This document shows, one piece after another, positions 1-64,000 of a DNA stretch of 64,000 nt. Source of the DNA: Flammeovirgaceae bacterium SG7u.111 (GTDB lineage: Bacteria; Bacteroidota; Bacteroidia; Cytophagales; Flammeovirgaceae); assembly GCA_034044135.1 (NCBI GenBank), contig CP139021.1, positions 6,300,001 to 6,364,000 on the forward strand. Reading direction: 5' to 3'. Position 1 is the first letter of the stretch. Each line of letters begins with the position of its first letter. The position numbers were made by a program, and so were the translations under genes. The notes beneath the pieces are model-generated. The model was not told where the DNA came from. It made no database searches and saw nothing but the letters and a program-made list of their open reading frames with translations.

Positions 1-249
1 ATCAAACCCCGTTTCAAACAATAAATGAGTGATATTTTCACCCTCTTTTACATTATCAAAAAGGTATTTTGTCTGATTTGTATGAATATCAAAAACAGCA
101 ATATTATGTGCTTTTTCAAAATCAAATACATCTTCTTTATTGGAAATAAGGCCTTTCGGTTTTTTCCTGTGGAGAGACAAATAAAATCGACCGCGCCGTT
201 GATCTGTTTCTTCAGTAATAGAAGATTGTCGAAAATTCATGCTTTTCAT
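1..249 (-). CDS. Hypothetical protein, 5' part only
   Basis: An open frame reads leftwards from an ATG at 247-249 for 83 codons without a stop and leaves the window at base 1, so only the N-terminus is present. The protein begins MKSMNFRQSS and is basic and hydrophilic at first (RRGRFYLSLHRKKP), then contains AHNIAVFDIHTNQTKYLFD and ends GENITHLLFETGFD. No signal peptide or membrane segment is visible in this part. A TAGTTTTG box lies 44-51 bases upstream of the start, which supports it as a real gene. I do not recognise the family and assign no function. A second ATG three codons downstream is an alternative start. Confidence 0.55.
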   Translation of the reverse strand, partial: MKSMNFRQSSITEETDQRRGRFYLSLHRKKPKGLISNKEDVFDFEKAHNIAVFDIHTNQTKYLFDNVKEGENITHLLFETGFD

Positions 250-292
250 ATACTTTTTCTCTAAGAAACTGTCTAAAGTAAAATATGCCTTG

Positions 293-300
293 CAAAACTA
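293..300 (-). promoter_or_regulatory. Candidate -7 box for the left-edge gene
   Basis: The minus strand reads TAGTTTTG, a full match to the Bacteroidota -7 consensus TAnnTTTG. It would give a leader of about 35-40 nt before the ATG at 249. No good -33 TTTG is seen at the expected distance, so this rests on one box. Confidence 0.4.
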
Positions 301-453
301 CACTGTGAAAAAGTCCAGTACTAGAGAGTACCTAACTGTTATAAGTAACTCTCACTATGCACAAAATAGCTTAGCTAGTGTGAAATATGTACTAAAATCT
401 AGTTTACAGCATATCAAAAACAAGGCATTTAATTCTTTTGTGAATAGTTTAGC

Positions 454-1236
454 CTAGTTGCAAACGGCTTTCTTTTCTTCAATCAACCCAGTAATTGCAT
501 CCCATAGCCGAATTCTTTGTTGTAGTGCTTGTCTTGCCACAGTCAGTGTTTCCTCCCATTTAAGCTCATCTGAACCGCATAATTCGGATACCATCCGAAG
601 AGATAACGGTCCATGTTCATCTCCATCGAGTTCGATATGCCTTTCTAGGTAATATACCAGCTTGTTGTATTTCTTATTTTCCGCATCAGCATTTTTAAGG
701 ATTTCCATAAACATATCTGGAATAAGGTCTTCCCTACCAAAGGTAAATGCAGCTGCAACCAAGTGAGGCTTTTGGATTTCTATCACCTCAAAGGTAAAAG
801 CCACAAAGTCTTTCACCCGTTTATCTATTTCCAATTTATTCAGTGCATCGTTTACAGTGTTTTCTGCTTGTAGGTATCCTATAAACCTTTGGATATCACT
901 TGTATTGGCATCCAACTGTCTCATTGCATCGAGGTACATTTCAAAATGGCTTTTGGGTTCTCCAAATTCATTGACATCACTTTCTTCTCCATGGACAATC
1001 TCGTTGATAAACCTAGCGAGGGTTGGGTTGTTTTTGGGAGTCCAAGGCAACGTAACATTTGTCAACTGTAATTGAAGTGATTTTAGCAAAGACATAAAAT
1101 CCCATACCGCATAGACATGGTTTTCCATGAAAATCTTTATATCGTCTATACTTTCCAGGTTTTTATACAGTTTGTGTGTGCGTAACTTTGCTCTTAGTTC
1201 AGTTATTTCTGATTCTATATAATCAATTTTACTCAT
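454..1236 (-). CDS. DUF3050 family protein (heme-oxygenase-like fold)
   Basis: The 260-residue protein is soluble, acidic and mostly helical, with no signal peptide. Its content fits the DUF3050 family: an early [20 protein letters not shown] segment, the phrase [16 protein letters not shown], conserved histidines and glutamates ([21 protein letters not shown]) and a C-terminal RIRLWDAI helix. The family is predicted to adopt an all-helical heme-oxygenase/TENA-like fold, and its biochemical role is not established. The frame can be extended to a TTG at 1266, but the ATG at 1236 starts at the family-like MSKIDYIES sequence, so I chose it. The gene stands alone, followed by a 204-base gap before the left-edge gene. 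Confidence 0.75.
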
Positions 1237-1390
1237 GCAGTTTATTGTTTTGTTAGTGATAATCAAGTTAGCATTTGTCTATTTTTCCCTAAATCTACGA
1301 GATAAAAGCATATTTTCAGCCCTAGTAAAACAGGATTCAAATATCTTTGTTTGAGTCTTTCCTAAAACAAGGATGAGAAGCTAGGTCTGA

Positions 1391-1427
1391 AAAACAAAAA
1401 ATCACCAAGGAATATCCTTGGTGATTT
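1391..1427 (-). terminator. Rho-independent terminator of the starch operon
   Basis: Perfect 13-base arms at 1399-1411 and 1415-1427 (AAATCACCAAGGA and its complement) enclose a 3-base loop. On the minus strand the hairpin is followed by a T-rich tract. It lies about 70 bases past the GH31 stop codon and so ends the leftward starch operon. Confidence 0.9.
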
Positions 1428-1498
1428 GCTCAATTTGAAAGTTCAACCTTTTTCAAAAGGTTTTCTATATACACCTTATGAATATGAAATTGAATTTC

Positions 1499-4024
1499 TT
1501 ACTCTAATTCAAAACGCTTTTCTTGCTTGTTGGGCAGTTCTATAGTGCGGATAAACACCTCACTAGAAGTTGGCTGCAACCATACAGATTCTGTACTATT
1601 TTGAAGGGCTTCGTGGCTCTCTACTTTCTTCAATTCTTTGCCATTGAGCTTCACACTTTGCAAGAACTTCTCGGTCACTACTTGCAGCTCTAGCTGGCGA
1701 CTTTCATTTTTTTCTTCGCCCATTCCCTCAGCAGCATGAACCATTAGGGATATTTTTTCACCTGTTATTTGCTGCTCAATTTTGGTAGTGGAAAATGCCC
1801 CGTCTTGGTAGCTCACATCCCAGCCATTGTCTTCGTAAAGGGTAAAGCTTGTCGCCTTTATTGATGGAAATATTTTAACTATCAGGTCATTGCGGGTAGT
1901 ACCATCGGTTCTTCTACCGTGAGCATTCATAGTTTTGGCATCTACATAAGCCAATGGAATAATGGCTCCTTCGCGTACATAAATGGGCAACTTGAACATA
2001 CCGGCACGATAGAGTGCCACATCTTTTTTGAGCTCGCCACGGCTATTGAGCTTTTCGTGGTTGTGCCAATCATACCAAGTACCTTCAGGCAAATACACAT
2101 CTCTTGTTTTGCGATCGTATTCTGTTTCTGCCACACCCATAAGGTAAGCTCCTATCATTTTTTGGTCGAAAATATCAGCTACGCTAGAGTCTGCTTGAAA
2201 ATAGCACACCAAGGGAGCGATTACCGGATCGGCTTCTTGTGCCGCTTTGAAAGCCAAGGAATAATAATAGGGCATCATGGCATATCGCTGGCGGGCATTT
2301 GACAAATTGCTGGCAAAATCCCCTACTCTATCGGGTGCTGTCTCAAAATTATTCTTGAGGTTTTGAGCATGAGGCCTTACGGGCACATCGAACAGCATGG
2401 CATAAGCAAACCATTTGGTGTAGAGTTCGTCATAAGGTTTTCCCTCGTCGTTGATATGTCTATGAAAACCACCCAAATCTGCCCCATAATAATCTATACC
2501 CGAAAAGGACATGTTGGTTTGGTTCATGGCATGGGCAGTGAGGCTGATCATTTTGGTGCCAATATCAGCAGACCACATAGCTGAGCCATAGCGCTGGATA
2601 CCCGAGATGCCCGAACGAGACATAATGAACGGACGCTGGCTTATGCCGTTACGCTTGTAGCCATCAAAAATACTTTTTATCCAAAGGATATTGTAAATAT
2701 TATGAGCCTCTTTTTGGGTTTTTCCTCCCATGTAAATTGCGTCGGCATTGTACACTTCTGGCTCACCTAAATCTGTCCAGTGACCAAGCACGCCATCTTC
2801 TATCAATGCTTTTCTGCGATGGTCAAATACGTATTTCCCAGTTTCAGGATTGATATAATCAAACATTCCACCACTGCCCCACCACGATTGCTCGGGAAAA
2901 AGCATAGCTGAACTTTCATCTGTGCTCGCAACCAATAATCCTTTGGATTTAAACTCTTGATAGTCTGGCAGTTTCTGGTCTACATAAGGCTCTTCTATGA
3001 GCATAACCCCGACCCCGTAATCTTTTTCTAGCTGTGAAAGCTTGCCTTTAGGATCTGGATAGGTTTCGGTATCCCAGGTTAGGCTGCCCATATGTGAGTC
3101 GTCGCCCTCGTTGCCTATTCCCCCAAACCACTGCAAATCCATCACAAAGCCATCGAGGGGAAACTCGTTCTTTTTAAGGGAAACAAGCTTGCTGTCTAGC
3201 TCATCCCAATCGTCAAACCCGTATTCAGACACCCACATTCCAAACATCTTTTTGGGAGGAATGGTTGGGTGACCAGTCAACTCTAAATAATCTTTACGAA
3301 GATCGAGCAAGTCTTCTCCAGACATGAAATAATAGCTTGTGTTTCCTCCAGAATGATCTACTTTCCAAGTATCCTCTGCAGTAAAATCCCAAACATGTTT
3401 GAAAGTATTGTCGAGAAAAATAGCGTAGTTTTCATGCCCTGCACCGTTCATGGCGTACATAACAGGAAACTGCGAGTTGCCATTGCAGCCACCATCCCAC
3501 CAAGCCATTACATTTCCGAACTCATTGCCTTCCCTCACTTTTCCATTGTAAGAAAGCTGACTGTAGCCCTCATTGGTAAACTGCTGGCCCAAACCATACA
3601 CCTTAAGGTCAGCTGGGCAAGTGGCTACTAAGCCTTGCAGCCCCTCTTTCCTACTTGGAGAAATGGAGGTTAATTCTACCCAGCTTTTAGTCTTATCAAT
3701 AAAAGAAACTTCAAACGTTTCTGAGTTTATGATCAGTTTCAGGTCATTTGTTTCGATAATATCCTTTTCTCCTTTCTTGTAAAAGGAAACTGTTTTTGCT
3801 CCCTTATAGTCGGTTTTGGCAACCATGACAGAAGCGTTTTGTGGCAAGGTAAAGCTATCTCCATAGTGATATTGTACATTTACCAAATCGTCGTCCAGCA
3901 GTTCAATGTAAAGATGGGTATCTGCATTGGAAAAATTGAAGACTTTACTGGGTGTTTCTTCCCCACCTCTTTTGCAGGAAGCCAAACAGAAAATGGCCAC
4001 TGCAAAGAATAGTATTTTTTTCAT
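1499..4024 (-). CDS. GH31 alpha-glucosidase, lipoprotein
   Basis: This 841-residue lipoprotein has a signal peptide ending in the lipobox LASC, which makes Cys17 the lipid anchor. It would hydrolyse alpha-glucosidic bonds of maltooligosaccharides to glucose in the periplasm or on the cell surface. Visible features are an N-terminal beta-rich galactose-mutarotase-like region, a TIM barrel with the nucleophile motif GHWTDLGEPE near residue 416 and the acid/base motif MWSADIG near 484, and a C-terminal DUF5110-type beta domain around FTLYEDNGWDV near 725. Family members normally place these two aspartates about 65 residues apart, as here. There is no strongly acidic export signal after the cysteine, so a periplasmic location is more likely. 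It is the last gene of the starch operon, 47 bases after the amylase. Specificity among alpha-glucosidase, alpha-xylosidase and related GH31 activities is inferred from context. Confidence 0.88.
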   Translation of the reverse strand: MKKILFFAVAIFCLASCKRGGEETPSKVFNFSNADTHLYIELLDDDLVNVQYHYGDSFTLPQNASVMVAKTDYKGAKTVSFYKKGEKDIIETNDLKLIINSETFEVSFIDKTKSWVELTSISPSRKEGLQGLVATCPADLKVYGLGQQFTNEGYSQLSYNGKVREGNEFGNVMAWWDGGCNGNSQFPVMYAMNGAGHENYAIFLDNTFKHVWDFTAEDTWKVDHSGGNTSYYFMSGEDLLDLRKDYLELTGHPTIPPKKMFGMWVSEYGFDDWDELDSKLVSLKKNEFPLDGFVMDLQWFGGIGNEGDDSHMGSLTWDTETYPDPKGKLSQLEKDYGVGVMLIEEPYVDQKLPDYQEFKSKGLLVASTDESSAMLFPEQSWWGSGGMFDYINPETGKYVFDHRRKALIEDGVLGHWTDLGEPEVYNADAIYMGGKTQKEAHNIYNILWIKSIFDGYKRNGISQRPFIMSRSGISGIQRYGSAMWSADIGTKMISLTAHAMNQTNMSFSGIDYYGADLGGFHRHINDEGKPYDELYTKWFAYAMLFDVPVRPHAQNLKNNFETAPDRVGDFASNLSNARQRYAMMPYYYSLAFKAAQEADPVIAPLVCYFQADSSVADIFDQKMIGAYLMGVAETEYDRKTRDVYLPEGTWYDWHNHEKLNSRGELKKDVALYRAGMFKLPIYVREGAIIPLAYVDAKTMNAHGRRTDGTTRNDLIVKIFPSIKATSFTLYEDNGWDVSYQDGAFSTTKIEQQITGEKISLMVHAAEGMGEEKNESRQLELQVVTEKFLQSVKLNGKELKKVESHEALQNSTESVWLQPTSSEVFIRTIELPNKQEKRFELE

Positions 4025-4071
4025 TTCAGCTCAAGCTTAATTCTTATAAATAATTTCCTTTATGAAGTCCT

Positions 4072-7000
4072 TTATTGCTTCAAGACTTTCTTTGAAATAG
4101 TCGATTTGCTGTTGTGAATATTGATAAGGTATAGCCCGCTAGCTAAGTCTGACATATCTATTTTCAGTTCCTTTGCCCCTGGTTGCAGGTAAATTGTTTG
4201 AATATTTTCCCCTTTGAGGTCTGTCAGTTTTACGTATAAGACTTTTGCAGATTCATCGAGGACCAATAGATAAGTAATGTTTGTTACAGGATTAGGATAT
4301 ACTATAAAAGCCTTGCTTAGCTCTTCTTTGCTCAAGGCGAGTGGCTCTTCGGTAGTAATGGTCTCAGAGTACTCCGAATCTTTGAAACTTCCTTTTGCTT
4401 TTACTCGGTAATAAAACTGTCCAAATTTCACCGCTGCATCGGTATAGGTTTGTGCATTTATTTGCAAATCGGCAATTTGCTCAAACGTAGCCCCTTCATC
4501 GGCCGAACGCTCCACCACGTATCCTACTTCCGAGTTGGAATTGTCCATCCAGTTGAGATCAACACCTGTAGGCGAAGTAGGAGCGGCTTTTAGCTCCGTT
4601 GGCTTGGCTAAACTCAGCTTGAAGGGAACAGGGTTTCCTTCTACAGCAGTAGCCAGTTTTTTGTTGGTAAAGATATGAAACTCCCCTGGGGCAAGTGTCA
4701 CTGTTTCTTCCAAGTCGGTTACTTCAAGCGAGTCTCCTGAGAAATAATCATACCATTTCCCCGTACTGATAAACTGAGGATTCACCACCGACTTTCCAGT
4801 ACCAAAATTGGCTACAACACTCATTTTTAGGGATTCGTGTTCCAAGTTTATCCACTTGGTATTTCCAGAAGGATCCCAAGTAAATGTCCCATTGTTGAAA
4901 GCTTCTGCCTGCGATTTTTTGAGGTGGATAAGGCTGCGGTACGTATCAAACAACTTCCTTTTTTGAGGGTCGTCGAGGTACTCCCATTTAAGTGGTTTCA
5001 CACCGGTTCTTCCATTATAATCAATGGAAATATCGTATCCGTATTCGCCAAACTGCCAGATCATTTTCGGCCCTGGAATGGTAAAAAAGAAGCTTGCCGC
5101 TAATTTCATCCGATCTAGTGCCGTAGCCGTGTCCCGTACATTATAATCTCCCGAAGAATTTCCATAGTTCAATGCTTCGTACATTTGGCGCTCTTCATCG
5201 TGGCTTTCCATGTAGCTCACCAAGTTCAGGTCATCCCAACCTCTTTCTTTGGCATAACCCCATTTCAAATCTGCACTTTTACCCAAAATCACATCTTTGT
5301 AGTTGAAATGCATATTTCCCCACAGCATCATCCCATAATCTGCCAATTCCTTTTCCTCGTCGTTGTCGGCCAAATGCTCTAAAATAACCAAAGCATCAGC
5401 TTTTTGAGCCCAAACCACATCTGCCAAACGCTTCAAGTTTCTCACCCGGTCGGCATCGTATTTCCCTCCCCATTCGTCGTCAGCAATAGTTTTAGGATTG
5501 TTGGAAAAACCTTTAGTAAAATCGAGACGGTAGCCATCGAAATGAAATTCTCTCAGCCAATACACCAAAATGCTGTCCATAAGACCTTTGGTACTGGCAC
5601 TTTCGTGGTTGAAATCCGAGCCCCATTGCAAGCCTGTATTTTCAAAATTAGATTGCTCATTGTACCAAGGGCTGTTTGCCGCAGGTCGGTTTTCCTTAGC
5701 ATTCCAATACAACTTTGCCCAAGGCGAAGAGTTGTACGAATGATTCAGTACCATATCCATCAGCACCAACATGTCCCGTTTGTGGCATTCGTCTATCAGC
5801 ATTTTGAGTGCTTCGCGAGGACCGTAATATTTGTCGGCAGCGAAGCAAAAATTAGGATTATAGCCCCAGCTGAGGTTTCCCTCAAACTCGTTCACGGGCA
5901 TTAGCTCAATCGCATTTACCCCCAAACTGTCCAAATAATCCAACCTATCTATAACGGACAGGTAACTATGTCCTTTGTCAAAATCTCGGATAAGTAATTC
6001 GTAAATCACCAAATCGCTGTTGGCAGGCTTGGTAAATCCGTCGTGCTTCCACTCAAACTCGTCCTGCCCCGTTCTCAATACCGAAGCTCTAAATTGGGTT
6101 TTTCCTTCTGGGTACTTCACCAAGCCAGAATAAGTCTCTTCGGTAATGTATTTGTCTTCCCACGGATCGCTTACCTGCTCAGTAAAAGGATCGGCAATTC
6201 TCAATTCTTCATCTACCAAAAACTGGAACACGTAGTCTTTCCCAGCAACCAACCCGTCTATTTCCAACCAAAAAAACTTATCGTCTTTTTTCATAGAATA
6301 GGCTGGCGAAGGCGTCCAATCGTTGAAATCGCCAATGGCATACACGGAAGATTTGCCCGGAGCTTCCAAGACCAAAACCGCTTTCGAATCATCCGTTGCG
6401 TTGTAATTCACCCCAGGTTTTACACCTGCGGGCAACGGAGCTTCGTCCACATCAGCTCGGGTAATGTAACTGAAAGTCACCGTATCGGCTTCTTCACCTG
6501 CTGTAGCTATAATGGCAATATCGTTTTTCCCTTCAGATGTTACGCTTTCTTGGTATGAATATTCGTTGGAAGGAGTAACCGTTGTTTCTACCAAACTTTG
6601 GTTTCGGTACAATGAAAAAACGGCATCTTTAGAGCTCGCTGCAGAAATGGAAATTTGCTCGTTTAGATCAACAAATAGCAATTGGGAAAGAGGAGTTAAT
6701 AGATTCAGCTCCAGCTTATCCGACGTATAAAGATCTACAAAAATATCTGACCCGTTGGGGTCTTTTCCCTCGGCACAATTGTTACTTGCCCCATCAAAAC
6801 CTCCACAAGGTCCCTCTTCCCGAAACACCATGCTCAAGCGGTATACCGTAGCATCGGCAGGCAAGCCCGCTGCGGCAAAATAGGTACGAGGGGTAATAAT
6901 AATCTGCCATTTCTCATCGCCAAGAGAAGTCATTTTCCCCGAAGAATTTGGGTTGCCCCATTCGCCTACTACATGTTCCCATTCCAATCCGTTTTCTTCC

Positions 7001-7182
7001 AAAATCACACCTGCGTGCATCATCACTCCTGTAGCCCCTTCCAGTCCCGAAGCACCTTGGGTGGCATCGTAGGTAATGGTGATTTGCTCGTCGGAAGAGG
7101 GAAATAATGGGGAGACAGTTACTTGTCCCCAAGCAGTGTTTAGGGTAAGAATTGTCAGTATGAAAAGTAAAATCCGTTTCAT
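4072..7182 (-). CDS. Secreted GH13 alpha-amylase with type IX sorting domain
   Basis: This 1036-residue enzyme would cut starch or related alpha-glucans outside the cell. In order it has a signal peptide (MKRILLFILTILTLNTAWGQ), an N-terminal beta domain, a CBM48-like module with GDFNDWTPS near residue 280, and a GH13 catalytic barrel. The four conserved GH13 regions are intact: DMVLNHS (about 476), YRLDFTKGF with the nucleophile (about 553), VILEHLADN with the acid/base (about 600) and MESHDEER (about 660). A fibronectin-III-like domain follows (about 860-935), then a type-A type IX C-terminal domain opening FIVYPNPVTN and ending SKKVLKQ. The frame runs open to 7305, but the ATG at 7182 starts the signal peptide. 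Unlike Bacteroides SusG it is not a lipoprotein and should leave the cell through the type IX system. Pullulanase or neopullulanase activity is possible. Confidence 0.9.
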   Translation of the reverse strand: MKRILLFILTILTLNTAWGQVTVSPLFPSSDEQITITYDATQGASGLEGATGVMMHAGVILEENGLEWEHVVGEWGNPNSSGKMTSLGDEKWQIIITPRTYFAAAGLPADATVYRLSMVFREEGPCGGFDGASNNCAEGKDPNGSDIFVDLYTSDKLELNLLTPLSQLLFVDLNEQISISAASSKDAVFSLYRNQSLVETTVTPSNEYSYQESVTSEGKNDIAIIATAGEEADTVTFSYITRADVDEAPLPAGVKPGVNYNATDDSKAVLVLEAPGKSSVYAIGDFNDWTPSPAYSMKKDDKFFWLEIDGLVAGKDYVFQFLVDEELRIADPFTEQVSDPWEDKYITEETYSGLVKYPEGKTQFRASVLRTGQDEFEWKHDGFTKPANSDLVIYELLIRDFDKGHSYLSVIDRLDYLDSLGVNAIELMPVNEFEGNLSWGYNPNFCFAADKYYGPREALKMLIDECHKRDMLVLMDMVLNHSYNSSPWAKLYWNAKENRPAANSPWYNEQSNFENTGLQWGSDFNHESASTKGLMDSILVYWLREFHFDGYRLDFTKGFSNNPKTIADDEWGGKYDADRVRNLKRLADVVWAQKADALVILEHLADNDEEKELADYGMMLWGNMHFNYKDVILGKSADLKWGYAKERGWDDLNLVSYMESHDEERQMYEALNYGNSSGDYNVRDTATALDRMKLAASFFFTIPGPKMIWQFGEYGYDISIDYNGRTGVKPLKWEYLDDPQKRKLFDTYRSLIHLKKSQAEAFNNGTFTWDPSGNTKWINLEHESLKMSVVANFGTGKSVVNPQFISTGKWYDYFSGDSLEVTDLEETVTLAPGEFHIFTNKKLATAVEGNPVPFKLSLAKPTELKAAPTSPTGVDLNWMDNSNSEVGYVVERSADEGATFEQIADLQINAQTYTDAAVKFGQFYYRVKAKGSFKDSEYSETITTEEPLALSKEELSKAFIVYPNPVTNITYLLVLDESAKVLYVKLTDLKGENIQTIYLQPGAKELKIDMSDLASGLYLINIHNSKSTISKKVLKQ

Positions 7183-7277
7183 ATAATGATGGTTTGGAAA
7201 TAAAAAAGCTTGTTGTCTGTCGTGAAATCTATGGGGAAGTATAGCTAGGAAACCCTGTTCCATTGAAGTTAAGAAAG

Positions 7278-7300
7278 GGCACGAGCGAGACGCTCGCGCC
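7278..7300 (-). repeat. GC-rich hairpin between the SusE/F-like gene and the amylase
   Basis: Arms GGCACGAGCG (7278-7287) and CGCTCGCGCC (7291-7300) enclose AGA. Read on the transcribed minus strand the ten-base stem pairs fully, with one G-U pair. It stands out from the AT-rich surroundings and lies in the only long gap (158 bases) inside the starch operon, about 95 bases before the amylase start. No T tract follows, so it is not a standard terminator. It may be a copy of a dispersed palindromic repeat or an mRNA-processing hairpin. Confidence 0.5.
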
Positions 7301-7340
7301 AGCATTTCTAACTAACCTCTAATTTTCTAGCACCCAGCCT

Positions 7341-8930
7341 CTAGAAAGGGCAATAGCCTTCCCAAGTTTGTACCGTTCCTGTGAACGAATTGGTGCCGTC
7401 GTAGGTAAACAAACGGTTCTCCACCCCTTCGCAACCCGTATTGTCTCCATTAGGCTTTTGCTCTCCATTACCCCAAGCTGGGGCATCTGTAGTCGCTAAG
7501 AAAAATTTAAACTCTACTGATTGCCCATTGGTCATTGGAAGATAAATTTCGTAGGTAGTACCTCCTGTATTATTCATTTTCAGACCTGCCGCTTGACCAG
7601 GCTGCACCCAGTATACTACACCCAAATCACCAGTGATATAAATATCTTTATCCGTAGGAGTATCGACAGGAACATCCACGGTGAATTTCACCAAATCTTT
7701 GCCATCTGCCACACAAAAGCCTTCCCAAGTCACTACTGCACCTTCTACGGTTTGGTCAGAAAAATCACCACTGTTAAATGTAAATTTTCTGTTGTCTATT
7801 CCTTGGCATCCAGCATCATTAAACGTTTGCTCGCCACCTCCCCAGCTTGTTCCGCCATCAGGTACAAGGAAATATTTATATTCAATACCAATTCCGTCTT
7901 TGTCAGGAGTTATTATAAATGTTTTCTGGTAAACCCCGTCTTTCAATTCAAGCTTCAAAGCTTGGTTTGAACCAGGCTCTTGCCAATTACCATCAGCAAT
8001 GCCCAAGTCACCTAATGAACCTGCCAAAAATACGCCGTAACCGGCAGGAACCTCGGCAAATTGACTAAGCTTGAAGGTAAGTGCAATACCTGCTCCGTAA
8101 CGATAAAGGTCAAGATTAAAAGGCTCTTCTGCCATTTTTACTACACCTTCTGCATCCGTAGCTTTAGCCTCTACTGTCCAGATAATGGAGGCTTTGCCTT
8201 TTTCTTCAATTCCTAAATCTTTCAGAGCATCTTCTAACTGTTGGTGTGTAAGGGTAAGAGTGGTATCCTGCCCACTGTTGTCAGAAGAAAAAGAAAGAAT
8301 TGGCTCGGCAAAATCGCCACCTATGTTATCAGCTTTCCATGTGTATGTAATACCTGAACCTAGCCCCGCCTTGCTCGCTTCCCACTTTATAACGATATCT
8401 TCGTCTGCACTCGATTCCAATAAGTATAATGGTGTGTTATTTGTTGGCGTCATAAGATTAAAATCCGCCAATGTTTCGCGGTAGCGCACGATAGTAACTG
8501 GTGAAGGACCTGATATTTTAGTTATTTCACCGTTACTTGCCCTTACTCCCCAGTCCAAAGATGCTTCACCACCTTCAGCAACACCCAAATTTTTGAGTGC
8601 TTCTTGCAATTGTGCATGTGTAAAGGTGATTTGCGTTGCTGTATTATCATTGTCGGAAGGAAGTTCCAGTACAGGAGCTTCCAAATCGCCACCTTCTGTA
8701 ACCGCTAACCAAGTATAGCTTACAGGAGAATCAAAACCTGAACGGGCTTGGTTCCATTGAACAACTATTGGTTCGTCTGGGGTCAAAGGGTTCAATTCTA
8801 CCCTTCCCGTTGGCACTTCTATGAGGGAAAAATCCCTCAAACTTTCTAGCCCTGAGCCTACAAACTGCTCTTGGTCACACGACGAAATGAGACCTGCTAG
8901 AACAAATAAGAATATGATATATTTTTTCAT
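7341..8930 (-). CDS. SusE/SusF-like starch-binding outer-membrane lipoprotein
   Basis: A 529-residue lipoprotein with signal peptide and lipobox ISSC. Two tandem Ig-like SusE modules come first; each carries a VSYTW/ITYTW core and a THAQLQEAL/THQQLEDAL segment. Two C-terminal modules follow; the first carries FLAGSLG...GNWQ and the second ITGDLG...YWVQ. They end alike, in WGGGEQTFND/WGNGEQKPNG and then AVVTWEGFC/TVQTWEGYC. The tandem modules resemble SusE/SusF starch-binding domains, which hold starch or maltooligosaccharide at the cell surface and deliver it to SusC/SusD. The residues after the cysteine (DQEQ) are partly acidic, compatible with surface display. The frame opens with a TTG at 8936, but I chose the ATG at 8930. 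Binding specificity is inferred from the linked amylase. Confidence 0.85.
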   Translation of the reverse strand: MKKYIIFLFVLAGLISSCDQEQFVGSGLESLRDFSLIEVPTGRVELNPLTPDEPIVVQWNQARSGFDSPVSYTWLAVTEGGDLEAPVLELPSDNDNTATQITFTHAQLQEALKNLGVAEGGEASLDWGVRASNGEITKISGPSPVTIVRYRETLADFNLMTPTNNTPLYLLESSADEDIVIKWEASKAGLGSGITYTWKADNIGGDFAEPILSFSSDNSGQDTTLTLTHQQLEDALKDLGIEEKGKASIIWTVEAKATDAEGVVKMAEEPFNLDLYRYGAGIALTFKLSQFAEVPAGYGVFLAGSLGDLGIADGNWQEPGSNQALKLELKDGVYQKTFIITPDKDGIGIEYKYFLVPDGGTSWGGGEQTFNDAGCQGIDNRKFTFNSGDFSDQTVEGAVVTWEGFCVADGKDLVKFTVDVPVDTPTDKDIYITGDLGVVYWVQPGQAAGLKMNNTGGTTYEIYLPMTNGQSVEFKFFLATTDAPAWGNGEQKPNGDNTGCEGVENRLFTYDGTNSFTGTVQTWEGYCPF

Positions 8931-8959
8931 TTTCAAAAAGGTCTTTTTGTTGAGAAATC

Positions 8960-9784
8960 TTAAAAGTCGCCTGTTACAGCATCGGCTTTGATAGGCGAGA
9001 AGAGCTTATCGCCCAAGCTTGCTGGGGGCTCTGGTCCTCCAAAGTCTGGATTAGGTCCACTTCTTACATGAATTTTTATCGATTCAATTTCTTGACCTTC
9101 ATCCAACTCATAAAAATCGAAAGGTACCATGGTTAAGGTAAAAATCCCGTCGCCCTCATTTGTGAACATTTGCTCTGGAGTATTACCAACTTCATCCCAA
9201 GGTACCAACTGAATCTCTGTACCATCAGTAAGTTTGATATCTGTGTACATGTACACTTCAGTAAGCGCAGCCAAAGTGCTATTCACATCTTTGTGGTTCT
9301 GGTCGAAGTAGAAAGTAACCACATCCGATTGCTCAAACTTATCGGGGAAAGCTCTCAAAGGAACGGGTACAAACTCTAGTGCAACTACATCTACCGACAT
9401 ATCGCTAGTCTGTCCATCACTCCAGTCTCTTCCTTTAAAAAGGAAACCTAAAGTCAATAACTCACCTGGCGTTTTGTTAAAGAATGCAGTTGGCACAAAA
9501 GTAAAAGTGAATACATTTTCAGTAGCCGTTGGCAGCAAACGAGCAGCTTCTTGGTCTGGTCCTGCTGGGTTCACATTAGTTGGCGCATCACAGCATCCGT
9601 CTACAAACATCCAGATATAAATATTGCCAGTATATTTTGAAGCTTCAAGGTCTGTGCCCGTAAAATCGACGGTCATGGTAACTTGGTCTTCCGCTGTAAA
9701 CTCAGCCGGATCGTAGGTGACAGTTTGGGCTGAGGCAACTCCTGCCAAAAGCAGCCCTATGATAAATAATATATATATTTTCAT
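8960..9784 (-). CDS. Secreted beta-rich protein of the starch locus
   Basis: A 274-residue protein with an ordinary signal peptide (MKIYILFIIGLLLAGVASAQ) and no lipid cysteine. It seems to contain two related beta domains, opening VTYDPAEFTAEDQVTMTVDF and FPDKFEQSDVVTFYFDQ, the first with a paired-cysteine DGCCDAP motif. The opening of the first domain resembles the N-terminal domain of the amylase in the same operon (VTVSPLFPSSDEQITITYD), so the two may share a module used for glucan binding or surface docking. I do not recognise a named family. It lies 35 bases after the DUF5004 gene and 29 before the SusE/F-like gene, so it is co-transcribed with starch genes. A glycan-binding role is inference from position only. 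Confidence 0.7.
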   Translation of the reverse strand: MKIYILFIIGLLLAGVASAQTVTYDPAEFTAEDQVTMTVDFTGTDLEASKYTGNIYIWMFVDGCCDAPTNVNPAGPDQEAARLLPTATENVFTFTFVPTAFFNKTPGELLTLGFLFKGRDWSDGQTSDMSVDVVALEFVPVPLRAFPDKFEQSDVVTFYFDQNHKDVNSTLAALTEVYMYTDIKLTDGTEIQLVPWDEVGNTPEQMFTNEGDGIFTLTMVPFDFYELDEGQEIESIKIHVRSGPNPDFGGPEPPASLGDKLFSPIKADAVTGDF

Positions 9785-9819
9785 TTCTTTAGTTCTTTTT
9801 AGATAATAGGAGAAAATTG

Positions 9820-10359
9820 TTATTCCCCTGCAGATTGTACCAACGTATAATTATAAGTCAAGAATTTTTGCCAGCTAACCTTACCATTTTCTTCTTTTTT
9901 AAAATATTTAGAAAACTGGAAAGCGATGGTAGGTACCTCAGTTTCTGTAAGCCCATTTAGACCTTGGATATCCAAAGTAGTTTTGGTATTTCCATCTTCG
10001 CTAGTAAAAATGATTTGGCTAGGATAGCCCGCATCGTCAAATGCCCAAGTTCCTTTGGTCATGCCTATGATGTTCGGCGCAGAGCCAAGATTTACCTCAA
10101 AAGAGCCATCCGCTTTTAGGTCGATATTAAAGTCCCCAAACGGAAGCTTTTGGGTAATATCCACCGACTGCACAAAGGCAGGGTATCCTTTTTCTACGGC
10201 AATGTCATCTACCTGCACCACACGGGTCACATTCCAATTGCCTACCATTTGCGTGGGGCGGTCGAATGGTTCGCCCACACCGCCAAATTCTTCTATACAA
10301 CCACTCAAGCCCGCTAAAAGCAAAATGAGTAGTAGTTGGATTTTATTTATGTTCTTCAT
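9820..10359 (-). CDS. DUF5004 / lipocalin-like lipoprotein
   Basis: A 179-residue lipoprotein with lipobox LSGC followed by the acidic IEEF, consistent with outer-membrane placement. The mature part looks like a small beta-barrel of lipocalin type: MVGNWNVTRVVQVDD at the start, a central GSFEVNLGSAPNIIG and a KGTWAFDD strand, as in DUF5004 proteins often found in SusC/D loci. The function of the family is not known. A ligand-binding role for sugar capture or complex stability is a guess from context. Two start codons are possible, TTG at 10365 and ATG at 10359; I use the ATG. It sits 54 bases after susD. Confidence 0.75.
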   Translation of the reverse strand: MKNINKIQLLLILLLAGLSGCIEEFGGVGEPFDRPTQMVGNWNVTRVVQVDDIAVEKGYPAFVQSVDITQKLPFGDFNIDLKADGSFEVNLGSAPNIIGMTKGTWAFDDAGYPSQIIFTSEDGNTKTTLDIQGLNGLTETEVPTIAFQFSKYFKKEENGKVSWQKFLTYNYTLVQSAGE

Positions 10360-10413
10360 TTTCAATGTCTTTATCTTTTTATGACTTAAAAAATCGAGTA
10401 AAAAGGAGCTGGA

Positions 10414-11826
10414 CTAGCAGCCTCCTTCTTCGTTTGGAGTGAAAAACTCTGTACCGCCAGCACCTGCTATCTCTATATCAGGAAACTGAACTGACATGCC
10501 TGGGCAGCTCCAAGGAGATCCGTTAATGGTGATATTTTCACCTTTTGCTCCTATGCGCCTTAAGTCGTGGAACCGAACACCTTCCGCTACCAACTCTTTG
10601 CGCTTTTCATCTCTAATTCGGCTAATAAGCGTTGCTTGACCAATAGGTCCTTCTATTTCACTCAAACCTGCACGCATGCGGATATCGTTGAGATCGGCAA
10701 GTCCTTCATCCAACATATTCAACTCTGCAGCAGCTTCTGCTCTCACCATTTTTAATTCCGTTACGTGGAGTAGAGGAACATCAAAATAGTTTTTCCCATC
10801 AAATTTCTTCACAGAAATCTTCTCGTTCTCAAGACCTTCATCTTCTACCACATACCAGTTTTGACCTCTCAAGTCTGCAGGGTCAGCTGTAGCTTTTTCA
10901 TAAAGCTCACGAGCGATTCTCAATGTAGGAGGGTTATCGCCATCAGAACGGAAATGTGCAGTAAATTGCTCTCCACGATGATCGTTGGCATTACTTACCA
11001 TCTTAAAAATAGCTTCCTCAGTTCCTGTAGTCGAATAACGATCGATCAATTCACTTGCATTTGGATTGAATTTATTAGGACCATTTTCGATCACATCATT
11101 CGCCAAATCATAGGTGCTTTGGTAATCATGCATGTGGAAATATACCTTTGAAAGCAAAGCTTTTGCAGCCCATTGGTTAGCATAAATACTATTTTCTGTA
11201 GGTAATTTAGCGGCTGCGGCTGCTAGGTCTGCCGTAATTTGGGCATACACTTCAGCTACTGTGTTTCTATCTTTTGCAACAGATTCTGGAGTTGTTCTCA
11301 ATACAACACCCAAATGGCTATTATCAGCAGTGTAGCCATATGGTTGGGCAAATAGCCTTACCAAATCAAAATAGCACAACGCCCTTAAGAATTTTGCTTC
11401 ACCTTCTATCCTATCTCTTTCAGTATCTGACAAGCCTTCAAGCTCTAGATTTTGTAGCAAAACATTTGCTCTATAAATCAAGAAATGTGGCTCTGTGAAA
11501 TATGCTTGTGTGTATCCTGTAAAAATAGAAGTTGACTTATTATAGTAAGCCAAGAAATCAGCGTTATCAAGACTTCCTGGCTTTCCATCTATGTTGTCGC
11601 CCATTACCTCTGCAATTGCTTGAGTACGACCACCCATAAAATCACCACCTGAACCTCTAAGCACATCGTAGGTTGCATTGAGTAGCTCCTGTAAATCCTG
11701 AGGAGTATTGATTGCTTCTTCTGCAATGATTTCATCACCTGGCTCTAGCTCTAACAAGCTATCGCAAGCTTGTCCGCTCAACATTGCCAGAATGAGAAGT
11801 ATATATTTAAGATGTTTCATTTTCAT
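10414..11826 (-). CDS. susD: SusD-like starch-binding lipoprotein
   Basis: A 470-residue RagB/SusD family lipoprotein; its signal peptide ends GQAC with Cys21 as anchor and DSLLELEPGDE after it. The N-terminal SusD-like region (NTPQDLQELLNATYDVLRG) forms the TPR-like helices, and the C-terminal RagB/SusD region includes TELKMVRAEAAAEL and LNDIRMRAGL. SusD proteins cap the SusC barrel as a lid, capture oligosaccharide and pass it into the channel. The gene lies 22 bases downstream of susC. Assignment to starch comes from the linked GH13, GH31 and starch-binding genes. The length is slightly below that of Bacteroides SusD (about 550), so some surface loops are probably short. Confidence 0.93.
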   Translation of the reverse strand: MKMKHLKYILLILAMLSGQACDSLLELEPGDEIIAEEAINTPQDLQELLNATYDVLRGSGGDFMGGRTQAIAEVMGDNIDGKPGSLDNADFLAYYNKSTSIFTGYTQAYFTEPHFLIYRANVLLQNLELEGLSDTERDRIEGEAKFLRALCYFDLVRLFAQPYGYTADNSHLGVVLRTTPESVAKDRNTVAEVYAQITADLAAAAAKLPTENSIYANQWAAKALLSKVYFHMHDYQSTYDLANDVIENGPNKFNPNASELIDRYSTTGTEEAIFKMVSNANDHRGEQFTAHFRSDGDNPPTLRIARELYEKATADPADLRGQNWYVVEDEGLENEKISVKKFDGKNYFDVPLLHVTELKMVRAEAAAELNMLDEGLADLNDIRMRAGLSEIEGPIGQATLISRIRDEKRKELVAEGVRFHDLRRIGAKGENITINGSPWSCPGMSVQFPDIEIAGAGGTEFFTPNEEGGC

Positions 11827-11848
11827 TCAAGTTTTTTGGTTGAACTTT

Positions 11849-14800
11849 TTAGAATTTAAGATTTACTCCAACAGAGACTGCTCTTTCTTGAGGCGGTGTT
11901 AGGTAGGTGATATTTGGGCTCAAGTTTCTCCCTTGAGGGCCACTATGATCTCTAACAATCTCTGGGTCTGGACCAGGGTATTTTGTGAAAGTAAGCAAAT
12001 TGGTACCTGTCACATATACTCTAGCGTTTTGGACAATCTTAGATTTGGTTGGGATGTTGTAACCCAATGTAAGCGTACGTAATCTCAAATAGGACGCATC
12101 GTACAAGAACTGGGTAGTGTTCAAGTTCCAGAAACTTGGCAGACCTCCGTAAGTTGTTGGATCTTGTGTAAGCCTTGGGAAAGATGCCTGATCACCTGGT
12201 TGTCTCCAACGGTCTACGATATCCCTACGCATATTCCAGTCAGAAACAACACCTAACTGACGCTTGGCCGCATCATCATAAATATTACCTCCAATTGTGA
12301 AAGTGAATAAGATATTCAAATCGAAGTTTTTGTAGGCAAAGTTGTTGGTAATACCACCTGTAGCATCTGGCACTACACTTCCTACTGGTACTCTATCGTC
12401 GAGGTTAAACTCATACGTTTCGTTTCCTTCTTTGTCCAAAAAAACAGGCAAACCATTCGCTGGATCTACATAAGAGAACCTGTTCAAAAAGTTTACACCT
12501 ACTGGCAAGCCTTCTACTACACGTGTATCACCTGAACCAGCAATTGCATCTGGAGGAGTTGCTCCAATATCAATTACTTCGTTTTGAAGTCGAGAAATGT
12601 TCAAATCTGTAGTCCACTGAAATTCACCTACTAGGTTACGAGACTTGATAGTAAGTTCTAATCCTCGATTGCTAATAACACCTATGTTTTCGAAGTAGCG
12701 CTCAAAACCTGTTGATGCTTGAACTAATCTATCGATAAGCACATCTGAAGAACGTTTGTCGAAATAAGCGAATTCAGTAGTAATTCTGTTTTCTAATAAA
12801 CCTAGTTCAAACCCTACGTCAACGGTACGTTGTACCTCCCATTGCAAATCGTCATTTTTCAACCTAACTGGGTATAAAATTGGTTGTTGATTGTAAGGGT
12901 TACCATCGTCACCAGCTTGGCGTCTAAATGTTCCGAAACGTTGGTAGTTAGGAATATCTGCATTACCAGTGATACCCCAGCTAGCTTTCAGCTTCAAGAA
13001 GTTCACTGCACTGCCTTCTGGGAAGAAGTCTTCCTCTGAAATCACATAACCAAGACCTGCGCTTGGGAAGAAACCGTAACGGTTGTTTTTACCAAACCTA
13101 GATGAACCATCCACCCTTGCAGATGCCTTCACAATGAATTTATCTTTATGGTTCCAGTTCACACGACCAAAGTAACTTAAGAAAGACCACTCTTGGTCTG
13201 CAGCAGTTGAGATCACTGGATTGGGCAATGGCTCGCCCTCTTCATCAAATCTTGGAGGAATAGTTGGGTCTTCATAAAGTGGACCTGTTACATTATATGC
13301 GGTAATACTGTTGTATTTTTCAGTGATTGAGTACTGATACTCTGAACCTACTAAGAATACAAATTTGTTATCGTCATTCAGGTTTAGGTCGTATGATACA
13401 GTTGCAGATGTGCTGTAATTAGTTACCCATGTCGGATACCTAGATGCTTTGCTTTCCGCATTTGTCCACTCTGCTGGCTCAAACTGGTCATCTTGGATAT
13501 CCATGTAATCCAAGTTACCAGCTACCCTAACCTTTAGGTTTTTGATAGGCTCATAATCTAAAGAAAGAGAAGATATAGATCTATTTTCACGAACTTTCCA
13601 ATCGTTGAGTTCCTGTTGCCTTACAGGGTTACTCCCTCCTGTAAAATAAGTTCCATCATCGTTGCGAACGGGGTAAATAGGCAATGCATCAGAAGTTGCA
13701 GCACCCAAACCGCCAGACCATGCAGCAAATACCCTATTGTTTATACCTTGGCTAAGTGTAGATGAAAGGCTTGCCTTTAGGTTATTTAGAATCTTATAAT
13801 CTAGGTTTAACCTACCACTTATTCTTTCATAGTTGTTGCCAACCAAAAAACTTTGGTTATTACTATAAGAAAGACCTATATAAGTTGTGAGCTTATCATT
13901 ACCTTGGCGCATAGAAAGATTATATTCTTGTTTTACCCCCGTTTGGGTAGTTAGGTCTTGCCAATCTGTATCTGTATTTTGAGCATCTTCCCAAGAAACA
14001 CCACCATATAAAGGTGCTCTTCCAGTTTTTCCATCATTTTCCCAGGCTTCTTGGTAAAGCTGCAACCATTCAGAACTACTTAATAAATCAAGCTTACGAG
14101 CTGGTTCAGATACTCCAAATTTTGCTGAAAAATCAAAAGAAGGTTTTCCTTCTTGCCCTCTTTTGGTTGTAACCAACACAACTCCATTAGCACCTCTTGA
14201 ACCGTAAATAGCTGCTGCAGAAGCATCTTTTAAGATTTCAATAGACTCGATGTCATTGGGGTTGATAGTTGCCAAAGGGTTGTTGTTCATTGCGCCACGA
14301 TCACCGTTGATAAACGGGTCTTGTGTGATAGGAATACCATCTACGACGTAAAGAGGGTCGCCACCTGCACTAAGTGAAGCAATACCACGAACACGGATCA
14401 TAGATCCAGAGCCTGCCATACCGCTACCTTGGATTACCTGAACACCAGCAGCTTGCCCTTGCAGAGCAGCTTCAAAACTGGGAACAGATACATTAAGGAG
14501 TTTTTCCCCTTCTACCTTGGCAATAGAGCCAGTTACTTCCCGTTTGGTTTGTGTACCGTAACCTACTACGATTACCTCTTCTAGTTGCCTAAGGTCAGGC
14601 TCAAGTGCTACTTCAAAAATAGATTTACCACCAATTTCAAGCTCTTGGGAAACATATCCCACATAGCTTATTACTAAAATCCCGTCGGTAGGGGCTACCA
14701 ACTTAAATTTTCCATCGATGTCTGTGATAGTACCTTTACCAGTACCTTTTAATAAAATACTTACACCGGGGATTCCAGCCCCGGTCTCATCATAAACTGT

Positions 14801-14902
14801 TCCTGATACGGAATGATCTTGTGCGTGCGCCAGCGACATGTTAAAGAACAGGCACAAAAGCCAGCACAGCATACTCTTCGACGTGTAGTCTTTCATCATC
14901 AT
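11849..14902 (-). CDS. susC: SusC-like TonB-dependent maltooligosaccharide transporter
   Basis: A 1017-residue SusC/RagA outer-membrane transporter. After the signal peptide (ending SLAHAQ) comes a carboxypeptidase-D-like domain (SVSGTVYDETGAGIPGVSI), a TonB-box region EEVIVVGYGTQ, a plug with IESIEILKDASAAAIYGSRG and GVVLVTTK, and a 22-strand barrel ending in the aromatic-terminal strand AVSVGVNLKF. It would import maltooligosaccharides across the outer membrane using TonB energy. It heads the leftward starch operon. The frame begins with TTG at 14908, but three ATG codons follow at once and I use the first, at 14902. Expression probably depends on the divergent regulator at 15333. Confidence 0.94.
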   Translation of the reverse strand: MMMKDYTSKSMLCWLLCLFFNMSLAHAQDHSVSGTVYDETGAGIPGVSILLKGTGKGTITDIDGKFKLVAPTDGILVISYVGYVSQELEIGGKSIFEVALEPDLRQLEEVIVVGYGTQTKREVTGSIAKVEGEKLLNVSVPSFEAALQGQAAGVQVIQGSGMAGSGSMIRVRGIASLSAGGDPLYVVDGIPITQDPFINGDRGAMNNNPLATINPNDIESIEILKDASAAAIYGSRGANGVVLVTTKRGQEGKPSFDFSAKFGVSEPARKLDLLSSSEWLQLYQEAWENDGKTGRAPLYGGVSWEDAQNTDTDWQDLTTQTGVKQEYNLSMRQGNDKLTTYIGLSYSNNQSFLVGNNYERISGRLNLDYKILNNLKASLSSTLSQGINNRVFAAWSGGLGAATSDALPIYPVRNDDGTYFTGGSNPVRQQELNDWKVRENRSISSLSLDYEPIKNLKVRVAGNLDYMDIQDDQFEPAEWTNAESKASRYPTWVTNYSTSATVSYDLNLNDDNKFVFLVGSEYQYSITEKYNSITAYNVTGPLYEDPTIPPRFDEEGEPLPNPVISTAADQEWSFLSYFGRVNWNHKDKFIVKASARVDGSSRFGKNNRYGFFPSAGLGYVISEEDFFPEGSAVNFLKLKASWGITGNADIPNYQRFGTFRRQAGDDGNPYNQQPILYPVRLKNDDLQWEVQRTVDVGFELGLLENRITTEFAYFDKRSSDVLIDRLVQASTGFERYFENIGVISNRGLELTIKSRNLVGEFQWTTDLNISRLQNEVIDIGATPPDAIAGSGDTRVVEGLPVGVNFLNRFSYVDPANGLPVFLDKEGNETYEFNLDDRVPVGSVVPDATGGITNNFAYKNFDLNILFTFTIGGNIYDDAAKRQLGVVSDWNMRRDIVDRWRQPGDQASFPRLTQDPTTYGGLPSFWNLNTTQFLYDASYLRLRTLTLGYNIPTKSKIVQNARVYVTGTNLLTFTKYPGPDPEIVRDHSGPQGRNLSPNITYLTPPQERAVSVGVNLKF

Positions 14903-15055
14903 ATTCAATATTAGTTTTAAAAGTTAAGCACAAGTGCTTTATAGAGTTTCACCAATACCTCTGCAGGTATTTTTTAGGGATGAAGCGCACACCATGAAAT
15001 GCGCGACCAAATTGGATCACTAAAACTGTGGGATAAATAAGAAGGGAAAACTAGG

Positions 15056-15069
15056 TTCGGGAACGTTTG
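15056..15069 (+). promoter_or_regulatory. Operator-like motif TTCGGGAACGTTTG
   Basis: One of four intergenic copies in this window sharing the core GGAACG(A/T)TT. The CG-centred, half-palindromic shape is like LacI-family operators. It lies 154 bases upstream of the susC start. The binding protein is unknown. Confidence 0.35.
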
Positions 15070-15175
15070 TATTTCAAGAATAAAAAATAGTAGAACTTCA
15101 TTTTCATATCTTATTCTGATTCGTGCAGTTTTATTTCACTAATTGACTCTACAATGATATGGCAGAATAAAAAAG

Positions 15176-15195
15176 CAATCGTTCCGCGTTCGGAA
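15176..15195. promoter_or_regulatory. Operator-like motif and small palindrome
   Basis: The minus strand reads CGCGGAACGATTG over 15176-15188, a second copy of the GGAACG(A/T)TT core. It overlaps a perfect inverted repeat TTCCG-CGTT-CGGAA at 15182-15195. It sits about 140 bases upstream of the regulator start. Confidence 0.35.
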
Positions 15196-15214
15196 AAATA
15201 CGTTCATTATAAAA

Positions 15215-15226
15215 TGAAACGTTTCA
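15215..15226. promoter_or_regulatory. 12-base perfect palindrome TGAAACGTTTCA
   Basis: A perfect CG-centred palindrome, the form typical of LacI/GalR-family operators. It lies 107 bases upstream of the regulator ATG and could control the regulator, susC, or both. No LacI-family gene is in the window, so the binder would be encoded elsewhere. Confidence 0.45.
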
Positions 15227-15332
15227 AATCATAATTTGCACCTTTTAAAACATTGGCTATCAAACTATTGTTATTTCTGGAAAAAGTGGGTTATAATTGA
15301 AAAAAATAATCCAATTACCAAGAACGGCACTT

Positions 15333-17162
15333 ATGAAAATGAATAATATTCTATTATCGGCCATACTTACACTACTTTGTTGTTCTCCTATCAGCCAAGT
15401 TTTGGCTCAAGTAACCATTATAGTGGAGGCTGTGCCCGAAAATACCCCAGAAGGGGCTAATATTTTTGTAGCTGGGACTTTCAATGACTGGAATCCTTTG
15501 GACTCATCCTACATGCTTACCAAAACGGCGGAAGGGACTTTTGAACTTACTTTAGATATAGATGCTTATTCTTTTGAGTATAAATTTACCCGAGGAGGCT
15601 GGGATGCCGTAGAGGCAAATGAAGATGGAGACTTGATGGGAAACCGTATCATAATCAGGAATGACGACCCCATAAGAAGAGTACGCATAGCTGGCTGGAG
15701 AGATCTGGTTATCAATACCGTTCCTCATTCACGGTTTGTCATCAGAGAACTTCCTGAGAATACACCCCAAGGCAGCGAAATTTATATGGGAGGGAGTTTC
15801 AATGATTGGACAGCCAAAGATCCTAATTACAAGCTCACCAAAGATATTGATGGCTTTTACCACATTTATATCCCTGCAAGTATCGATTCATTTGAGTATA
15901 AATTTAACAGAGGAAGCTGGGCTTCGGTTGAGGCAAAAAAAAGTGGAAAACTGAGAACAAACCGCTATTTCCAACGGAATTCAGATGAAAATATCACTGT
16001 AAACATCGATATTGAAAACTGGGAGGATTTATCGAAAGGCTTGCCGAGGAACTACATTCTCTTCATGCTTTTTTCCGTGTTTTTCAATGGTTTTCTGATT
16101 CTTTCTGTATTCGGCATTCGCTACAAGCAAGGTCCAGCCAAACTATTGCTAATCCTCCTAATCTCCATCAGTCTAATAGGCTTGCTATCACGCGTTTTTT
16201 TTACCGAGCTGAAGGAGGCTCATGAGGCGCTCCCTAAGCTACACCTCGGCTCAGATTATATTCTTTTCCTTTTTGCCCCAGTTTTTTACCTTTTGGTCAG
16301 AAGCCTGATCCAAGAAATAAAACCAGGGCAATTTGAGGGTATGTTTTGGCGACATTTCCTCCCCTTTACCCTACAAATCATTATCTACCTCCCACTTTGG
16401 TTTACCAATATAGAAGACTTTAAGCTTCACCTTGTTAATAAGGATTATAATTTACTTTTTTATAGTGTAGGCGCAGTTGCATTTGTTTATAACCTTGCTT
16501 ATTGGGTCGCTATTTTCCGAATAATCAATAAGTTTAAAAAGCTAAACCCAAGCAAATGGCATTATAATTCTCTTTTTTCTACCTTAAAATTCATTCAAGG
16601 ACTTGTATTATTATTTTGGGCTTATACCATAATCATGTACCTCATAGGGCAGGCGACTGGCGAAAATCTAGAACCGTATGTAGAGCAGGGTATTGAAGGT
16701 ACTTGGAGTATTTTTGCCCTTAATGTTTATGCTATTGCTTATTTCCTCGTCACCCGAAGGGGGATTTTTAACGAGAAGAAAGAAATGGAAAAAGAGCAAA
16801 AGATTTATAGCAGCAAAATTGCTGATGAGGAGCTGGCTAGGTATAAGGACAAATTAGACAAAGCGATGGAGGAAAAGCAACTTTACCTCAACCCACAACT
16901 CACACTTACCGACCTTGCCAAAGAGCTAGGCATGTCTACACATACATTATCTAAAGCCATAAATGAAGGGTACGACAAAAACTTTAATGACTTTGTAAAT
17001 AGCTATAGGGTCGAAGAATTCAACAGGCTTTCGATAACAGTTAAAGATGGTTCGGAAAACATTCTATCGCTCGCATATAAAGTTGGTTTCAATTCTAAAA
17101 CAGCTTTTAATCGTGCATATAAAAAAGTGACGGGTTCTACGCCTAGCGAAGCTTTACGATGA
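15333..17162 (+). CDS. Membrane AraC-type regulator with two starch-binding modules
   Basis: A 609-residue protein with an unusual architecture. A signal peptide (ending QVLAQ) is followed by two tandem beta modules of the CBM48/CBM20-like type. The first has FVAGTFNDWNP and FEYKFTRGGWDAVEAN; the second has YMGGSFNDWTAK and FEYKFNRGSWASVEAK. Both lie before residue 240. Seven hydrophobic helices then span about 240-485, and an AraC HTH domain occupies about 510-608 (LTDLAKELGMSTHTLSKAIN ... AYKVGFNSKTAFNRAYKK). The signal peptide plus seven helices puts the modules in the periplasm and the HTH domain in the cytoplasm. I infer that it binds maltooligosaccharide directly and activates the divergent starch operon. 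The frame starts at a TTG at 15297, but the ATG at 15333 begins the signal peptide. SusR is the functional analogue in Bacteroides but is built differently. Confidence 0.85.
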   Translation: MKMNNILLSAILTLLCCSPISQVLAQVTIIVEAVPENTPEGANIFVAGTFNDWNPLDSSYMLTKTAEGTFELTLDIDAYSFEYKFTRGGWDAVEANEDGDLMGNRIIIRNDDPIRRVRIAGWRDLVINTVPHSRFVIRELPENTPQGSEIYMGGSFNDWTAKDPNYKLTKDIDGFYHIYIPASIDSFEYKFNRGSWASVEAKKSGKLRTNRYFQRNSDENITVNIDIENWEDLSKGLPRNYILFMLFSVFFNGFLILSVFGIRYKQGPAKLLLILLISISLIGLLSRVFFTELKEAHEALPKLHLGSDYILFLFAPVFYLLVRSLIQEIKPGQFEGMFWRHFLPFTLQIIIYLPLWFTNIEDFKLHLVNKDYNLLFYSVGAVAFVYNLAYWVAIFRIINKFKKLNPSKWHYNSLFSTLKFIQGLVLLFWAYTIIMYLIGQATGENLEPYVEQGIEGTWSIFALNVYAIAYFLVTRRGIFNEKKEMEKEQKIYSSKIADEELARYKDKLDKAMEEKQLYLNPQLTLTDLAKELGMSTHTLSKAINEGYDKNFNDFVNSYRVEEFNRLSITVKDGSENILSLAYKVGFNSKTAFNRAYKKVTGSTPSEALR

Positions 17163-17182
17163 AAGTGAGCCAGATCTATATA

Positions 17183-17217
17183 AACAAAAAACCGCATCAG
17201 CAATGCCAATACGGTTT
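17183..17217 (-). terminator. Terminator of the acyl-CoA dehydrogenase gene
   Basis: Arms AAACCGCAT (17189-17197) and ATACGGTTT (17209-17217) pair with one G-U on the minus strand, around an 11-base loop, and are followed there by TTTTTGTTT. It lies about 35 bases past the dehydrogenase stop. On the plus strand there is no T tract, so it would not efficiently stop the regulator transcript. Confidence 0.75.
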
Positions 17218-17251
17218 CAGTTCTACCTTTTCTTAATTAAAACTCTTTCTG

Positions 17252-19045
17252 CTAGAAAGCATATTTGTTTTTTTCGATGAGGTAATCTGCTACCTCTCTT
17301 CTTATCTGATGCACGTTGAGTAGGTTGGTTTTGGTAAAGCGTTTCAAACCAAGTACCATTACTTTTTGCTCATCACCTGAGCCAAAAGATGAAACGGCTT
17401 CTTTTCCTGAAACATTTACTTTATCAACCGCTCCAGCTAAGTAAGCTTTCGCCATTTTTACATAAAGCTCAGCTGCTTCTTCACCTTTTGTCTCCATTAT
17501 TTTTTCGGCACGGAGCAAAGCTGACTCAGCTGCATAAACTTCAATAGCCATATCGGCTATATTCATTAATACTTCCTGCTGCTTCTGAATTTCAGTAGTG
17601 AATGTCTGAACAGCTTTTCCAGCTACCATCAACACCGCTTTTTTCAAATTCTTCAGCACACTTTTCTCTTCAGCAAGAGGCGTACTCATATCTGGTATTG
17701 CAAACGAAGGAACTGCCGTTAGTTCTTGGGCAACTGCCATAGCTGGCCCCATTAAATCGAGCTCACCTTTCATGGCACGCTTGAGAGCCATTCCCACCAA
17801 AAGCATTCTGTTTATCTCGTTGGTACCTTCATAGATTCGGCAAATTCTCGAATCACGGTAAGCCCTTTCCATAGGCGCATCGGCTGAATAGCCCATTCCT
17901 CCATAAATTTGCACACCTTCATCTGCCACATAATCTAACACCTCCGATCCGTGTACTTTCAAAATAGCACACTCCATGGCAAACTCTTCAGTTGCTTTAA
18001 GCTTCGCTTCGGCTTCAGAAGCTCCGCCAGCCATTAGGGAAGCTATGGCATCTTCTATATCTTGACCTGCCCGATAAGTAGCACTTTCACTCACAAAAGT
18101 ACGAATGGACATTTCAGCTATTTTTTGCTTAATCGCTCCGAAAGAGGAGATTGCCACTCCAAATTGTTTCCTTTCGTTGGCATACTGGGTAGCAAGGGTG
18201 ATAACTCTTTTTGCACCACCCAAGGCACTTGCAGCTAACTTTATCCTTCCTATGTTGAGGATGTTTACTGCTATTTTAAACCCGTTGCCTCTATCGGAAA
18301 GCATATTTTCAACAGGCACCATGCAGTCATTGAAGAAAACTTGACGTGTAGAAGATCCTTTGATTCCGAGCTTGTGCTCTTCCTCGTTCATGGTGATGCC
18401 CCCAAAGCTTTTTTCTACTATGAAAGCTGTAAGGTTTTTGTCATCTTCTATTTTAGCAAATACGATGAAAAGCTGCGCAAACCCTGCATTGGAGATCCAC
18501 ATTTTTTGACCTGTAACTTTGTAATGCTTCCCATCTTCAGTTAAAACTGCTTTCGTTTTTCCAGAGTTAGCATCCGAACCCGCATCGGGCTCGGTAAGGC
18601 AATAACTTGCCGCCCATTCTCCGCTAGCAAGCTTAGGTACGTACTTTTTCTTTTGTTCCTCAGTACCATAATAGAGAATAGGCAACGTACCAATACCTGT
18701 GTGTGCTCCGTAGGTAGTGGAAAAAGAACCCGCAGCGCCAATTACATCTGCAATCAACATAGATGTGTTAAAACTCATGCCTAGCCCTCCATATTCTTCT
18801 GGCACGGAAATACCCAACAAACCCAATTCACCAGCTTTGGCAAACACATCTTCTACTACTCCTGCTTTCTGCTTTTCAATATCTTCTACTCTCGATTCTA
18901 TTTCTTTTTCAATAAAATCTTTACAAGCTGAAGCCATCATTTGCTGCTCTTCACTAAACTCTTCTGGGATAAAAAGGTCGGCTGCAACTGATTCTTTGAT
19001 GAGGAATTCTCCTCCCTTTACTGATTTTTTATCTATTACTTCCAT
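17252..19045 (-). CDS. Acyl-CoA dehydrogenase, long form
   Basis: A 597-residue flavoprotein that would carry out the first step of fatty acid beta-oxidation, oxidising acyl-CoA to trans-2-enoyl-CoA and passing electrons to an electron-transfer flavoprotein. The N-terminal helical domain (EEQQMMASACKDFIEKEIE), the middle beta domain with signature CLTEPDAGSDANS, and the C-terminal domain with GGMGYSADAPMERAYRDSR and the catalytic glutamate motif IYEGTNEINR are all present. An extra 170-residue C-terminal helical region marks the long VLCAD-like form common in Bacteroidota. The frame opens with a TTG at 19051; I use the ATG at 19045. Two palindromes upstream suggest repression by a TetR-type regulator, probably sensing acyl-CoA. 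Confidence 0.92.
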   Translation of the reverse strand: MEVIDKKSVKGGEFLIKESVAADLFIPEEFSEEQQMMASACKDFIEKEIESRVEDIEKQKAGVVEDVFAKAGELGLLGISVPEEYGGLGMSFNTSMLIADVIGAAGSFSTTYGAHTGIGTLPILYYGTEEQKKKYVPKLASGEWAASYCLTEPDAGSDANSGKTKAVLTEDGKHYKVTGQKMWISNAGFAQLFIVFAKIEDDKNLTAFIVEKSFGGITMNEEEHKLGIKGSSTRQVFFNDCMVPVENMLSDRGNGFKIAVNILNIGRIKLAASALGGAKRVITLATQYANERKQFGVAISSFGAIKQKIAEMSIRTFVSESATYRAGQDIEDAIASLMAGGASEAEAKLKATEEFAMECAILKVHGSEVLDYVADEGVQIYGGMGYSADAPMERAYRDSRICRIYEGTNEINRMLLVGMALKRAMKGELDLMGPAMAVAQELTAVPSFAIPDMSTPLAEEKSVLKNLKKAVLMVAGKAVQTFTTEIQKQQEVLMNIADMAIEVYAAESALLRAEKIMETKGEEAAELYVKMAKAYLAGAVDKVNVSGKEAVSSFGSGDEQKVMVLGLKRFTKTNLLNVHQIRREVADYLIEKNKYAF

Positions 19046-19176
19046 CTTCAAATATTTTGGTTGAGGTTAAAAGGCTAATTAAATTGTTACATCCCCACAT
19101 CAAGCTCCATAAGCATTGCGCTTAAAGCTTTTCACTTTCCTCTGATCGTATCAACAAGATGATATATCAAACAATT

Positions 19177-19194
19177 TAGTATGCATGCATACTA
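19177..19194. promoter_or_regulatory. 18-base perfect palindromic operator
   Basis: TAGTATGCATGCATACTA is its own reverse complement. It lies just downstream of the candidate -7 box of the dehydrogenase (minus strand), over or just past the expected transcription start, where a bound protein would repress. A second, slightly imperfect copy lies 47 bases away. The form fits a TetR-family operator. Confidence 0.7.
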
Positions 19195-19203
19195 TTATAT
19201 GTA

Positions 19204-19211
19204 CAAATATA
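19204..19211 (-). promoter_or_regulatory. Candidate -7 box of the acyl-CoA dehydrogenase
   Basis: The minus strand reads TATATTTG, a full match to TAnnTTTG, between two copies of the palindromic operator. The leader to the ATG at 19045 would be about 150 nt. No -33 TTTG is clear; the second operator copy covers that position. Confidence 0.5.
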
Positions 19212-19223
19212 TGCAATTAAATT

Positions 19224-19241
19224 TATTATGCACGCATACTA
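19224..19241. promoter_or_regulatory. Second, imperfect operator copy
   Basis: TATTATGCACGCATACTA differs at two positions from the perfect palindrome at 19177-19194. Its centre is 47 bases from that of the first copy, so the two flank the -7 box and could be bound cooperatively. Confidence 0.6.
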
Positions 19242-19281
19242 AATGTTTTTTTTATAAGAACAAAGAGATAACCTTTATGGT

Positions 19282-19295
19282 TTCGGGAACGATTG
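19282..19295 (+). promoter_or_regulatory. Operator-like motif TTCGGGAACGATTG
   Basis: Third copy of the GGAACG(A/T)TT motif, in the gap between the dehydrogenase and the DinB-like gene. It shares 13 of 14 bases with the copy at 15056-15069. Its target gene is unclear. Confidence 0.35.
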
Positions 19296-19638
19296 AAAAA
19301 ATAAAGAACACTTGACTTTCTAGATTTTATTTATGAAATTCATACACATAAACCACGGAATAAGCTACTATTATTTCAAATAACATAATTGCATGAGTAA
19401 AACATATTTACTGAAGCAATTGGGAGGGTTGGTAAACCGTATTTTTTTACATTATTTTCCTACCTATACCTCTTCTAATGAGTGTCCACTCCTAACATAA
19501 GTAAACAAACTTCTGATTAACAAATTTGCTCATCTACTACCACTAAAGAGTCCAATTGCCACCCACCAACAAACCTCTTGGAGCACAAGCAGGGGCAATT
19601 TCTAATTTCTTTTTCCTAAAAAAATAAAAATCAGAAGC
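19296..19638. other. Non-coding stretch before the DinB-like gene
   Basis: AT-rich sequence of about 340 bases. I see no ORF, RNA gene, terminator hairpin or full consensus promoter in it. The start codon region reads AATCAGAAGCATG with no clear ribosome binding site. Confidence 0.5.
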
Positions 19639-20175
19639 ATGGAGCAAAACATTCTACATTCCAGTAAGAAATCTCTCATTCTAGAGCAGTCTCAACAAGC
19701 CCGAAACCTTACTAAATTATTGGTATCGGACGTGCCTATTAACTTATGGACAGCTACACCTGTAGGTATTGATACCAACATAATGTGGCAAATTGGTCAT
19801 ATGATTATTAGCAAAAATTATCATAGTATCAGCTGTATAGCAGGGTTTCAAAAGGAAGTCTTGGATATTTTCCCTTTCCAAGAATATCTCACCATGTTTG
19901 GCAACAGCAGTAAACCAATGGAATTAAAAGGGTATGACCTCAGTCCTTCTAAGATGCTAAGGCAATTAGAAGAAGTAAGAGAGTTAGCCCAAAGTATCTT
20001 ACTGAACCTCGACGAGGGTCAGCTTGATGCACCTTTGGCTTCTTCGGGAATGGCACATCCTATAGCAAAAACCAAAAAAGAAGCTTTGCTCTGGTGTAGC
20101 CAACATGAAATGTGGCACAATGGGCAAATTGCTATGATCAAGCGAGCTCTTGGATTAAAAGTTTTCATTTATTAA
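19639..20175 (+). CDS. DinB-like four-helix-bundle protein
   Basis: A 178-residue soluble protein of the DinB/YfiT superfamily. It carries the three-histidine metal-site pattern typical of the fold: a first His in WQIGHMIISKNYH and the pair in the last helix, HEMWHNGQIAMIKR. The opening is helical and the length matches the family. Members are metal-dependent; some are mycothiol- or bacillithiol-dependent transferases, and many are uncharacterised stress proteins. The ATG at 19639 is the only sensible start. The gene is monocistronic, ending at a strong terminator 13 bases downstream. The substrate cannot be predicted. Confidence 0.8.
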   Translation: MEQNILHSSKKSLILEQSQQARNLTKLLVSDVPINLWTATPVGIDTNIMWQIGHMIISKNYHSISCIAGFQKEVLDIFPFQEYLTMFGNSSKPMELKGYDLSPSKMLRQLEEVRELAQSILLNLDEGQLDAPLASSGMAHPIAKTKKEALLWCSQHEMWHNGQIAMIKRALGLKVFIY

Positions 20176-20187
20176 ATACCATTTTGC

Positions 20188-20216
20188 GCCCTTTGGAGAC
20201 CCAGAGGGCATTTTTT
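20188..20216 (+). terminator. Rho-independent terminator after the DinB-like gene
   Basis: Stem GCCCTTTGG / CCAGAGGGC with one G-U pair and loop AGAC, followed by six T. It isolates the DinB-like gene from the next gene. Confidence 0.9.
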
Positions 20217-20330
20217 ATCGTCCTCCTTATTTTAACACCATCCCTTATTAGTTTTATCAAACTATAACATTTTGATAAAAATCATTTCCTTCGGCACACC
20301 CCTATCATAATTTCAAATAATTAGCCACCG

Positions 20331-20338
20331 TACTTTTG
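20331..20338 (+). promoter_or_regulatory. Candidate -7 box TACTTTTG
   Basis: Full match to TAnnTTTG, about 110 bases upstream of the phosphoglycerate-mutase-like gene. A weak TTTC occurs about 16 bases further upstream. It could serve that gene and the radical SAM gene behind it. Confidence 0.4.
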
Positions 20339-20450
20339 AACTTGAGAAATCATCTATACGCATCAGAACTCATGAACTTCTTACATTTAGCTTGTATTCA
20401 GGCAAAATGTTTATTTGAGAAATGATCAAACACCTATAAATACTAGAACC

Positions 20451-21119
20451 ATGGCTAACCTGGTCATACTCCGTCACGGAAAATCATTATGGAATATTGA
20501 ACATCGCTTTACAGGTACAGTAGATATAAAACTGAGCCCAGTTGGAGTAAAAGAAGCAGAAGATGCTGCCGATAGATTGCGAGACATGAAATTTGATGCA
20601 GCATTTACCTCTAGCCTAAGCAGGGCTAAAGATACGCTACAGATAATGCTAGGAAAAAACAATCAACTCCATACGCATATAAAAGTAAACAAAGCTCTTA
20701 ACCCAAATTATCTGGGTGATTTGGAAGGGCAAAAAAAGGAAGACCTTGTAGAAAAATTTGGGGCTTCTAAGGTAAGATGCTGGCAAAAATCATATTCTGC
20801 CACCCCCCCAAACGGTGAAAGCCTACTCGACATTAGTAATAGAATAATCGATTTCTATGAAAAAGAGGTAATTCCTCTATTGAAGCAAAAGAAAAATGTA
20901 TTGCTGGTAGCACATGGAAATAGCCTAAGGGCATTAATGATGTACTTGGAATCCTTGACTCCGGAAAGCACTAAGAACCTCAACCTCCCAACGGCACAAC
21001 CTATTCTCTACAAATTAGTTTCGATGCAAATCCCCGAACCTGCCGAGGAAGAGGTACTCCCTTCTGATATTCAGGATATACGGGAATACATGGTGGTTTC
21101 GGAAAAAGTTTATGTTTAA
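20451..21119 (+). CDS. Phosphoglycerate-mutase-like protein with altered active site
   Basis: A 222-residue histidine-phosphatase-superfamily protein, clearly related to 2,3-bisphosphoglycerate-dependent phosphoglycerate mutase. It has LRHGKSLWN with the phospho-accepting histidine, RFTGTVDIKLS, TSSLSRA and the second histidine in VAHGNSLRALMMYLE. However, the region that in active mutases reads LNERHYG here reads LNPNYLG, removing the catalytic glutamate and adjacent arginine, and the RRSY substrate-binding pair has become QKSY. A C-terminal tail of about 30 residues (QIPEPAEEEVL...) is additional. I therefore doubt mutase activity; it may be a phosphatase or a non-catalytic paralogue. An in-frame TTG at 20415 precedes the chosen ATG. 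Its stop abuts the next ATG, so the two genes are translationally coupled. Confidence 0.8.
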   Translation: MANLVILRHGKSLWNIEHRFTGTVDIKLSPVGVKEAEDAADRLRDMKFDAAFTSSLSRAKDTLQIMLGKNNQLHTHIKVNKALNPNYLGDLEGQKKEDLVEKFGASKVRCWQKSYSATPPNGESLLDISNRIIDFYEKEVIPLLKQKKNVLLVAHGNSLRALMMYLESLTPESTKNLNLPTAQPILYKLVSMQIPEPAEEEVLPSDIQDIREYMVVSEKVYV

Positions 21120-22103
21120 ATGGAGTTTCCTTGGCAACATGAAAGGCGGTTCAATGCGTACTCAAACTACTTGAAAAGAGTATTTGGTGGCCGCATACAA
21201 AAGGTTTCGATCGATGCTGGATTCACCTGCCCCAACCGAGACGGAAGCAAGGGAAATGGCGGTTGTACTTTTTGCTTTAACGACTCATTCACTCCTTCAT
21301 ACTGCTCCGAAAGCGATGGTATTAGTGACCAGATTGAAAAGGGAATTGAATTTCATAAAAAGCGCTATCGGAAATCGACCAATTTCTTAGCCTATTTCCA
21401 AGCCTTTTCCAATACATATAAACCCCTTGAAGAGCTTAAAGAAATTTATTCTGAAGCTTTGGCACAACCTGAAATAATGGGGCTGGTTATTGGCACTCGC
21501 CCTGACTGCATAGACAACGAAAAGCTCGATTATTTAGCAAAACTTGCGGAAAAGCACTATATCACGGTTGAGTATGGGATAGAATCGGTCTACGACAAAA
21601 CTTTGAGGAGGATAAATAGAGGGCATACGTTTGCCGAAAGTGAAAAGGCTATACGAGCCACTTCCCAACGAGGAATCCGCACGGGTGGGCACCTGATATT
21701 CGGGTTGCCAGGCGAATCGCAAAAAGACATGCTCGAATCAGCAAAGATTATTTCCGAATTACCTTTACACAGTATCAAATTCCATCAGCTACAAATTATC
21801 AAAGGGACTAGAATGGGAGCTAATTATAAAAGAAATACCTCTGATTTTGAACTATTTGACCTTCCTGATTACTTAGACTTTATTAAAAGCTACTTGGAAC
21901 AACTTCCTCCATCTCTCGTGATAGAAAGAATAGCAGGGGAATCATCACCAGAACTGAACCTTGGGCGGAACTGGGGAATGCGCTACCACCAAGTGCTCAC
22001 CTTATTTGAAAGGCTTCTGGAAAAGGAAAACACTTGGCAAGGAAGGCTCCACAAAGAAGTAAAACACCCTTCTGGAAACAATTTTTCCACTTTTCATAAA
22101 TAA
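21120..22103 (+). CDS. Radical SAM protein, TIGR01212/YhcC family
   Basis: A 327-residue radical SAM enzyme. The cluster-binding cysteines lie in FTCPNRDGSKGNGGCTFCF, the spacing typical of the YhcC/YtqA family, which has a long gap before the CxxC pair. Further matches are GTRPDCIDNEKL, VEYGIESVYDKTLRRINRGH and GGHLIFGLPGES. The family is widespread but its reaction is not firmly assigned; a tRNA or related modification role has been suggested. The ATG follows the preceding stop codon with no spacing, so it is in an operon with the phosphoglycerate-mutase-like gene. No terminator is visible after it. Confidence 0.88.
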   Translation: MEFPWQHERRFNAYSNYLKRVFGGRIQKVSIDAGFTCPNRDGSKGNGGCTFCFNDSFTPSYCSESDGISDQIEKGIEFHKKRYRKSTNFLAYFQAFSNTYKPLEELKEIYSEALAQPEIMGLVIGTRPDCIDNEKLDYLAKLAEKHYITVEYGIESVYDKTLRRINRGHTFAESEKAIRATSQRGIRTGGHLIFGLPGESQKDMLESAKIISELPLHSIKFHQLQIIKGTRMGANYKRNTSDFELFDLPDYLDFIKSYLEQLPPSLVIERIAGESSPELNLGRNWGMRYHQVLTLFERLLEKENTWQGRLHKEVKHPSGNNFSTFHK

Positions 22104-22239
22104 AGGATAATTTGCAAGCTTGTCTATCGCATTTTAATATTCACCAATTTAAAGAACCATAGCAAAAAAATACTGGTTAAACCAAGGCAATTAACAACTT
22201 GCCGGTTGATGATCTAGTTAATTATTTTTGCAAACTCTT

Positions 22240-23475
22240 ATGATCCAATACGAAAGCTTTGTTTTAGAGAATGGATTGCGGGTTTATGTCCACCAAGACA
22301 AGTCCGTGCCAACAGCTGTTTTGAATATACTTTACGATGTTGGCTCAAGGGATGAGGACGAAAACAAAACTGGGTTTGCACACCTTTTCGAACATTTGAT
22401 GTTTGGAGGCTCAGCCAATATCCCCAATTTTGACACTCCTCTTCAAACTGTGGGAGGGGACAACAATGCTTTTACAAGCCCCGATATCACCAATTATTAT
22501 ATCTCTTTGCCTGCTGGAAATATTGAAACTGCTTTTTGGCTAGAAAGTGACAGGATGCTGAACCTAGCGTTTAGTCCAGAGAATTTGGAAGTACAAAGGA
22601 AAGTAGTGATCGAGGAGTTCAAACAACGCTACTTAAACCAGCCATACGGCGACCTTTGGTTAAAGCTTAGGCCTTTGGCTTACAAAGTCCATCCTTACAA
22701 ATGGCCTACTATAGGTAAAGAAATTTCCCATATAGAAGATGCCACTATGGATGATGTAAAAGCATTTTTCAGTAAATTCTACTGCCCAAACAATGCTATT
22801 TTAGTAGTAGCGGGAAATGTGGAAACTGAGCAAATCCGTAAACTAAGTAAAAAATGGTTTGGACCAATTCCAAAAGGAAATATTTATAAAAGAGACTTAC
22901 CACAAGAGCCTGCTCAATCTGAGCCGCGTCAACTCGAAATAGTTGCCGATGTTCCCGTAAATGCCATCTACAAAGTTTATCACATGTGCAGCCGAACTTC
23001 AGAAGATTATTTTGCAACAGATCTTTTGAGCGACATATTAGGCAGAGGGAAAGCTTCACGTTTTTATGAACAATTGGTAAAGAAAGATCAACTATTCAGC
23101 AGCATAAGTGCGAGTATCTCTGGATCCATCGACCCTGGCCTATTTGTAATATCGGGGAAAGTATCTGACGGCATTTCCGTAAACGACGCCAATAATGCTA
23201 TTGAATCCATCATAAATGATTTGAGGACTAAGGAGATTGAAGCATTGGAACTTCAAAAAGTAAAAAATCAAGCGGAATCTACCATCGTGTTCTCAGAAAT
23301 GGAATTACTTTCACGAGCGATGAGCTTGGCTATGTCAGTGCTCCTAGGCGATGCTGAGCTAGCGAATAAAGTTGGAGAAAAAATAAACAAGGTTACGGAG
23401 AAAGATATCCACAGGCTGGCAAACAGCGTATTGAACCCTAATAACTGCTCCACTCTTTTTTATAAGAAAGGTTAG
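22240..23475 (+). CDS. M16 family zinc metallopeptidase
   Basis: A 411-residue protease of the pitrilysin/processing-peptidase family. The inverted zinc motif HxxEH is present as HLFEHLMFGG, with the distal glutamate expected in RKVVIEEFKQR. Both halves of a single M16 unit are seen: the active N-terminal domain and an inactive C-terminal domain containing the RELATED segment LLSDILGRGKASRFYEQLVK. There is no signal peptide, so it is likely cytoplasmic or has a cryptic export signal. Family members degrade peptides. A TTG at 22228 is an upstream alternative; the ATG at 22240 gives the usual N-terminus (MIQYESFVLENGLRVYVHQD). It converges on the ATP synthase operon across a shared terminator. 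Confidence 0.9.
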   Translation: MIQYESFVLENGLRVYVHQDKSVPTAVLNILYDVGSRDEDENKTGFAHLFEHLMFGGSANIPNFDTPLQTVGGDNNAFTSPDITNYYISLPAGNIETAFWLESDRMLNLAFSPENLEVQRKVVIEEFKQRYLNQPYGDLWLKLRPLAYKVHPYKWPTIGKEISHIEDATMDDVKAFFSKFYCPNNAILVVAGNVETEQIRKLSKKWFGPIPKGNIYKRDLPQEPAQSEPRQLEIVADVPVNAIYKVYHMCSRTSEDYFATDLLSDILGRGKASRFYEQLVKKDQLFSSISASISGSIDPGLFVISGKVSDGISVNDANNAIESIINDLRTKEIEALELQKVKNQAESTIVFSEMELLSRAMSLAMSVLLGDAELANKVGEKINKVTEKDIHRLANSVLNPNNCSTLFYKKG

Positions 23476-23497
23476 ATATAGGAGAAAAATTTTGCAC

Positions 23498-23535
23498 AAA
23501 AAAGCCCTTGGTAGCATGCTATCAAGGGCTTTTTT
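23498..23535. terminator. Bidirectional terminator between the M16 peptidase and atpG
   Basis: A long hairpin of AAAAAAGCCCTTGGTAG / CTATCAAGGGCTTTTTT with loop CATG and one G-U pair. A and T tracts on both sides let it work on both strands, ending the peptidase gene and the atp operon. Confidence 0.92.
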
Positions 23536-23551
23536 GAATTCTATATCAAAA

Positions 23552-24451
23552 CTAACCATTGGAAAGAGCTTCTGCACCGCCAACAATCTCTAGTATTTCT
23601 TTGGTAATAGCAGCCTGACGAGTTCTGTTATAAGTTAATCGAAGTTGTTTCAATAGCTCACCTGCATTATCAGTTGCTTGGTCCATAGCTGTCATCCTAG
23701 CTCCTTGCTCAGAGGCATTTGACTCAAGAAGTGCCTTATAGAAGGTCGTTTTCAATGAGTAAGGAATCAAGTTTGTAATGATCTCTTCTTTGCTTGGTTC
23801 AAATATGAAATCAGTTGCTTCTTCTTCCACTACATCGTCACCTTCCACTACTTCAGGTGACAGCGGTAAGAACAAATCAGTTTTTAGAATTTGTGTTGCT
23901 ACATTCTTGAACTCATTATATACAAGTTCAACTGCATCATACTTTTTATCCAAATAAGACTCCATCACGAACTCAACAGCCTCTCTCACATTGTCAAAAA
24001 CCAGGTCATGAAATAAGCTAGCATAATCAGCATTAATGGTATAACCCCTTCTTTTGAAGAAATCAAGTCCTTTATTGCCAATACACATCAACTCCAAGTT
24101 ACCTGCTTTATGCTGATCAGCATACTTTTCATTGATCAGACGCTGAGTAGCTTTAATCACGTTGGCATTAAAACCACCACAAAGTCCCCTATCAGAAGTA
24201 ATTACTACAATAAGAACATTATTTTTCTCACCTCTGTTATCCTCAAAAGGGTTGTTGATCTCGCTTCCTTTTACAGAATGGCTGATGTTTTCAAGCACTC
24301 CATTTAGTTTTTCAGCATACGGTCGCATCTGAAGAATCCTGTCCTGTGCCTTTCTCAATTTGGCAGCAGCAACCATCTTCATCGCCTTGGTGATTTGCTG
24401 AGTTGACTGAATGGATTTAATCCTATTTTTTACTTCTTTAAGACTTGCCAT
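23552..24451 (-). CDS. atpG: ATP synthase F1 gamma subunit
   Basis: The 299-residue central-stalk subunit couples rotation of the c-ring to catalysis in the F1 head. The start MASLKEVKNRIKSIQSTQQI and the TKAMKMVAAAKLRKAQ helix are canonical, as is ITSDRGLCGGFNANV. The C-terminal helix TRQAAITKEILEIVGGAEAL is intact. A slightly acidic insertion (VVEGDDVVEEEATDF) occurs in the globular part. The frame opens upstream at 24499, but the ATG at 24451 gives the conserved N-terminus. It is the last gene of the operon, 63 bases after atpA. Confidence 0.96.
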   Translation of the reverse strand: MASLKEVKNRIKSIQSTQQITKAMKMVAAAKLRKAQDRILQMRPYAEKLNGVLENISHSVKGSEINNPFEDNRGEKNNVLIVVITSDRGLCGGFNANVIKATQRLINEKYADQHKAGNLELMCIGNKGLDFFKRRGYTINADYASLFHDLVFDNVREAVEFVMESYLDKKYDAVELVYNEFKNVATQILKTDLFLPLSPEVVEGDDVVEEEATDFIFEPSKEEIITNLIPYSLKTTFYKALLESNASEQGARMTAMDQATDNAGELLKQLRLTYNRTRQAAITKEILEIVGGAEALSNG

Positions 24452-24514
24452 TATCTTACCCTTTCTCTTATGTATTGAAAAGCAGGCAAGGTATCCCAAG
24501 CCTGCTTAAGTTGA

Positions 24515-26092
24515 TTACAAATAGTTTTTAGCTAGATCAGTAGCTACTTTGCCCATCGTATCTTTGATGTTGTCATCGAGCTTACCAGCACCCAAAGCAT
24601 CAAGAATAGCTTTGTGGTCTTTTTCTAGGATACTTAGGTACTCTTCTTCGTAAGCTTTCACTTTATCGAGAGGAAGTTTATCCATAAATCCATTAGTAGA
24701 AGCAAAAATGATAGCTGCTTGCTTTTCAACTGTGTAAGGAGAATATTGGTTTTGCTTCAATATCTCTTGGTTTACACGCCCTCTATCAATTGTTTTCTTA
24801 GTTGCAGCATCAAGATCAGAACCGAACTTAGCAAATGCTTCAAGTTCACGGAACTGCGCTTGATCCAGCTTCAACGTACCAGAAATTTTCTTCATCGACT
24901 TGATCTGAGCATTACCCCCTACCCTCGATACAGAAATACCTACGTTAATAGCAGGACGGATACCTGAGTTGAACAAGTTAGTTTCCAAGAATATCTGACC
25001 ATCAGTAATCGAAATCACATTGGTTGGAATATAAGCAGAAACGTCACCAGCTTGAGTTTCAATGATAGGAAGAGCAGTTAGTGATCCTCCACCTTTCACT
25101 ATAGGCTTTAATGATTCTGGCAAGTCATTCATCTGAGATGCGATCGCATCCGAAGCATTGACTTTTGCAGCTCTTTCCAACAAACGAGAGTGAAGGTAGA
25201 AAACATCACCTGGGTATGCTTCACGTCCTGGAGGTCTTCTAAGTAGCAAAGACACCTCACGGTAAGCAACCGCTTGTTTAGACAAATCATCATAAACTAC
25301 CAAAGCAGGACGACCAGTATCCCTGAAATACTCACCAATAGCAGCACCGGTAAATGGAGCGTAGAATTGCATTGGAGCAGGGTCAGATGCGTTTGCCGCA
25401 ACGATAGTAGTATAAGGAAGCGCTCCAGCTTTTTCCAATGCAGCATAAACCCCTGCCACAGTAGAAGCTTTCTGTCCTACAGCAACGTAGATACAGTAAA
25501 CTGGCTCACCTTTATCATAAAATTCCTTTTGGTTGATGATAGTATCTAGTGCAACCGCAGTTTTACCAGTTTGTCTATCACCAATAATCAACTCACGTTG
25601 TCCCCTTCCAATCGGAATCATCGAGTCAATCGCTTTGATACCTGTTTGGAGTGGTTCGTTTACTGGCTGACGGTAGATTACACCAGGAGCTTTTCTTTCG
25701 AGAGGCATTTCGAAGAGTTCACCTTCAATAGCACCTTTGCCGTCAATAGGTTGACCAAGTGTATTGATTACCCTTCCACATACGCCTTCACCAACTTTAA
25801 CTGAAGCAATAAGTCCAGTTCTTTTTACAGAATCACCTTCTTTGATCTCGGTAGATTCACCAAAAATTACTGCACCAACATTATCTTCTTCAAGGTTTAG
25901 TACTAATCCTTGAAAGCCGTTTTGGAACTCGATAAGCTCTCCAGATTGTGCTTGGGTTAGGCCGTAGATCCTTGCCACACCGTCACCTACTTGAAGAACA
26001 GTACCAACTTCTTGAAGATCGGCTTCTGATTTAAAATCGGATAGCTGCGCTCTCAATATTGCAGATACTTCATCCGGTCTTACCTCTGCCAT
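24515..26092 (-). CDS. atpA: ATP synthase F1 alpha subunit
   Basis: A 525-residue non-catalytic nucleotide-binding subunit of the F1 hexamer. The Walker A loop [11 protein letters not shown], the [20 protein letters not shown] segment and the alpha-specific [16 protein letters not shown] are all present. The N-terminal beta-barrel contains [10 protein letters not shown]. Length and order are normal. It lies 58 bases after atpH. The catalytic beta-subunit gene does not follow, as is usual in many Bacteroidota, where atpD and atpC lie elsewhere. Confidence 0.97.
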
Positions 26093-26150
26093 TATTTTTT
26101 AATTTATATAGGTTGATTAATTTATTATCTGAATTCTTATATATCGAAAC

Positions 26151-26699
26151 TTAAGCTTTCTGTAACAGTTGACGCTTAAGTGTACTCATCTTAGTTGCAA
26201 TTGAATCATCCAACTTCTTATCACCTACGGTAAGTACAAAACCGCCCAAAATAGAAGTATCAACTTCTACTTCCAGCTCTACTTTGTCTTTCCCAGAAAC
26301 CTCTTTTACGATGCCTACAAACTTCTCTTTCAAAGCTTTATCAACTTCAAAAGCCGTAACTAGCTTAGCAGTTTGGATGCCTTTTAAACCATTGTAAAGC
26401 TTAATAGACTCCTCTGCAACAGCTACTAGCACCGCTTCCCTATTTTTTCTACTAATGATTTCAATAAAGGAAACCGTTAGCTTATTCAGGCTTTTCTCAA
26501 AAATTTCTTTCAGGATAGAAAGCTTCTTATCATTATGAATGATAGGACTTTTAAGCATAAGGCGAAGATCTCGGCTAGCTGTGCAAGTATCGAAAACCAA
26601 CTGCATATCATTCTTGATATCCTCTAGCAAGCCTTTTTCATCTGCCAAAGAAACCAATGATTTTGCATACCTGATGGCTACTCTTGAATCTGCTGACAT
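26151..26699 (-). CDS. atpH: ATP synthase F1 delta subunit
   Basis: A 182-residue peripheral-stalk subunit linking F1 to the b dimer. The N-terminal helical domain (ADSRVAIRYAKSLVSLADEKG) and the C-terminal GGFVLTVGDKKLDDSIATKMSTLKRQL region match the OSCP/delta family. It lies 13 bases after atpF and 58 before atpA. Confidence 0.95.
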   Translation of the reverse strand: MSADSRVAIRYAKSLVSLADEKGLLEDIKNDMQLVFDTCTASRDLRLMLKSPIIHNDKKLSILKEIFEKSLNKLTVSFIEIISRKNREAVLVAVAEESIKLYNGLKGIQTAKLVTAFEVDKALKEKFVGIVKEVSGKDKVELEVEVDTSILGGFVLTVGDKKLDDSIATKMSTLKRQLLQKA

Positions 26700-26712
26700 A
26701 ATGTATGCTGGT

Positions 26713-27207
26713 TTAGTTGAGTTTTAGATCCTTTAAGTGGCTATCAACCAAGTTTTCTTGGGCTTTTTTATCAGCCAACTCTTTTTCGATCAATTTTTCA
26801 GCGATTTCCAATGAGAATTGAACTACTTGGTTTCTTACTTCAGCCAAGGCAGCGTTTTTCTCACTGATAATATCTTCTTGAGCCTGCTCTACTATTTTAG
26901 CATACTCTTTTTCTGCCTGCGCTTGTTTGTCAGATAAAAGTTTATCGGCATTTACTTTAGCCTCTTGCAATATCTTCTCGCGCTCAGCTCTCGCCTCTTT
27001 CTTCATCTCTTCTATCTCTCCTTTTAGGGCATCCACTTCAGCTTTTGCCTTATCAGAAGAATCAAGCGCATTTTTGATCGTATTTTCTCTTTCTTTTATC
27101 GCATTGAGAATAGGTTTCCAAGCCATTTTGCCTAAAATGCCCCATACCACTAAAAAAGCGATACTCATCCAGAAAATTAATCCTAAACCAGGTTGAACTA
27201 ATTCCAT
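26713..27207 (-). CDS. atpF: ATP synthase F0 b subunit
   Basis: A 164-residue peripheral-stalk subunit with one N-terminal membrane helix (LGLIFWMSIAFLVVWGILG) and a long charged coiled coil (ENTIKNALDSSDKAKAEVDA and following). The WKPILNAIKERE sequence at the membrane junction is typical. It lies 127 bases after atpE and 13 before atpH. Confidence 0.95.
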   Translation of the reverse strand: MELVQPGLGLIFWMSIAFLVVWGILGKMAWKPILNAIKERENTIKNALDSSDKAKAEVDALKGEIEEMKKEARAEREKILQEAKVNADKLLSDKQAQAEKEYAKIVEQAQEDIISEKNAALAEVRNQVVQFSLEIAEKLIEKELADKKAQENLVDSHLKDLKLN

Positions 27208-27334
27208 TATTTATAGAATTTTAATGTTTGTATGCTAAGGAAATACCAGCGCTGTGCCTATCGCAGCAGCACTGGATTTAAAATCATCTCCACTGGCTAT
27301 CGCCCATTGCGTAAGCTGTGGTACTTTAGATAAA

Positions 27335-27616
<282 letters not shown>

Positions 27617-27652
27617 TTACTTATTCAAAAACTGGCTTTCGCCAATTTAACA

Positions 27653-28762
27653 TTAATGAGCATCGTGATGCTCTTCCACAGCCGAACCGAAATAAATAGC
27701 CGAGAGCAAGGTAAATACATACGCCTGCAAGAAAGCTACAAGAATTTCGATCACGTTGATGAACATGGCAAACACTAATGATACGATTGACACGCCAAAC
27801 CCTGCCGCAGCACCATACATTCCTGCAAAGATGAAAATCAAACTCACGAAAGAAAGGATAGCAATGTGACCTGCTACGATGTTAGCAAAAAGTCGAAGCA
27901 TAAGCACCACAGGCTTGGTAAGCATACCCATGATCTCGATTGGCGTAAGGAGAATCCACAACGCCGGCGGAACTCCTGGCATGGCAAAAATATGTTGCCA
28001 ATAGTTTTTGTTACCACTAAATGTGGTTACAATGAAAGTAAACACCGCCAGTACCAAAGTAGCAGCAATGTTTCCAGTGATGTTGAATCCGCCTATAAAA
28101 GGGATAAGCCCTAACAAGTTACAAAGCCAGATAAAGAAAAATATGCTCAACAAATAAGGCATGAATTTCTCGTGCTTTGCTCCTATACAAGGCTTAGCAA
28201 CATCGTCTCTAATAAAAATGATAATCGGTTCAACAAAGGACTGCAAACCTTTTGGCTCTCTGATCCCCCTTTTCTTATACGATTTTGCGATAGACAAGAA
28301 AATGAAAAGCATAGCGAACATCACCATCACACCACCTAAAGCTGATTTTGTCAATGAAAAATCAAGCGGCTGGGCATTGTGGGAATGTCCATCTGCATCT
28401 AGTTCGAGAACGCCTTCTGCATTTGCAATATATATCTTTTCGTGGTGCATGATATACCTACCGTGCTTGTGCTCCGCATTGTGGAACTTAGCCGATGAAA
28501 ATATCTCAACACCGTTATCTGCTGTGTAAAGAATAATAGGAAGAGGAATGGATGCATGAAACTCATCAGCTTTGCCCTCATTGAGCGTAAAGAAATGAAT
28601 CTCATGGGCATCTAATACGTGATGGATGATTGTCTCACCCGCATTAAACTCTGCAGTTTCCGCACCGTCACTAGCAATCAGCTTGCTGTTTATCAAAAAT
28701 GTGAATAAAAAAACGCCGATTATTGCAAGTAAAATCCTTGAATTGTAGTTCTTAGCTACCAT
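27653..28762 (-). CDS. atpB: ATP synthase F0 a subunit
   Basis: A 369-residue stator subunit that conducts protons to the c-ring. It has a long N-terminal extension of about 130 residues with a signal-like helix and a histidine-rich segment (EADGHSHNAQ-like, DGHSHNAQPLD), as in other Bacteroidota. The conserved helix LRLFANIVAGHIAILSF with the essential arginine and the FVAFLQAYVFTLL-like last helix (EILVAFLQAYVFTLLSAIY) are intact. It heads the operon, preceded by a TAGTTTTG box. Confidence 0.95.
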   Translation of the reverse strand: MVAKNYNSRILLAIIGVFLFTFLINSKLIASDGAETAEFNAGETIIHHVLDAHEIHFFTLNEGKADEFHASIPLPIILYTADNGVEIFSSAKFHNAEHKHGRYIMHHEKIYIANAEGVLELDADGHSHNAQPLDFSLTKSALGGVMVMFAMLFIFLSIAKSYKKRGIREPKGLQSFVEPIIIFIRDDVAKPCIGAKHEKFMPYLLSIFFFIWLCNLLGLIPFIGGFNITGNIAATLVLAVFTFIVTTFSGNKNYWQHIFAMPGVPPALWILLTPIEIMGMLTKPVVLMLRLFANIVAGHIAILSFVSLIFIFAGMYGAAAGFGVSIVSLVFAMFINVIEILVAFLQAYVFTLLSAIYFGSAVEEHHDAH

Positions 28763-28794
28763 TTAAAATTTTATGTTTTTTGGGAATTCGAGCG

Positions 28795-28802
28795 CAAAAC
28801 TA
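28795..28802 (-). promoter_or_regulatory. Candidate -7 box of the atp operon
   Basis: The minus strand reads TAGTTTTG, a full TAnnTTTG match, 33 bases upstream of the atpB start. It is identical to the box before the left-edge gene. No clear -33 element is seen. Confidence 0.5.
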
Positions 28803-28964
28803 GGTAAAATTCAAATAGTAAGAAAATAAAATATTCTCTTTTTTCAGAAGGCTATAAGAACCCATCTATTTCTATAGAAAACTCATTGTAACCTACTGGT
28901 AATTAGTCTGATTTTTATTGGTTTACAGGAAAATATAAGCCCAAGAGTATTTATTTATTAAGAT

Positions 28965-29792
28965 ATGGCAATCAAGTGGTTCAAGAAGTTTTTTAAAAAA
29001 CAGGAAATAGGCATTGAAAAAGTAACCTTTATTGGGGCGGGAAATGTTGCCTGGCATTTATCCCAAGCACTGGAGTCAATCGGCTTAATTGTCGCAGAGG
29101 TTTATAGCAGAGATTTGGGACATGCCCAGAAACTATGTAAGAAATTATATGATGCAGCCCCGGTCAACTCTCTCGACTTTAGCTCAAGTGAGGCAGAGTT
29201 ATTTGTCATCGCCATTCCCGACGATGCAATCGCTGAAGTCGCAAGCAGCTTACTTCTCCCCCCAAATACAACCTTAGTCCATACTTCAGGTGCAATGGCT
29301 ATCGACCTTCTCGTACCTTATGCTACTAAATTTGGCGTCTTTTACCCACTCCAAACCTTTTCCGCGAACCAAAAAATAAACTTCAAACACATCCCTTTGT
29401 GCCTTGAAGCATCGGACGCAGAAACTTTGGCACTTATGGAGCGAATAGCCAAACGTTTATCAGAAAATGTGGCAAAAGTGTCTTCGGCACAAAGAAAGGT
29501 TATTCACTTAGCTGCGGTATTTGCCTGCAATTTCACCAATCACCTTTTGGCAATTTCTGAGCAAATTCTGAAGGTAAACGGCCAAGATTTGGAGTTACTA
29601 AAACCATTGGTAGCGGCAATGCTAGAAAAAGCATTAAAAAATGGTCCGGCAGGTTCCCAAACAGGACCAGCCATTAGAGGCGACCAAGAAACAATAAATG
29701 AACACTTGACCTTATTGAAAAACAATGCTCCTTATAGCAAGCTTTATATGCTTATTACAAGGAGCATTATTGATTTTTATGAGGACGATTAA
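28965..29792 (+). CDS. Rossmann-fold/DUF2520 protein
   Basis: A 275-residue soluble protein. A basic N-terminal stretch (MAIKWFKKFFKKQE) precedes an NAD(P)-binding Rossmann fold with VTFIGAGNVAWHLSQALESI, and the C-terminal half is the helical DUF2520 domain with QRKVIHLAAVFACNFTNHLL and GPAIRGDQETINEHL. The pair resembles pyrroline-5-carboxylate reductase and 6-phosphogluconate dehydrogenase folds, so it may be an oxidoreductase, but the substrate is unknown. It is transcribed away from atpB and ends 3 bases from the convergent LysM gene. Confidence 0.85.
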   Translation: MAIKWFKKFFKKQEIGIEKVTFIGAGNVAWHLSQALESIGLIVAEVYSRDLGHAQKLCKKLYDAAPVNSLDFSSSEAELFVIAIPDDAIAEVASSLLLPPNTTLVHTSGAMAIDLLVPYATKFGVFYPLQTFSANQKINFKHIPLCLEASDAETLALMERIAKRLSENVAKVSSAQRKVIHLAAVFACNFTNHLLAISEQILKVNGQDLELLKPLVAAMLEKALKNGPAGSQTGPAIRGDQETINEHLTLLKNNAPYSKLYMLITRSIIDFYEDD

Positions 29793-29795
29793 ACT

Positions 29796-32336
29796 CTACT
29801 GTACTTTTAGCGTCTCGCCCACAACTATTTCGTTAGAACTTTTGCCGTTCAATCTTTTCAATTCATCGAGGCTGATTTTGTATTTACGGCTGATAGAGTA
29901 TAGTGTCTCATTTTTTTGAACAGTATGGACAGACCCTCCAGCAGAAGAGCCAACTCCTGATACAATCAATTCTTGTCCAGTATTGATTTCACCAGAACTC
30001 ATTCCGTTCATCGACATCAAATCGCTCACCTTTACATTATATAGTCTAGAGATCGCATACAAAGTCTCCCCTTTTTGAACTATATGGGTCTTGCCATTTC
30101 CCACACTAGCAGCTGATGTTGCCGCTGCACCAGCTGCTTGATTGTAATTGCCCGCAGTTGCTGCATAATCAATCTGGCTGTTTCCTGTAGGAGCAGTATA
30201 ACCTACCACCTGACCACCAGTTGCTGTATTATTTGCCGAAGGAATAGCCGTAGCTCCTCCCGCAGCTCCATTTGCTTGGTTGTAATCAACAGCACCTGCT
30301 GCCGCACCTGTCGCACCAGCAGCTACTTGAACATCCGCTGCTCCTGCTACGCCCTGAGGCTCTACTACCAATACTTGTCCAGGTTGGATATCTGTCCCAA
30401 ATGGGATATTATTCCACTTTCTAAGGTTTTCAACGGTTACATTATATCTAGCAGACAAAGTATAAATATCATCTCCATTTTGAACAATATGCTGACCCTG
30501 ACCTGTAGTTGTAGCCGCACCAGGCGGAACTGTTGCGGCAGCTCCGCCTGCCACTTGATTATAATTCGGCATAGCAGCTACTTGAGCACCCGCCGCTCCT
30601 GTATTAGTTTGCGCTCCTGCGGGCTGGTTATATGCGCTTGCAACTCCTGCTTGTTGGTCATATGCAGGAAGAGTTGTTGAAGCACCTGCTGCTGCTCCAG
30701 CTACTTGATTATAATCTACTGCTGCAGAAGCACTAGCCGCACCAGCTACTTGATCATAGCCTCCTGCTGGAGTAGAATAAGATCCTGTATTGAAAGAAGC
30801 TGAAGCTCCTGCTGGCGCTGCTCCTGCTGCTCCTATTGGCGCACTTACCAATAGCTCTTGGCCTGCATTGATATCTGTACTAGCCAATCCATTCCAATCC
30901 ATTATGTCATTTACAGACACACTGTATTTACGAGAGATCCTGTAAAGCGTCTCACCTTTTTCCACTATATGTGTCTGGTCTACTGGTATGGCAGAACCTG
31001 TTGTTCCAGCGGCTACTCCACCCGTTGCAGCTGCACCATAAGCATTATACCCTCCTGTAGCTCCCGTATTGTTGTACGAACCTGCTGGAGTTCCAGTATT
31101 ATAAGCCGAAATAGCAGAAGAAGGATCTGCCACATATATTTGCTGACCAACTTCTAGCAAAGTATTATTATCCATCGAGTTCCAAGCCATCAGGTCTTTA
31201 GGAGAAATGTTATACTGCCTTGCTATTCCGTAAATTCCTTCTCCTTTTTGAACCGTGTGCATTTGAGAAGCTGTAGAAGCTCCTGCTGCCGTTCCAGTAG
31301 CAGCGCCTGCTGGAGTTCCATAGCCATATCCATTTTGGGTTGCACCATAAGCAAAAGCACTGTCAGGAGCATTTCCCCCAGGCTTCAAAATAATAGATGG
31401 AGTCAAAGGATCAGCGCCTCCACCAGTTGTAGTCGCTGTATTTCCATAAGAAGAATTCTGAGGAAGTTTATCACCTTTTACTATGATTACCTCACCAGGC
31501 TTCATGTTTATATTATTGTAATCAAGGTTATTCCATTCTTTCAATTCTAGCACCGTTACATTGTAGGCCTTAGAAATATCAAAAATAGTCTCCCCTTCTC
31601 TTACCGTATGGAATTTTGCATTAGGGTCAATTACCAGTTTAGAAGCCGCTTGATTATCTATTCTAGTAATTTTCTCCAAAGGCTGTTCATCTTTTGTACC
31701 TCCTTTATCACCATCTATGAATCTAGCCCATGGTCCTGCTGCTTTAGGATCTGGCTTGATATCCTTGTTAAATTCTACTGGGGTTTTCTTTTTGCGATTG
31801 CTCTGAAGGAACATTTTACGCCCCAACTGCAATTCATCTCCAGTGCTCATCCTGTTTTTCTTGAGCAACTTCGACTTTTTGATACCATACATCTGGGCAA
31901 TATCCCAAGCTGTTTCTTTCGGCTGCACATAGTGGAAAGGAACAGGAGCTTTCGATTTTTTATTTTTCAAATAATACACCGCTCCAGCTATTAGTTCATC
32001 TATAAATAATGGAGGCGTATCATTAATTTTGGCGAACTTGTTCCTCGACATATTGGTAGAGGCAAGTAGTTTTGGTACATTTTGCCCAGGTCTTGCTATA
32101 ATTGCAGGAATCCCATTGGCCATTACATGGATAATCGTATCCCCTTGGTACACCTTCACCTGACGGTTCGAAATGATAGGATACTGATATTGGAGCTGTG
32201 TAGGAGTTGAGGGCTCTACCAAAACGCTGAGAGAACCATCTATCTCAGTTGGCTCAGTCCCTCCTCTAAATGCCATGTTGAGAAGCAGAATTGCCGCTAA
32301 CGACATAAGGGCAATCAGTTTTTTGCTATTTTTCAT
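29796..32336 (-). CDS. Secreted protein with seven LysM domains
   Basis: An 846-residue exported protein with signal helix LIALMSLAAILLLNMAF. A 100-residue N-terminal region with PLFIDELIAGAVYYLKNKK precedes seven LysM domains, recognised by openings such as VQPKETAWDIAQMYG, VREGETIFDISKAYN, VQKGEGIYGIARQYN, VEKGETLYRISRKYS, VQNGDDIYTLSARYN, VQKGETLYAISRLYN and VQKNETLYSISRKYK. The last ends at the C-terminus. LysM modules bind peptidoglycan, so the protein should coat or cross-link the cell wall. The linkers between domains 4 and 6 are low-complexity and carry seven YNQ/YDQ-x-x-G copies. No catalytic domain is visible, although the N-terminal part resembles the tail of LysM-bearing glucosaminidases. 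Confidence 0.88.
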   Translation of the reverse strand: MKNSKKLIALMSLAAILLLNMAFRGGTEPTEIDGSLSVLVEPSTPTQLQYQYPIISNRQVKVYQGDTIIHVMANGIPAIIARPGQNVPKLLASTNMSRNKFAKINDTPPLFIDELIAGAVYYLKNKKSKAPVPFHYVQPKETAWDIAQMYGIKKSKLLKKNRMSTGDELQLGRKMFLQSNRKKKTPVEFNKDIKPDPKAAGPWARFIDGDKGGTKDEQPLEKITRIDNQAASKLVIDPNAKFHTVREGETIFDISKAYNVTVLELKEWNNLDYNNINMKPGEVIIVKGDKLPQNSSYGNTATTTGGGADPLTPSIILKPGGNAPDSAFAYGATQNGYGYGTPAGAATGTAAGASTASQMHTVQKGEGIYGIARQYNISPKDLMAWNSMDNNTLLEVGQQIYVADPSSAISAYNTGTPAGSYNNTGATGGYNAYGAAATGGVAAGTTGSAIPVDQTHIVEKGETLYRISRKYSVSVNDIMDWNGLASTDINAGQELLVSAPIGAAGAAPAGASASFNTGSYSTPAGGYDQVAGAASASAAVDYNQVAGAAAGASTTLPAYDQQAGVASAYNQPAGAQTNTGAAGAQVAAMPNYNQVAGGAAATVPPGAATTTGQGQHIVQNGDDIYTLSARYNVTVENLRKWNNIPFGTDIQPGQVLVVEPQGVAGAADVQVAAGATGAAAGAVDYNQANGAAGGATAIPSANNTATGGQVVGYTAPTGNSQIDYAATAGNYNQAAGAAATSAASVGNGKTHIVQKGETLYAISRLYNVKVSDLMSMNGMSSGEINTGQELIVSGVGSSAGGSVHTVQKNETLYSISRKYKISLDELKRLNGKSSNEIVVGETLKVQ
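30130..30780 (-). repeat. Degenerate repeats encoding YNQxAG linkers
   Basis: Within the LysM gene a short degenerate unit, on the plus strand like GCTACTTGATTATAATC, recurs about seven times. It encodes YDQVAG, YNQVAG, YDQQAG, YNQPAG, YNQVAG, YNQANG and YNQAAG, each followed by an alanine/glycine-rich spacer. Such units expand and contract easily by recombination or slippage. Confidence 0.7.
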
Positions 32337-32474
32337 TTTGAATATAGTGTTAGTTGAATCTCTTTCCTTTGTTTGATTTAAAATATACTACTTATCTTAA
32401 CCTATGCAATTCAGTAAATGACTATTCTTTTGCCAATTTCCCAAACCACAAGGTTCTTATATAATTTATGCTAC

Positions 32475-33110
32475 TTAATTCTTTCTTGCAATCATCAATC
32501 CATCCCTCACGGGCAGAATCGTATTGGTTACCCGCTCGTCTTCTTGCACCATTTTATTAAAATCACGGATCGCTCTAGTCGACTTATCTTTCATTTCTTC
32601 ATCAGCGACCTTTCCCTTCCATAACACATTATCCGCTACAATCAATCCACCTGAGGTGACCTTATCTACTACCAACTGATAATAGTTGCTATAGTTTTGC
32701 TTATCGGCATCTATAAAAACCATGTCAAATAAACTTTCAATAGTAGGGATGATTTCCATGGCATTACCAAACATCGGCTTGATCTTTTCAGAAAGCCCAG
32801 CTTCAGCTACATGTTTTTCAACAATGGGCTGAAGCTCTTCATTCTTGTCAATAGTATAAAGCAAGCCATCAGGTTGTAGACCACGTGCCATGCAAATAGC
32901 CGAATACCCAGTAAATGTCCCTATTTCCAAAATCGTTTTTGGGGATAACATTTGTGTCAGCATAGTAAGAAGAAGGCCCTGAGGGTGACCCGAAATCATA
33001 TGGGGCATCAAAACGTGCAAATGAGTAGCACGGTCTAGCGCTTTCAATGCGCCATCCTCACTACTCGAATGTTCGGTAATATAGTCTTCTATCTTCTTTT
33101 CTATCAGCAT
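32475..33110 (-). CDS. SAM-dependent O-methyltransferase
   Basis: A 211-residue class I methyltransferase of the caffeoyl-CoA/catechol O-methyltransferase type. Motif I reads ILEIGTFTGYSAICMARGL, the acidic ribose contact lies in LLYTIDKNEE, and the metal-binding part contains DMVFIDADKQNYSNYY and VADNVLWKGKV. These enzymes transfer a methyl group to a catechol hydroxyl, often with a divalent metal. There is no signal peptide. The frame begins at 33137, but the ATG at 33110 (MLIEKKIEDYI) gives the usual N-terminus. The substrate is unknown. Confidence 0.9.
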   Translation of the reverse strand: MLIEKKIEDYITEHSSSEDGALKALDRATHLHVLMPHMISGHPQGLLLTMLTQMLSPKTILEIGTFTGYSAICMARGLQPDGLLYTIDKNEELQPIVEKHVAEAGLSEKIKPMFGNAMEIIPTIESLFDMVFIDADKQNYSNYYQLVVDKVTSGGLIVADNVLWKGKVADEEMKDKSTRAIRDFNKMVQEDERVTNTILPVRDGLMIARKN

Positions 33111-33386
33111 GTTGATTAAACAAAGAGTTGTCAGCAAAATCCATTTTGCTGCTTATTTTGTTTGCTTTAATTTACGCTCTAACTCTAAAAAGGTTTTAGT
33201 TGCTTGTAAATCAAGTAATAAGCTATCATGATTGAAAGTATTAAATTAACGCAAATTTTATTCAAAAAGCTCAGAAAATCATCAAAAAATAATTTAAAAT
33301 TTGCACAGCAACAGAAAGAAAAAACATAATCTTCTGAATATCAATGAAGTGCGAACAAATATAACTTAGGTAACATTTTAATAATT

Positions 33387-34289
33387 ATGCTTCGTATAGC
33401 ACACTCCAAAGAATATTCTCACAACTTACCTGAAGGACATCGGTTTCCTATGATCAAATATGATCTGCTTCCAGAGCAGCTGGTTTACGAAGGAACGGTA
33501 AGCACACAAAACTTTTTTGCTCCCGACCCCATTTCGGAAGAACTTATACTCTTGACCCATGATGCAGACTATTGGTACAAACTCAAAAACCTTTTGCTTT
33601 CGAAATCAGAAATCAGAAAAACAGGGTTTCCGCTTTCCGAAAAATTAGTTCTCAGAGAGCAAGTTATTTGCCAAGGCACAGTTCAAACCATCGAATACGC
33701 TCTTGCCCATGGAGTTTCTCTCAATATAGCAGGGGGCACGCACCATGCCTTCACCGATAGAGGCGAGGGGTTTTGTCTGCTCAACGACATTGCCATAGCA
33801 GCAAATTATTTACTTCACAAACAAGGCTTTGAACGCATTTTGATAGTAGACTTGGACGTGCACCAAGGCAATGGCACAGCCCAAATTTTCGAACAGGAAA
33901 CCCGAGTTTTTACCTTTAGCATGCACGGAGCCAAAAATTACCCTATGCACAAAGAAAAATCTGACTTGGACATCCCCCTACCCGACGGCATAGGTGACAA
34001 GCAATACCTAGAGCTACTGAACAGACACCTTTCACAATTGATCGATCAATTCGAACCTCAATTTATCTTTTTCCAATCAGGGGTTGATGTGCTCCATACC
34101 GACAAACTTGGTCGCCTTGGCATGACCATAGCAGGGTGCAAAGAAAGAGACAGAACTGTTTTTGAGCTTTGTAAAAGGAATAAAGTACCTGTAGCTGTGA
34201 GCATGGGTGGTGGATATTCTGCCCGAATTGCCAACATAGTAGAAGCTCACGCCAATACCTTCCGACTAGCTCAAGAATTGTATTTCTAA
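33387..34289 (+). CDS. Histone-deacetylase-family (acetylpolyamine-type) hydrolase
   Basis: A 300-residue zinc-dependent deacetylase-fold protein. The general-base histidine pair lies in NIAGGTHHAF, zinc ligands in LIVDLDVHQGNGT, and the later aspartate in FFQSGVDVLHTDKLGRL. A glycine-rich VSMGGGYSARI follows near the C-terminus. Bacterial members deacetylate small molecules such as acetylated polyamines or acetoin-related compounds; histones are not implied. The gene is divergent from the methyltransferase across 276 non-coding bases and has no co-transcribed neighbour. Confidence 0.9.
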   Translation: MLRIAHSKEYSHNLPEGHRFPMIKYDLLPEQLVYEGTVSTQNFFAPDPISEELILLTHDADYWYKLKNLLLSKSEIRKTGFPLSEKLVLREQVICQGTVQTIEYALAHGVSLNIAGGTHHAFTDRGEGFCLLNDIAIAANYLLHKQGFERILIVDLDVHQGNGTAQIFEQETRVFTFSMHGAKNYPMHKEKSDLDIPLPDGIGDKQYLELLNRHLSQLIDQFEPQFIFFQSGVDVLHTDKLGRLGMTIAGCKERDRTVFELCKRNKVPVAVSMGGGYSARIANIVEAHANTFRLAQELYF

Positions 34290-34406
34290 AACCTATTATC
34301 TCTGTTTGATTTTGTTAAGAAACAACTTTGAAGCTCAAAAAAATTCATTGCCCCCTGATCATCAAAAGATTGAGCCATTTTACAACATATTATTGCCTAT
34401 TAATTA

Positions 34407-34417
34407 AATCGTTCCCG
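34407..34417 (-). promoter_or_regulatory. Operator-like motif CGGGAACGATT
   Basis: Fourth copy of the GGAACG(A/T)TT motif, on the minus strand. It abuts the -33 element of the ppa promoter, so a protein bound here could affect ppa expression. Confidence 0.35.
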
Positions 34418-34418
34418 T

Positions 34419-34449
34419 TTTGCGAGTGAAATCCAATTGATTAGATTTG
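34419..34449 (+). promoter_or_regulatory. Bacteroidota-type promoter of ppa
   Basis: TTTG at 34419-34422, then 19 bases, then TAGATTTG at 34442-34449. Both boxes and the spacing match the consensus. The leader to the ATG at 34513 would be about 58 nt. This is the best promoter in the window. Confidence 0.75.
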
Positions 34450-34512
34450 GAGCATTAAAACAATAAAATGAATCTAGTGCACTAAGTGCCCATTATTTAA
34501 AAACATACTGTT

Positions 34513-35049
34513 ATGTCGAAAGTACCTAAAGAAGAGAGTTTAGAATTTGATGTATTGATCGAAATCCCAAAGGGAAGTAGGAATAAATATGAATACGATC
34601 CAGAAAAGAGGTTGATCCGCTATGACAGAATGATTTTCTCATCTATGCACTACCCAAGTGACTACGGATTTGTACCAGAAACATTGGCTGGCGATGGTGA
34701 CCCTCTCGATGCACTTGTACTAGTTTCGGAGCCTACATTCCCTGGCTGTATCATCCGTGTTCGTATCATCGGCGTTTTTAACATGACCGACGAAAAAGGA
34801 AAAGATGAGAAACTACTTTGTGTACCTGTAAGTGACCCTATCTGGAATAGCCTCACCAAACTGGAGCAAGTAAACGATCACCTCATGAAGGAAATCGAAC
34901 ATTTCTTCTTGGTATATAAAGACTTAGAGAAGAAAAAGGTATCGGTAGAAGGCTGGGAAAACGAAGAAGCGGGCATCAGGATCTACCACGAATGCAGGCA
35001 AAAATACATTGACAAAACATCTGAAAGCAACAAGCTGATCAAGCTTTAG
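34513..35049 (+). CDS. ppa: Soluble family I inorganic pyrophosphatase
   Basis: A 178-residue cytoplasmic enzyme hydrolysing pyrophosphate to two phosphates. It has the family signature DGDPLDALVL, the IEIPKGSRNKYEYD segment with substrate-binding Lys/Arg, and YPSDYGFVPETLAGDG. The length matches bacterial enzymes. The next gene encodes a membrane pyrophosphatase, so both ways of using pyrophosphate lie side by side, separated by a terminator and an independent promoter. Confidence 0.95.
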   Translation: MSKVPKEESLEFDVLIEIPKGSRNKYEYDPEKRLIRYDRMIFSSMHYPSDYGFVPETLAGDGDPLDALVLVSEPTFPGCIIRVRIIGVFNMTDEKGKDEKLLCVPVSDPIWNSLTKLEQVNDHLMKEIEHFFLVYKDLEKKKVSVEGWENEEAGIRIYHECRQKYIDKTSESNKLIKL

Positions 35050-35074
35050 CCGCAATAAAGGAAATAGATAGTTG

Positions 35075-35103
35075 AGCCACAGCCAATGCTGTGGCTTTTT
35101 TTA
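35075..35103 (+). terminator. Rho-independent terminator of ppa
   Basis: Arms AGCCACAGC (35075-35083) and GCTGTGGCT (35088-35096) around CAAT, followed by a run of T. Confidence 0.92.
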
Positions 35104-35190
35104 TTCCTTTTACCCTCAAAATAAACAGTGTCTAAAAGCACCCTCCTCATTTTTTTAGTAATGTAATGCCCTAATTTAAAACGTTTGCAG

Positions 35191-35198
35191 TACTTTTG
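35191..35198 (+). promoter_or_regulatory. Candidate -7 box of hppA
   Basis: TACTTTTG matches TAnnTTTG and lies 86 bases before the hppA start, after the ppa terminator. A convincing -33 element is not seen. Confidence 0.45.
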
Positions 35199-35283
35199 GT
35201 TTTGGTGTTAAAATCTATAGTTTTACTCTCCAACATTATTTTTTTATATAGAAACATAGCTAATCAAAATTTAAATTATTCAT

Positions 35284-37821
35284 ATGGAAAACCTGATTTA
35301 CGTAGCTCCAGCCTTAGGAGTGCTGGCATTGATATATATGTTCATGAAATCTTCATGGGTGGTAAAGCAAGATGCTGGCAACGATAAAATGCAAAAAATA
35401 GCAACCCACATTGCTAACGGCGCTATGGCATTTTTAAAAGCCGAGTGGAAAGTCCTTTCTTATTTTGTAATAGTAGCAGCCATTATTTTAGCATGGTCGG
35501 GAACGTTAGTGGAAAGCTCTCACTGGACCATCGCAATCTCCTTTGTCATAGGGGCAGTTTTCTCGGCTGTTGCTGGCTATATAGGCATGAGGATAGCCAC
35601 AAAGGCAAACGTAAGAACTGCACAAGCAGCACGAACCAGCTTAAGCCAAGCACTCAAAGTTTCCTTTACAGGTGGTACTGTAATGGGGTTAGGCGTAGCA
35701 GGATTGGCTGTTTTAGGCCTCGGTTCATTGTTCATCCTTACTTACTACGCTTTTGTGGTTTCTACTGGAGCCGATGTGAATGGGCTAGAGATGGAAAAAA
35801 CGTTGGAAGTATTGGCAGGTTTTTCACTTGGAGCGGAATCTATCGCACTTTTTGCCCGTGTGGGTGGCGGTATTTACACCAAAGCAGCAGATGTTGGAGC
35901 TGACCTTGTAGGTAAAGTAGAAGCAGGTATTCCTGAAGATGACCCTCGTAACCCTGCCACTATCGCCGATAATGTAGGAGACAACGTAGGTGACGTAGCC
36001 GGTATGGGCGCCGACTTATTTGGTTCTTATGTAGCCACTATCCTAGCTTCAATGGTGCTAGGCAGGGAAATTATTTCAAGCGATGCGCTTGGCGGTATTG
36101 CACCAATCGTATTGCCAATGCTGATTGCAGGCCTTGGGCTTGTATTCTCGGTAGTGGGAACTTGGTTTGTAAAAGTAAAAGATGAAAATAGCGATATCCA
36201 AAAAGCATTGAACATAGGCAACTGGCTTTCTATCATTGCCACAGCAGCGGTTTCTATAGGAGTTATTTATTGGATTATGCCCGAAACCCTCGAACTAAGA
36301 GGTTTTGAATTCACAAATACTGGTATTGTTTATTCAGTACTTATCGGTCTGGCAGTAGGTGCCCTGATGTCCCTCATCACCGAATATTATACTGCTATGG
36401 GCAAACGCCCTGTCAACATGATTGTAAAGCAATCTTCTACAGGTAGTGCAACCAACATCATTGCAGGCTTGGCAATGGGCATGGAATCTACCGTGTTGCC
36501 TATCCTCGTGTTAGGAGCAGGCATTGTACTTTCTTATGCTTCTGCTGGTCTTTACGGTGTAGCCATTGCCGCTTCGGGCATGATGGCAACCACTGCCATG
36601 CAGCTTGCCATTGATGCTTTTGGCCCTATTGCCGATAATGCTGGAGGTATTGCCGAAATGAGCGACCTCCCTAAGGAAGTGAGAGAAAGAACAGATAACC
36701 TCGATGCAGTTGGAAATACTACAGCGGCCATTGGTAAAGGTTTTGCCATTGCTTCTGCTGCCCTAACTTCACTAGCACTTTTTGCCGCTTTCGTAGGAAT
36801 TGCAAACATCGAACATATTGATATCTACAAAGCTCCCGTACTCGGTGGTTTGTTTATAGGCGGGATGATTCCATTTATTTTCTCTTCTTTAACTATCTCT
36901 TCTGTAGGTAGCGCAGCCATGGCCATGGTAGAAGAAGTCCGCCGCCAATTCAAAGAAATTCCGGGCATTATGGAATACAAAGCCGAGCCTGAGTACGACA
37001 AATGTGTGGATATTTCTACCAAAGCATCTATCAGGCAAATGATGTTGCCAGGTCTCATTACTATCTCTGTTCCACTTATCATCGGGTTTGGGTTCAAAGA
37101 TGTATTTCCAGATACTCCATCTGCCGAAATTTTAGGTGGTGTACTAGCAGGTGTGACTGTTTCTGGTGTGCTTATGGCTCTTTTCCAATCAAACGCAGGT
37201 GGAGCTTGGGATAATGCTAAAAAATCGTTTGAGAAAGGCGTGGAGATCAATGGAAAAATGGAATACAAAGGCTCTGATGCTCACAAAGCTTCGGTAACTG
37301 GCGATACGGTTGGCGATCCTTTCAAAGACACTTCTGGTCCCTCTATGAACATCCTCATCAAACTGATGTCGATTGTTTCATTGGTAATTGCCCCTCATAT
37401 TGCTGTGGATGGCGTAGGTCATGGACACGCAGCGGCAGAAAAACAGGAACAGCGAATAGAGAAAAAAATTAAAATGATTCATGAAGAAGCCGAAGAAGGA
37501 CAAGTGGTATTTTTCGACTACGCTCCTGAAAGCCTTATAGAAGTGATGTTCCAAAAAGAACCTAAGCTTGACCAAGAGCATGAAGAATGGCTAAGAGGTT
37601 TGGTTGCCAAGCTTTCTATGGATACTTCGGTGAGTATCGTGTTTGAAGCCGTTACCAACGAAAAACCTGATTTCGAGGTGAAAGACAGAGCATTGCTGGT
37701 AAAGAATTTCTTCAAGGAAAAAGGGATTGACCCTGACCGAATCAATGTAGATTTACAAGTAAGAAAAGCAGGTGCGAACGAAGGCCTCAAACGTGATGTA
37801 AGCATCAAAATAATTGAGTAA
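35284..37821 (+). CDS. hppA: Ion-pumping membrane pyrophosphatase with OmpA-like tail
   Basis: An 845-residue integral membrane protein coupling pyrophosphate hydrolysis to proton and/or sodium export. The substrate site is intact: [39 protein letters not shown] and, near the end, [17 protein letters not shown]. The [10 protein letters not shown] sequence has Ala and Gly at the two positions diagnostic of the potassium-dependent subfamily. The core ends near residue 720. About 125 further residues follow: a charged linker, then a soluble domain ([14 protein letters not shown] ... [20 protein letters not shown] ... DVSIKIIE) with the strand/helix pattern of OmpA-like domains. The C-terminus of these pumps faces the periplasm, so the tail should lie there. 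Proton versus sodium specificity cannot be settled by eye. Confidence 0.93.
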
Positions 37822-37851
37822 CAAACTCATCAGGAGTTAATGGGATAAATG

Positions 37852-37882
37852 AAGCTGGGGGAAGTATCCTCCAGCTTTTTTT
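37852..37882 (+). terminator. Rho-independent terminator of hppA
   Basis: Arms AGCTGGGGGA and TCCTCCAGCT, with one G-U pair, enclose AGTA and are followed by seven T. Confidence 0.9.
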
Positions 37883-38260
37883 GTAAATCCGACTTACATC
37901 CCCATAAACCTGTGATTTTTTTTCTACACATATCTCTTTTTTTTCTTCTCTCCTTTTTTCCACCCTTACTGCTAACCCTCAGATTCACAACACCTTAAAA
38001 AAGCGTAATACTATCTTTCCAAAAGAATAGAGGCAAAGGCACATTATTTGGCAATGATTAGTTGGTTATCACGTGAATTTTAAGACTAAAAATTCGTTCA
38101 CTACAGGTATTCCAAATAAAACATCAAGCCGTTTTTAAACCTTTCTCTTTTAAATGAACTCTTTCTAGGTGGAAGTCCCGCTTTTTTTTAACTTGTATTC
38201 AATAAAACACAAACAGATAACATCGTTTCAGAACAATCCAATTAATCTACTTTATACACA
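37883..38260. other. Non-coding stretch before the AsmA gene
   Basis: About 380 AT-rich bases with pyrimidine runs. I see no ORF worth calling, tRNA, repeat or full consensus promoter; TACTTTAT close to the AsmA start is only a partial -7 match. Confidence 0.5.
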
Positions 38261-41209
38261 ATGAAAAAATTCTTGTACATCATTCTTGGTATTTTGGCTG
38301 TCGTAGTAATTTTGGCAGCAGTGCTCCCTATCGTTTACAAAGACGATATTCGTGCGCTGGTAGAACAGCAAATTGACGAAAATGTAAACGCAGATGTTTA
38401 CTTCGATGCCGATGAATTTAGCGTAAGCCTTTTCAGAGATTTCCCCAATCTCAATGTTTCCCTCGGCAACTTTGGGGTAGTAGGAAAAGCACCTTTTGCA
38501 GGCGATACCCTCACCAGCATTTCCGAATTTAGCGTTTCGGTGGACCTGTTCAGCCTCATGGGCGATCAAATAGTGATTGAAGAAGTCTCGCTGGTTGACC
38601 CCTACATCAACATTATGGTGAAAGAAGATGGGACAGCCAACTACGATATCGCTAAGGCTTCAGGAGAAGAAGAAGTGGTTACAGAAGAAGAAAGCAGCGG
38701 GGAAATGGCTTTCCAAGTGAACGGATGGTCCATTGAAAACGGAAGGGTGATCTATGATGATAAATCGTTACCAACCTTCCTAGAAATCCAAGGCTTGAAC
38801 CATTCGGGCAGCGGAGACTTCACTCTCGAAGTTTTCGACCTCGAAACTTCTACCAAAATGGAGTCTATCACCGTGGACTTCGACGGGGTCAAATACTTGG
38901 AAAACAACGTGATTGATGCCGAAATCACCATGAATATAGACCTCTCAGACGTAATGTCTCTCACTTTTAAAGAAAACCTTTTAAAAGTAAATGATTTTGC
39001 CATGGGCTTCGATGGGTTCATCAAAATGCCAGGTGATGACATTGTAATGGATATTACGTTTGAAGCGAAGGAAAATGAATTCAAAAACATCCTTTCCCTC
39101 GTACCTGGGGTATTTTTAGAAGGTTTTGAAGACCTTAAAACTGATGGAAGCCTTGCTTTTGGAGGTTTTGTAAAAGGAACATTTAACGAAACCACCATGC
39201 CCGGTTTCAAAGTAGATCTCAATGTGGAAAAAGGCATGTTCCAATATCCCGACCTCCCTACAGCTATCAACAATATATTGGTAGATATGCACGTGGATGC
39301 CGAAAGCGGTGTGTACGACGATATGATTGTCGATATCCGCAAATTCCACATGGACTTGGGCAAAAACCCCGTGAATGGGCGAGTTAAAATTGCTGGCTTG
39401 GAAGACATGGATGTAGATGCCGATGTAAGCGCCAAGCTTAATCTTGCCGACCTTTCTAGCATGTTCCCAATGGAGGGACTGAGCATGGCGGGCATGTACT
39501 CGCTTGGGCTGAAAGCAAAAGGGGTTTATAGCGATGCCAAGGGAACTATTCCACAGATTAATGCAGATATGGCACTAAACGATGGAAAAATAGCATATGC
39601 CGATTACCCTGTGCCTATGGAAAAAATCCATGTTCAAACGCAAATAATCAATGAAAATGGAATATTGAACGATACGAGGGTAGAAATTTCTGATGCGAGC
39701 ATGCTCGTAGACGGAGAACCGCTCAAAGCCAGTGGAAAAATCTACAACCTCAATGATCTTACTTGGAACTTCAAAGTGAATGGCGGCTTAGATTTCACCA
39801 TCTTAGACAAGATTTACCCATTGGAAGATATGCACCTTACCGGTAAGATTAAGGCAGATATCGTCACTTCTGGTAAAATGTCCGATGTAGATGCAGAGCG
39901 TTACGATAAACTGCCTACTAGCGGAAGTGTGACTATTGACAAGCTAAAATTCACCAGTGTTGATTTGCCGCAAGGGCTAACAATTGACAATGCTATAGCC
40001 ACTTTTAACCCTCGCACCATCGAGCTTAGCAAATACGAAGGGGCTTTGGGCAAAAGTGATATGAAGATAAAAGGTTCGCTTTCCAACTACATCGCCTATG
40101 CCTTGAAAGACAATGAAGTATTGAAAGGCAATTTTAGCATGACTTCCAATACCTTCGATGCCAACGAATGGATGACGGAGGAGGAAGAGACCGCTACTGC
40201 CGACACTACTACAGAAGAATATGGCGTAGTCCCCATCCCAAAAACACTTGACTTTAGGTTCGATGCAAACATTGCAAAAGTGCTTTACGAAGATATGGTG
40301 ATGGATAATATGAAAGGCAACATCACTATGAAAGATGGTGTGATGGGACTCAACAACCTCAGGTTTGGTTTGCTAGGGGGCAAGTTTACCATGAATGGAG
40401 CTTACGACACCAAGGACCCTGAAAAACCGAAGTTCGATTTCGATATGGGCATTGCCGCTCTGTCTTTTGCTAAGTCTTACGAAACCTTCAATACGGTTCA
40501 AACTTTTGCCCCATTGGCAAAAAATATAGATGGTGATTTTTCTACCAACCTTAAGCTAAAAGGTGGGCTGGGACAAGATATGATGCCGCTTTACGAAACA
40601 CTTACTGGTGGAGGAAAAGTAATTGTGAAAGATGCGGCGGTAGTTGGCTTAGATATTCTCACCAAAATGAGTGAGATCACGAAAATAAAAGAACTTAGCA
40701 ACCCTAAGCTGAAAGACATTTTGGTACAAACCAAGTTTGAAGATGGTAAAATGAAAGTTGAGCCATTTAAATTTGACCTTGAGGGCATCGCTACTGAGGT
40801 GGCTGGCTCTACTTCTTTCACTGGCGACTTGGACTACAAGGTAAATATGGTAATCCCTCTCGAAAAATTTGGAGCCGACGTTGCCGCACAATATTCAGCC
40901 TTGACTGGTACAACCCAAGTTCCCCTCGTATTTAACGTGGCAGGAAACTATGACGATCCTAAAGTTGGGCTTGAGGGCGATCCGTGGAAATCACTTGCTG
41001 AGCAACAAGCGAATAAAATAAAGAAAGAGGCTTCGGCTGAAGCACAAAAGCAAATAGGCGCTGCAGTAAATGTATTGCAAGACACAACCCTTACCGATGA
41101 AGAGAAAAAGAAGAAGATGGAAGAGATGGGCGATGACCTTAGCGACGATGCGAAAAAGGCATTAGAAAAACTTAAAAAGTTGCCTTTTGGCAAGAAAAAA
41201 GAAAATTAA
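38261..41209 (+). CDS. AsmA family protein
   Basis: A 982-residue protein with one N-terminal membrane helix (FLYIILGILAVVVILAAVLP) and a very long beta-rich periplasmic part. The opening DDIRALVEQQIDENVNADVYFD and FRDFPNLNVSLGNFGVVG match the AsmA N-terminal region, and the C-terminal third (LKLKGGLGQDMMPLYETLTG ... LDILTKMSEITKI) matches the AsmA_2-like region. Proteins of this group are thought to bridge the envelope as lipid-transfer tubes or to affect outer-membrane assembly. The far C-terminus is a charged helix (EAQKQIGAAVNVLQD, LKKLPFGKKKEN). It stands alone between two terminators. Confidence 0.88.
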   Translation: MKKFLYIILGILAVVVILAAVLPIVYKDDIRALVEQQIDENVNADVYFDADEFSVSLFRDFPNLNVSLGNFGVVGKAPFAGDTLTSISEFSVSVDLFSLMGDQIVIEEVSLVDPYINIMVKEDGTANYDIAKASGEEEVVTEEESSGEMAFQVNGWSIENGRVIYDDKSLPTFLEIQGLNHSGSGDFTLEVFDLETSTKMESITVDFDGVKYLENNVIDAEITMNIDLSDVMSLTFKENLLKVNDFAMGFDGFIKMPGDDIVMDITFEAKENEFKNILSLVPGVFLEGFEDLKTDGSLAFGGFVKGTFNETTMPGFKVDLNVEKGMFQYPDLPTAINNILVDMHVDAESGVYDDMIVDIRKFHMDLGKNPVNGRVKIAGLEDMDVDADVSAKLNLADLSSMFPMEGLSMAGMYSLGLKAKGVYSDAKGTIPQINADMALNDGKIAYADYPVPMEKIHVQTQIINENGILNDTRVEISDASMLVDGEPLKASGKIYNLNDLTWNFKVNGGLDFTILDKIYPLEDMHLTGKIKADIVTSGKMSDVDAERYDKLPTSGSVTIDKLKFTSVDLPQGLTIDNAIATFNPRTIELSKYEGALGKSDMKIKGSLSNYIAYALKDNEVLKGNFSMTSNTFDANEWMTEEEETATADTTTEEYGVVPIPKTLDFRFDANIAKVLYEDMVMDNMKGNITMKDGVMGLNNLRFGLLGGKFTMNGAYDTKDPEKPKFDFDMGIAALSFAKSYETFNTVQTFAPLAKNIDGDFSTNLKLKGGLGQDMMPLYETLTGGGKVIVKDAAVVGLDILTKMSEITKIKELSNPKLKDILVQTKFEDGKMKVEPFKFDLEGIATEVAGSTSFTGDLDYKVNMVIPLEKFGADVAAQYSALTGTTQVPLVFNVAGNYDDPKVGLEGDPWKSLAEQQANKIKKEASAEAQKQIGAAVNVLQDTTLTDEEKKKKMEEMGDDLSDDAKKALEKLKKLPFGKKKEN

Positions 41210-41234
41210 CATTAGTTCAAAAAAAGCTTAAAGT

Positions 41235-41274
41235 AAAACTCTCAGTCTATGTTATTAGGTTGAGAGTTTTTTTA
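41235..41274 (+). terminator. Terminator of the AsmA gene
   Basis: Arms AAAACTCTCA (41235-41244) and TGAGAGTTTT (41261-41270) with a 16-base loop, followed by further T. The loop is long, so efficiency is uncertain. Confidence 0.7.
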
Positions 41275-41577
41275 TGAAAAAGAACCTAAATCAATTTAGA
41301 AACATTTTAAATAAACCATTGTTAGGATAAGAAATATCATTAGGAAAACTCTTTATTTTATTTGATAGAGCTACAACTCAAGATAATAATTGGGAGTGTA
41401 AGTTTAAATTAGGCGTTGGGCTGGACCTTGTCTGTTCACCGCCTTTATTTTGCACAAAGCCTTTATAAGATTGAATTTACTCAGCTAAAACCGAAGGTAG
41501 AAAAGTGGACAGAATTGTGAAAATAATGAAGAAGCCTGCCCTTGGCAAAAAAGTTATATGACTGAGGCAAAAGGTAT
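41275..41577. other. Non-coding stretch between AsmA and cytochrome genes
   Basis: About 300 bases between convergent genes. A short GC-richer patch near 41415-41450 has AGGCG and CGCCT ends 30 bases apart, but no ORF, RNA gene or clear mobile-element end is visible. Confidence 0.45.
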
Positions 41578-42774
41578 TTAGTTTACTTCAATCACATATT
41601 CTTTTTCATAAATTTCAATAAAAAGAGGGTAATTATCCCCCAGCTTATTATACGCTGCCGACTCCTCATTAAGCCGATGTTTTGTCACTTCTACACTGAA
41701 TAAATAAGAACCTTTTTCTTTTGGAGAAAAAGCAAATTCAAATGTCCTTTCTTCATTGGGCAACATATTATTATCAGATAATTTTTTCGCTTCCGGATAC
41801 CACTCCCACTCTTCCCCTATTCTTGAAGTGTCTGTTTCCAACACTTGACCTTCATTAGTTTTAAATGCAAACTTTATCAAAAAGAAGCGTTCTGGATCAC
41901 CAGTAGGAACTTTATGCCCCGCATGTTCATTTTTTACCATGAACTCAAAATGTATGCTATCTGTCGTTTGATATGACTTTTGAAGCGGTGAAGGATAAAA
42001 CTCCAACCCATTTAAACCTTTGGTAGATACGCTGTCGAATTTCGGGATTCCCGAGCCGGCAAAATAATGACGGTGGCTAGTTCGCTCTCCATATCCAGCT
42101 ACTATTTCCCGCTCTATTGGCTCCATATGGCAACTAACACAATTTTGCTCTCCAGCATACGGCCCTGCTTTCCATTCATCGCCTGTTTCAAACGTACAGA
42201 CTAGATCGGGGGCAACAACTGCACTGGCATTGTGGCAAGAGATACAGAGTGCTTCCGAAAGAAAAGCTGGATCTTTGACTGTTTTGTGGGGAGCTTTATC
42301 AGTCCCAGTAGGACCTATTACCGCTCCATTGCGCACATGGCAACTAGCACAATTGATCCCTTCTTGCTGTAGCTTTTTATCGAAAAGTGGATTGATCTCT
42401 TTCACTGGCTGATAAACATCTCCATCAATCAATCCTGTGACTATAAACTCTTGTTGGTTTTGCAGGGGAATGTGGCAATTGATGCATAAGAAAGGGCTCG
42501 ACTCTTTTTTTAGCTCAGCCTGAAACTGCAAATCCGTCCAAGCATGTGAATGGGTAGAAAGTTTCCACTCTTGGTAATGCTCCTGATGGCATACTCCGCA
42601 ATGCTCAGCGCTCAGCGACCCAAGCCCTTGTGGAATTTCTTGGTTGGGAACAGCTATCTCCCAACTTTTACTAAGCGGCACTATATTTACTTGTTCCTTT
42701 TCTCCTTTTGTAAGAACAAAAACAACAATGGCTATAAAACCTAGAAATGTAACAAACAACAGCTTTTTGGTCAT
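41578..42774 (-). CDS. Membrane-anchored pentaheme cytochrome c
   Basis: A 398-residue protein with one N-terminal membrane helix (LLFVTFLGFIAIVVFVLT) and five heme c attachment motifs: CGVCH, CINCH, CASCH, CISCH and CVSCH, all in the first 220 residues. The C-terminal half is beta-rich (HFEFMVKNEHAGHKVPTGDP) without hemes. The layout resembles cytochrome c554 and related multiheme families that pass electrons in the periplasm. The final acceptor or donor is not evident, and no reductase gene lies next to it. It is probably monocistronic. Confidence 0.85.
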   Translation of the reverse strand: MTKKLLFVTFLGFIAIVVFVLTKGEKEQVNIVPLSKSWEIAVPNQEIPQGLGSLSAEHCGVCHQEHYQEWKLSTHSHAWTDLQFQAELKKESSPFLCINCHIPLQNQQEFIVTGLIDGDVYQPVKEINPLFDKKLQQEGINCASCHVRNGAVIGPTGTDKAPHKTVKDPAFLSEALCISCHNASAVVAPDLVCTFETGDEWKAGPYAGEQNCVSCHMEPIEREIVAGYGERTSHRHYFAGSGIPKFDSVSTKGLNGLEFYPSPLQKSYQTTDSIHFEFMVKNEHAGHKVPTGDPERFFLIKFAFKTNEGQVLETDTSRIGEEWEWYPEAKKLSDNNMLPNEERTFEFAFSPKEKGSYLFSVEVTKHRLNEESAAYNKLGDNYPLFIEIYEKEYVIEVN

Positions 42775-42819
42775 GGCTAAATAAAGTTCAGGAAACCCAA
42801 AGTTAGCAATAGTACCAAT

Positions 42820-42847
42820 AAAAAAACCGTGACATAAGTCACGGTTT
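42820..42847 (-). terminator. Terminator of the histidine kinase gene
   Basis: Perfect arms AAACCGTGAC (42824-42833) and GTCACGGTTT (42838-42847) around ATAA. On the minus strand seven T follow, directly after the kinase stop codon. Confidence 0.92.
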
Positions 42848-42855
42848 GCACATCT

Positions 42856-44967
42856 CTATTTCTCCAAATCCACCCAATCATCTAAGGGCAAGGTAAACAT
42901 AAATATGCTTCCTTTACCCTCTTCACTCTCTATCTGAAGCTCTCCTCCATTCTTCTCAATAAACTCCTTACATAAGACAAGCCCCAGCCCCGTACCTTTT
43001 TCATTAGCCGTTCCTGTGGTAGAAATCTGAGCATCTAGGTTCAAAATCTGGGCAATTGTTTCTTTTTTCATACCCATTCCTGTATCCCGAACCTTTATAG
43101 TAACTCCAATTTTTGATGTTTCTGCCTCTACGGATACTTTCCCCATATACGGTGTAAACTTCACTGCATTTGCTACCAAATTCCTGATGATCAACTCTAA
43201 CATAGAAGGGTCTGCAAAAGCCTTTGTTCCTTTTTCAATATGTTGCTTAAGTTCAATACTTTTCTTATCAGCTTCTGTTCTATAAAGCTGTACCACTTTT
43301 AGGGCAATCCTATCTACTTGTACCACCTCAACGTTTACCGTTAAGCCTTGCATCTGCGAACGGGCCCAGTTAAGCAAATTGTCCATCAGGGAATTCGCTT
43401 TATTAAACTTTTCCTGTATCCCCGCTTTCATTTGCTCAATCTCATCGGTGTTCAAAGCCCCCGCAGAAAAAAGCTTCAAGAAGCCATCGAGTGCAGCAAG
43501 TGGACTCCGCAAATCGTGTGATATAATTGAAAACAACTTGTCTTTTACCTTATTTGTATCTTCGAGTTCCTTCTTTTGGGCTTCTAGCTCTTGTGTTCTC
43601 TCTTTTATTTTAACCTCAAGGGTTTTGTTTTGATTACTTAATATGGCGCTTATTTCTTCTTTCTGTTTCTTCTCTATCCTTTCTTGCTCTATTAACTTTT
43701 CTACCAGCACTTCCTTTTCCAAATAATACCTATACCCCAAACCAATAGTGAAAACTAATAACATTAGAATTTCACCCATTTGCAAAATATAATCGGTGAC
43801 AATGTAGTAATAAACCACACCTAAATTTGCAAATACAAATAGCAAAATACCTATCAGGGAAGCTATTGATGCTATCAGAAAGAGAAGCGCTGGTCGGTAT
43901 TTCCTCAAATAAGCCATTAAGCCCACTGAAGAGGTAAAAATCACCACTGTTCCTCCAAACACAAACAATGCTGTATAAAACGACCTATACTCTAAAACAA
44001 AACCGCACACCACATTTGTAGATAATAAGAAAGTGATGATGTACACTACGCGTTTAAACCACTTTTCGGGGATGGCTGGTCTTAGAAAATAATGTACAAA
44101 ATACAAATAGGAAACTAAACCAGCAGCCCCTGAAATATATCCCAAATACCTATATGTGTTTTGCACGGTTGGGCTGCTAATCAAGAACTCTAAATCAGCA
44201 GTATATGAAATAAAAAATATTAGATTGGTTACAACAGTAACTACCAATAACATTTGAGACCTATCCCTATAATAGAGAAAAATGAAGAGATTGAGAATGA
44301 TGGTAATAATCAAACTACCAAGCACAGCCCCTTTAAAATAATGCCTATGGATTTCATTTCTCAAGAAAAGTTGATTAGAAATTAAGTGAATATCAACCTT
44401 GCCCATTTGGCTACTCAAATAGCTTGTAAAAACCATTCTTCCATAAAGATATGTTACTTCTTCAGTAGAAATATTGATGGAGACTACAGGTCTTTTGCAA
44501 CCATTTACTTGAAAAGTTCTTTGAGAGAAGGGAATAGCCGATCCAATTAACTCTTGCTTCAACAAGCTTCCCTCTTCATTGAGCATGAAAAGCTCAAGCG
44601 AATCGATGTACTTATTAAATGAAAGTGCATAACTATTTGATAGTCCTTCCCCAGCATATCTAACAGGTATTTTGAACCAATAGACTCGTCCTTCAGGACT
44701 TACTTTTGTATCTATACTTTTCCAAAAAGAAAATGAGTTTTCAAAGGAAGGAGAAGTGACATCCTCTAGGGTAAGCATTCCCTCCACATCTTCCAAAAAG
44801 AGCGCCCTCCTATGCAAAACATCATAAGTGCCTTTTTCCACATTTAGCGGAGGTATTTCTGCAAACAGAAGTGTGGGAAACAATACCAAAAAGAACACAA
44901 AGCAAGCCTCTAAATTACATAAAGGTGCTCTCGTTTTTTTCGGATGATAATAGCTTGTTTGTAACAA
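42856..44967 (-). CDS. 7TMR-DISM sensor histidine kinase
   Basis: A 703-residue sensor. A signal peptide (FVFFLVLFPTLLFA) leads to a periplasmic 7TMR-DISM extracellular domain (about 40-200; GRVYWFKIPVRYAG). Seven membrane helices follow (about 210-405), then a coiled coil (EQERIEKKQKEEISAIL ...). The kinase core has the H-box FSIISHDLRSPLAALDGF, the N-box NLVANAVKFTP, DTGMGM and GTGLGLVLCKEF. The start looks unusual: between the upstream stop and the signal peptide no ATG exists in frame, so TTG at 44967 is the likely start. No response regulator gene is adjacent, so it is an orphan kinase. Ligands of DISM domains are often carbohydrates, but none can be named here. Confidence 0.88.
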   Translation of the reverse strand: MLQTSYYHPKKTRAPLCNLEACFVFFLVLFPTLLFAEIPPLNVEKGTYDVLHRRALFLEDVEGMLTLEDVTSPSFENSFSFWKSIDTKVSPEGRVYWFKIPVRYAGEGLSNSYALSFNKYIDSLELFMLNEEGSLLKQELIGSAIPFSQRTFQVNGCKRPVVSINISTEEVTYLYGRMVFTSYLSSQMGKVDIHLISNQLFLRNEIHRHYFKGAVLGSLIITIILNLFIFLYYRDRSQMLLVVTVVTNLIFFISYTADLEFLISSPTVQNTYRYLGYISGAAGLVSYLYFVHYFLRPAIPEKWFKRVVYIITFLLSTNVVCGFVLEYRSFYTALFVFGGTVVIFTSSVGLMAYLRKYRPALLFLIASIASLIGILLFVFANLGVVYYYIVTDYILQMGEILMLLVFTIGLGYRYYLEKEVLVEKLIEQERIEKKQKEEISAILSNQNKTLEVKIKERTQELEAQKKELEDTNKVKDKLFSIISHDLRSPLAALDGFLKLFSAGALNTDEIEQMKAGIQEKFNKANSLMDNLLNWARSQMQGLTVNVEVVQVDRIALKVVQLYRTEADKKSIELKQHIEKGTKAFADPSMLELIIRNLVANAVKFTPYMGKVSVEAETSKIGVTIKVRDTGMGMKKETIAQILNLDAQISTTGTANEKGTGLGLVLCKEFIEKNGGELQIESEEGKGSIFMFTLPLDDWVDLEK

Positions 44968-45406
44968 AATATGTCTAGTTTATTATTTTTCAACTGGTAG
45001 TTTGTTGCAGCTTTATACAAGTAGATCAGAGAGTTGTAAACCCCTATTTTACTAATAGTATAAAAAACTAGATTATTTGGTTATTCAATAATTGCCGACA
45101 ATTTATTATAGCAGTGGCAGTTTATTTAAGTTTGTTTGTAAGAAGTAGTTAGTAGGTATTTTAAATATGACAAAGCATTTTTTGTATAAGTTAATTTACC
45201 AAATATACGAGATAAGAGCCGCATCGCTTACTCCCATTAGGATTCTTTAATAGAATAAACACGTTTTTAAGAACTGACTTCCTATCCACTTGACTCGGCT
45301 GGTGTGCCAATAAAGAAATTCCATATGAAGCTGATATTTCAGATAGGCATCTGAGAAAGTAACTACGAGATTTAAAGCGGTTCGTACTAAGGGTGTTGAA
45401 AGGTTA
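44968..45406. other. Non-coding stretch between the siderophore operon and the kinase
   Basis: About 440 bases holding the kinase promoter and the end of the siderophore operon. I see no consensus -7 box for the kinase, no strong terminator after the PepSY gene, and no RNA gene or credible ORF. Short open frames on the minus strand here have no recognisable content. Confidence 0.45.
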
Positions 45407-46609
45407 TTAATTGGCAGAAATCTTAGCAATCTTTCTCCACCACATAATGAAACCAGTAATAGGTAGGGAACATCCAACTAGGCTAACAAAAAAGTAGAGA
45501 ATGATGCTTGGCAAGCCCATAATTTCACCCGTGTGCAGGGGTTTGGCTATAGCTTTAAATTGTTCATGAAGGGACAAGGCGCTAAATCGAGTTACGTTAA
45601 TGACCTGGCCTTTTGAGGAAAAATCAACTGTTTGGGGAATATGCAAGCCAAAGAAGTTATCATTGTTCATCTTGATAATCCTTGTATTTTTCGAGAACTC
45701 GGTTGCAAGACGAATAGTTATTTCTCCTCTTTCTTGGAATGTTTGGTTCGTTTCGTCCAAGGCAGCTTGCAATGTCCATGAGGAATCAGTTATAGATTTT
45801 TGTTCATCTTCTAAATTATTAAGCAGATCGCTGAATGCATTGGACAACTCCTCTTTCAAAGCAGTATTTCCCTCGGAAATCACAATAGAGTTTCCCCCAA
45901 GCCCGACTATCATCAAATTTTTCATCCAGTGAAAAGAAACATACAATCCTGTTAGAGAAATAACTAACAACAGCAATAGCGTATAAAAGCCAAGTACACT
46001 ATGCAAATCGTAATTGAGGCGATAGAACCTAGCTCTCCATCGGATTGTCAGCCGTTGCTTCAGCTGTTTGAGTTTTTTGGGAAACCAAAGAATGAGACCA
46101 GAAAAAAGCATATAAACAAAAATCAAGATTCCTGTTCCGTTGATGAGTTTTCCCACATCGCCCGCAAGCAAAAACCTATGAAGATTGAGAACAAGGTCAA
46201 AAAATTGTTTACAAGCCCTATTTTGAGTAGAAAGATATTCCCCAGTATAAGGGTTATAATATGCGGTAACCCCTGGTCCGTTTGGGCTTAAGGAAGAAAT
46301 AATGATACTCTTGTTTAGCTCTGAAAAAAGCTGAATGCTAGTTGCCCCGCCAAAACGTTTATTGAAATCATGGAGAGATGCATCTATATCTATTCTTCCT
46401 TCATTTTTAACTGGCAGGTAAACATTTTCATAGTTTACAATATTTTCTATTTGTGTCCGGAAAGCATAAATACTTCCCGATAGGCAAGCCAAAAAAACTA
46501 CGATAGAGGACAAAAGTCCGAGCCACAAATGTGACACGGACATGATGTATTTGAACCAACTTTCTTTTTTTCTTTTCTTGCGAAAAAGCGAATTAACTAA
46601 CTGTTTCAA
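45407..46609 (-). CDS. PepSY-domain inner-membrane protein (XusC-like)
   Basis: A 400-residue PepSY-associated membrane protein. Helices are seen at VSHLWLGLLSSIVVFLACLS, GTGILIFVYMLFSGLILWF, LGFYTLLLLLVISLTGLYV and near the C-terminus (IILYFFVSLVGCSLPITGFI). Conserved histidines lie in SHLWLGL, LNLHRFLLAGDVGK, LHSVLGFY and LHTGEIMG, as in heme-binding ferric-reductase-like PepSY proteins. In Bacteroides the corresponding XusC is thought to reduce siderophore iron at the inner membrane. The first codon is TTG, overlapping the TGA of the lipoprotein gene; an ATG at 46543 is an alternative. Translation is probably coupled to the preceding gene. Confidence 0.85.
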   Translation of the reverse strand: MKQLVNSLFRKKRKKESWFKYIMSVSHLWLGLLSSIVVFLACLSGSIYAFRTQIENIVNYENVYLPVKNEGRIDIDASLHDFNKRFGGATSIQLFSELNKSIIISSLSPNGPGVTAYYNPYTGEYLSTQNRACKQFFDLVLNLHRFLLAGDVGKLINGTGILIFVYMLFSGLILWFPKKLKQLKQRLTIRWRARFYRLNYDLHSVLGFYTLLLLLVISLTGLYVSFHWMKNLMIVGLGGNSIVISEGNTALKEELSNAFSDLLNNLEDEQKSITDSSWTLQAALDETNQTFQERGEITIRLATEFSKNTRIIKMNNDNFFGLHIPQTVDFSSKGQVINVTRFSALSLHEQFKAIAKPLHTGEIMGLPSIILYFFVSLVGCSLPITGFIMWWRKIAKISAN

Positions 46610-47220
46610 TATGCTTCTGACTTACCTATTTTATACTCTTCGGCAAGTTCTTGATACTTACCATACTGATTCTTATTCATTAGTTTCTGGAATGCTTCCT
46701 GACGGCTTACATCAATTTCTGCATAGTATTGCAAATACACATCAGGCTTGCCATGATAGTTATCGTGGTTCTCGATCAGTAGTGTGTAAAATGCCTCATT
46801 CGCCAAATCGTATTGTACCGTCTGGGCGCTATCCAGTCCTAACTGATCCCGTATCACCGTCATATTATACTTTTCCCGACCCTCTCTCTCGATCTTAATC
46901 TCTTTGGTATAAATCGCAAACTGATCCTCATTGAGTACTTCACCGATCAAACGATCTTGCTCTTGGAAAACTGCCTCAACCGCTTTTTTGACTTCTTCCC
47001 TATTTCCACTGTTACTTTCATAAGCCTCACGTGCTTTTTTCAGATAATTTGATGTGATTTCGTCAAACTTGCCCACTTGCTCTTCCGAAAGGGAAAGTTT
47101 CGATTTGATGAGTGTATAGTTAAACCGCTCTCGTTTAGAGCCACCACAAGCAGAAAGCAGGAAAGCTAAACAAAGGACTGTCCAAGTAATTTTTGTTTTA
47201 TATCTTAATAGCATAATCAT
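46606..47220 (-). CDS. Small helical lipoprotein of the siderophore operon
   Basis: A 204-residue lipoprotein with lipobox LSAC. The residues after the cysteine (GGSKRERF) are basic, so it should stay in the periplasm rather than reach the surface. The rest is charged and helical, made of two similar halves: IKSKLSLSEEQVGKFDEITS ... LNEDQFAIYTKEI and IRDQLGLDSAQTVQYDLANE ... MNKNQYGKYQELA. I do not recognise the family; the spacing resembles Spy/CpxP-like helical proteins. It lies 7 bases after the DUF4374 gene and overlaps the PepSY gene, so it belongs to the operon. It is not part of the three-gene Xus system as I know it. Start: ATG at 47220; an upstream TTG at 47235 overlaps the preceding gene. 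Confidence 0.75.
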   Translation of the reverse strand: MIMLLRYKTKITWTVLCLAFLLSACGGSKRERFNYTLIKSKLSLSEEQVGKFDEITSNYLKKAREAYESNSGNREEVKKAVEAVFQEQDRLIGEVLNEDQFAIYTKEIKIEREGREKYNMTVIRDQLGLDSAQTVQYDLANEAFYTLLIENHDNYHGKPDVYLQYYAEIDVSRQEAFQKLMNKNQYGKYQELAEEYKIGKSEAY

Positions 47221-47227
47221 AAATAGT

Positions 47228-48517
47228 TTAATCAAACAAACCTTCTACAGTCACATTTCCCCCATCCAATTGCAATCCTTTTTTGAAGTCATTACTGCTA
47301 GACGATTCAGGGTCAAACTCATAAATGTATGACTCGCCACCAACCGGACTAATCGCCATGTAAAATTTACCTTCGTGCACCACGCCGTTCTGGTAAGCAA
47401 ATAGCAGGCTCATCGGAACATCTAACTTAATGGCGGTTTGATTGTACACATCGATTTTGGCAAGTGTCCAAGAGTTTTCGTTGTGATATGCCCCCTCGTC
47501 TTCCAACTGAATAGGCATGTACCCAATTCCGTTGCCGACGTAAAACCATCCTACAGTAGCCACATTCGAACTTAACCCAAGTGCCTCCGATACATTGAAT
47601 GTATAACTCTCATCATAAACTCCATTTCTAAGGCGTTTAATCACAGTCTTATCTCCACCCGATAGATCGAAAGAGTTACCAGACATAAACCAATTGCTTT
47701 GGTACACATCTCCATTTTCATCTACGTGCATAGAGGGTGCTCTGTACCCACTGGTATGACCCGACGCGCTGCTCGACTCTACAATCTTTCCATTACTGAA
47801 AGAAGGATAATCAAATACCAATGTTTCAAGACCTGTTTGTTTAGGCTTTCGGAAAGGTGGAGGAGTGGAAGGGTCTGCCATGTCGAGGTGCATCAAGCCG
47901 AAGTAAATTTTGTCACCAGAAATCACCGGGCTTTCTACTCGCATCGGATGATAACCAATCACTCCTCCCTGTTTTGCATTTGCCGATTGGGGAATCACAA
48001 ACTCGGTCAAGCTAGTGATGGACATGTCAGGAATAGACACCGCAGCCAAACGCAATGTACAGTTATTGTCAACAATAGCACCGAGGGTATCAGTCACTGG
48101 TTCTACTGTTACATTGTATACCATCACTGTATTTTCATCTGCAAGTTTGAATCTCGGAGTATTCGAACCAACAGATAAACCTGCATTGATCTCGTTGACC
48201 ACATCGTACCCTCCTTCATCATTGGCTTTCAACTGGGTCAGAAGCCCTGAGCCATAGTTTAACGAGTACAAGTAATCGCCAGAAGCAAGGATACGGGCGG
48301 CAATATTGGCATCCAACTGAGTACCATTGTTCAAGAAGGTCAACGTACCTTCTGTAAGCACATCAGATTGTGCCAAATAGTAAGCACCGTCGATGCTACC
48401 CAACACACTGAAAGTATTTACCTCGGAACCAGGACCTGGTTCAGTATCATCATCACTACACGAATAAAACGTGATAGCTAAAAGTGAAACAAATAAAACT
48501 GTAAGTATTCGGTTCAT
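47228..48517 (-). CDS. DUF4374 surface lipoprotein (XusB-like siderophore binder)
   Basis: A 429-residue lipoprotein with anchor in FYSCSDDDTEPGPG. The run of acidic residues after the cysteine is the surface-export signal of Bacteroidota lipoproteins. The body looks like a beta-propeller (repeated strands such as GDYLYSLNYGSGLLTQLKAN, YHPMRVESPVISGDKIYFGL, NGDVYQSNWFMSGNSFDLSG) and fits the DUF4374 family. The Bacteroides member XusB binds siderophores at the cell surface. It lies 29 bases after the TonB receptor gene. The iron-siderophore role is inferred from family and operon context. Confidence 0.85.
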   Translation of the reverse strand: MNRILTVLFVSLLAITFYSCSDDDTEPGPGSEVNTFSVLGSIDGAYYLAQSDVLTEGTLTFLNNGTQLDANIAARILASGDYLYSLNYGSGLLTQLKANDEGGYDVVNEINAGLSVGSNTPRFKLADENTVMVYNVTVEPVTDTLGAIVDNNCTLRLAAVSIPDMSITSLTEFVIPQSANAKQGGVIGYHPMRVESPVISGDKIYFGLMHLDMADPSTPPPFRKPKQTGLETLVFDYPSFSNGKIVESSSASGHTSGYRAPSMHVDENGDVYQSNWFMSGNSFDLSGGDKTVIKRLRNGVYDESYTFNVSEALGLSSNVATVGWFYVGNGIGYMPIQLEDEGAYHNENSWTLAKIDVYNQTAIKLDVPMSLLFAYQNGVVHEGKFYMAISPVGGESYIYEFDPESSSSNDFKKGLQLDGGNVTVEGLFD

Positions 48518-48546
48518 AATTAAAAATAATTTGATGTTTAACGATT

Positions 48547-50955
48547 TTAAAAAAGTTGATATGTCGCTTTGACATAAGCTCCCCGCCCTGGTTTCTGAAT
48601 GGCAAAATCATCAAAAACTTGGCGGTTGAACAGGTTATTTACATCAAAGCTTAAGGTAAGTGAGTTGGATAAGAAAGTATATCCTACACCTGTACCATGC
48701 ACAAACTGTTCGGGAATTTCATCCCTCCCAAACTGTCCGATTTCTTCCGAATTGCGATAAAAAGCCCCAACATAATTGAAGTTCCAATAGAAAAATAAGT
48801 TGTTTGTATTATTGCCCATTCTGTCATGGGTAAGGTTTATTCTGAGGTTGCTATTGGCTTGAAAAAAAGGAAGGTTAGATAATCGAGTATTTTGTAGCAC
48901 ATTGTCATTGCCAAGGGCATCTTTCTCTGACTTAATGACTGGGTTGAGCCAAGAAATGGTCTGATTGAACTGTAGCCACCGCTTATGGTCGTATTGCAAG
49001 CTGAAGTCCGCACCTCTCATCAGTACCTTGTCAATATTCTGGTATACAAACTGACCTTCAAATTCTTGAGAAAAGGTTTGCTGAATAAGATCTGTAACCA
49101 TTCGATAAAAACCATTTCCAGAAAGCCTTACAGTGTTATCAGAGAGACTAAAAAGGCTTAGGTCGAAACCCAAATTAATGTTCTGACTCAATTCGGATGA
49201 CAATTCAGGGTTATTATCAATGAGCAGTCCATCACCCAATAGTTCATCTGGCTCGGGCAAGCGAACTGCCGATTCTAAAGAAGCATTTACCCTAAGCCAA
49301 GGAACTAACTGATAAGAACCTGCCATTCCATATCCATAGTTTGTATCCCCCGAATACGCTACCTTAAACATTTCCTCACCTTCTTCATATTCCGAATACC
49401 TGATATCCGCCGAATAAGTAAATGACTTGGCAAACAGCGTCGCATTTAATCGTTGCTCAAGCCATTCGCCTTGCAACGCAAACCCTGTACTATGCTTTTG
49501 GTATAATTGAGGCGCATAATACCCCTCTGTTTTTTGCAGGATATTGACCAATGGATCATCGTCTGTCCGTGTGAGATCAGTAAAGAGGTAGTTAAATCCA
49601 GCCGAAAGCCAATCTGTCCATTGGTAAGCTAAGTTCACACGATGGAGAAAAACCTCCTCAGCCAATGAATTCAGCGTTCTAGTTTGTTCACCTCCCAATG
49701 TCCTATTGCCCTCTATCTGTCCGTACCAGTTATAAATATTTCGAGTAGAATCTTCCCTGTTGCGTTCCAGTTTTGACCAAGAACTAAACAGCGTCACATC
49801 TAAACCTGGCACAAATACATTCTTTTTCTGATAGGTCAAATAAGGCATTATGACGTTCTGGTTATACAATGCTTCACCAAAAGGAACTTCCATCGTTGCT
49901 CCGTGCTGAATTTCTTTGTTCATTCCAGAAAGGAGGATTCCGACAAAAAATTGATCCGTCCATTTTTTTCCAGTAACCCCAATGTCCGCTTTGACAGACC
50001 CAGATTCAAACGCATCGTGAAAACGCTTCACCTCAATGTCTCTAGTAATTTCAAACGTCTCTAAGTCAGTGACATAAATATCATTCCCCCAAACCTTGTA
50101 GTCGTTGTCCGAGTAATTGTAAAAACCCGATAATTTGACTGTAAAACCAGATTTTGCATCCCTCCAGTTGCCAAGTACAGAAGCTCTGTGCGTATTGAAT
50201 GAACCAAAGGAATAAGAAAATCCTAGTGCGTTATCGTACTGACTTTTGGTTACAATGTTGATAGCTCCACCCAATGCATCGTTTCCCAACTCCACAGGCA
50301 CTACTCCTTTGTACACATCCATTCTATCTATTTGGGAAATAGGAATGGTATTTATGGAGTAGGACGACCCAAAATAATCCATAGGAATACCGTCCAAAAA
50401 GAAGCGAATAGCCCTACCTCCCAAGCCATTGACAAAAAAATCGGAGCGAGAGCCTAGCCCTCCTTGTTGCCGAACTTTCACTCCACCTACACGCTCTAGC
50501 AATTGGTGCGGCTCGACCGATTGAAGCTGAAAGTCGCTTACCGAAATAGAAGCAATTTCAAAACCTTTCCTTTTTTGGAGGGAAGCTTCTGTTTCACCAG
50601 TGACAACGATCATGTCCAGTTCAGTCACACTTTCTTTGAGAGTGACCTCAATTTCTGGATAACTTTGTTCTAAAAAAGTAAATTCCAGCCGCTGGGGCTG
50701 ATATCCTATTCCTGAGATTGAGATCGTATATGCACCGGAGGCAACACCCAAAAATTCAAACCTTCCCTCCATATCAGCAGAAATATTCCTATTAGTCGAT
50801 CCTTCCAAGCTAATAGTAACCCCTGGAGTTGGGTTGCCGTTTTCATCCATCACTTTTCCTCTAATTTCTACCAACCCCTGACTAGCAGCCAAGTACGGGC
50901 AAAAAAGTAACAGCCCAAGAGTTATCGGTAGATAAACAAAGAATTTAAGATACAT
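48547..50955 (-). CDS. TonB-dependent siderophore receptor (XusA-like)
   Basis: An 802-residue outer-membrane receptor. After the signal peptide comes a carboxypeptidase-D-like domain (LVEIRGKVMDENGNPTPGVT), a TonB-box-like ELDMIVVTGETEA, a plug (QLLERVGGVKVRQQGGLGSR, ALGGAINIVTKSQYDN) and a 22-strand barrel ending GAYVKATYQLF. Its length is that of siderophore receptors, shorter than SusC. It would import ferric siderophore using TonB energy, together with the DUF4374 lipoprotein. The frame starts with GTG at 50961; I use the ATG at 50955. A palindrome between the start and the divergent promoter region probably controls it. Confidence 0.9.
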   Translation of the reverse strand: MYLKFFVYLPITLGLLLFCPYLAASQGLVEIRGKVMDENGNPTPGVTISLEGSTNRNISADMEGRFEFLGVASGAYTISISGIGYQPQRLEFTFLEQSYPEIEVTLKESVTELDMIVVTGETEASLQKRKGFEIASISVSDFQLQSVEPHQLLERVGGVKVRQQGGLGSRSDFFVNGLGGRAIRFFLDGIPMDYFGSSYSINTIPISQIDRMDVYKGVVPVELGNDALGGAINIVTKSQYDNALGFSYSFGSFNTHRASVLGNWRDAKSGFTVKLSGFYNYSDNDYKVWGNDIYVTDLETFEITRDIEVKRFHDAFESGSVKADIGVTGKKWTDQFFVGILLSGMNKEIQHGATMEVPFGEALYNQNVIMPYLTYQKKNVFVPGLDVTLFSSWSKLERNREDSTRNIYNWYGQIEGNRTLGGEQTRTLNSLAEEVFLHRVNLAYQWTDWLSAGFNYLFTDLTRTDDDPLVNILQKTEGYYAPQLYQKHSTGFALQGEWLEQRLNATLFAKSFTYSADIRYSEYEEGEEMFKVAYSGDTNYGYGMAGSYQLVPWLRVNASLESAVRLPEPDELLGDGLLIDNNPELSSELSQNINLGFDLSLFSLSDNTVRLSGNGFYRMVTDLIQQTFSQEFEGQFVYQNIDKVLMRGADFSLQYDHKRWLQFNQTISWLNPVIKSEKDALGNDNVLQNTRLSNLPFFQANSNLRINLTHDRMGNNTNNLFFYWNFNYVGAFYRNSEEIGQFGRDEIPEQFVHGTGVGYTFLSNSLTLSFDVNNLFNRQVFDDFAIQKPGRGAYVKATYQLF

Positions 50956-50974
50956 GAACACAGTCGTTATTTTA

Positions 50975-50987
50975 ATTTAGTCTAAAT
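50975..50987. promoter_or_regulatory. Palindrome ATTTAGTCTAAAT in the siderophore control region
   Basis: ATTTAG-T-CTAAAT is a perfect inverted repeat with a single central base. It overlaps the leader of the receptor gene and lies just upstream of the -7 box of the divergent AraC gene, so one bound repressor could stop both. The form suits a Fur- or DtxR-type iron repressor site, an inference from the neighbouring genes. Confidence 0.5.
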
Positions 50988-50990
50988 ACT

Positions 50991-50998
50991 TATATTTG
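50991..50998 (+). promoter_or_regulatory. Candidate -7 box of the AraC gene
   Basis: TATATTTG matches TAnnTTTG; the leader to the ATG at 51048 is about 45 nt. The region upstream is T-rich without a clean TTTG. Confidence 0.5.
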
Positions 50999-51001
50999 TG
51001 C

Positions 51002-51009
51002 CAAATGTA
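51002..51009 (-). promoter_or_regulatory. Candidate -7 box of the siderophore operon
   Basis: The minus strand reads TACATTTG, a TAnnTTTG match, 47 bases from the receptor ATG. It lies back to back with the AraC-gene box, so the two promoters overlap. Confidence 0.5.
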
Positions 51010-51047
51010 TCTGCTGATGAAGCTCGATCGATAACGAAATTGGTTAT

Positions 51048-52076
51048 ATGAATAACGCAAAAGGAAGAATGCAAACGGAAGTCAAAGGAAAGCCTTTTGA
51101 GAATGGAAAAATGACCATTGAATACAGCCAGGACTTTGCCTCAGACCACTTAGTTGAAACAGTAACGCAAATCAATAGGAACGGATTAAAAGGACAGGTT
51201 ACTGATATTCAGCTGAATGAAGTCATTTTGAATATTCGCGATGTGGAAGTGAGTGAAAAATATGAGGTAGAGGTACATCACGATTATCCTTTGATTAAAA
51301 TCCATTTTGAGATCGAGGGTTCAAATCGATATATGCCCAACTCTTCAACCTCTGGAGTTCCTATTTATATTCCTCAAGGCCACTATAATTTCTTCTATAT
51401 ACCTGAGGTTGATGGTGTTCTTTCTTTCGATACCAAAAAAAGGAAAACCCTAGAAATCAAATTTACAGAAGCATTCCTCAAAAGGATTCTTGGAAATGAC
51501 ATGAAAGATACATCAGCCGAATTTGTTGATTCTTTGAAAAAAAAGAAACCTTTTGTCATGTGGGAAAATGGCGCTCCAATCACAGTTGAACTGAAAGAGT
51601 ACATTGATGCGATCTGCAATTGCCGATTTGAGGGAAACATTAAAAAGGTATTTTTGGAGGCAAAAGTGATGGAACTTCTTGTAGTGTTGCAAGCAACGCT
51701 GATACGGAAGAATAAAAAAGATAAAGACCAACTCTCTAGTAAAGAACTTGAAACTATACTAGAAATAGGTACTTACATCGAGAAAAACCTTGAACAATCA
51801 CTCACCATTGCTGAGTTAGCAACCACTTTTGGCACCAATACCTCAAAGCTTAAGCAACAGTTTAAATCGGTCTTCAATACAACAATTTTTAAATACATGA
51901 CAGATGTACGAATGAAGTACGCCAAGTCATTGATTAAATCAAAGGACACCCCTATATCAGAAGTTGCCTACAGGGTGGGATATAAAAATTCCCAACATTT
52001 TACCGTTGCGTTCAAAAAAACATATGGTTACCTACCCAGTAGTTTACTCAAAACAGGCAATCGCAAAATGTTGTAA
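51048..52076 (+). CDS. AraC family regulator (PchR-like) of the siderophore operon
   Basis: A 342-residue cytoplasmic regulator without membrane segments. The N-terminal effector part contains VHHDYPLIKIHFEIEG and IYIPQGHYNFFYIPEVDG, as in PchR-type regulators that sense ferric siderophore. The C-terminal AraC domain has two helix-turn-helices, LTIAELATTFGTNTSKLKQQ and ISEVAYRVGYKNSQHFTVAF, ending KKTYGYLPSSLLK. It is divergent from the receptor gene and probably activates it when its siderophore enters the cell. A long hairpin follows the stop codon. Confidence 0.88.
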   Translation: MNNAKGRMQTEVKGKPFENGKMTIEYSQDFASDHLVETVTQINRNGLKGQVTDIQLNEVILNIRDVEVSEKYEVEVHHDYPLIKIHFEIEGSNRYMPNSSTSGVPIYIPQGHYNFFYIPEVDGVLSFDTKKRKTLEIKFTEAFLKRILGNDMKDTSAEFVDSLKKKKPFVMWENGAPITVELKEYIDAICNCRFEGNIKKVFLEAKVMELLVVLQATLIRKNKKDKDQLSSKELETILEIGTYIEKNLEQSLTIAELATTFGTNTSKLKQQFKSVFNTTIFKYMTDVRMKYAKSLIKSKDTPISEVAYRVGYKNSQHFTVAFKKTYGYLPSSLLKTGNRKML

Positions 52077-52080
52077 TTTA

Positions 52081-52120
52081 TAATAGCTAGTAACATATTG
52101 AACTATTTTACTAGCTATTA
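52081..52120. terminator. Hairpin between convergent genes, probable terminator
   Basis: Perfect 13-base arms TAATAGCTAGTAA (52081-52093) and its complement (52108-52120) enclose 14 bases. It lies between the convergent AraC and phosphatase genes. No clear T tract follows on either strand, so it may be a weak terminator or an RNA-stability structure. Confidence 0.5.
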
Positions 52121-52131
52121 CAAATAAGTCC

Positions 52132-53364
52132 CTACTCCTCAAATTTCCCCATCCAAGCATTGAGGTAATGGTCTCCTACTTTCATCAAAACCTTCAACGT
52201 TTTTGAGTCGCCATTTGGAAGGTCAAACTCACACCGTTCTTTATTTAATGACACCTTCCCAAGCTTAATATACTCATCTTTCCCCCCTTCTTTAAAACTG
52301 TTGGTTTGAGCAACAAAAAACTCTGCCTTCCCACTTTTTTGGAAAGCTTTCCAAGTTAATACTATTTTTTCACCGCTTACCTCAGCCACTAGGTTCTTGG
52401 CAAGAATAGGCCCTACAAAGGAAATACCATCTACTTCCTTCTTAATTTCTTTGGGAATTTCAATTTCCATATGGGCTAATACGGATGGCATAATATCTAC
52501 CATACTAGGCATATGTTGAAAACTTTCATTTAACTCTTTAGTGTTGGTCACCATCCAAATAGTCCGCTCTCTTTCCGACTGACCGCCATGTCCCCTGCCC
52601 GTTCTTTGCTCCCTTCCATGGTCGGTAGTAATCAAAATCATCCAATCCTCACCGTACTTCTCCTCTCTTTCTTTTATAGCATCCCAAATCCTTTTTACCT
52701 GCTTGTCAGCTTTCTGGACAGCATCTACCATATGCTCGCCATCTCCGTATTTATGCCCTATGTCATCGGTAAACTCCAAATAAACCCAAGAAAGATCAAT
52801 TCCCTTTTCAGCCAAATACCTACCAGCTTCTTTGGAAACATGTTCGTCAATATTGAAAATAAAAATCCTATCAGGTTTATGGGGAAAATTGACTTTATCG
52901 TTTTCAAACCCATCAAATGAATAATCAAATTTGAAATTGCCGGCTTCATCTAGCCCTTCTCCTACCAATTTGGTCCGATTATCTAACCAAGTAGAAAATA
53001 TTGCCGTAGTAATTTCAGGTTTCTCTGCTTTGGCAATTCTAAAAATATTCCAATAGTTATAATTAGGTTTTTTAATACCATTGCCCCACACATTGTGCTT
53101 ATTTGCCCAAACCCCAGTCAACAAACTGTTGTACCCAACTGCCGAAATAGTTGGCGTTTCAGAATATCCTTTGGCAATTCCCCCTGTGTATGCCCTTGTG
53201 TACCCACCCACTTTGGCAATTTCATCGAGCGTTGGCGTTTCTACGGATTCCAGCACATCAGCAGGAATCCCATCCAAAATAATAAAAACAGCCTTTTTTT
53301 GCGCAAAAGAAGGACTGCAAGAAATAATAAAAAGTAATGTTATTGAAAAATAGAATAGTCTCAT
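52132..53364 (-). CDS. Alkaline-phosphatase-superfamily phosphodiesterase/phosphatase
   Basis: A 410-residue exported enzyme of the type I phosphodiesterase/nucleotide pyrophosphatase family. The signal peptide ends IISC or FAQ, so it could be a lipoprotein or a soluble periplasmic enzyme. Two-metal residues are seen in FIILDGIPAD, FTDDIGHKYGDGEHM, TTDHGREQRTGRGHGG, and the nucleophile should lie in TPTISAVGYNSLLTG. About 100 residues after the catalytic part form a beta domain. It would cut phosphomonoesters or diesters. It follows the second SusD gene on the same strand, but a strong terminator stands 20 bases before its start, so its expression may depend on read-through. Confidence 0.85.
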   Translation of the reverse strand: MRLFYFSITLLFIISCSPSFAQKKAVFIILDGIPADVLESVETPTLDEIAKVGGYTRAYTGGIAKGYSETPTISAVGYNSLLTGVWANKHNVWGNGIKKPNYNYWNIFRIAKAEKPEITTAIFSTWLDNRTKLVGEGLDEAGNFKFDYSFDGFENDKVNFPHKPDRIFIFNIDEHVSKEAGRYLAEKGIDLSWVYLEFTDDIGHKYGDGEHMVDAVQKADKQVKRIWDAIKEREEKYGEDWMILITTDHGREQRTGRGHGGQSERERTIWMVTNTKELNESFQHMPSMVDIMPSVLAHMEIEIPKEIKKEVDGISFVGPILAKNLVAEVSGEKIVLTWKAFQKSGKAEFFVAQTNSFKEGGKDEYIKLGKVSLNKERCEFDLPNGDSKTLKVLMKVGDHYLNAWMGKFEE

Positions 53365-53384
53365 TTGTTTCGTTTTCTACTATG

Positions 53385-53421
53385 AAAAAATAGTAAAGAA
53401 AGCTCGAAAGCTTTCTTTACT
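53385..53421 (-). terminator. Terminator after the second susD
   Basis: Perfect 13-base arms AGTAAAGAAAGCT (53392-53404) and its complement (53409-53421) with loop CGAA, followed on the minus strand by ATTTTTT. It ends 14 bases after the SusD stop and 20 bases before the phosphatase start. Confidence 0.9.
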
Positions 53422-53434
53422 TGATTGAACATCT

Positions 53435-55213
53435 TTACCATCCAAAGATTTGAGTCAAATTCGGATTCAAGGTCACTTGATTTTGTGGAACAGGGCGGTA
53501 ATAATACTTTGGAGCTTCAAAAACACCTCTTTCCGGAGTAGCTACTACGTATCCTTTATCTCCTTCGGTCAGGTAAAAAGAAGCGTCGCTGCCCTGCGGA
53601 CCTACTCGGTAGTAGATATAAGGAACATCGTTTTCATTTAACTCTTTTTCTTCAGGAATAGACTCGGTGTTTGGAATCAAGAAAACATCTCCCACTCCGT
53701 CTCCAGTCAAATCAAATTTTCCAAGAGAAGGAAAATAAAGCCCTACTGGCTCTTCTTCTAACACATCTCCTGCCCCCCATCTCATTAGGTCGCCCATCCT
53801 ATGCCCTTCCAATGCCAGCTCAACCCTTCTTTCTCTTCTAATTTCCAAAAGGATAGCCGAACTTACATTAGGGTATTTAGCTTGCTGCCAAGGATCTATC
53901 GCTACACCTATAGATAATGCTGGCATCCCCGCTCTTTCTCTCACTTTATTCACCGTCATGTCTAAGTCCGCTTGCGAAAGTTCTCCCAATTCAGCTTTTG
54001 CTTCAGCGTAAGTCAACAACACTTCTGCATAGCGGATCAGAGGAATGTCCAAATTATTCATTACCGATTGGTCAGTATTATTTACAAACCCTTTCAGTTG
54101 ATGATACCCTGAAAAATTCTTTTGTAATTGTTGGATATAAATACCTCCACCTTGCGAATAAGTAGAAGTATTGATCAGTTCCCAGCCTGGAAAAGCATAC
54201 GTTTGGGAAAGGCGCGCATCCCTGTTTGCGAACTCACCAACAAACTGATTGGTCTCGAAATCAGATACGCTTGAATAATAAGAACCATCAGCATTCAAAT
54301 AAGCCATCATCAAATCTCTTGAAGGGCTAGATTCGTAATTTCCAAACATAAACGCCCACCAGCCACTGTTTTTTAGGTCATTTTCACTGATGTTCATCAA
54401 AAGAATTTCAGGATTATTACGAAGGTTTTCATTATTGAAAAGACTCCCATAATCTTCTGTCGGATTTCCTGTGTTGTAAAGAGAAAAACCACCTTCTTCC
54501 ATAATTTTTTCAGAAGCATCTCTGGCTATCTGAAGAAAAGAGTTCGCAGTGTTTTCAAGCTTCAATTCGTTGTGATATTTCCTATACGTTCCTTCATAAA
54601 GAGCATGCCTTGCCTGAAATGCCAGAGCCACCCATTTGTCCACTGCTCCGTCAGGCTGACCTGTTTGGATGTGCTCAACGGCAAATGCATAGTCTTCAAA
54701 TATTTTCTCAACTACGAAATCCCTAGGGTCACGGTCGGCAAAAAGAGCTTCCTCGTTATCAGTTGAAATCACGTAATCGTACCAAGGCACATCCGAATAT
54801 CTTTTTACCATACCCATGTAAAAATTTGCCCTAAACATCCTAGCCAAACCTTCGTAGTGGTTCAAAGTTTCTTCGGGAAGATCTGCATTTTTAAAGTTTT
54901 CCAAAAAGAAATTGATATTCCTAAGCGTCTCCCAGTCCCATCCACCATTAATTGTCTCCGCAGTTGGGTTACCTGTCATCATATTTTTGATTTCGGTAAC
55001 ACCCGTAGTTACTTGATTATCTGTAGAAGCATCGCTTGTATAAATACCCGTTCCCGAAAAATTGTAAAAACTGTTCGTGTACATCATCAAATCTTCCTCA
55101 GTATTGAAGAAGTTTTCTTTTGAAATGGAGGTTTCCGGATACCTATCCAAAAAGCTGTCGTCACATGCTGTGAAAACAGTTATAATTAGCATTGAAAATA
55201 TTATTTTTTTCAT
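53435..55213 (-). CDS. SusD/RagB family lipoprotein
   Basis: A 592-residue lipoprotein with lipobox FTAC and DDSFLDRYPETSISKENFF after it, typical of RagB/SusD. The middle contains the helical repeat scaffold (DYAFAVEHIQTGQPDGAVDKW), and the C-terminal part carries IPLIRYAEVLLTYAEAKAEL, VNKVRERAGMPAL and ERRVELALEGHRMGDLMRWG. It is the substrate-capturing lid for the SusC encoded 84 bases upstream. The ligand cannot be read from the sequence; neighbours suggest either arabinan oligosaccharide or a phosphate-bearing compound. Confidence 0.93.
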   Translation of the reverse strand: MKKIIFSMLIITVFTACDDSFLDRYPETSISKENFFNTEEDLMMYTNSFYNFSGTGIYTSDASTDNQVTTGVTEIKNMMTGNPTAETINGGWDWETLRNINFFLENFKNADLPEETLNHYEGLARMFRANFYMGMVKRYSDVPWYDYVISTDNEEALFADRDPRDFVVEKIFEDYAFAVEHIQTGQPDGAVDKWVALAFQARHALYEGTYRKYHNELKLENTANSFLQIARDASEKIMEEGGFSLYNTGNPTEDYGSLFNNENLRNNPEILLMNISENDLKNSGWWAFMFGNYESSPSRDLMMAYLNADGSYYSSVSDFETNQFVGEFANRDARLSQTYAFPGWELINTSTYSQGGGIYIQQLQKNFSGYHQLKGFVNNTDQSVMNNLDIPLIRYAEVLLTYAEAKAELGELSQADLDMTVNKVRERAGMPALSIGVAIDPWQQAKYPNVSSAILLEIRRERRVELALEGHRMGDLMRWGAGDVLEEEPVGLYFPSLGKFDLTGDGVGDVFLIPNTESIPEEKELNENDVPYIYYRVGPQGSDASFYLTEGDKGYVVATPERGVFEAPKYYYRPVPQNQVTLNPNLTQIFGW

Positions 55214-55297
55214 TTTGATAGAAATTTCAAGTTTGAAAGAAGGCTCACCAAATCAAATTCGTTGACAAACCAAAACAAATTGAAGGACTGGAATGAG

Positions 55298-58200
55298 TTA
55301 GAAATTCACGCTTAAACCCATAGAATACCTTCTTTGAAGAGGGTAAGAATATCCCCAACCGCTTTCTGTACTTCTAGAGGGATCATATTTTCTCACATCG
55401 TCGTTGATAGCTTCTGGGTCATAAAAATCCTTCAGCTCAGACCATTCTGCTAAGTTTTCGCCACTTACATAAATCCTCAAATTTGAAATTTTTGCGCGCT
55501 GGGTCAATGCATTAGGCAAGGTGTAGCCGATAGTCAAGTTTTTCAACCTCAAATATGAGCCATCTAATAAGTAGTCAGTTTGAGGAATAGCAAGCCCTTG
55601 CGCTTGGTCAATTCTTTCACCTAGGTTTCTGTCAGCTAACCAAGATTGGAGCACGGGGTATTTCGAGTCAGTGTTTGCATCGGCCAAACCAGCGTCAATA
55701 TATGCCTGCGAATGTTTCGCTCTATCCACATCGCTATCAGCCGAACCTCTGTAATAATCTAGCAAGTGCTCATACCCACCCGCATAAGGTTGCTGGTAAA
55801 AGCCCCAGTACAAGTAGTGGCGTGGGTAGAAGTCTCTTTTGGCAACTCCTTGGAAGAAAACTCTCATATCGAAATTTGACCAGTTGAAAGAAAGGTCTAC
55901 TCCATACCTCAACCTTGGCTGTAGGTTTCCAATAACAGACAGGTCTTTAGGCTCATCAACAGTCGCCCCTTTTTCTATTCTGCCATTGCCATCTGCATCT
56001 ACATATTTTGGCCAGCCCGGCACTATGTTCAATGCGCCCCATGGAATGATATCCGTTTGGTCCAATTCAGCAATTTCATCTTCTGACTGGAACAAGCCAT
56101 CGCTTTGAAGCCCCCAAATTTCTCCAATTTCCATTCCCTCATAATATTGGGGCAAACTTCTGTTTGGGTTATCAAACTTGGTAACTTTTGTTTTGCTATC
56201 GGAAAGAATGAACCTCGTGCTAAATTTAAATGGCTTATCAGCCAATAAAAATTGGTCTTGATAGCCCAAAGTAAATTCCCAACCCTTCGTCTCTAGATCT
56301 GCCGCATTTTCTAAAGGCTCGCTAGTCCCCAATACTGAAGGAAGCTCTTTTCCCAGCGTAAGCATATCAAGCGTTTCTCTTTTGTAAATATCAAAAACAG
56401 CAGTTAACCTATTTCCAAATAGACCAAGGTCAACTCCAAAGTTTAATGTGTTTACTTTTTCCCATGCATAATTAGCTGAAACTATTTGTGGAGAAGAAAT
56501 GGCCAAAGGGCGGCTATCACCAATAATATAAGGGTTTACATACGGGTTCATTGTAGGGATATAATCATATTCATCTACAAATTGATTACCCAGCGTACCG
56601 TAAGAAGCTCTAAGTTTAAACTGATTTACAGTATTTATTATAGGCTCAAAGAATGACTCAGAATCAATTCTCCAAGCTGCCGATGCCGATGGGAAGAATC
56701 CCCACCTTTTGTCAGAAGGGAACTTGGAAGAACCATCGTAGCGACCGTTGAACTCGACTATATATTTGTCTTTGTAATTATAATTTGCCCTAAAAAACGC
56801 ACCTTGTACAGCCCATTCCCTGATCGATTCTCCCAAAAATACTTCTCCAGTGGCAAGAGCAACGGTTGGGAATGCAGAGGAAACAAGATTAGTTTTTTGA
56901 GAATAAAAATACTCGTACTTGTTTTCCTCCTGATTATATCCAGCAATCGCACTTAAATTATGATCACCTAAGCTTTTTGTAACCGTAGTATAAATATTAA
57001 ATACAGTATATGTGTTTTCTGCATTGGTCCTTAAAGCCCAACTATTTCCTTGTTCCCGAATATCTCCTGGTCCATACCCAATTTTGTACTTTGTCTGATA
57101 AATGTCGTTGTTATCGATATTTTTCCGGATAGTGAAATCTGAATTTATTCTTAATGCCCTATCAAAAAAGCTCATTTCACCTGTAAAAGCAGTTTGATAG
57201 ATATTCAGTTTGTTTGTACTTAGGCCACCGTCTTTTAATTGTGCTTTGTAAATACCTACCTCTGTATTGGCAAATGATCCATCAGGGTTAATATCCCAAT
57301 CATTTGGATGAAAATTGTAGATCTGCCACATTTCATCAACACTTTTAAAGTCATCATCTTCCGTAGTCGGATCGTCGTACTTAAAATAAGTTGGCCTTGT
57401 TCTTTCTGTAAAAGCTAAGGAAGTATTATTACCTAATTTTAACCAATCAAATACTTGGTAATCCACTTTACTTCTAAAAGAATATCTCTTGTATCTGTCA
57501 GGAGCAATATTATCAATAATGCCTTCCTGATCATCGTAGGATGTTGACAATAAAAAAGATGTTTTTTCACCTCTAGCTCCTATAGAAAGGTTATGCTGCT
57601 GAGAAAAAGTCATATCTTCCAAAAACTCTTTCGTCCAATCTTTGTCGCCCATGTACTCCCATTGCCCTGCCGCAGTTGGGTTTTCTCTTACGCTTGGCGT
57701 AGAAGGATTGTCCGATTTTTCTTTAGCATATTGGTAAGTTTGGTCGCTATAGTTTTGGTTGTCCCACGGAGTGTTGTCTGTAGAAGTTTCCCTCACCCTC
57801 AAATAAATGTAAGGGTCGGTCACCTTATTGGGCAATACGGTAGGTTTATTCCAAGAAAAGTTATTTGAATAGCTTAGGCTAACACCTTCCGTCGATTTTG
57901 TTTTGGTGGTGATCAAAATGACACCATATGCTGCCCTCGCTCCATAGATAGCTGCTGAAGAAGCATCTTTAAGTACTGAAATATTTTCAACATCGTTAGG
58001 AGAAATTGTATTAATTTCCCTTGCATCCATAGGCACACCATCTACTATTATTAGTGGCTGTCCACCATTTATAGAAGTAAAACCCCTGATATTGAAGTTT
58101 GGGGCAGTACCCGGCTCACCACTCAAATAATCGATATTGAGGTTAGGTGAAATACCTTGCAGTCCTTGCGCCAAGGTTTGGATTGGTCTACTTGCCAAGG

Positions 58201-58627
58201 TTTGCTTGTCAATGGCATCAACCGCCCCCGAAAGGTTTTCCTTTTTCTGTTCTCCATAGCCTACTACCACAATTTCATCTAGTGAAAGTGCATCAGATGC
58301 CATTGTTATTTCAAAAAATGTTTGGCTTCCTACTTCAATTTCTTGGGTCACAAAACCAATAAATGAAACCAAAAGCACCTTTCCTTTCTCAACTTGAAGT
58401 TTAAAATTCCCGTCCAAATCGGTTACCACTCCTTGAGTTGTTCCTTTGATCAGAACCGTTGCCCCAACTAATGGAGCTCCATCATTTGCATCTGTTATTG
58501 TACCTGAAATTAAAGTAGCTTGGGATTTCGCTGTAAAAGCGAACATGATTACTGTACAAGATAGAAGAAGAGCTTTTTTTAGCTCTATTCCCCATCCTTG
58601 GTTTCTTGGTAAAAATTTCTTTTCCAT
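55298..58627 (-). CDS. SusC/RagA TonB-dependent transporter
   Basis: A 1109-residue outer-membrane transporter. The signal peptide has an unusually long charged head (MEKKFLPRNQGWGIELKK) before the hydrophobic part. A carboxypeptidase-D-like domain (LISGTITDANDGAPLVGATV), the TonB-box region LDEIVVVGYGEQKKE, the plug with NISVLKDASSAAIYGARAA and GVILITTK, and a barrel ending YSMGLSVNF follow. It works with the downstream SusD. A hairpin lies 2 bases before its ATG and a TetR-type operator about 47 bases before it, so control by the divergent TetR protein is likely. Confidence 0.94.
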   Translation of the reverse strand: MEKKFLPRNQGWGIELKKALLLSCTVIMFAFTAKSQATLISGTITDANDGAPLVGATVLIKGTTQGVVTDLDGNFKLQVEKGKVLLVSFIGFVTQEIEVGSQTFFEITMASDALSLDEIVVVGYGEQKKENLSGAVDAIDKQTLASRPIQTLAQGLQGISPNLNIDYLSGEPGTAPNFNIRGFTSINGGQPLIIVDGVPMDAREINTISPNDVENISVLKDASSAAIYGARAAYGVILITTKTKSTEGVSLSYSNNFSWNKPTVLPNKVTDPYIYLRVRETSTDNTPWDNQNYSDQTYQYAKEKSDNPSTPSVRENPTAAGQWEYMGDKDWTKEFLEDMTFSQQHNLSIGARGEKTSFLLSTSYDDQEGIIDNIAPDRYKRYSFRSKVDYQVFDWLKLGNNTSLAFTERTRPTYFKYDDPTTEDDDFKSVDEMWQIYNFHPNDWDINPDGSFANTEVGIYKAQLKDGGLSTNKLNIYQTAFTGEMSFFDRALRINSDFTIRKNIDNNDIYQTKYKIGYGPGDIREQGNSWALRTNAENTYTVFNIYTTVTKSLGDHNLSAIAGYNQEENKYEYFYSQKTNLVSSAFPTVALATGEVFLGESIREWAVQGAFFRANYNYKDKYIVEFNGRYDGSSKFPSDKRWGFFPSASAAWRIDSESFFEPIINTVNQFKLRASYGTLGNQFVDEYDYIPTMNPYVNPYIIGDSRPLAISSPQIVSANYAWEKVNTLNFGVDLGLFGNRLTAVFDIYKRETLDMLTLGKELPSVLGTSEPLENAADLETKGWEFTLGYQDQFLLADKPFKFSTRFILSDSKTKVTKFDNPNRSLPQYYEGMEIGEIWGLQSDGLFQSEDEIAELDQTDIIPWGALNIVPGWPKYVDADGNGRIEKGATVDEPKDLSVIGNLQPRLRYGVDLSFNWSNFDMRVFFQGVAKRDFYPRHYLYWGFYQQPYAGGYEHLLDYYRGSADSDVDRAKHSQAYIDAGLADANTDSKYPVLQSWLADRNLGERIDQAQGLAIPQTDYLLDGSYLRLKNLTIGYTLPNALTQRAKISNLRIYVSGENLAEWSELKDFYDPEAINDDVRKYDPSRSTESGWGYSYPLQRRYSMGLSVNF

Positions 58628-58629
58628 AG

Positions 58630-58665
58630 TATAGATTTACATTAAAAGATTTAGGTAAATCTATA
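58630..58665 (-). promoter_or_regulatory. Hairpin directly before the second susC start
   Basis: Perfect 11-base arms TATAGATTTAC (58630-58640) and GTAAATCTATA (58655-58665) with a 14-base loop. The hairpin ends 2 bases before the ATG, so in RNA it would cover the translation initiation region. Alternatively it is a second protein-binding site. Confidence 0.55.
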
Positions 58666-58673
58666 GGTTGAAA

Positions 58674-58703
58674 ATATATTGATTGACTGTTCAATCAATA
58701 TAT
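58674..58703. promoter_or_regulatory. 30-base TetR-type operator
   Basis: Perfect 13-base arms (58674-58686 and 58691-58703, core TTGATTGA / TCAATCAA) around CTGT. It lies between the divergent susC and TetR genes, 47 bases from the susC ATG and 78 from the TetR ATG. The TATATTTTC stretch read on the minus strand at its susC-side edge may be the susC -7 region. Confidence 0.75.
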
Positions 58704-58750
58704 AATAAAAGCTTAATATTGCTGTAAAACATTAGGTATGTTATATTGGA

Positions 58751-58758
58751 TATCTTTG
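58751..58758 (+). promoter_or_regulatory. Candidate -7 box of the TetR gene
   Basis: TATCTTTG matches TAnnTTTG and leaves a leader of about 17 nt to the ATG at 58782. The operator ends 47 bases upstream. Confidence 0.5.
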
Positions 58759-58781
58759 CGATCTGTGTTAACAAAAATTCT

Positions 58782-59384
58782 ATGGGAAGAAAAAGTTTGA
58801 AAGAAATAAGGCAGAAAGAGATCATTTCTGGCTTTTACCAAGTGGCAAAAGAGATAGGTCTCGAAAATGCTTCGATAGCGAAGGTGGCCAATCACCTGAA
58901 TATCAATCCGAGTTTGATCTTGCATTATTTTAAGACAAGAGAAGAGCTGTTGTTTGGCTTGATTTCTTTCATTTTAGAAAGCTATAGCGAGATTTATGCT
59001 ATAGAATCGGAAGATAACTTAAATCTGGCTAAACTTCAATCGGTGATCGATGTGTTATTCTCTAGGAAATGGGACGAATTGTTTGATGACGGAGTCTTTT
59101 TTAGCTGTTATTCAATGATTTATAGAGATGAATCTATAAAAAAGAGTTTCAAAAAACTTCACGATTCCTTAAGGTTAATGTTAGCTGGCGTTCTTGAAAA
59201 CTACCGCGATGAAGGAATAATTTCAATTGATGATCCGCTCAAAACAGCTGAAAGAATTTTTATCTTGATAGAAGGAGCCTATTACTATTTGGGTATGATA
59301 GACGACCTTGAAGAGTACGAGAAAAAAGTAGAAGATTACAAAGCGTTGACCTATCAAATAATCAATATCTCAGTGGAGATTTAA
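58782..59384 (+). CDS. TetR family transcriptional repressor
   Basis: A 200-residue regulator. The N-terminal TetR HTH is complete: KEIRQKEIISGFYQVAKEIG, then ASIAKVANHLNINPSLILHYF with the recognition helix, then KTREELLFGLISFIL. The C-terminal helical ligand domain is of ordinary size and not specific. The SLILHYF/HYF type of HTH resembles BetI-like members, but the ligand is unknown. It is divergent from the second susC and faces a strong palindromic operator, so it probably represses both susC/D and itself. The frame extends upstream to 58746; the ATG at 58782 gives the usual start. Its stop overlaps that of the convergent membrane-protein gene by 4 bases. Confidence 0.9.
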   Translation: MGRKSLKEIRQKEIISGFYQVAKEIGLENASIAKVANHLNINPSLILHYFKTREELLFGLISFILESYSEIYAIESEDNLNLAKLQSVIDVLFSRKWDELFDDGVFFSCYSMIYRDESIKKSFKKLHDSLRLMLAGVLENYRDEGIISIDDPLKTAERIFILIEGAYYYLGMIDDLEEYEKKVEDYKALTYQIINISVEI

Positions 59385-59650
59385 GCAGCTTTCTTCCCAT
59401 TTTTAATTCTTACAACTGCCCCTAAGGCTATTACCGTCCATACTATATTCACCACAAATGTGGGGTTGTCTTGCAGCTCAATTGCATTGATGACCAAGCA
59501 TGCCCCACCTATAGCATTCAGTATATGGTAAAGTGACTTTGACCCAGAAAGCACTTTTATGCTCAACAAAAAGTAGGCAACTATAAAAGTGATGGCACCC
59601 AACCAGCCTATTAATTCATACACTGTCATTCCGAAGTAAGAAGAGTTCAT
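59381..59650 (-). CDS. Small membrane protein, CBU_0592-like
   Basis: An 89-residue protein with three hydrophobic helices: ELIGWLGAITFIVAYFLLS, SLYHILNAIGGACLVINAI and TFVVNIVWTVIALGAVVRI. The pattern YELIGWLGA ... LNAIGGACL ... PTFVVNIVW fits the CBU_0592 family of uncharacterised inner-membrane proteins. The open frame extends to 59710; starts at 59650 (MNSSYFGM) or 59629 (MTVYELIG) are both possible. It is convergent with, and just overlaps, the TetR gene. Confidence 0.7.
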   Translation of the reverse strand: MNSSYFGMTVYELIGWLGAITFIVAYFLLSIKVLSGSKSLYHILNAIGGACLVINAIELQDNPTFVVNIVWTVIALGAVVRIKNGKKAA

Positions 59651-59846
59651 CTCAATTGGTTCAAATAAATTTCCCGCCTTGCTTGTTAGCAGGCTCAAAT
59701 CACGTCGCAAAGTTGAACATTTTTGATATACTAATCATTTTCTGAATAGAAAACAGTGACGTTGATTAAAGTCTTTGTTTACAAGCGAAAATATAAGCCA
59801 AAACAAACCATTTGTAGCGTGAAGAAATAACTTTAATCAACTTCAG

Positions 59847-59879
59847 AAAAAAAGAACACTCCCAAGTTGAGAGTGCTCT
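59847..59879 (-). terminator. Terminator of the arabinan operon
   Basis: On the minus strand AGAGCACUCUC pairs with GGGAGUGUUCU (two G-U pairs) around AACUU, followed by seven U. It lies about 45 bases past the first GH43 stop. Confidence 0.9.
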
Positions 59880-59923
59880 GATTTTAATACACCTGTATAA
59901 AATATGAAACTGATTTCTGCTAT

Positions 59924-60907
59924 TTACCAAGAAACAATAGGCCAAGCATCCTTGTCCCAACCGATTTCTCTAATAATCAACTTGGGCTTTCCTTCATCGG
60001 CAGCATCGTAAGCATGCGAGATAAAGTAGTCCTTCTCGCCAAATGTGTATGCCGAATTGTGCCCTACGCCGTGCCAATCCTCGTTCCCTTCTATTACAAT
60101 TGAACCACCTCCTTCATCCAGCCGGACTCCGTCTTTGTCGAGGTAGGGACCGGTAACCGTTTTTGAGCGACCTACTGCTACTTTATAAGTACTTTCTGAA
60201 CCTTTACAACAATAATCAAAGGAAACAAAAAGGTAATAATAGTTTCCATTTTTGAAGATAAAAGGCGCTTCTACAGCTCCTTCTCCAGGATCCACATCCT
60301 GCCTTTTAAAACTTCTTTCCCTCTTGGAAAGGGTGTACCATTCTTCTGGTTGGGCAACCTTGTCCAAGTTTTCATCCAACTTTACCAACTTCATTCCTAC
60401 CCAAAAAGAGCCAAAACTCATCCAAGGATCTCCTTTTTCATCAAAAACCAAGTTGGGGTCAATCGCATTCCAAAGGTCACGTCCTGGCACTGACTGGATT
60501 ACTTTGCCATGATCTATCCATTCAAAATCAGGGGACGATGGATCAAGAGTTTTATTTGTTACCAAACCTATACAAGATGTGTTTTTACCAAATGCCGAAA
60601 TTGAATAATAAAGATAGTACTGACCATTATAATAATGGATATCTGGCGCCCATATATGACCCCTGAAGCCTTTTACAGCATTTTGTGCCCATTGAGGAGG
60701 ATCTGAGAAGACAGGCTTTTCCCTTTTCCACTCCTCCATATCTTTGGAAGTGTGAACTGAGATTCCCCAGCCTGTGCAAAATAGATAGTAGGTATCGCCT
60801 TGCTTGATTATCACCGGGTCGTGAACCATAGTACCATTTTCTTGCGCTTGGCAACTAGCATAGAGGAATGAACCTAAAAAGAAAAGTATGTACAATAAGT
60901 TTTTCAT
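59924..60907 (-). CDS. GH43 endo-arabinanase / arabinosidase
   Basis: A 327-residue exported glycosidase with a five-blade propeller fold. The three catalytic acids of GH43 are in place: aspartate in MVHDPVIIK, the second aspartate in LWNAIDPNLVFDEKGDPWMS, and the glutamate in GEGAVEAPFIFKNG. The AIDP...GSFW stretch and FVSFDYCCKG are typical of endo-1,5-alpha-L-arabinanases. The signal peptide ends YASC or QAQ, so lipidation is uncertain. It is the last gene of a three-gene set after GH43 and GH51, with a 19-base gap. Confidence 0.88.
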   Translation of the reverse strand: MKNLLYILFFLGSFLYASCQAQENGTMVHDPVIIKQGDTYYLFCTGWGISVHTSKDMEEWKREKPVFSDPPQWAQNAVKGFRGHIWAPDIHYYNGQYYLYYSISAFGKNTSCIGLVTNKTLDPSSPDFEWIDHGKVIQSVPGRDLWNAIDPNLVFDEKGDPWMSFGSFWVGMKLVKLDENLDKVAQPEEWYTLSKRERSFKRQDVDPGEGAVEAPFIFKNGNYYYLFVSFDYCCKGSESTYKVAVGRSKTVTGPYLDKDGVRLDEGGGSIVIEGNEDWHGVGHNSAYTFGEKDYFISHAYDAADEGKPKLIIREIGWDKDAWPIVSW

Positions 60908-60926
60908 CTTCTTTTGATTTGAATTA

Positions 60927-62540
60927 TCAGTCGACCTTCTTTCCCCATACTGGCTTTCCTGAAGAGGTTAACCCTGAATAGGTTATTGTCCTTCTTCGAG
61001 GAAGAGCTTCCCAATCCCATGCCTCAAAAACTTGGCATTTAACTCCACCTACCGTAATCGTATTAGAAGCAGCATCAAAAGACCATGTACCTGATAGTTC
61101 CCCTTTAACCGATCCGTCGCTTCCTAATGTGACATAACCAGAATTTTGAATGGTTTGGTATTGATACTCCATGGTGATTTGCTCCCATAAGCCAGCCATG
61201 TCTGCTTGAGTTAAAGTAGTGTCGGGCACTCCAGCAAATCTTTCTGGGGCAAGCACAGGCCACCCATCTTCCGTCCATTTGATCTCTCGCACATGTCCCA
61301 TCATTACGGCATTAGAAACATTGATACCGGGGACGCCTTCAGGCAAACGGGCTTGGGATGAATAAAACCATTCTTTGGTATCTGGGTCTTGGAACACGGA
61401 GCAGTGGGAAAACCCTACCCAGCCAGTATGGTTCTTGAATGAGTAAGGGTGGGTAAGCATTGGCCAGCATTCTGCTCCACCCGTAACACTTTCACCTGTA
61501 ATGGTTTCATAGGGACCTAAAATGTTTTTTGAACGTGCTACGCGTGTATTATAAGCGACAGAAAGTTCATCATAAGCGACAAACAAGTAATAATAGCCTG
61601 TATTTTCATTATACATAATTTCAGGTCCTTCCATTGCTTGCCATCTATTGGTACTGATATTTCCCCGCCCAGCTATTCGCACTCCATAATCTTCTAATTT
61701 TTCTAATTGAAAAGGCTTGCCAGTAGTTGGATCTAACTCCACCGCTGCAATTCCTGTATGCCACGATCCATAGATCAACCAATGATCGCCTTCAGGTGTG
61801 ATTGAAACCGTAGGGTCGATTGCGTTAAATTGGAAGTAAGCACTCCAGTCGGAGGTATTACTACGCAAAAAGGTTTCTTTTCCATCTGGTTCTGAGCAAA
61901 TTACCATCCCCTTATCTTCCCACACATTACTTGCTAAGTCGGTAGATTCGGCCATTCCTATGAAAGCCCGCTCCGTCCAAGAGGTTGCATTAGCTACGAT
62001 CAGGTCAGTGACTACTATAGAATAATAGAGCCTATATACCTCCCCAAATTTTAAAATATAAGGGGCCCAATACCCATAACTTGGATTTTCGATGGGCTCT
62101 AACCCTATTCTAGCTCTTTTGTTGTTCAAAGAATCTTTTACCCAATCAGGTGCTTCTGACAGAGCTGCACCGAGGTACTCCCAGTTTATCAAGTCCTTCG
62201 ATCTTCTGTAAGGGAAGTGACCGTGTCCTTCGTGAGCATTTCCATAAGAAGCATCGGTTTGGTACATGTAGTAATACTCACCATCTTTCGCTACGGAAGG
62301 ATCATGCACATTGGCCAAGTTCCATTGCCCCCTGCTGGACCAACTTGCATAAGGAGTATAGTTATCAGAATATGTAGGCCCTGGAAATGTATCTACTGGT
62401 TTTTCAACCTCTTCTTCTTCCTCCTCTTTGTCAGGTTGAGGATCATCTTCATTGCTACAGCTTTGAAGAGCTAAGAATAATCCCAAAAGAAATAACCATT
62501 GGACTATAAAAAGGTTAACTCTACTTCTTTTCACCTTCAT
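60927..62540 (-). CDS. GH43 arabinan endo-1,5-arabinosidase, surface lipoprotein
   Basis: A 537-residue lipoprotein anchored at LQSC. The very acidic stretch after it (SNEDDPQPDKEEEEEEVEK) is both a surface-export signal and a flexible tether. Catalytic acids lie in ANVHDPSVAKDG, FQFNAIDPTVSITPEGDHW and QAMEGPEIMYN. The last 100 residues (GLWEQITMEYQYQTIQNSGY ... TWSFDAASNTITVGG) form a beta domain like the C-terminal domain of arabinan endo-1,5-alpha-L-arabinosidases. I infer that it cuts arabinan outside the cell, feeding the smaller GH43 and GH51. Confidence 0.88.
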   Translation of the reverse strand: MKVKRSRVNLFIVQWLFLLGLFLALQSCSNEDDPQPDKEEEEEEVEKPVDTFPGPTYSDNYTPYASWSSRGQWNLANVHDPSVAKDGEYYYMYQTDASYGNAHEGHGHFPYRRSKDLINWEYLGAALSEAPDWVKDSLNNKRARIGLEPIENPSYGYWAPYILKFGEVYRLYYSIVVTDLIVANATSWTERAFIGMAESTDLASNVWEDKGMVICSEPDGKETFLRSNTSDWSAYFQFNAIDPTVSITPEGDHWLIYGSWHTGIAAVELDPTTGKPFQLEKLEDYGVRIAGRGNISTNRWQAMEGPEIMYNENTGYYYLFVAYDELSVAYNTRVARSKNILGPYETITGESVTGGAECWPMLTHPYSFKNHTGWVGFSHCSVFQDPDTKEWFYSSQARLPEGVPGINVSNAVMMGHVREIKWTEDGWPVLAPERFAGVPDTTLTQADMAGLWEQITMEYQYQTIQNSGYVTLGSDGSVKGELSGTWSFDAASNTITVGGVKCQVFEAWDWEALPRRRTITYSGLTSSGKPVWGKKVD

Positions 62541-62618
62541 AATTAGTTTAATAAATGGCGTCCATTGACTGGTGTTATATTCTACACTATCAATGACCTT
62601 TAGGTATGTTAAAAATGT

Positions 62619-64000
62619 CTATTTCAATTCAAGAACCACGACAGAAAAAGGAGGTAGCTCAACTGTTACTATACCCTTCTTGTTCTTTGCCCCATCAAAC
62701 TCCTTGGTCTTGATTTTTTCTGGGGTATCGAATGTATTGTGGTCCTGAAGGTTTTCGGCTGTTAAAATTTCTCCTATTACTTTTTTAAAGTCGGCATCGC
62801 TGAGGTCAAGCTCTACTTTGTGGCTCTTTTTAGAATCAATATTCACCAAAGACACATGTGTAACTCCTTCTTTTTCTGAAGCGGAAATAGAAATTGCTGG
62901 CAACTCTTCTTCACCAAACTTATACATTGGGCTTTCAAATTCTACTGGAAGCATTTTAGCATCTTGGTGAACCTTGTACATTCTCATTACATGGTAGGTA
63001 GGGGTCAAAAGCATTTTTTCTTCATCCGTTAGGATAACCGCCTGCAATACGTTCACTATCTGAGCCAAGTTGGCCATTCTTACCCTATCGCAGTGGTTGT
63101 TGAACGTGTTCAAGGTAGTTCCTGCAATCATGGCATCACGCATAGTGTTTTGCTGATAAAGGAAACCAGGGTTGGTTCCTTTTTCTACTTCGTACCATCC
63201 ACCCCACTCATCCACTACCAAGGCAATTCTCTTGCTAGGATCATACTTATCCATGATAGCCGTGTGCTTTTGCACCAATTCGTCCATTCTCAAAGCAGTC
63301 TGCATAGTAGAGAAATACTGTGCTTCATCATACCCCGACGCTGAACCTTTTTTGTTCCATTCTACAAAAGAATATGAGTGCAGGGCAATACCTTCGATTA
63401 TGTGATGAGGAACCTGTTTCATCAACGTTTCAGTCCAATGATAATCATCAACATTTGCCCCTGAAGCAATCCTGAACAAGCCATCACTATTGGTCCAGTC
63501 CGTCATAAATGTGCTGTACTTGCGCAATTCATCCGCATAATATTCAGGTCTCATATTTCCGCCACAGCCCCACATTTCATTTCCAACACCCCAATACTTC
63601 ACGCCCCAAGCTTCTTCTTGTCCATTTTTTTTTCTCAAATCGGCCATTGGGCTACCTTCATCATGGTTCACATAATACACCCAATCAATTAGCTCTTGAA
63701 CTGTACCGCTACCTACATTTCCTGCAAGGTATGGCTCTGCTCCTAACATTTGGCAAAGGTTCAAAAAATCATGTGTCCCAAAGCTATTGTCTTCAGTAAC
63801 ACCGCCCCACCAACGGTTCACGAATGAAGGACGCTGATCTTTTGGCCCTATTCCATCTTTCCAGTGATAGGTATCTGCAAAGCATCCTCCTGGCCATCTT
63901 AGGTTTGGTACTTCCAAGTCTTTTAACGCTTCAACCACGTCCAAACGAATACCATTTTTATTAGGAATAGCCTCATTGCCTTCGCCTACATAAATTCCGC
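62619..64000 (-). CDS. GH51 alpha-L-arabinofuranosidase, C-terminal part
   Basis: The open frame continues to the right edge of the window, so the N-terminus lies outside. An in-frame TTG at 63944 is internal, because the upstream codons still read IYVGEGNEAIPNKNGIR, a typical GH51 sequence. The remaining 459 codons include RWPGGCFADTYHWKDGIGP, the acid/base WGVGNEMWGCGG, the nucleophile LVVDEWGGWY, and the C-terminal beta domain ending PPFSVVVLELK. The enzyme releases L-arabinose from oligosaccharides. It leads the arabinan genes, 78 bases before the GH43 lipoprotein. Confidence 0.93.
   Translation of the reverse strand, partial: GIYVGEGNEAIPNKNGIRLDVVEALKDLEVPNLRWPGGCFADTYHWKDGIGPKDQRPSFVNRWWGGVTEDNSFGTHDFLNLCQMLGAEPYLAGNVGSGTVQELIDWVYYVNHDEGSPMADLRKKNGQEEAWGVKYWGVGNEMWGCGGNMRPEYYADELRKYSTFMTDWTNSDGLFRIASGANVDDYHWTETLMKQVPHHIIEGIALHSYSFVEWNKKGSASGYDEAQYFSTMQTALRMDELVQKHTAIMDKYDPSKRIALVVDEWGGWYEVEKGTNPGFLYQQNTMRDAMIAGTTLNTFNNHCDRVRMANLAQIVNVLQAVILTDEEKMLLTPTYHVMRMYKVHQDAKMLPVEFESPMYKFGEEELPAISISASEKEGVTHVSLVNIDSKKSHKVELDLSDADFKKVIGEILTAENLQDHNTFDTPEKIKTKEFDGAKNKKGIVTVELPPFSVVVLELK

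Follow-up and report, generated by a model that had tools for sequence, protein, structure and literature searches.

A putative one-component starch sensor of Bacteroidota that combines starch-binding modules, seven transmembrane helices and an AraC-type DNA-binding domain

Regulators that join membrane helices to an AraC-type DNA-binding domain are known from Saccharophagus degradans, a Gammaproteobacterium. Membrane-bound AraC one-component regulators with 2 or 6–7 transmembrane (TM) helices were proposed there in 2008; several adjoin polysaccharide-degradation genes, and they were hypothesized to detect polysaccharide outside the cell (PMC2386152). Here, we describe a predicted starch sensor from the Bacteroidota that resembles these regulators in its AraC-type helix-turn-helix (HTH), its several TM helices, the absence of a kinase and its polysaccharide-degradation neighbours. 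The S. degradans regulators however stand in a cellulase and xylanase context, and the part of that paper considered here mentions neither a starch-binding module nor an operator (PMC2386152).

Maltose in the periplasm is the ligand of the SusR family, which activates the sus operon, and the likeness of our sensor to it rests on the GH13 neighbourhood and the operator. In the part of the source considered, the DNA-binding domain of SusR is described as not resembling those of other known factors to a significant degree, and direct repeats spaced by 67 or 77 bp are predicted as its sites (PMC3878776). Unlike SusR, the sensor has an AraC domain, seven TM helices and CBM20/48-like modules, and its family has one conserved element; because of its AraC-type HTH_18 domain, set against the published description of SusR, we reject SusR membership. 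HTCS regulators are described as having a periplasmic sensor and an AraC-type output and as often lying beside SusC/D genes (PMC3878776). The sensor shares all three features, but it is excluded from the HTCS by having neither kinase nor receiver domains in Pfam. RsgI anti-sigma-I factors likewise carry a CBM outside the cell membrane; according to the part of the source considered, they differ in having one transmembrane helix, in inhibiting a sigma factor, in autoproteolysis and in being known from cellulosome producers (PMC10575876).

The sensor gene lies at 15333..17162 on the + strand of the window, by which we mean the whole stretch of 64,000 nucleotides of Flammeovirgaceae bacterium SG7u.111 that was analysed. 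From the enclosing open reading frame (15297–17162, +) and the family alignments, we place the start at the ATG at 15333, which gives a product of 609 amino acids beginning MKMNNILLSAILTLLCCSPISQVLAQ. All features of the protein follow in + orientation. A Sec-type signal peptide recognized by eye (residues 1–26, 15333..15410; helix 2–23 in the model) precedes starch-binding module 1 (residues 27–126, 15411..15710; assigned by Pfam, conservation and fold, with W53, K84, W90 and N104) and module 2 (residues 132–236, 15726..16040; assigned by conservation and fold). Seven transmembrane helices, predicted to form a GPCR-like bundle (residues 240–474, 16050..16754), are followed by modelled cytoplasmic linker helices (residues 481–515, 16773..16877), of low confidence in their first part, and by an AraC-type DNA-binding domain, HTH_18, supported by Pfam and by model helices 525–608 (16905..17156). 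Pfam places HTH_18 at residues 528–608 with 56.1 bits, above the cut-off, and AMPK1_CBM at residues 40–86 with 27.3 bits, barely above the cut-off of 26.8; for module 2 there is no separate Pfam match.

The AlphaFold2 model of the full-length sensor, built from an alignment of 59 members (58 relatives and the window protein), has a mean pLDDT of 90.2. It contains two beta modules at about 26–126 and 132–236, long helices at 240–261, 267–292, 301–326, 339–357, 373–404, 409–442 and 447–474, and a helical DNA-binding domain at the C-terminus (525–608), while residues 471–500, which lead from the seventh membrane helix to the AraC domain, have a pLDDT of about 54–72. The domain arrangement is not a product of chance, because it is found again at 26–38% identity across the family. 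The signal peptide and the seven helices together would place the modules outside the inner membrane and the AraC domain inside. The distribution of charges agrees only moderately with this predicted topology: lysines plus arginines number 3, 3 and 4 in the predicted inner loops of the sensor vs 3, 2 and 0 in the outer ones, and the inner count exceeds the outer in 41 of the 59 members. Plain hydropathy finds seven helices in 38 of 81 members, six in 33, five in 9 and four in 1. Pfam finds no histidine kinase or receiver domain in the sensor or in the family members, and therefore no phosphorelay is expected. The architecture that the preliminary description had read from this DNA, with a signal peptide, two modules, seven helices and an AraC HTH, is thus borne out by Pfam, AlphaFold2 and alignments, as is its claim that the protein dispenses with a phosphorelay, and its placing of modules in the periplasm and HTH in the cytoplasm finds moderate agreement in the positive-inside count.

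The modules had also been proposed to be starch-binding, and as far as fold is concerned structure prediction and domain search of this region support the proposal. Modelled separately (pLDDT 93.9), each module superposes on starch-binding domains, with best matches at Z 9.0–9.5 over 86–92 residues and 2.5–2.7 Å. These include the CBM20 of cyclodextrin glucanotransferase (CGTase; Z 9.5, 88 residues, 2.5 Å) and STBD1 (Z 9.4), and the CBM41 of pullulanase (Z 7.6) and the AMPK glycogen-binding domain 1z0n (Z 7.4) follow at lower scores. All of the 50 structural matches listed are alpha-glucan binders (CGTase, amylase, beta-amylase, glucoamylase, STBD1, CBM41, AMPK and the like), among which we presume 4rkk to belong. 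For the module pair, Foldseek returns the CBM26 pair of an amylase on top (E 7e-6) and then mostly starch enzymes, besides a SpaA pilin, an S-layer protein and a DUF3823 protein (E 1e-4 to 6e-4); TM-scores for the two-module query are low, at 0.20–0.37. In a comparison of module 1 with PDB chain sequences, AMPK beta subunits come first, at an E of 0.11 only; in that alignment both tryptophans and the YKF stretch coincide, and the asparagine is without alignment support. We take the Trp/Lys/Trp/Asn set to be the ligand-contact residues at the AMPK and CGTase sites. AMPK1_CBM is matched at E ≤ 0.01 in just 14 of the 59 members, and module 1 is missing or broken in about a dozen of them. In module 2, W159, R193, G194 and E200 are present in all 59, K190 in 58, N210 in 57 and W196 in 56, so that on these alignments module 2 is the constant part of the family. 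As modelled, the beta-sandwich of both modules is of the starch-binding domain type (CBM20/CBM48 group).

Divergent from the sensor gene, on the – strand, runs the starch operon announced in the preliminary description, all members of which Pfam identifies. Its first gene encodes a SusC-like TonB-dependent porin (11849..14908), followed by a SusD-like lipoprotein (10414..11826), a DUF5004 protein (9820..10365), a DUF4961 protein (8960..9784), a SusE-like protein with a CBM20 starch-binding domain (7341..8936), a GH13 alpha-amylase-family enzyme with a T9SS sorting tail (4072..7305) and a GH31 alpha-glucosidase-like enzyme (1499..4024). The GH13 and GH31 enzymes and the CBM20-bearing SusE point to an alpha-glucan.

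Is this arrangement peculiar to the window? Full-length relatives at 26–38% identity occur, among the matches listed, in Spirosoma, Dyadobacter, Runella, Emticicia, Flectobacillus, Fibrisoma, Chryseolinea, Hymenobacter, Flammeovirga, Cellulophaga, Poritiphilus, Daejeonella and Saprospiraceae MAGs. Across 392 genomes sampled evenly from the phylum, with three candidates scored per genome, 41 match the whole-protein model at E ≤ 1e-60. Only 5 of these matches, counting that of the window's genome, extend over at least one module; the others are confined to the 7TM-AraC part. These module-less 7TM-AraC proteins, widespread in the phylum, have a homologous 7TM part (hhalign 99.9%, E 3e-35) and the same AraC-type HTH, and differ from the sensor in having no periplasmic modules. 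A tree of the 7TM-AraC part, with 79 rows that have modules and 48 that have none, requires 3 changes vs 38.7 in shuffles, and on this tree the module-bearing type may have a single origin.

The genomic neighbourhood sets the two types apart. After de-duplication by identical C-terminal 120 residues (89 to 81 sensors, with broken open reading frames such as that of L143 left out), a GH13 gene lies within 8 kb of 58 of the 81 sensors and of none of 49 module-less homologous 7TM-AraC genes (Fisher 4e-18). The corresponding counts are 42 vs 7 for SusC (Fisher 1e-5), 34 vs 4 for SusD (2e-5) and 25 vs 0 for SusE/F (2e-6), in a comparison whose controls were largely drawn from genomes different from those of the sensors and whose two sets are both phylogenetically non-independent. 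Some of the 23 sensors that have no GH13 gene within 8 kb have short flanks. In an earlier set of 74 sensor genes, selected by a stricter 7TM criterion and missing one paralogue group, 50 of the 51 nearest GH13-labelled genes match the Pfam alpha-amylase model at 1e-5, and 13 of the 51 have cyclomaltodextrinase domains and 7 a SusG tail. About twenty loci show by eye a frequent gene order of sensor, SusC, SusD and SusE/F, often followed by GH13, on one strand. The suggestion that the protein may define a class therefore holds in that the family is real and linked to starch genes, and a survey of SusC/D loci, done from the sensor side, finds that both domain order and starch neighbourhood recur. 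Directly upstream of the sensor, L047:3091-9111 encodes a GH13 protein that is secreted, is about 2000 amino acids long and, by eye, has two amylase-like stretches; it has equivalents in L048, L049 and L053–L055, six relatives in all. At another locus, from a Dyadobacter MAG (L090), a gene for 1350 amino acids lies on the other strand 214 bp upstream of the sensor; its product matches AraC and LytTR/receiver models and is perhaps a hybrid two-component regulator.

Starch-type modules are not confined to starch loci: they are also found next to LytS/LytTR pairs and, by eye, in esterase-like proteins. At L069–L077 (e.g. L070:7644-10723 and L074:9131-11550), secreted or lipoprotein-like proteins with about three or more such modules adjoin a LytS-type histidine kinase and a LytTR response regulator. 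Such neighbours are seen in 6 of 11 module-only rows and by eye at 3 more loci, with Pfam applied to L070 only. Judged from gene order, it is possible that the multi-module protein, the LytS kinase and the LytTR regulator form a three-part system with the same sensor module. The window's own genome further contains, at 4.23 Mb and 2.65 Mb of C1, two genes (L081:4032-6449 and L082:4019-5785) with AraC domains 42–43% identical to that of the sensor; by eye, both products have a TolB-like stretch and TPR-like repeats, and only that of L081 has a nucleotide-cyclase-like domain.

The regions between sensor and susC share 9-mers in 16 of 23 cases, the window included, vs 9–10 in five approximate shuffles that do not allow for the relatedness of these partly related regions. 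The shared 9-mers resolve into AAAGTGG(G/A)(A/G)CGAC, an element (AAAGTGGRRCGAC) that precedes TAnnTTTG by 31–32 bp start to start. TAnnTTTG we take to be the Bacteroidota –7 box; if so, the element would span about –42 to –30, a position that would suit an activator replacing the –33 element. Neither a second box nor direct-repeat half-sites are conserved upstream of the operator. The element is found in 18 of the 22 training regions outside the window, and in leave-one-out scans of whole loci the true site comes out on top in all 18, at 19.1–38.2 bits vs 7.4–17.2 for the runner-up, although these are not 18 independent tests because several loci are congeners.

Outside the training set, a site of at least 18 bits is present in 13 of 62 sensor loci vs 1 of 46 controls (1.51 Mb and 0.82 Mb scanned, respectively); 49 of the 62 have no site of 18 bits. 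Each of the 13 lies upstream of SusC, GH13 or a gene preceding SusC, with Hymenobacter and Cellulophaga included, and in L109, L114 and L115 the site is several kb away from the sensor. Two more sensor-locus matches above 18 bits (L105, 18.5; L116, 20.9) are not upstream of any listed gene, and the sole control match (L165) is situated immediately upstream of a 7TM-AraC gene that the tree places, with a long branch, among the module-bearing ones. A strict form of the pattern has 12 matches, in 12 of 292 genomes of the order, and its reversed control 1. Eleven of the 12 stand directly behind a sensor gene, 10 of them with SusC next, and the twelfth falls within an unrelated gene, NusG-like by eye; 7 of the 11 are outside the training set but may belong to genera already in it. 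By genome, 11 of the 41 that encode a full-length sensor (46 with a match minus 5 whose sole match is a module-only protein) have the strict pattern vs 1 of the 251 that do not (Fisher 1.3e-9), and 30 of the 41 sensor-bearing genomes are without the strict form. At class level, there are 2 matches in 395 genomes, one a known site and one beside another AraC-type gene. The latter (L228, G468:C465:3123-3160) is flanked on one side by this gene, whose AraC domain is a related one, and on the other by a gene that is alcohol-dehydrogenase-like by eye, which suggests that the HTH subfamily shares the DNA motif. Behind the sensor in L100, L104, L107, L097 and L102 are hairpins with the operator-like letters GTGCCA...TGGCAC, some followed by T runs, which are probably terminators.

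In the window itself, a tentative operator AACGCGGAACGATTG lies upstream of susC (15176..15190, –), 143 bp upstream of the sensor start, and agrees with the element at 10 of 13 core positions. A tentative –7 box TATCATTG (15152..15159, –), with one mismatch to TAnnTTTG, follows at exactly 31 bp start to start. This candidate is only the fifth best composite site in 64 kb and is therefore not significant alone; that rank rules out a direct proof of the operator from the window sequence. By arithmetic from the 64-kb list, about 0.03 matches of such a score are expected in the intergenic region, and we therefore keep the site as tentative. The window-family sensors of L047–L068 have no convincing site upstream of the sensor and GH13, with weak matches of 2–3 mismatches in L053, L063 and L065, the last of another family. 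Taken together, the conserved operator-promoter element strengthens the activator reading for the family, with the window site only tentative.

What kind of transducer is the membrane bundle? Against GPCRs of several classes, the model reaches Z 16.3–17.4 over 220–258 residues in the 50 matches listed (3.4–4.8 Å, 6–12% identity; best 235 residues at 3.7 Å), with an aligner that calls for caution below about Z 13 for helical bundles and for which 14 is a typical best among five helical models. In this whole-model comparison only GPCRs are among the 50 matches listed, since one domain fills the list, and it is uninformative that microbial rhodopsins are not among them. Because the PDB is rich in GPCRs and the model is a predicted one, we read this as a resemblance that does not imply relationship. 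7TMR-DISM receptors likewise combine an outside module, seven helices and a varied inside output, but they have no detectable profile similarity to the sensor: Pfam matches neither 7TMR-DISM_7TM nor DISMED1/2 in the sensor or family, and against 30 DISM 7TM sequences hhalign gives a probability of 2.7%, so that membership of this group is rejected. The window does encode a 7TMR-DISM histidine kinase (DISMED2, 7TM, HisKA, HATPase; 42856-44967, –), 26 kb from the sensor.

We consider it probable that the sensor unites a transmembrane receptor and a transcription activator for starch use in one component. Malto-oligosaccharide imported by SusC/D would be bound by the two periplasmic modules, binding would alter the seven-helix bundle, and as a result the AraC domain in the cytoplasm would be moved or change its dimer state. 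This domain would then bind a site of the conserved type over the –33 region and bring RNA polymerase to the SusCD/GH13 operon next to it, the target within the window presumably being the divergent susC operon. Against this model stand the low rank of the window site and the weak matches near other sensors of its family, the many sensor genomes and loci that have no strict or 18-bit site, the 23 sensors that have no GH13 gene within 8 kb, a GH53 gene in one sensor cluster and the presence of the modules outside starch loci. The signal could instead arise from protein contact, as in ECF/anti-sigma systems, if the modules, rather than binding free oligosaccharide, attach to a partner protein of the periplasm or outer membrane (SusC/SusD, an amylase) or have polymer bound at all times. 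That such modules are also separate secreted proteins beside LytS-type kinases and LytTR regulators suggests protein assemblies, but module 2 conserves the presumed ligand residues almost without exception, and the modules fold like glucan-binding domains, which makes partner docking unlikely. Regulated proteolysis, in which ligand binding leads to cleavage and a soluble AraC fragment is freed, would find a place in the flexible, lower-confidence stretch before the AraC domain. However, this stretch varies widely in length and sequence among members, the family alignment shows no conserved cleavage site by eye, and seven conserved helices are too many for a mere tether, and we regard such a release as very unlikely.

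Two further readings concern the operator and the ligand. The conserved operator may belong to another activator, with the sensor only modulating it or acting on its own gene; the one occurrence of the pattern beside a different AraC-type gene fits this. With 11 of the 12 order-level matches at the sensor–susC junction, and with the exception also adjoining a gene with a related AraC domain, there is little reason to expect a separate activator. The ligand, where the main doubt about the proposed mechanism lies, may be a different glycan in many members, so that the term starch sensor would be too narrow. At L099:12000-13121, a GH53 gene (galactanase family) stands between sensor and SusC behind the operator site, and genes of the same size in the same place are seen in L105, L108, L110 and L116; the ligand may therefore not be starch in every member, and galactan is one candidate. 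Yet GH13 is in the same cluster in L099, L105, L110 and L116, and in the window GH13, GH31 and the CBM20 SusE all speak for alpha-glucan, which leaves a broader ligand range rather unlikely, if a point to bear in mind.

The preliminary description contrasted the protein with known regulators more sharply than is warranted, as multi-TM AraC regulators (PMC2386152) and CBM-bearing anti-sigma factors (PMC10575876) precede it, at least in the parts of these papers considered. We therefore see the sensor as a variation on a known kind of regulator. A CBM-7TM-AraC protein was not found described among the matches listed in the open-licence PMC literature, the scope of the search, and the parts considered of PMC1592074, PMC1183210 and PMC11046441 hold nothing on such proteins. 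What appears to be new here, within the known multi-TM AraC regulators, is the CBM-7TM-AraC combination, and a candidate operator accompanies it. A wider reading, which we hold to be conceivable though somewhat doubtful, is that of a receptor like a family-C-style GPCR without a G protein, in which a glucan-binding head and a GPCR-fold transducer would act on a transcription factor inside; its module-less relatives would then be a phylum-wide class in Bacteroidota with swappable outside sensors and an operator readable from the genome.

In conclusion, starch is a substrate for many Bacteroidota other than the gut genera, and to our knowledge little work has been done on how they sense it. In the sensor family a single gene would suffice, and sensor, ligand, operator and promoter geometry are all predicted. 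If the proposed mechanism is true, it is a compact starch sensor without a phosphorelay, useful as a tool. The module-less 7TM-AraC homologues, which are far more numerous, are likewise probable membrane receptors, and the same approach may lead to their operators.
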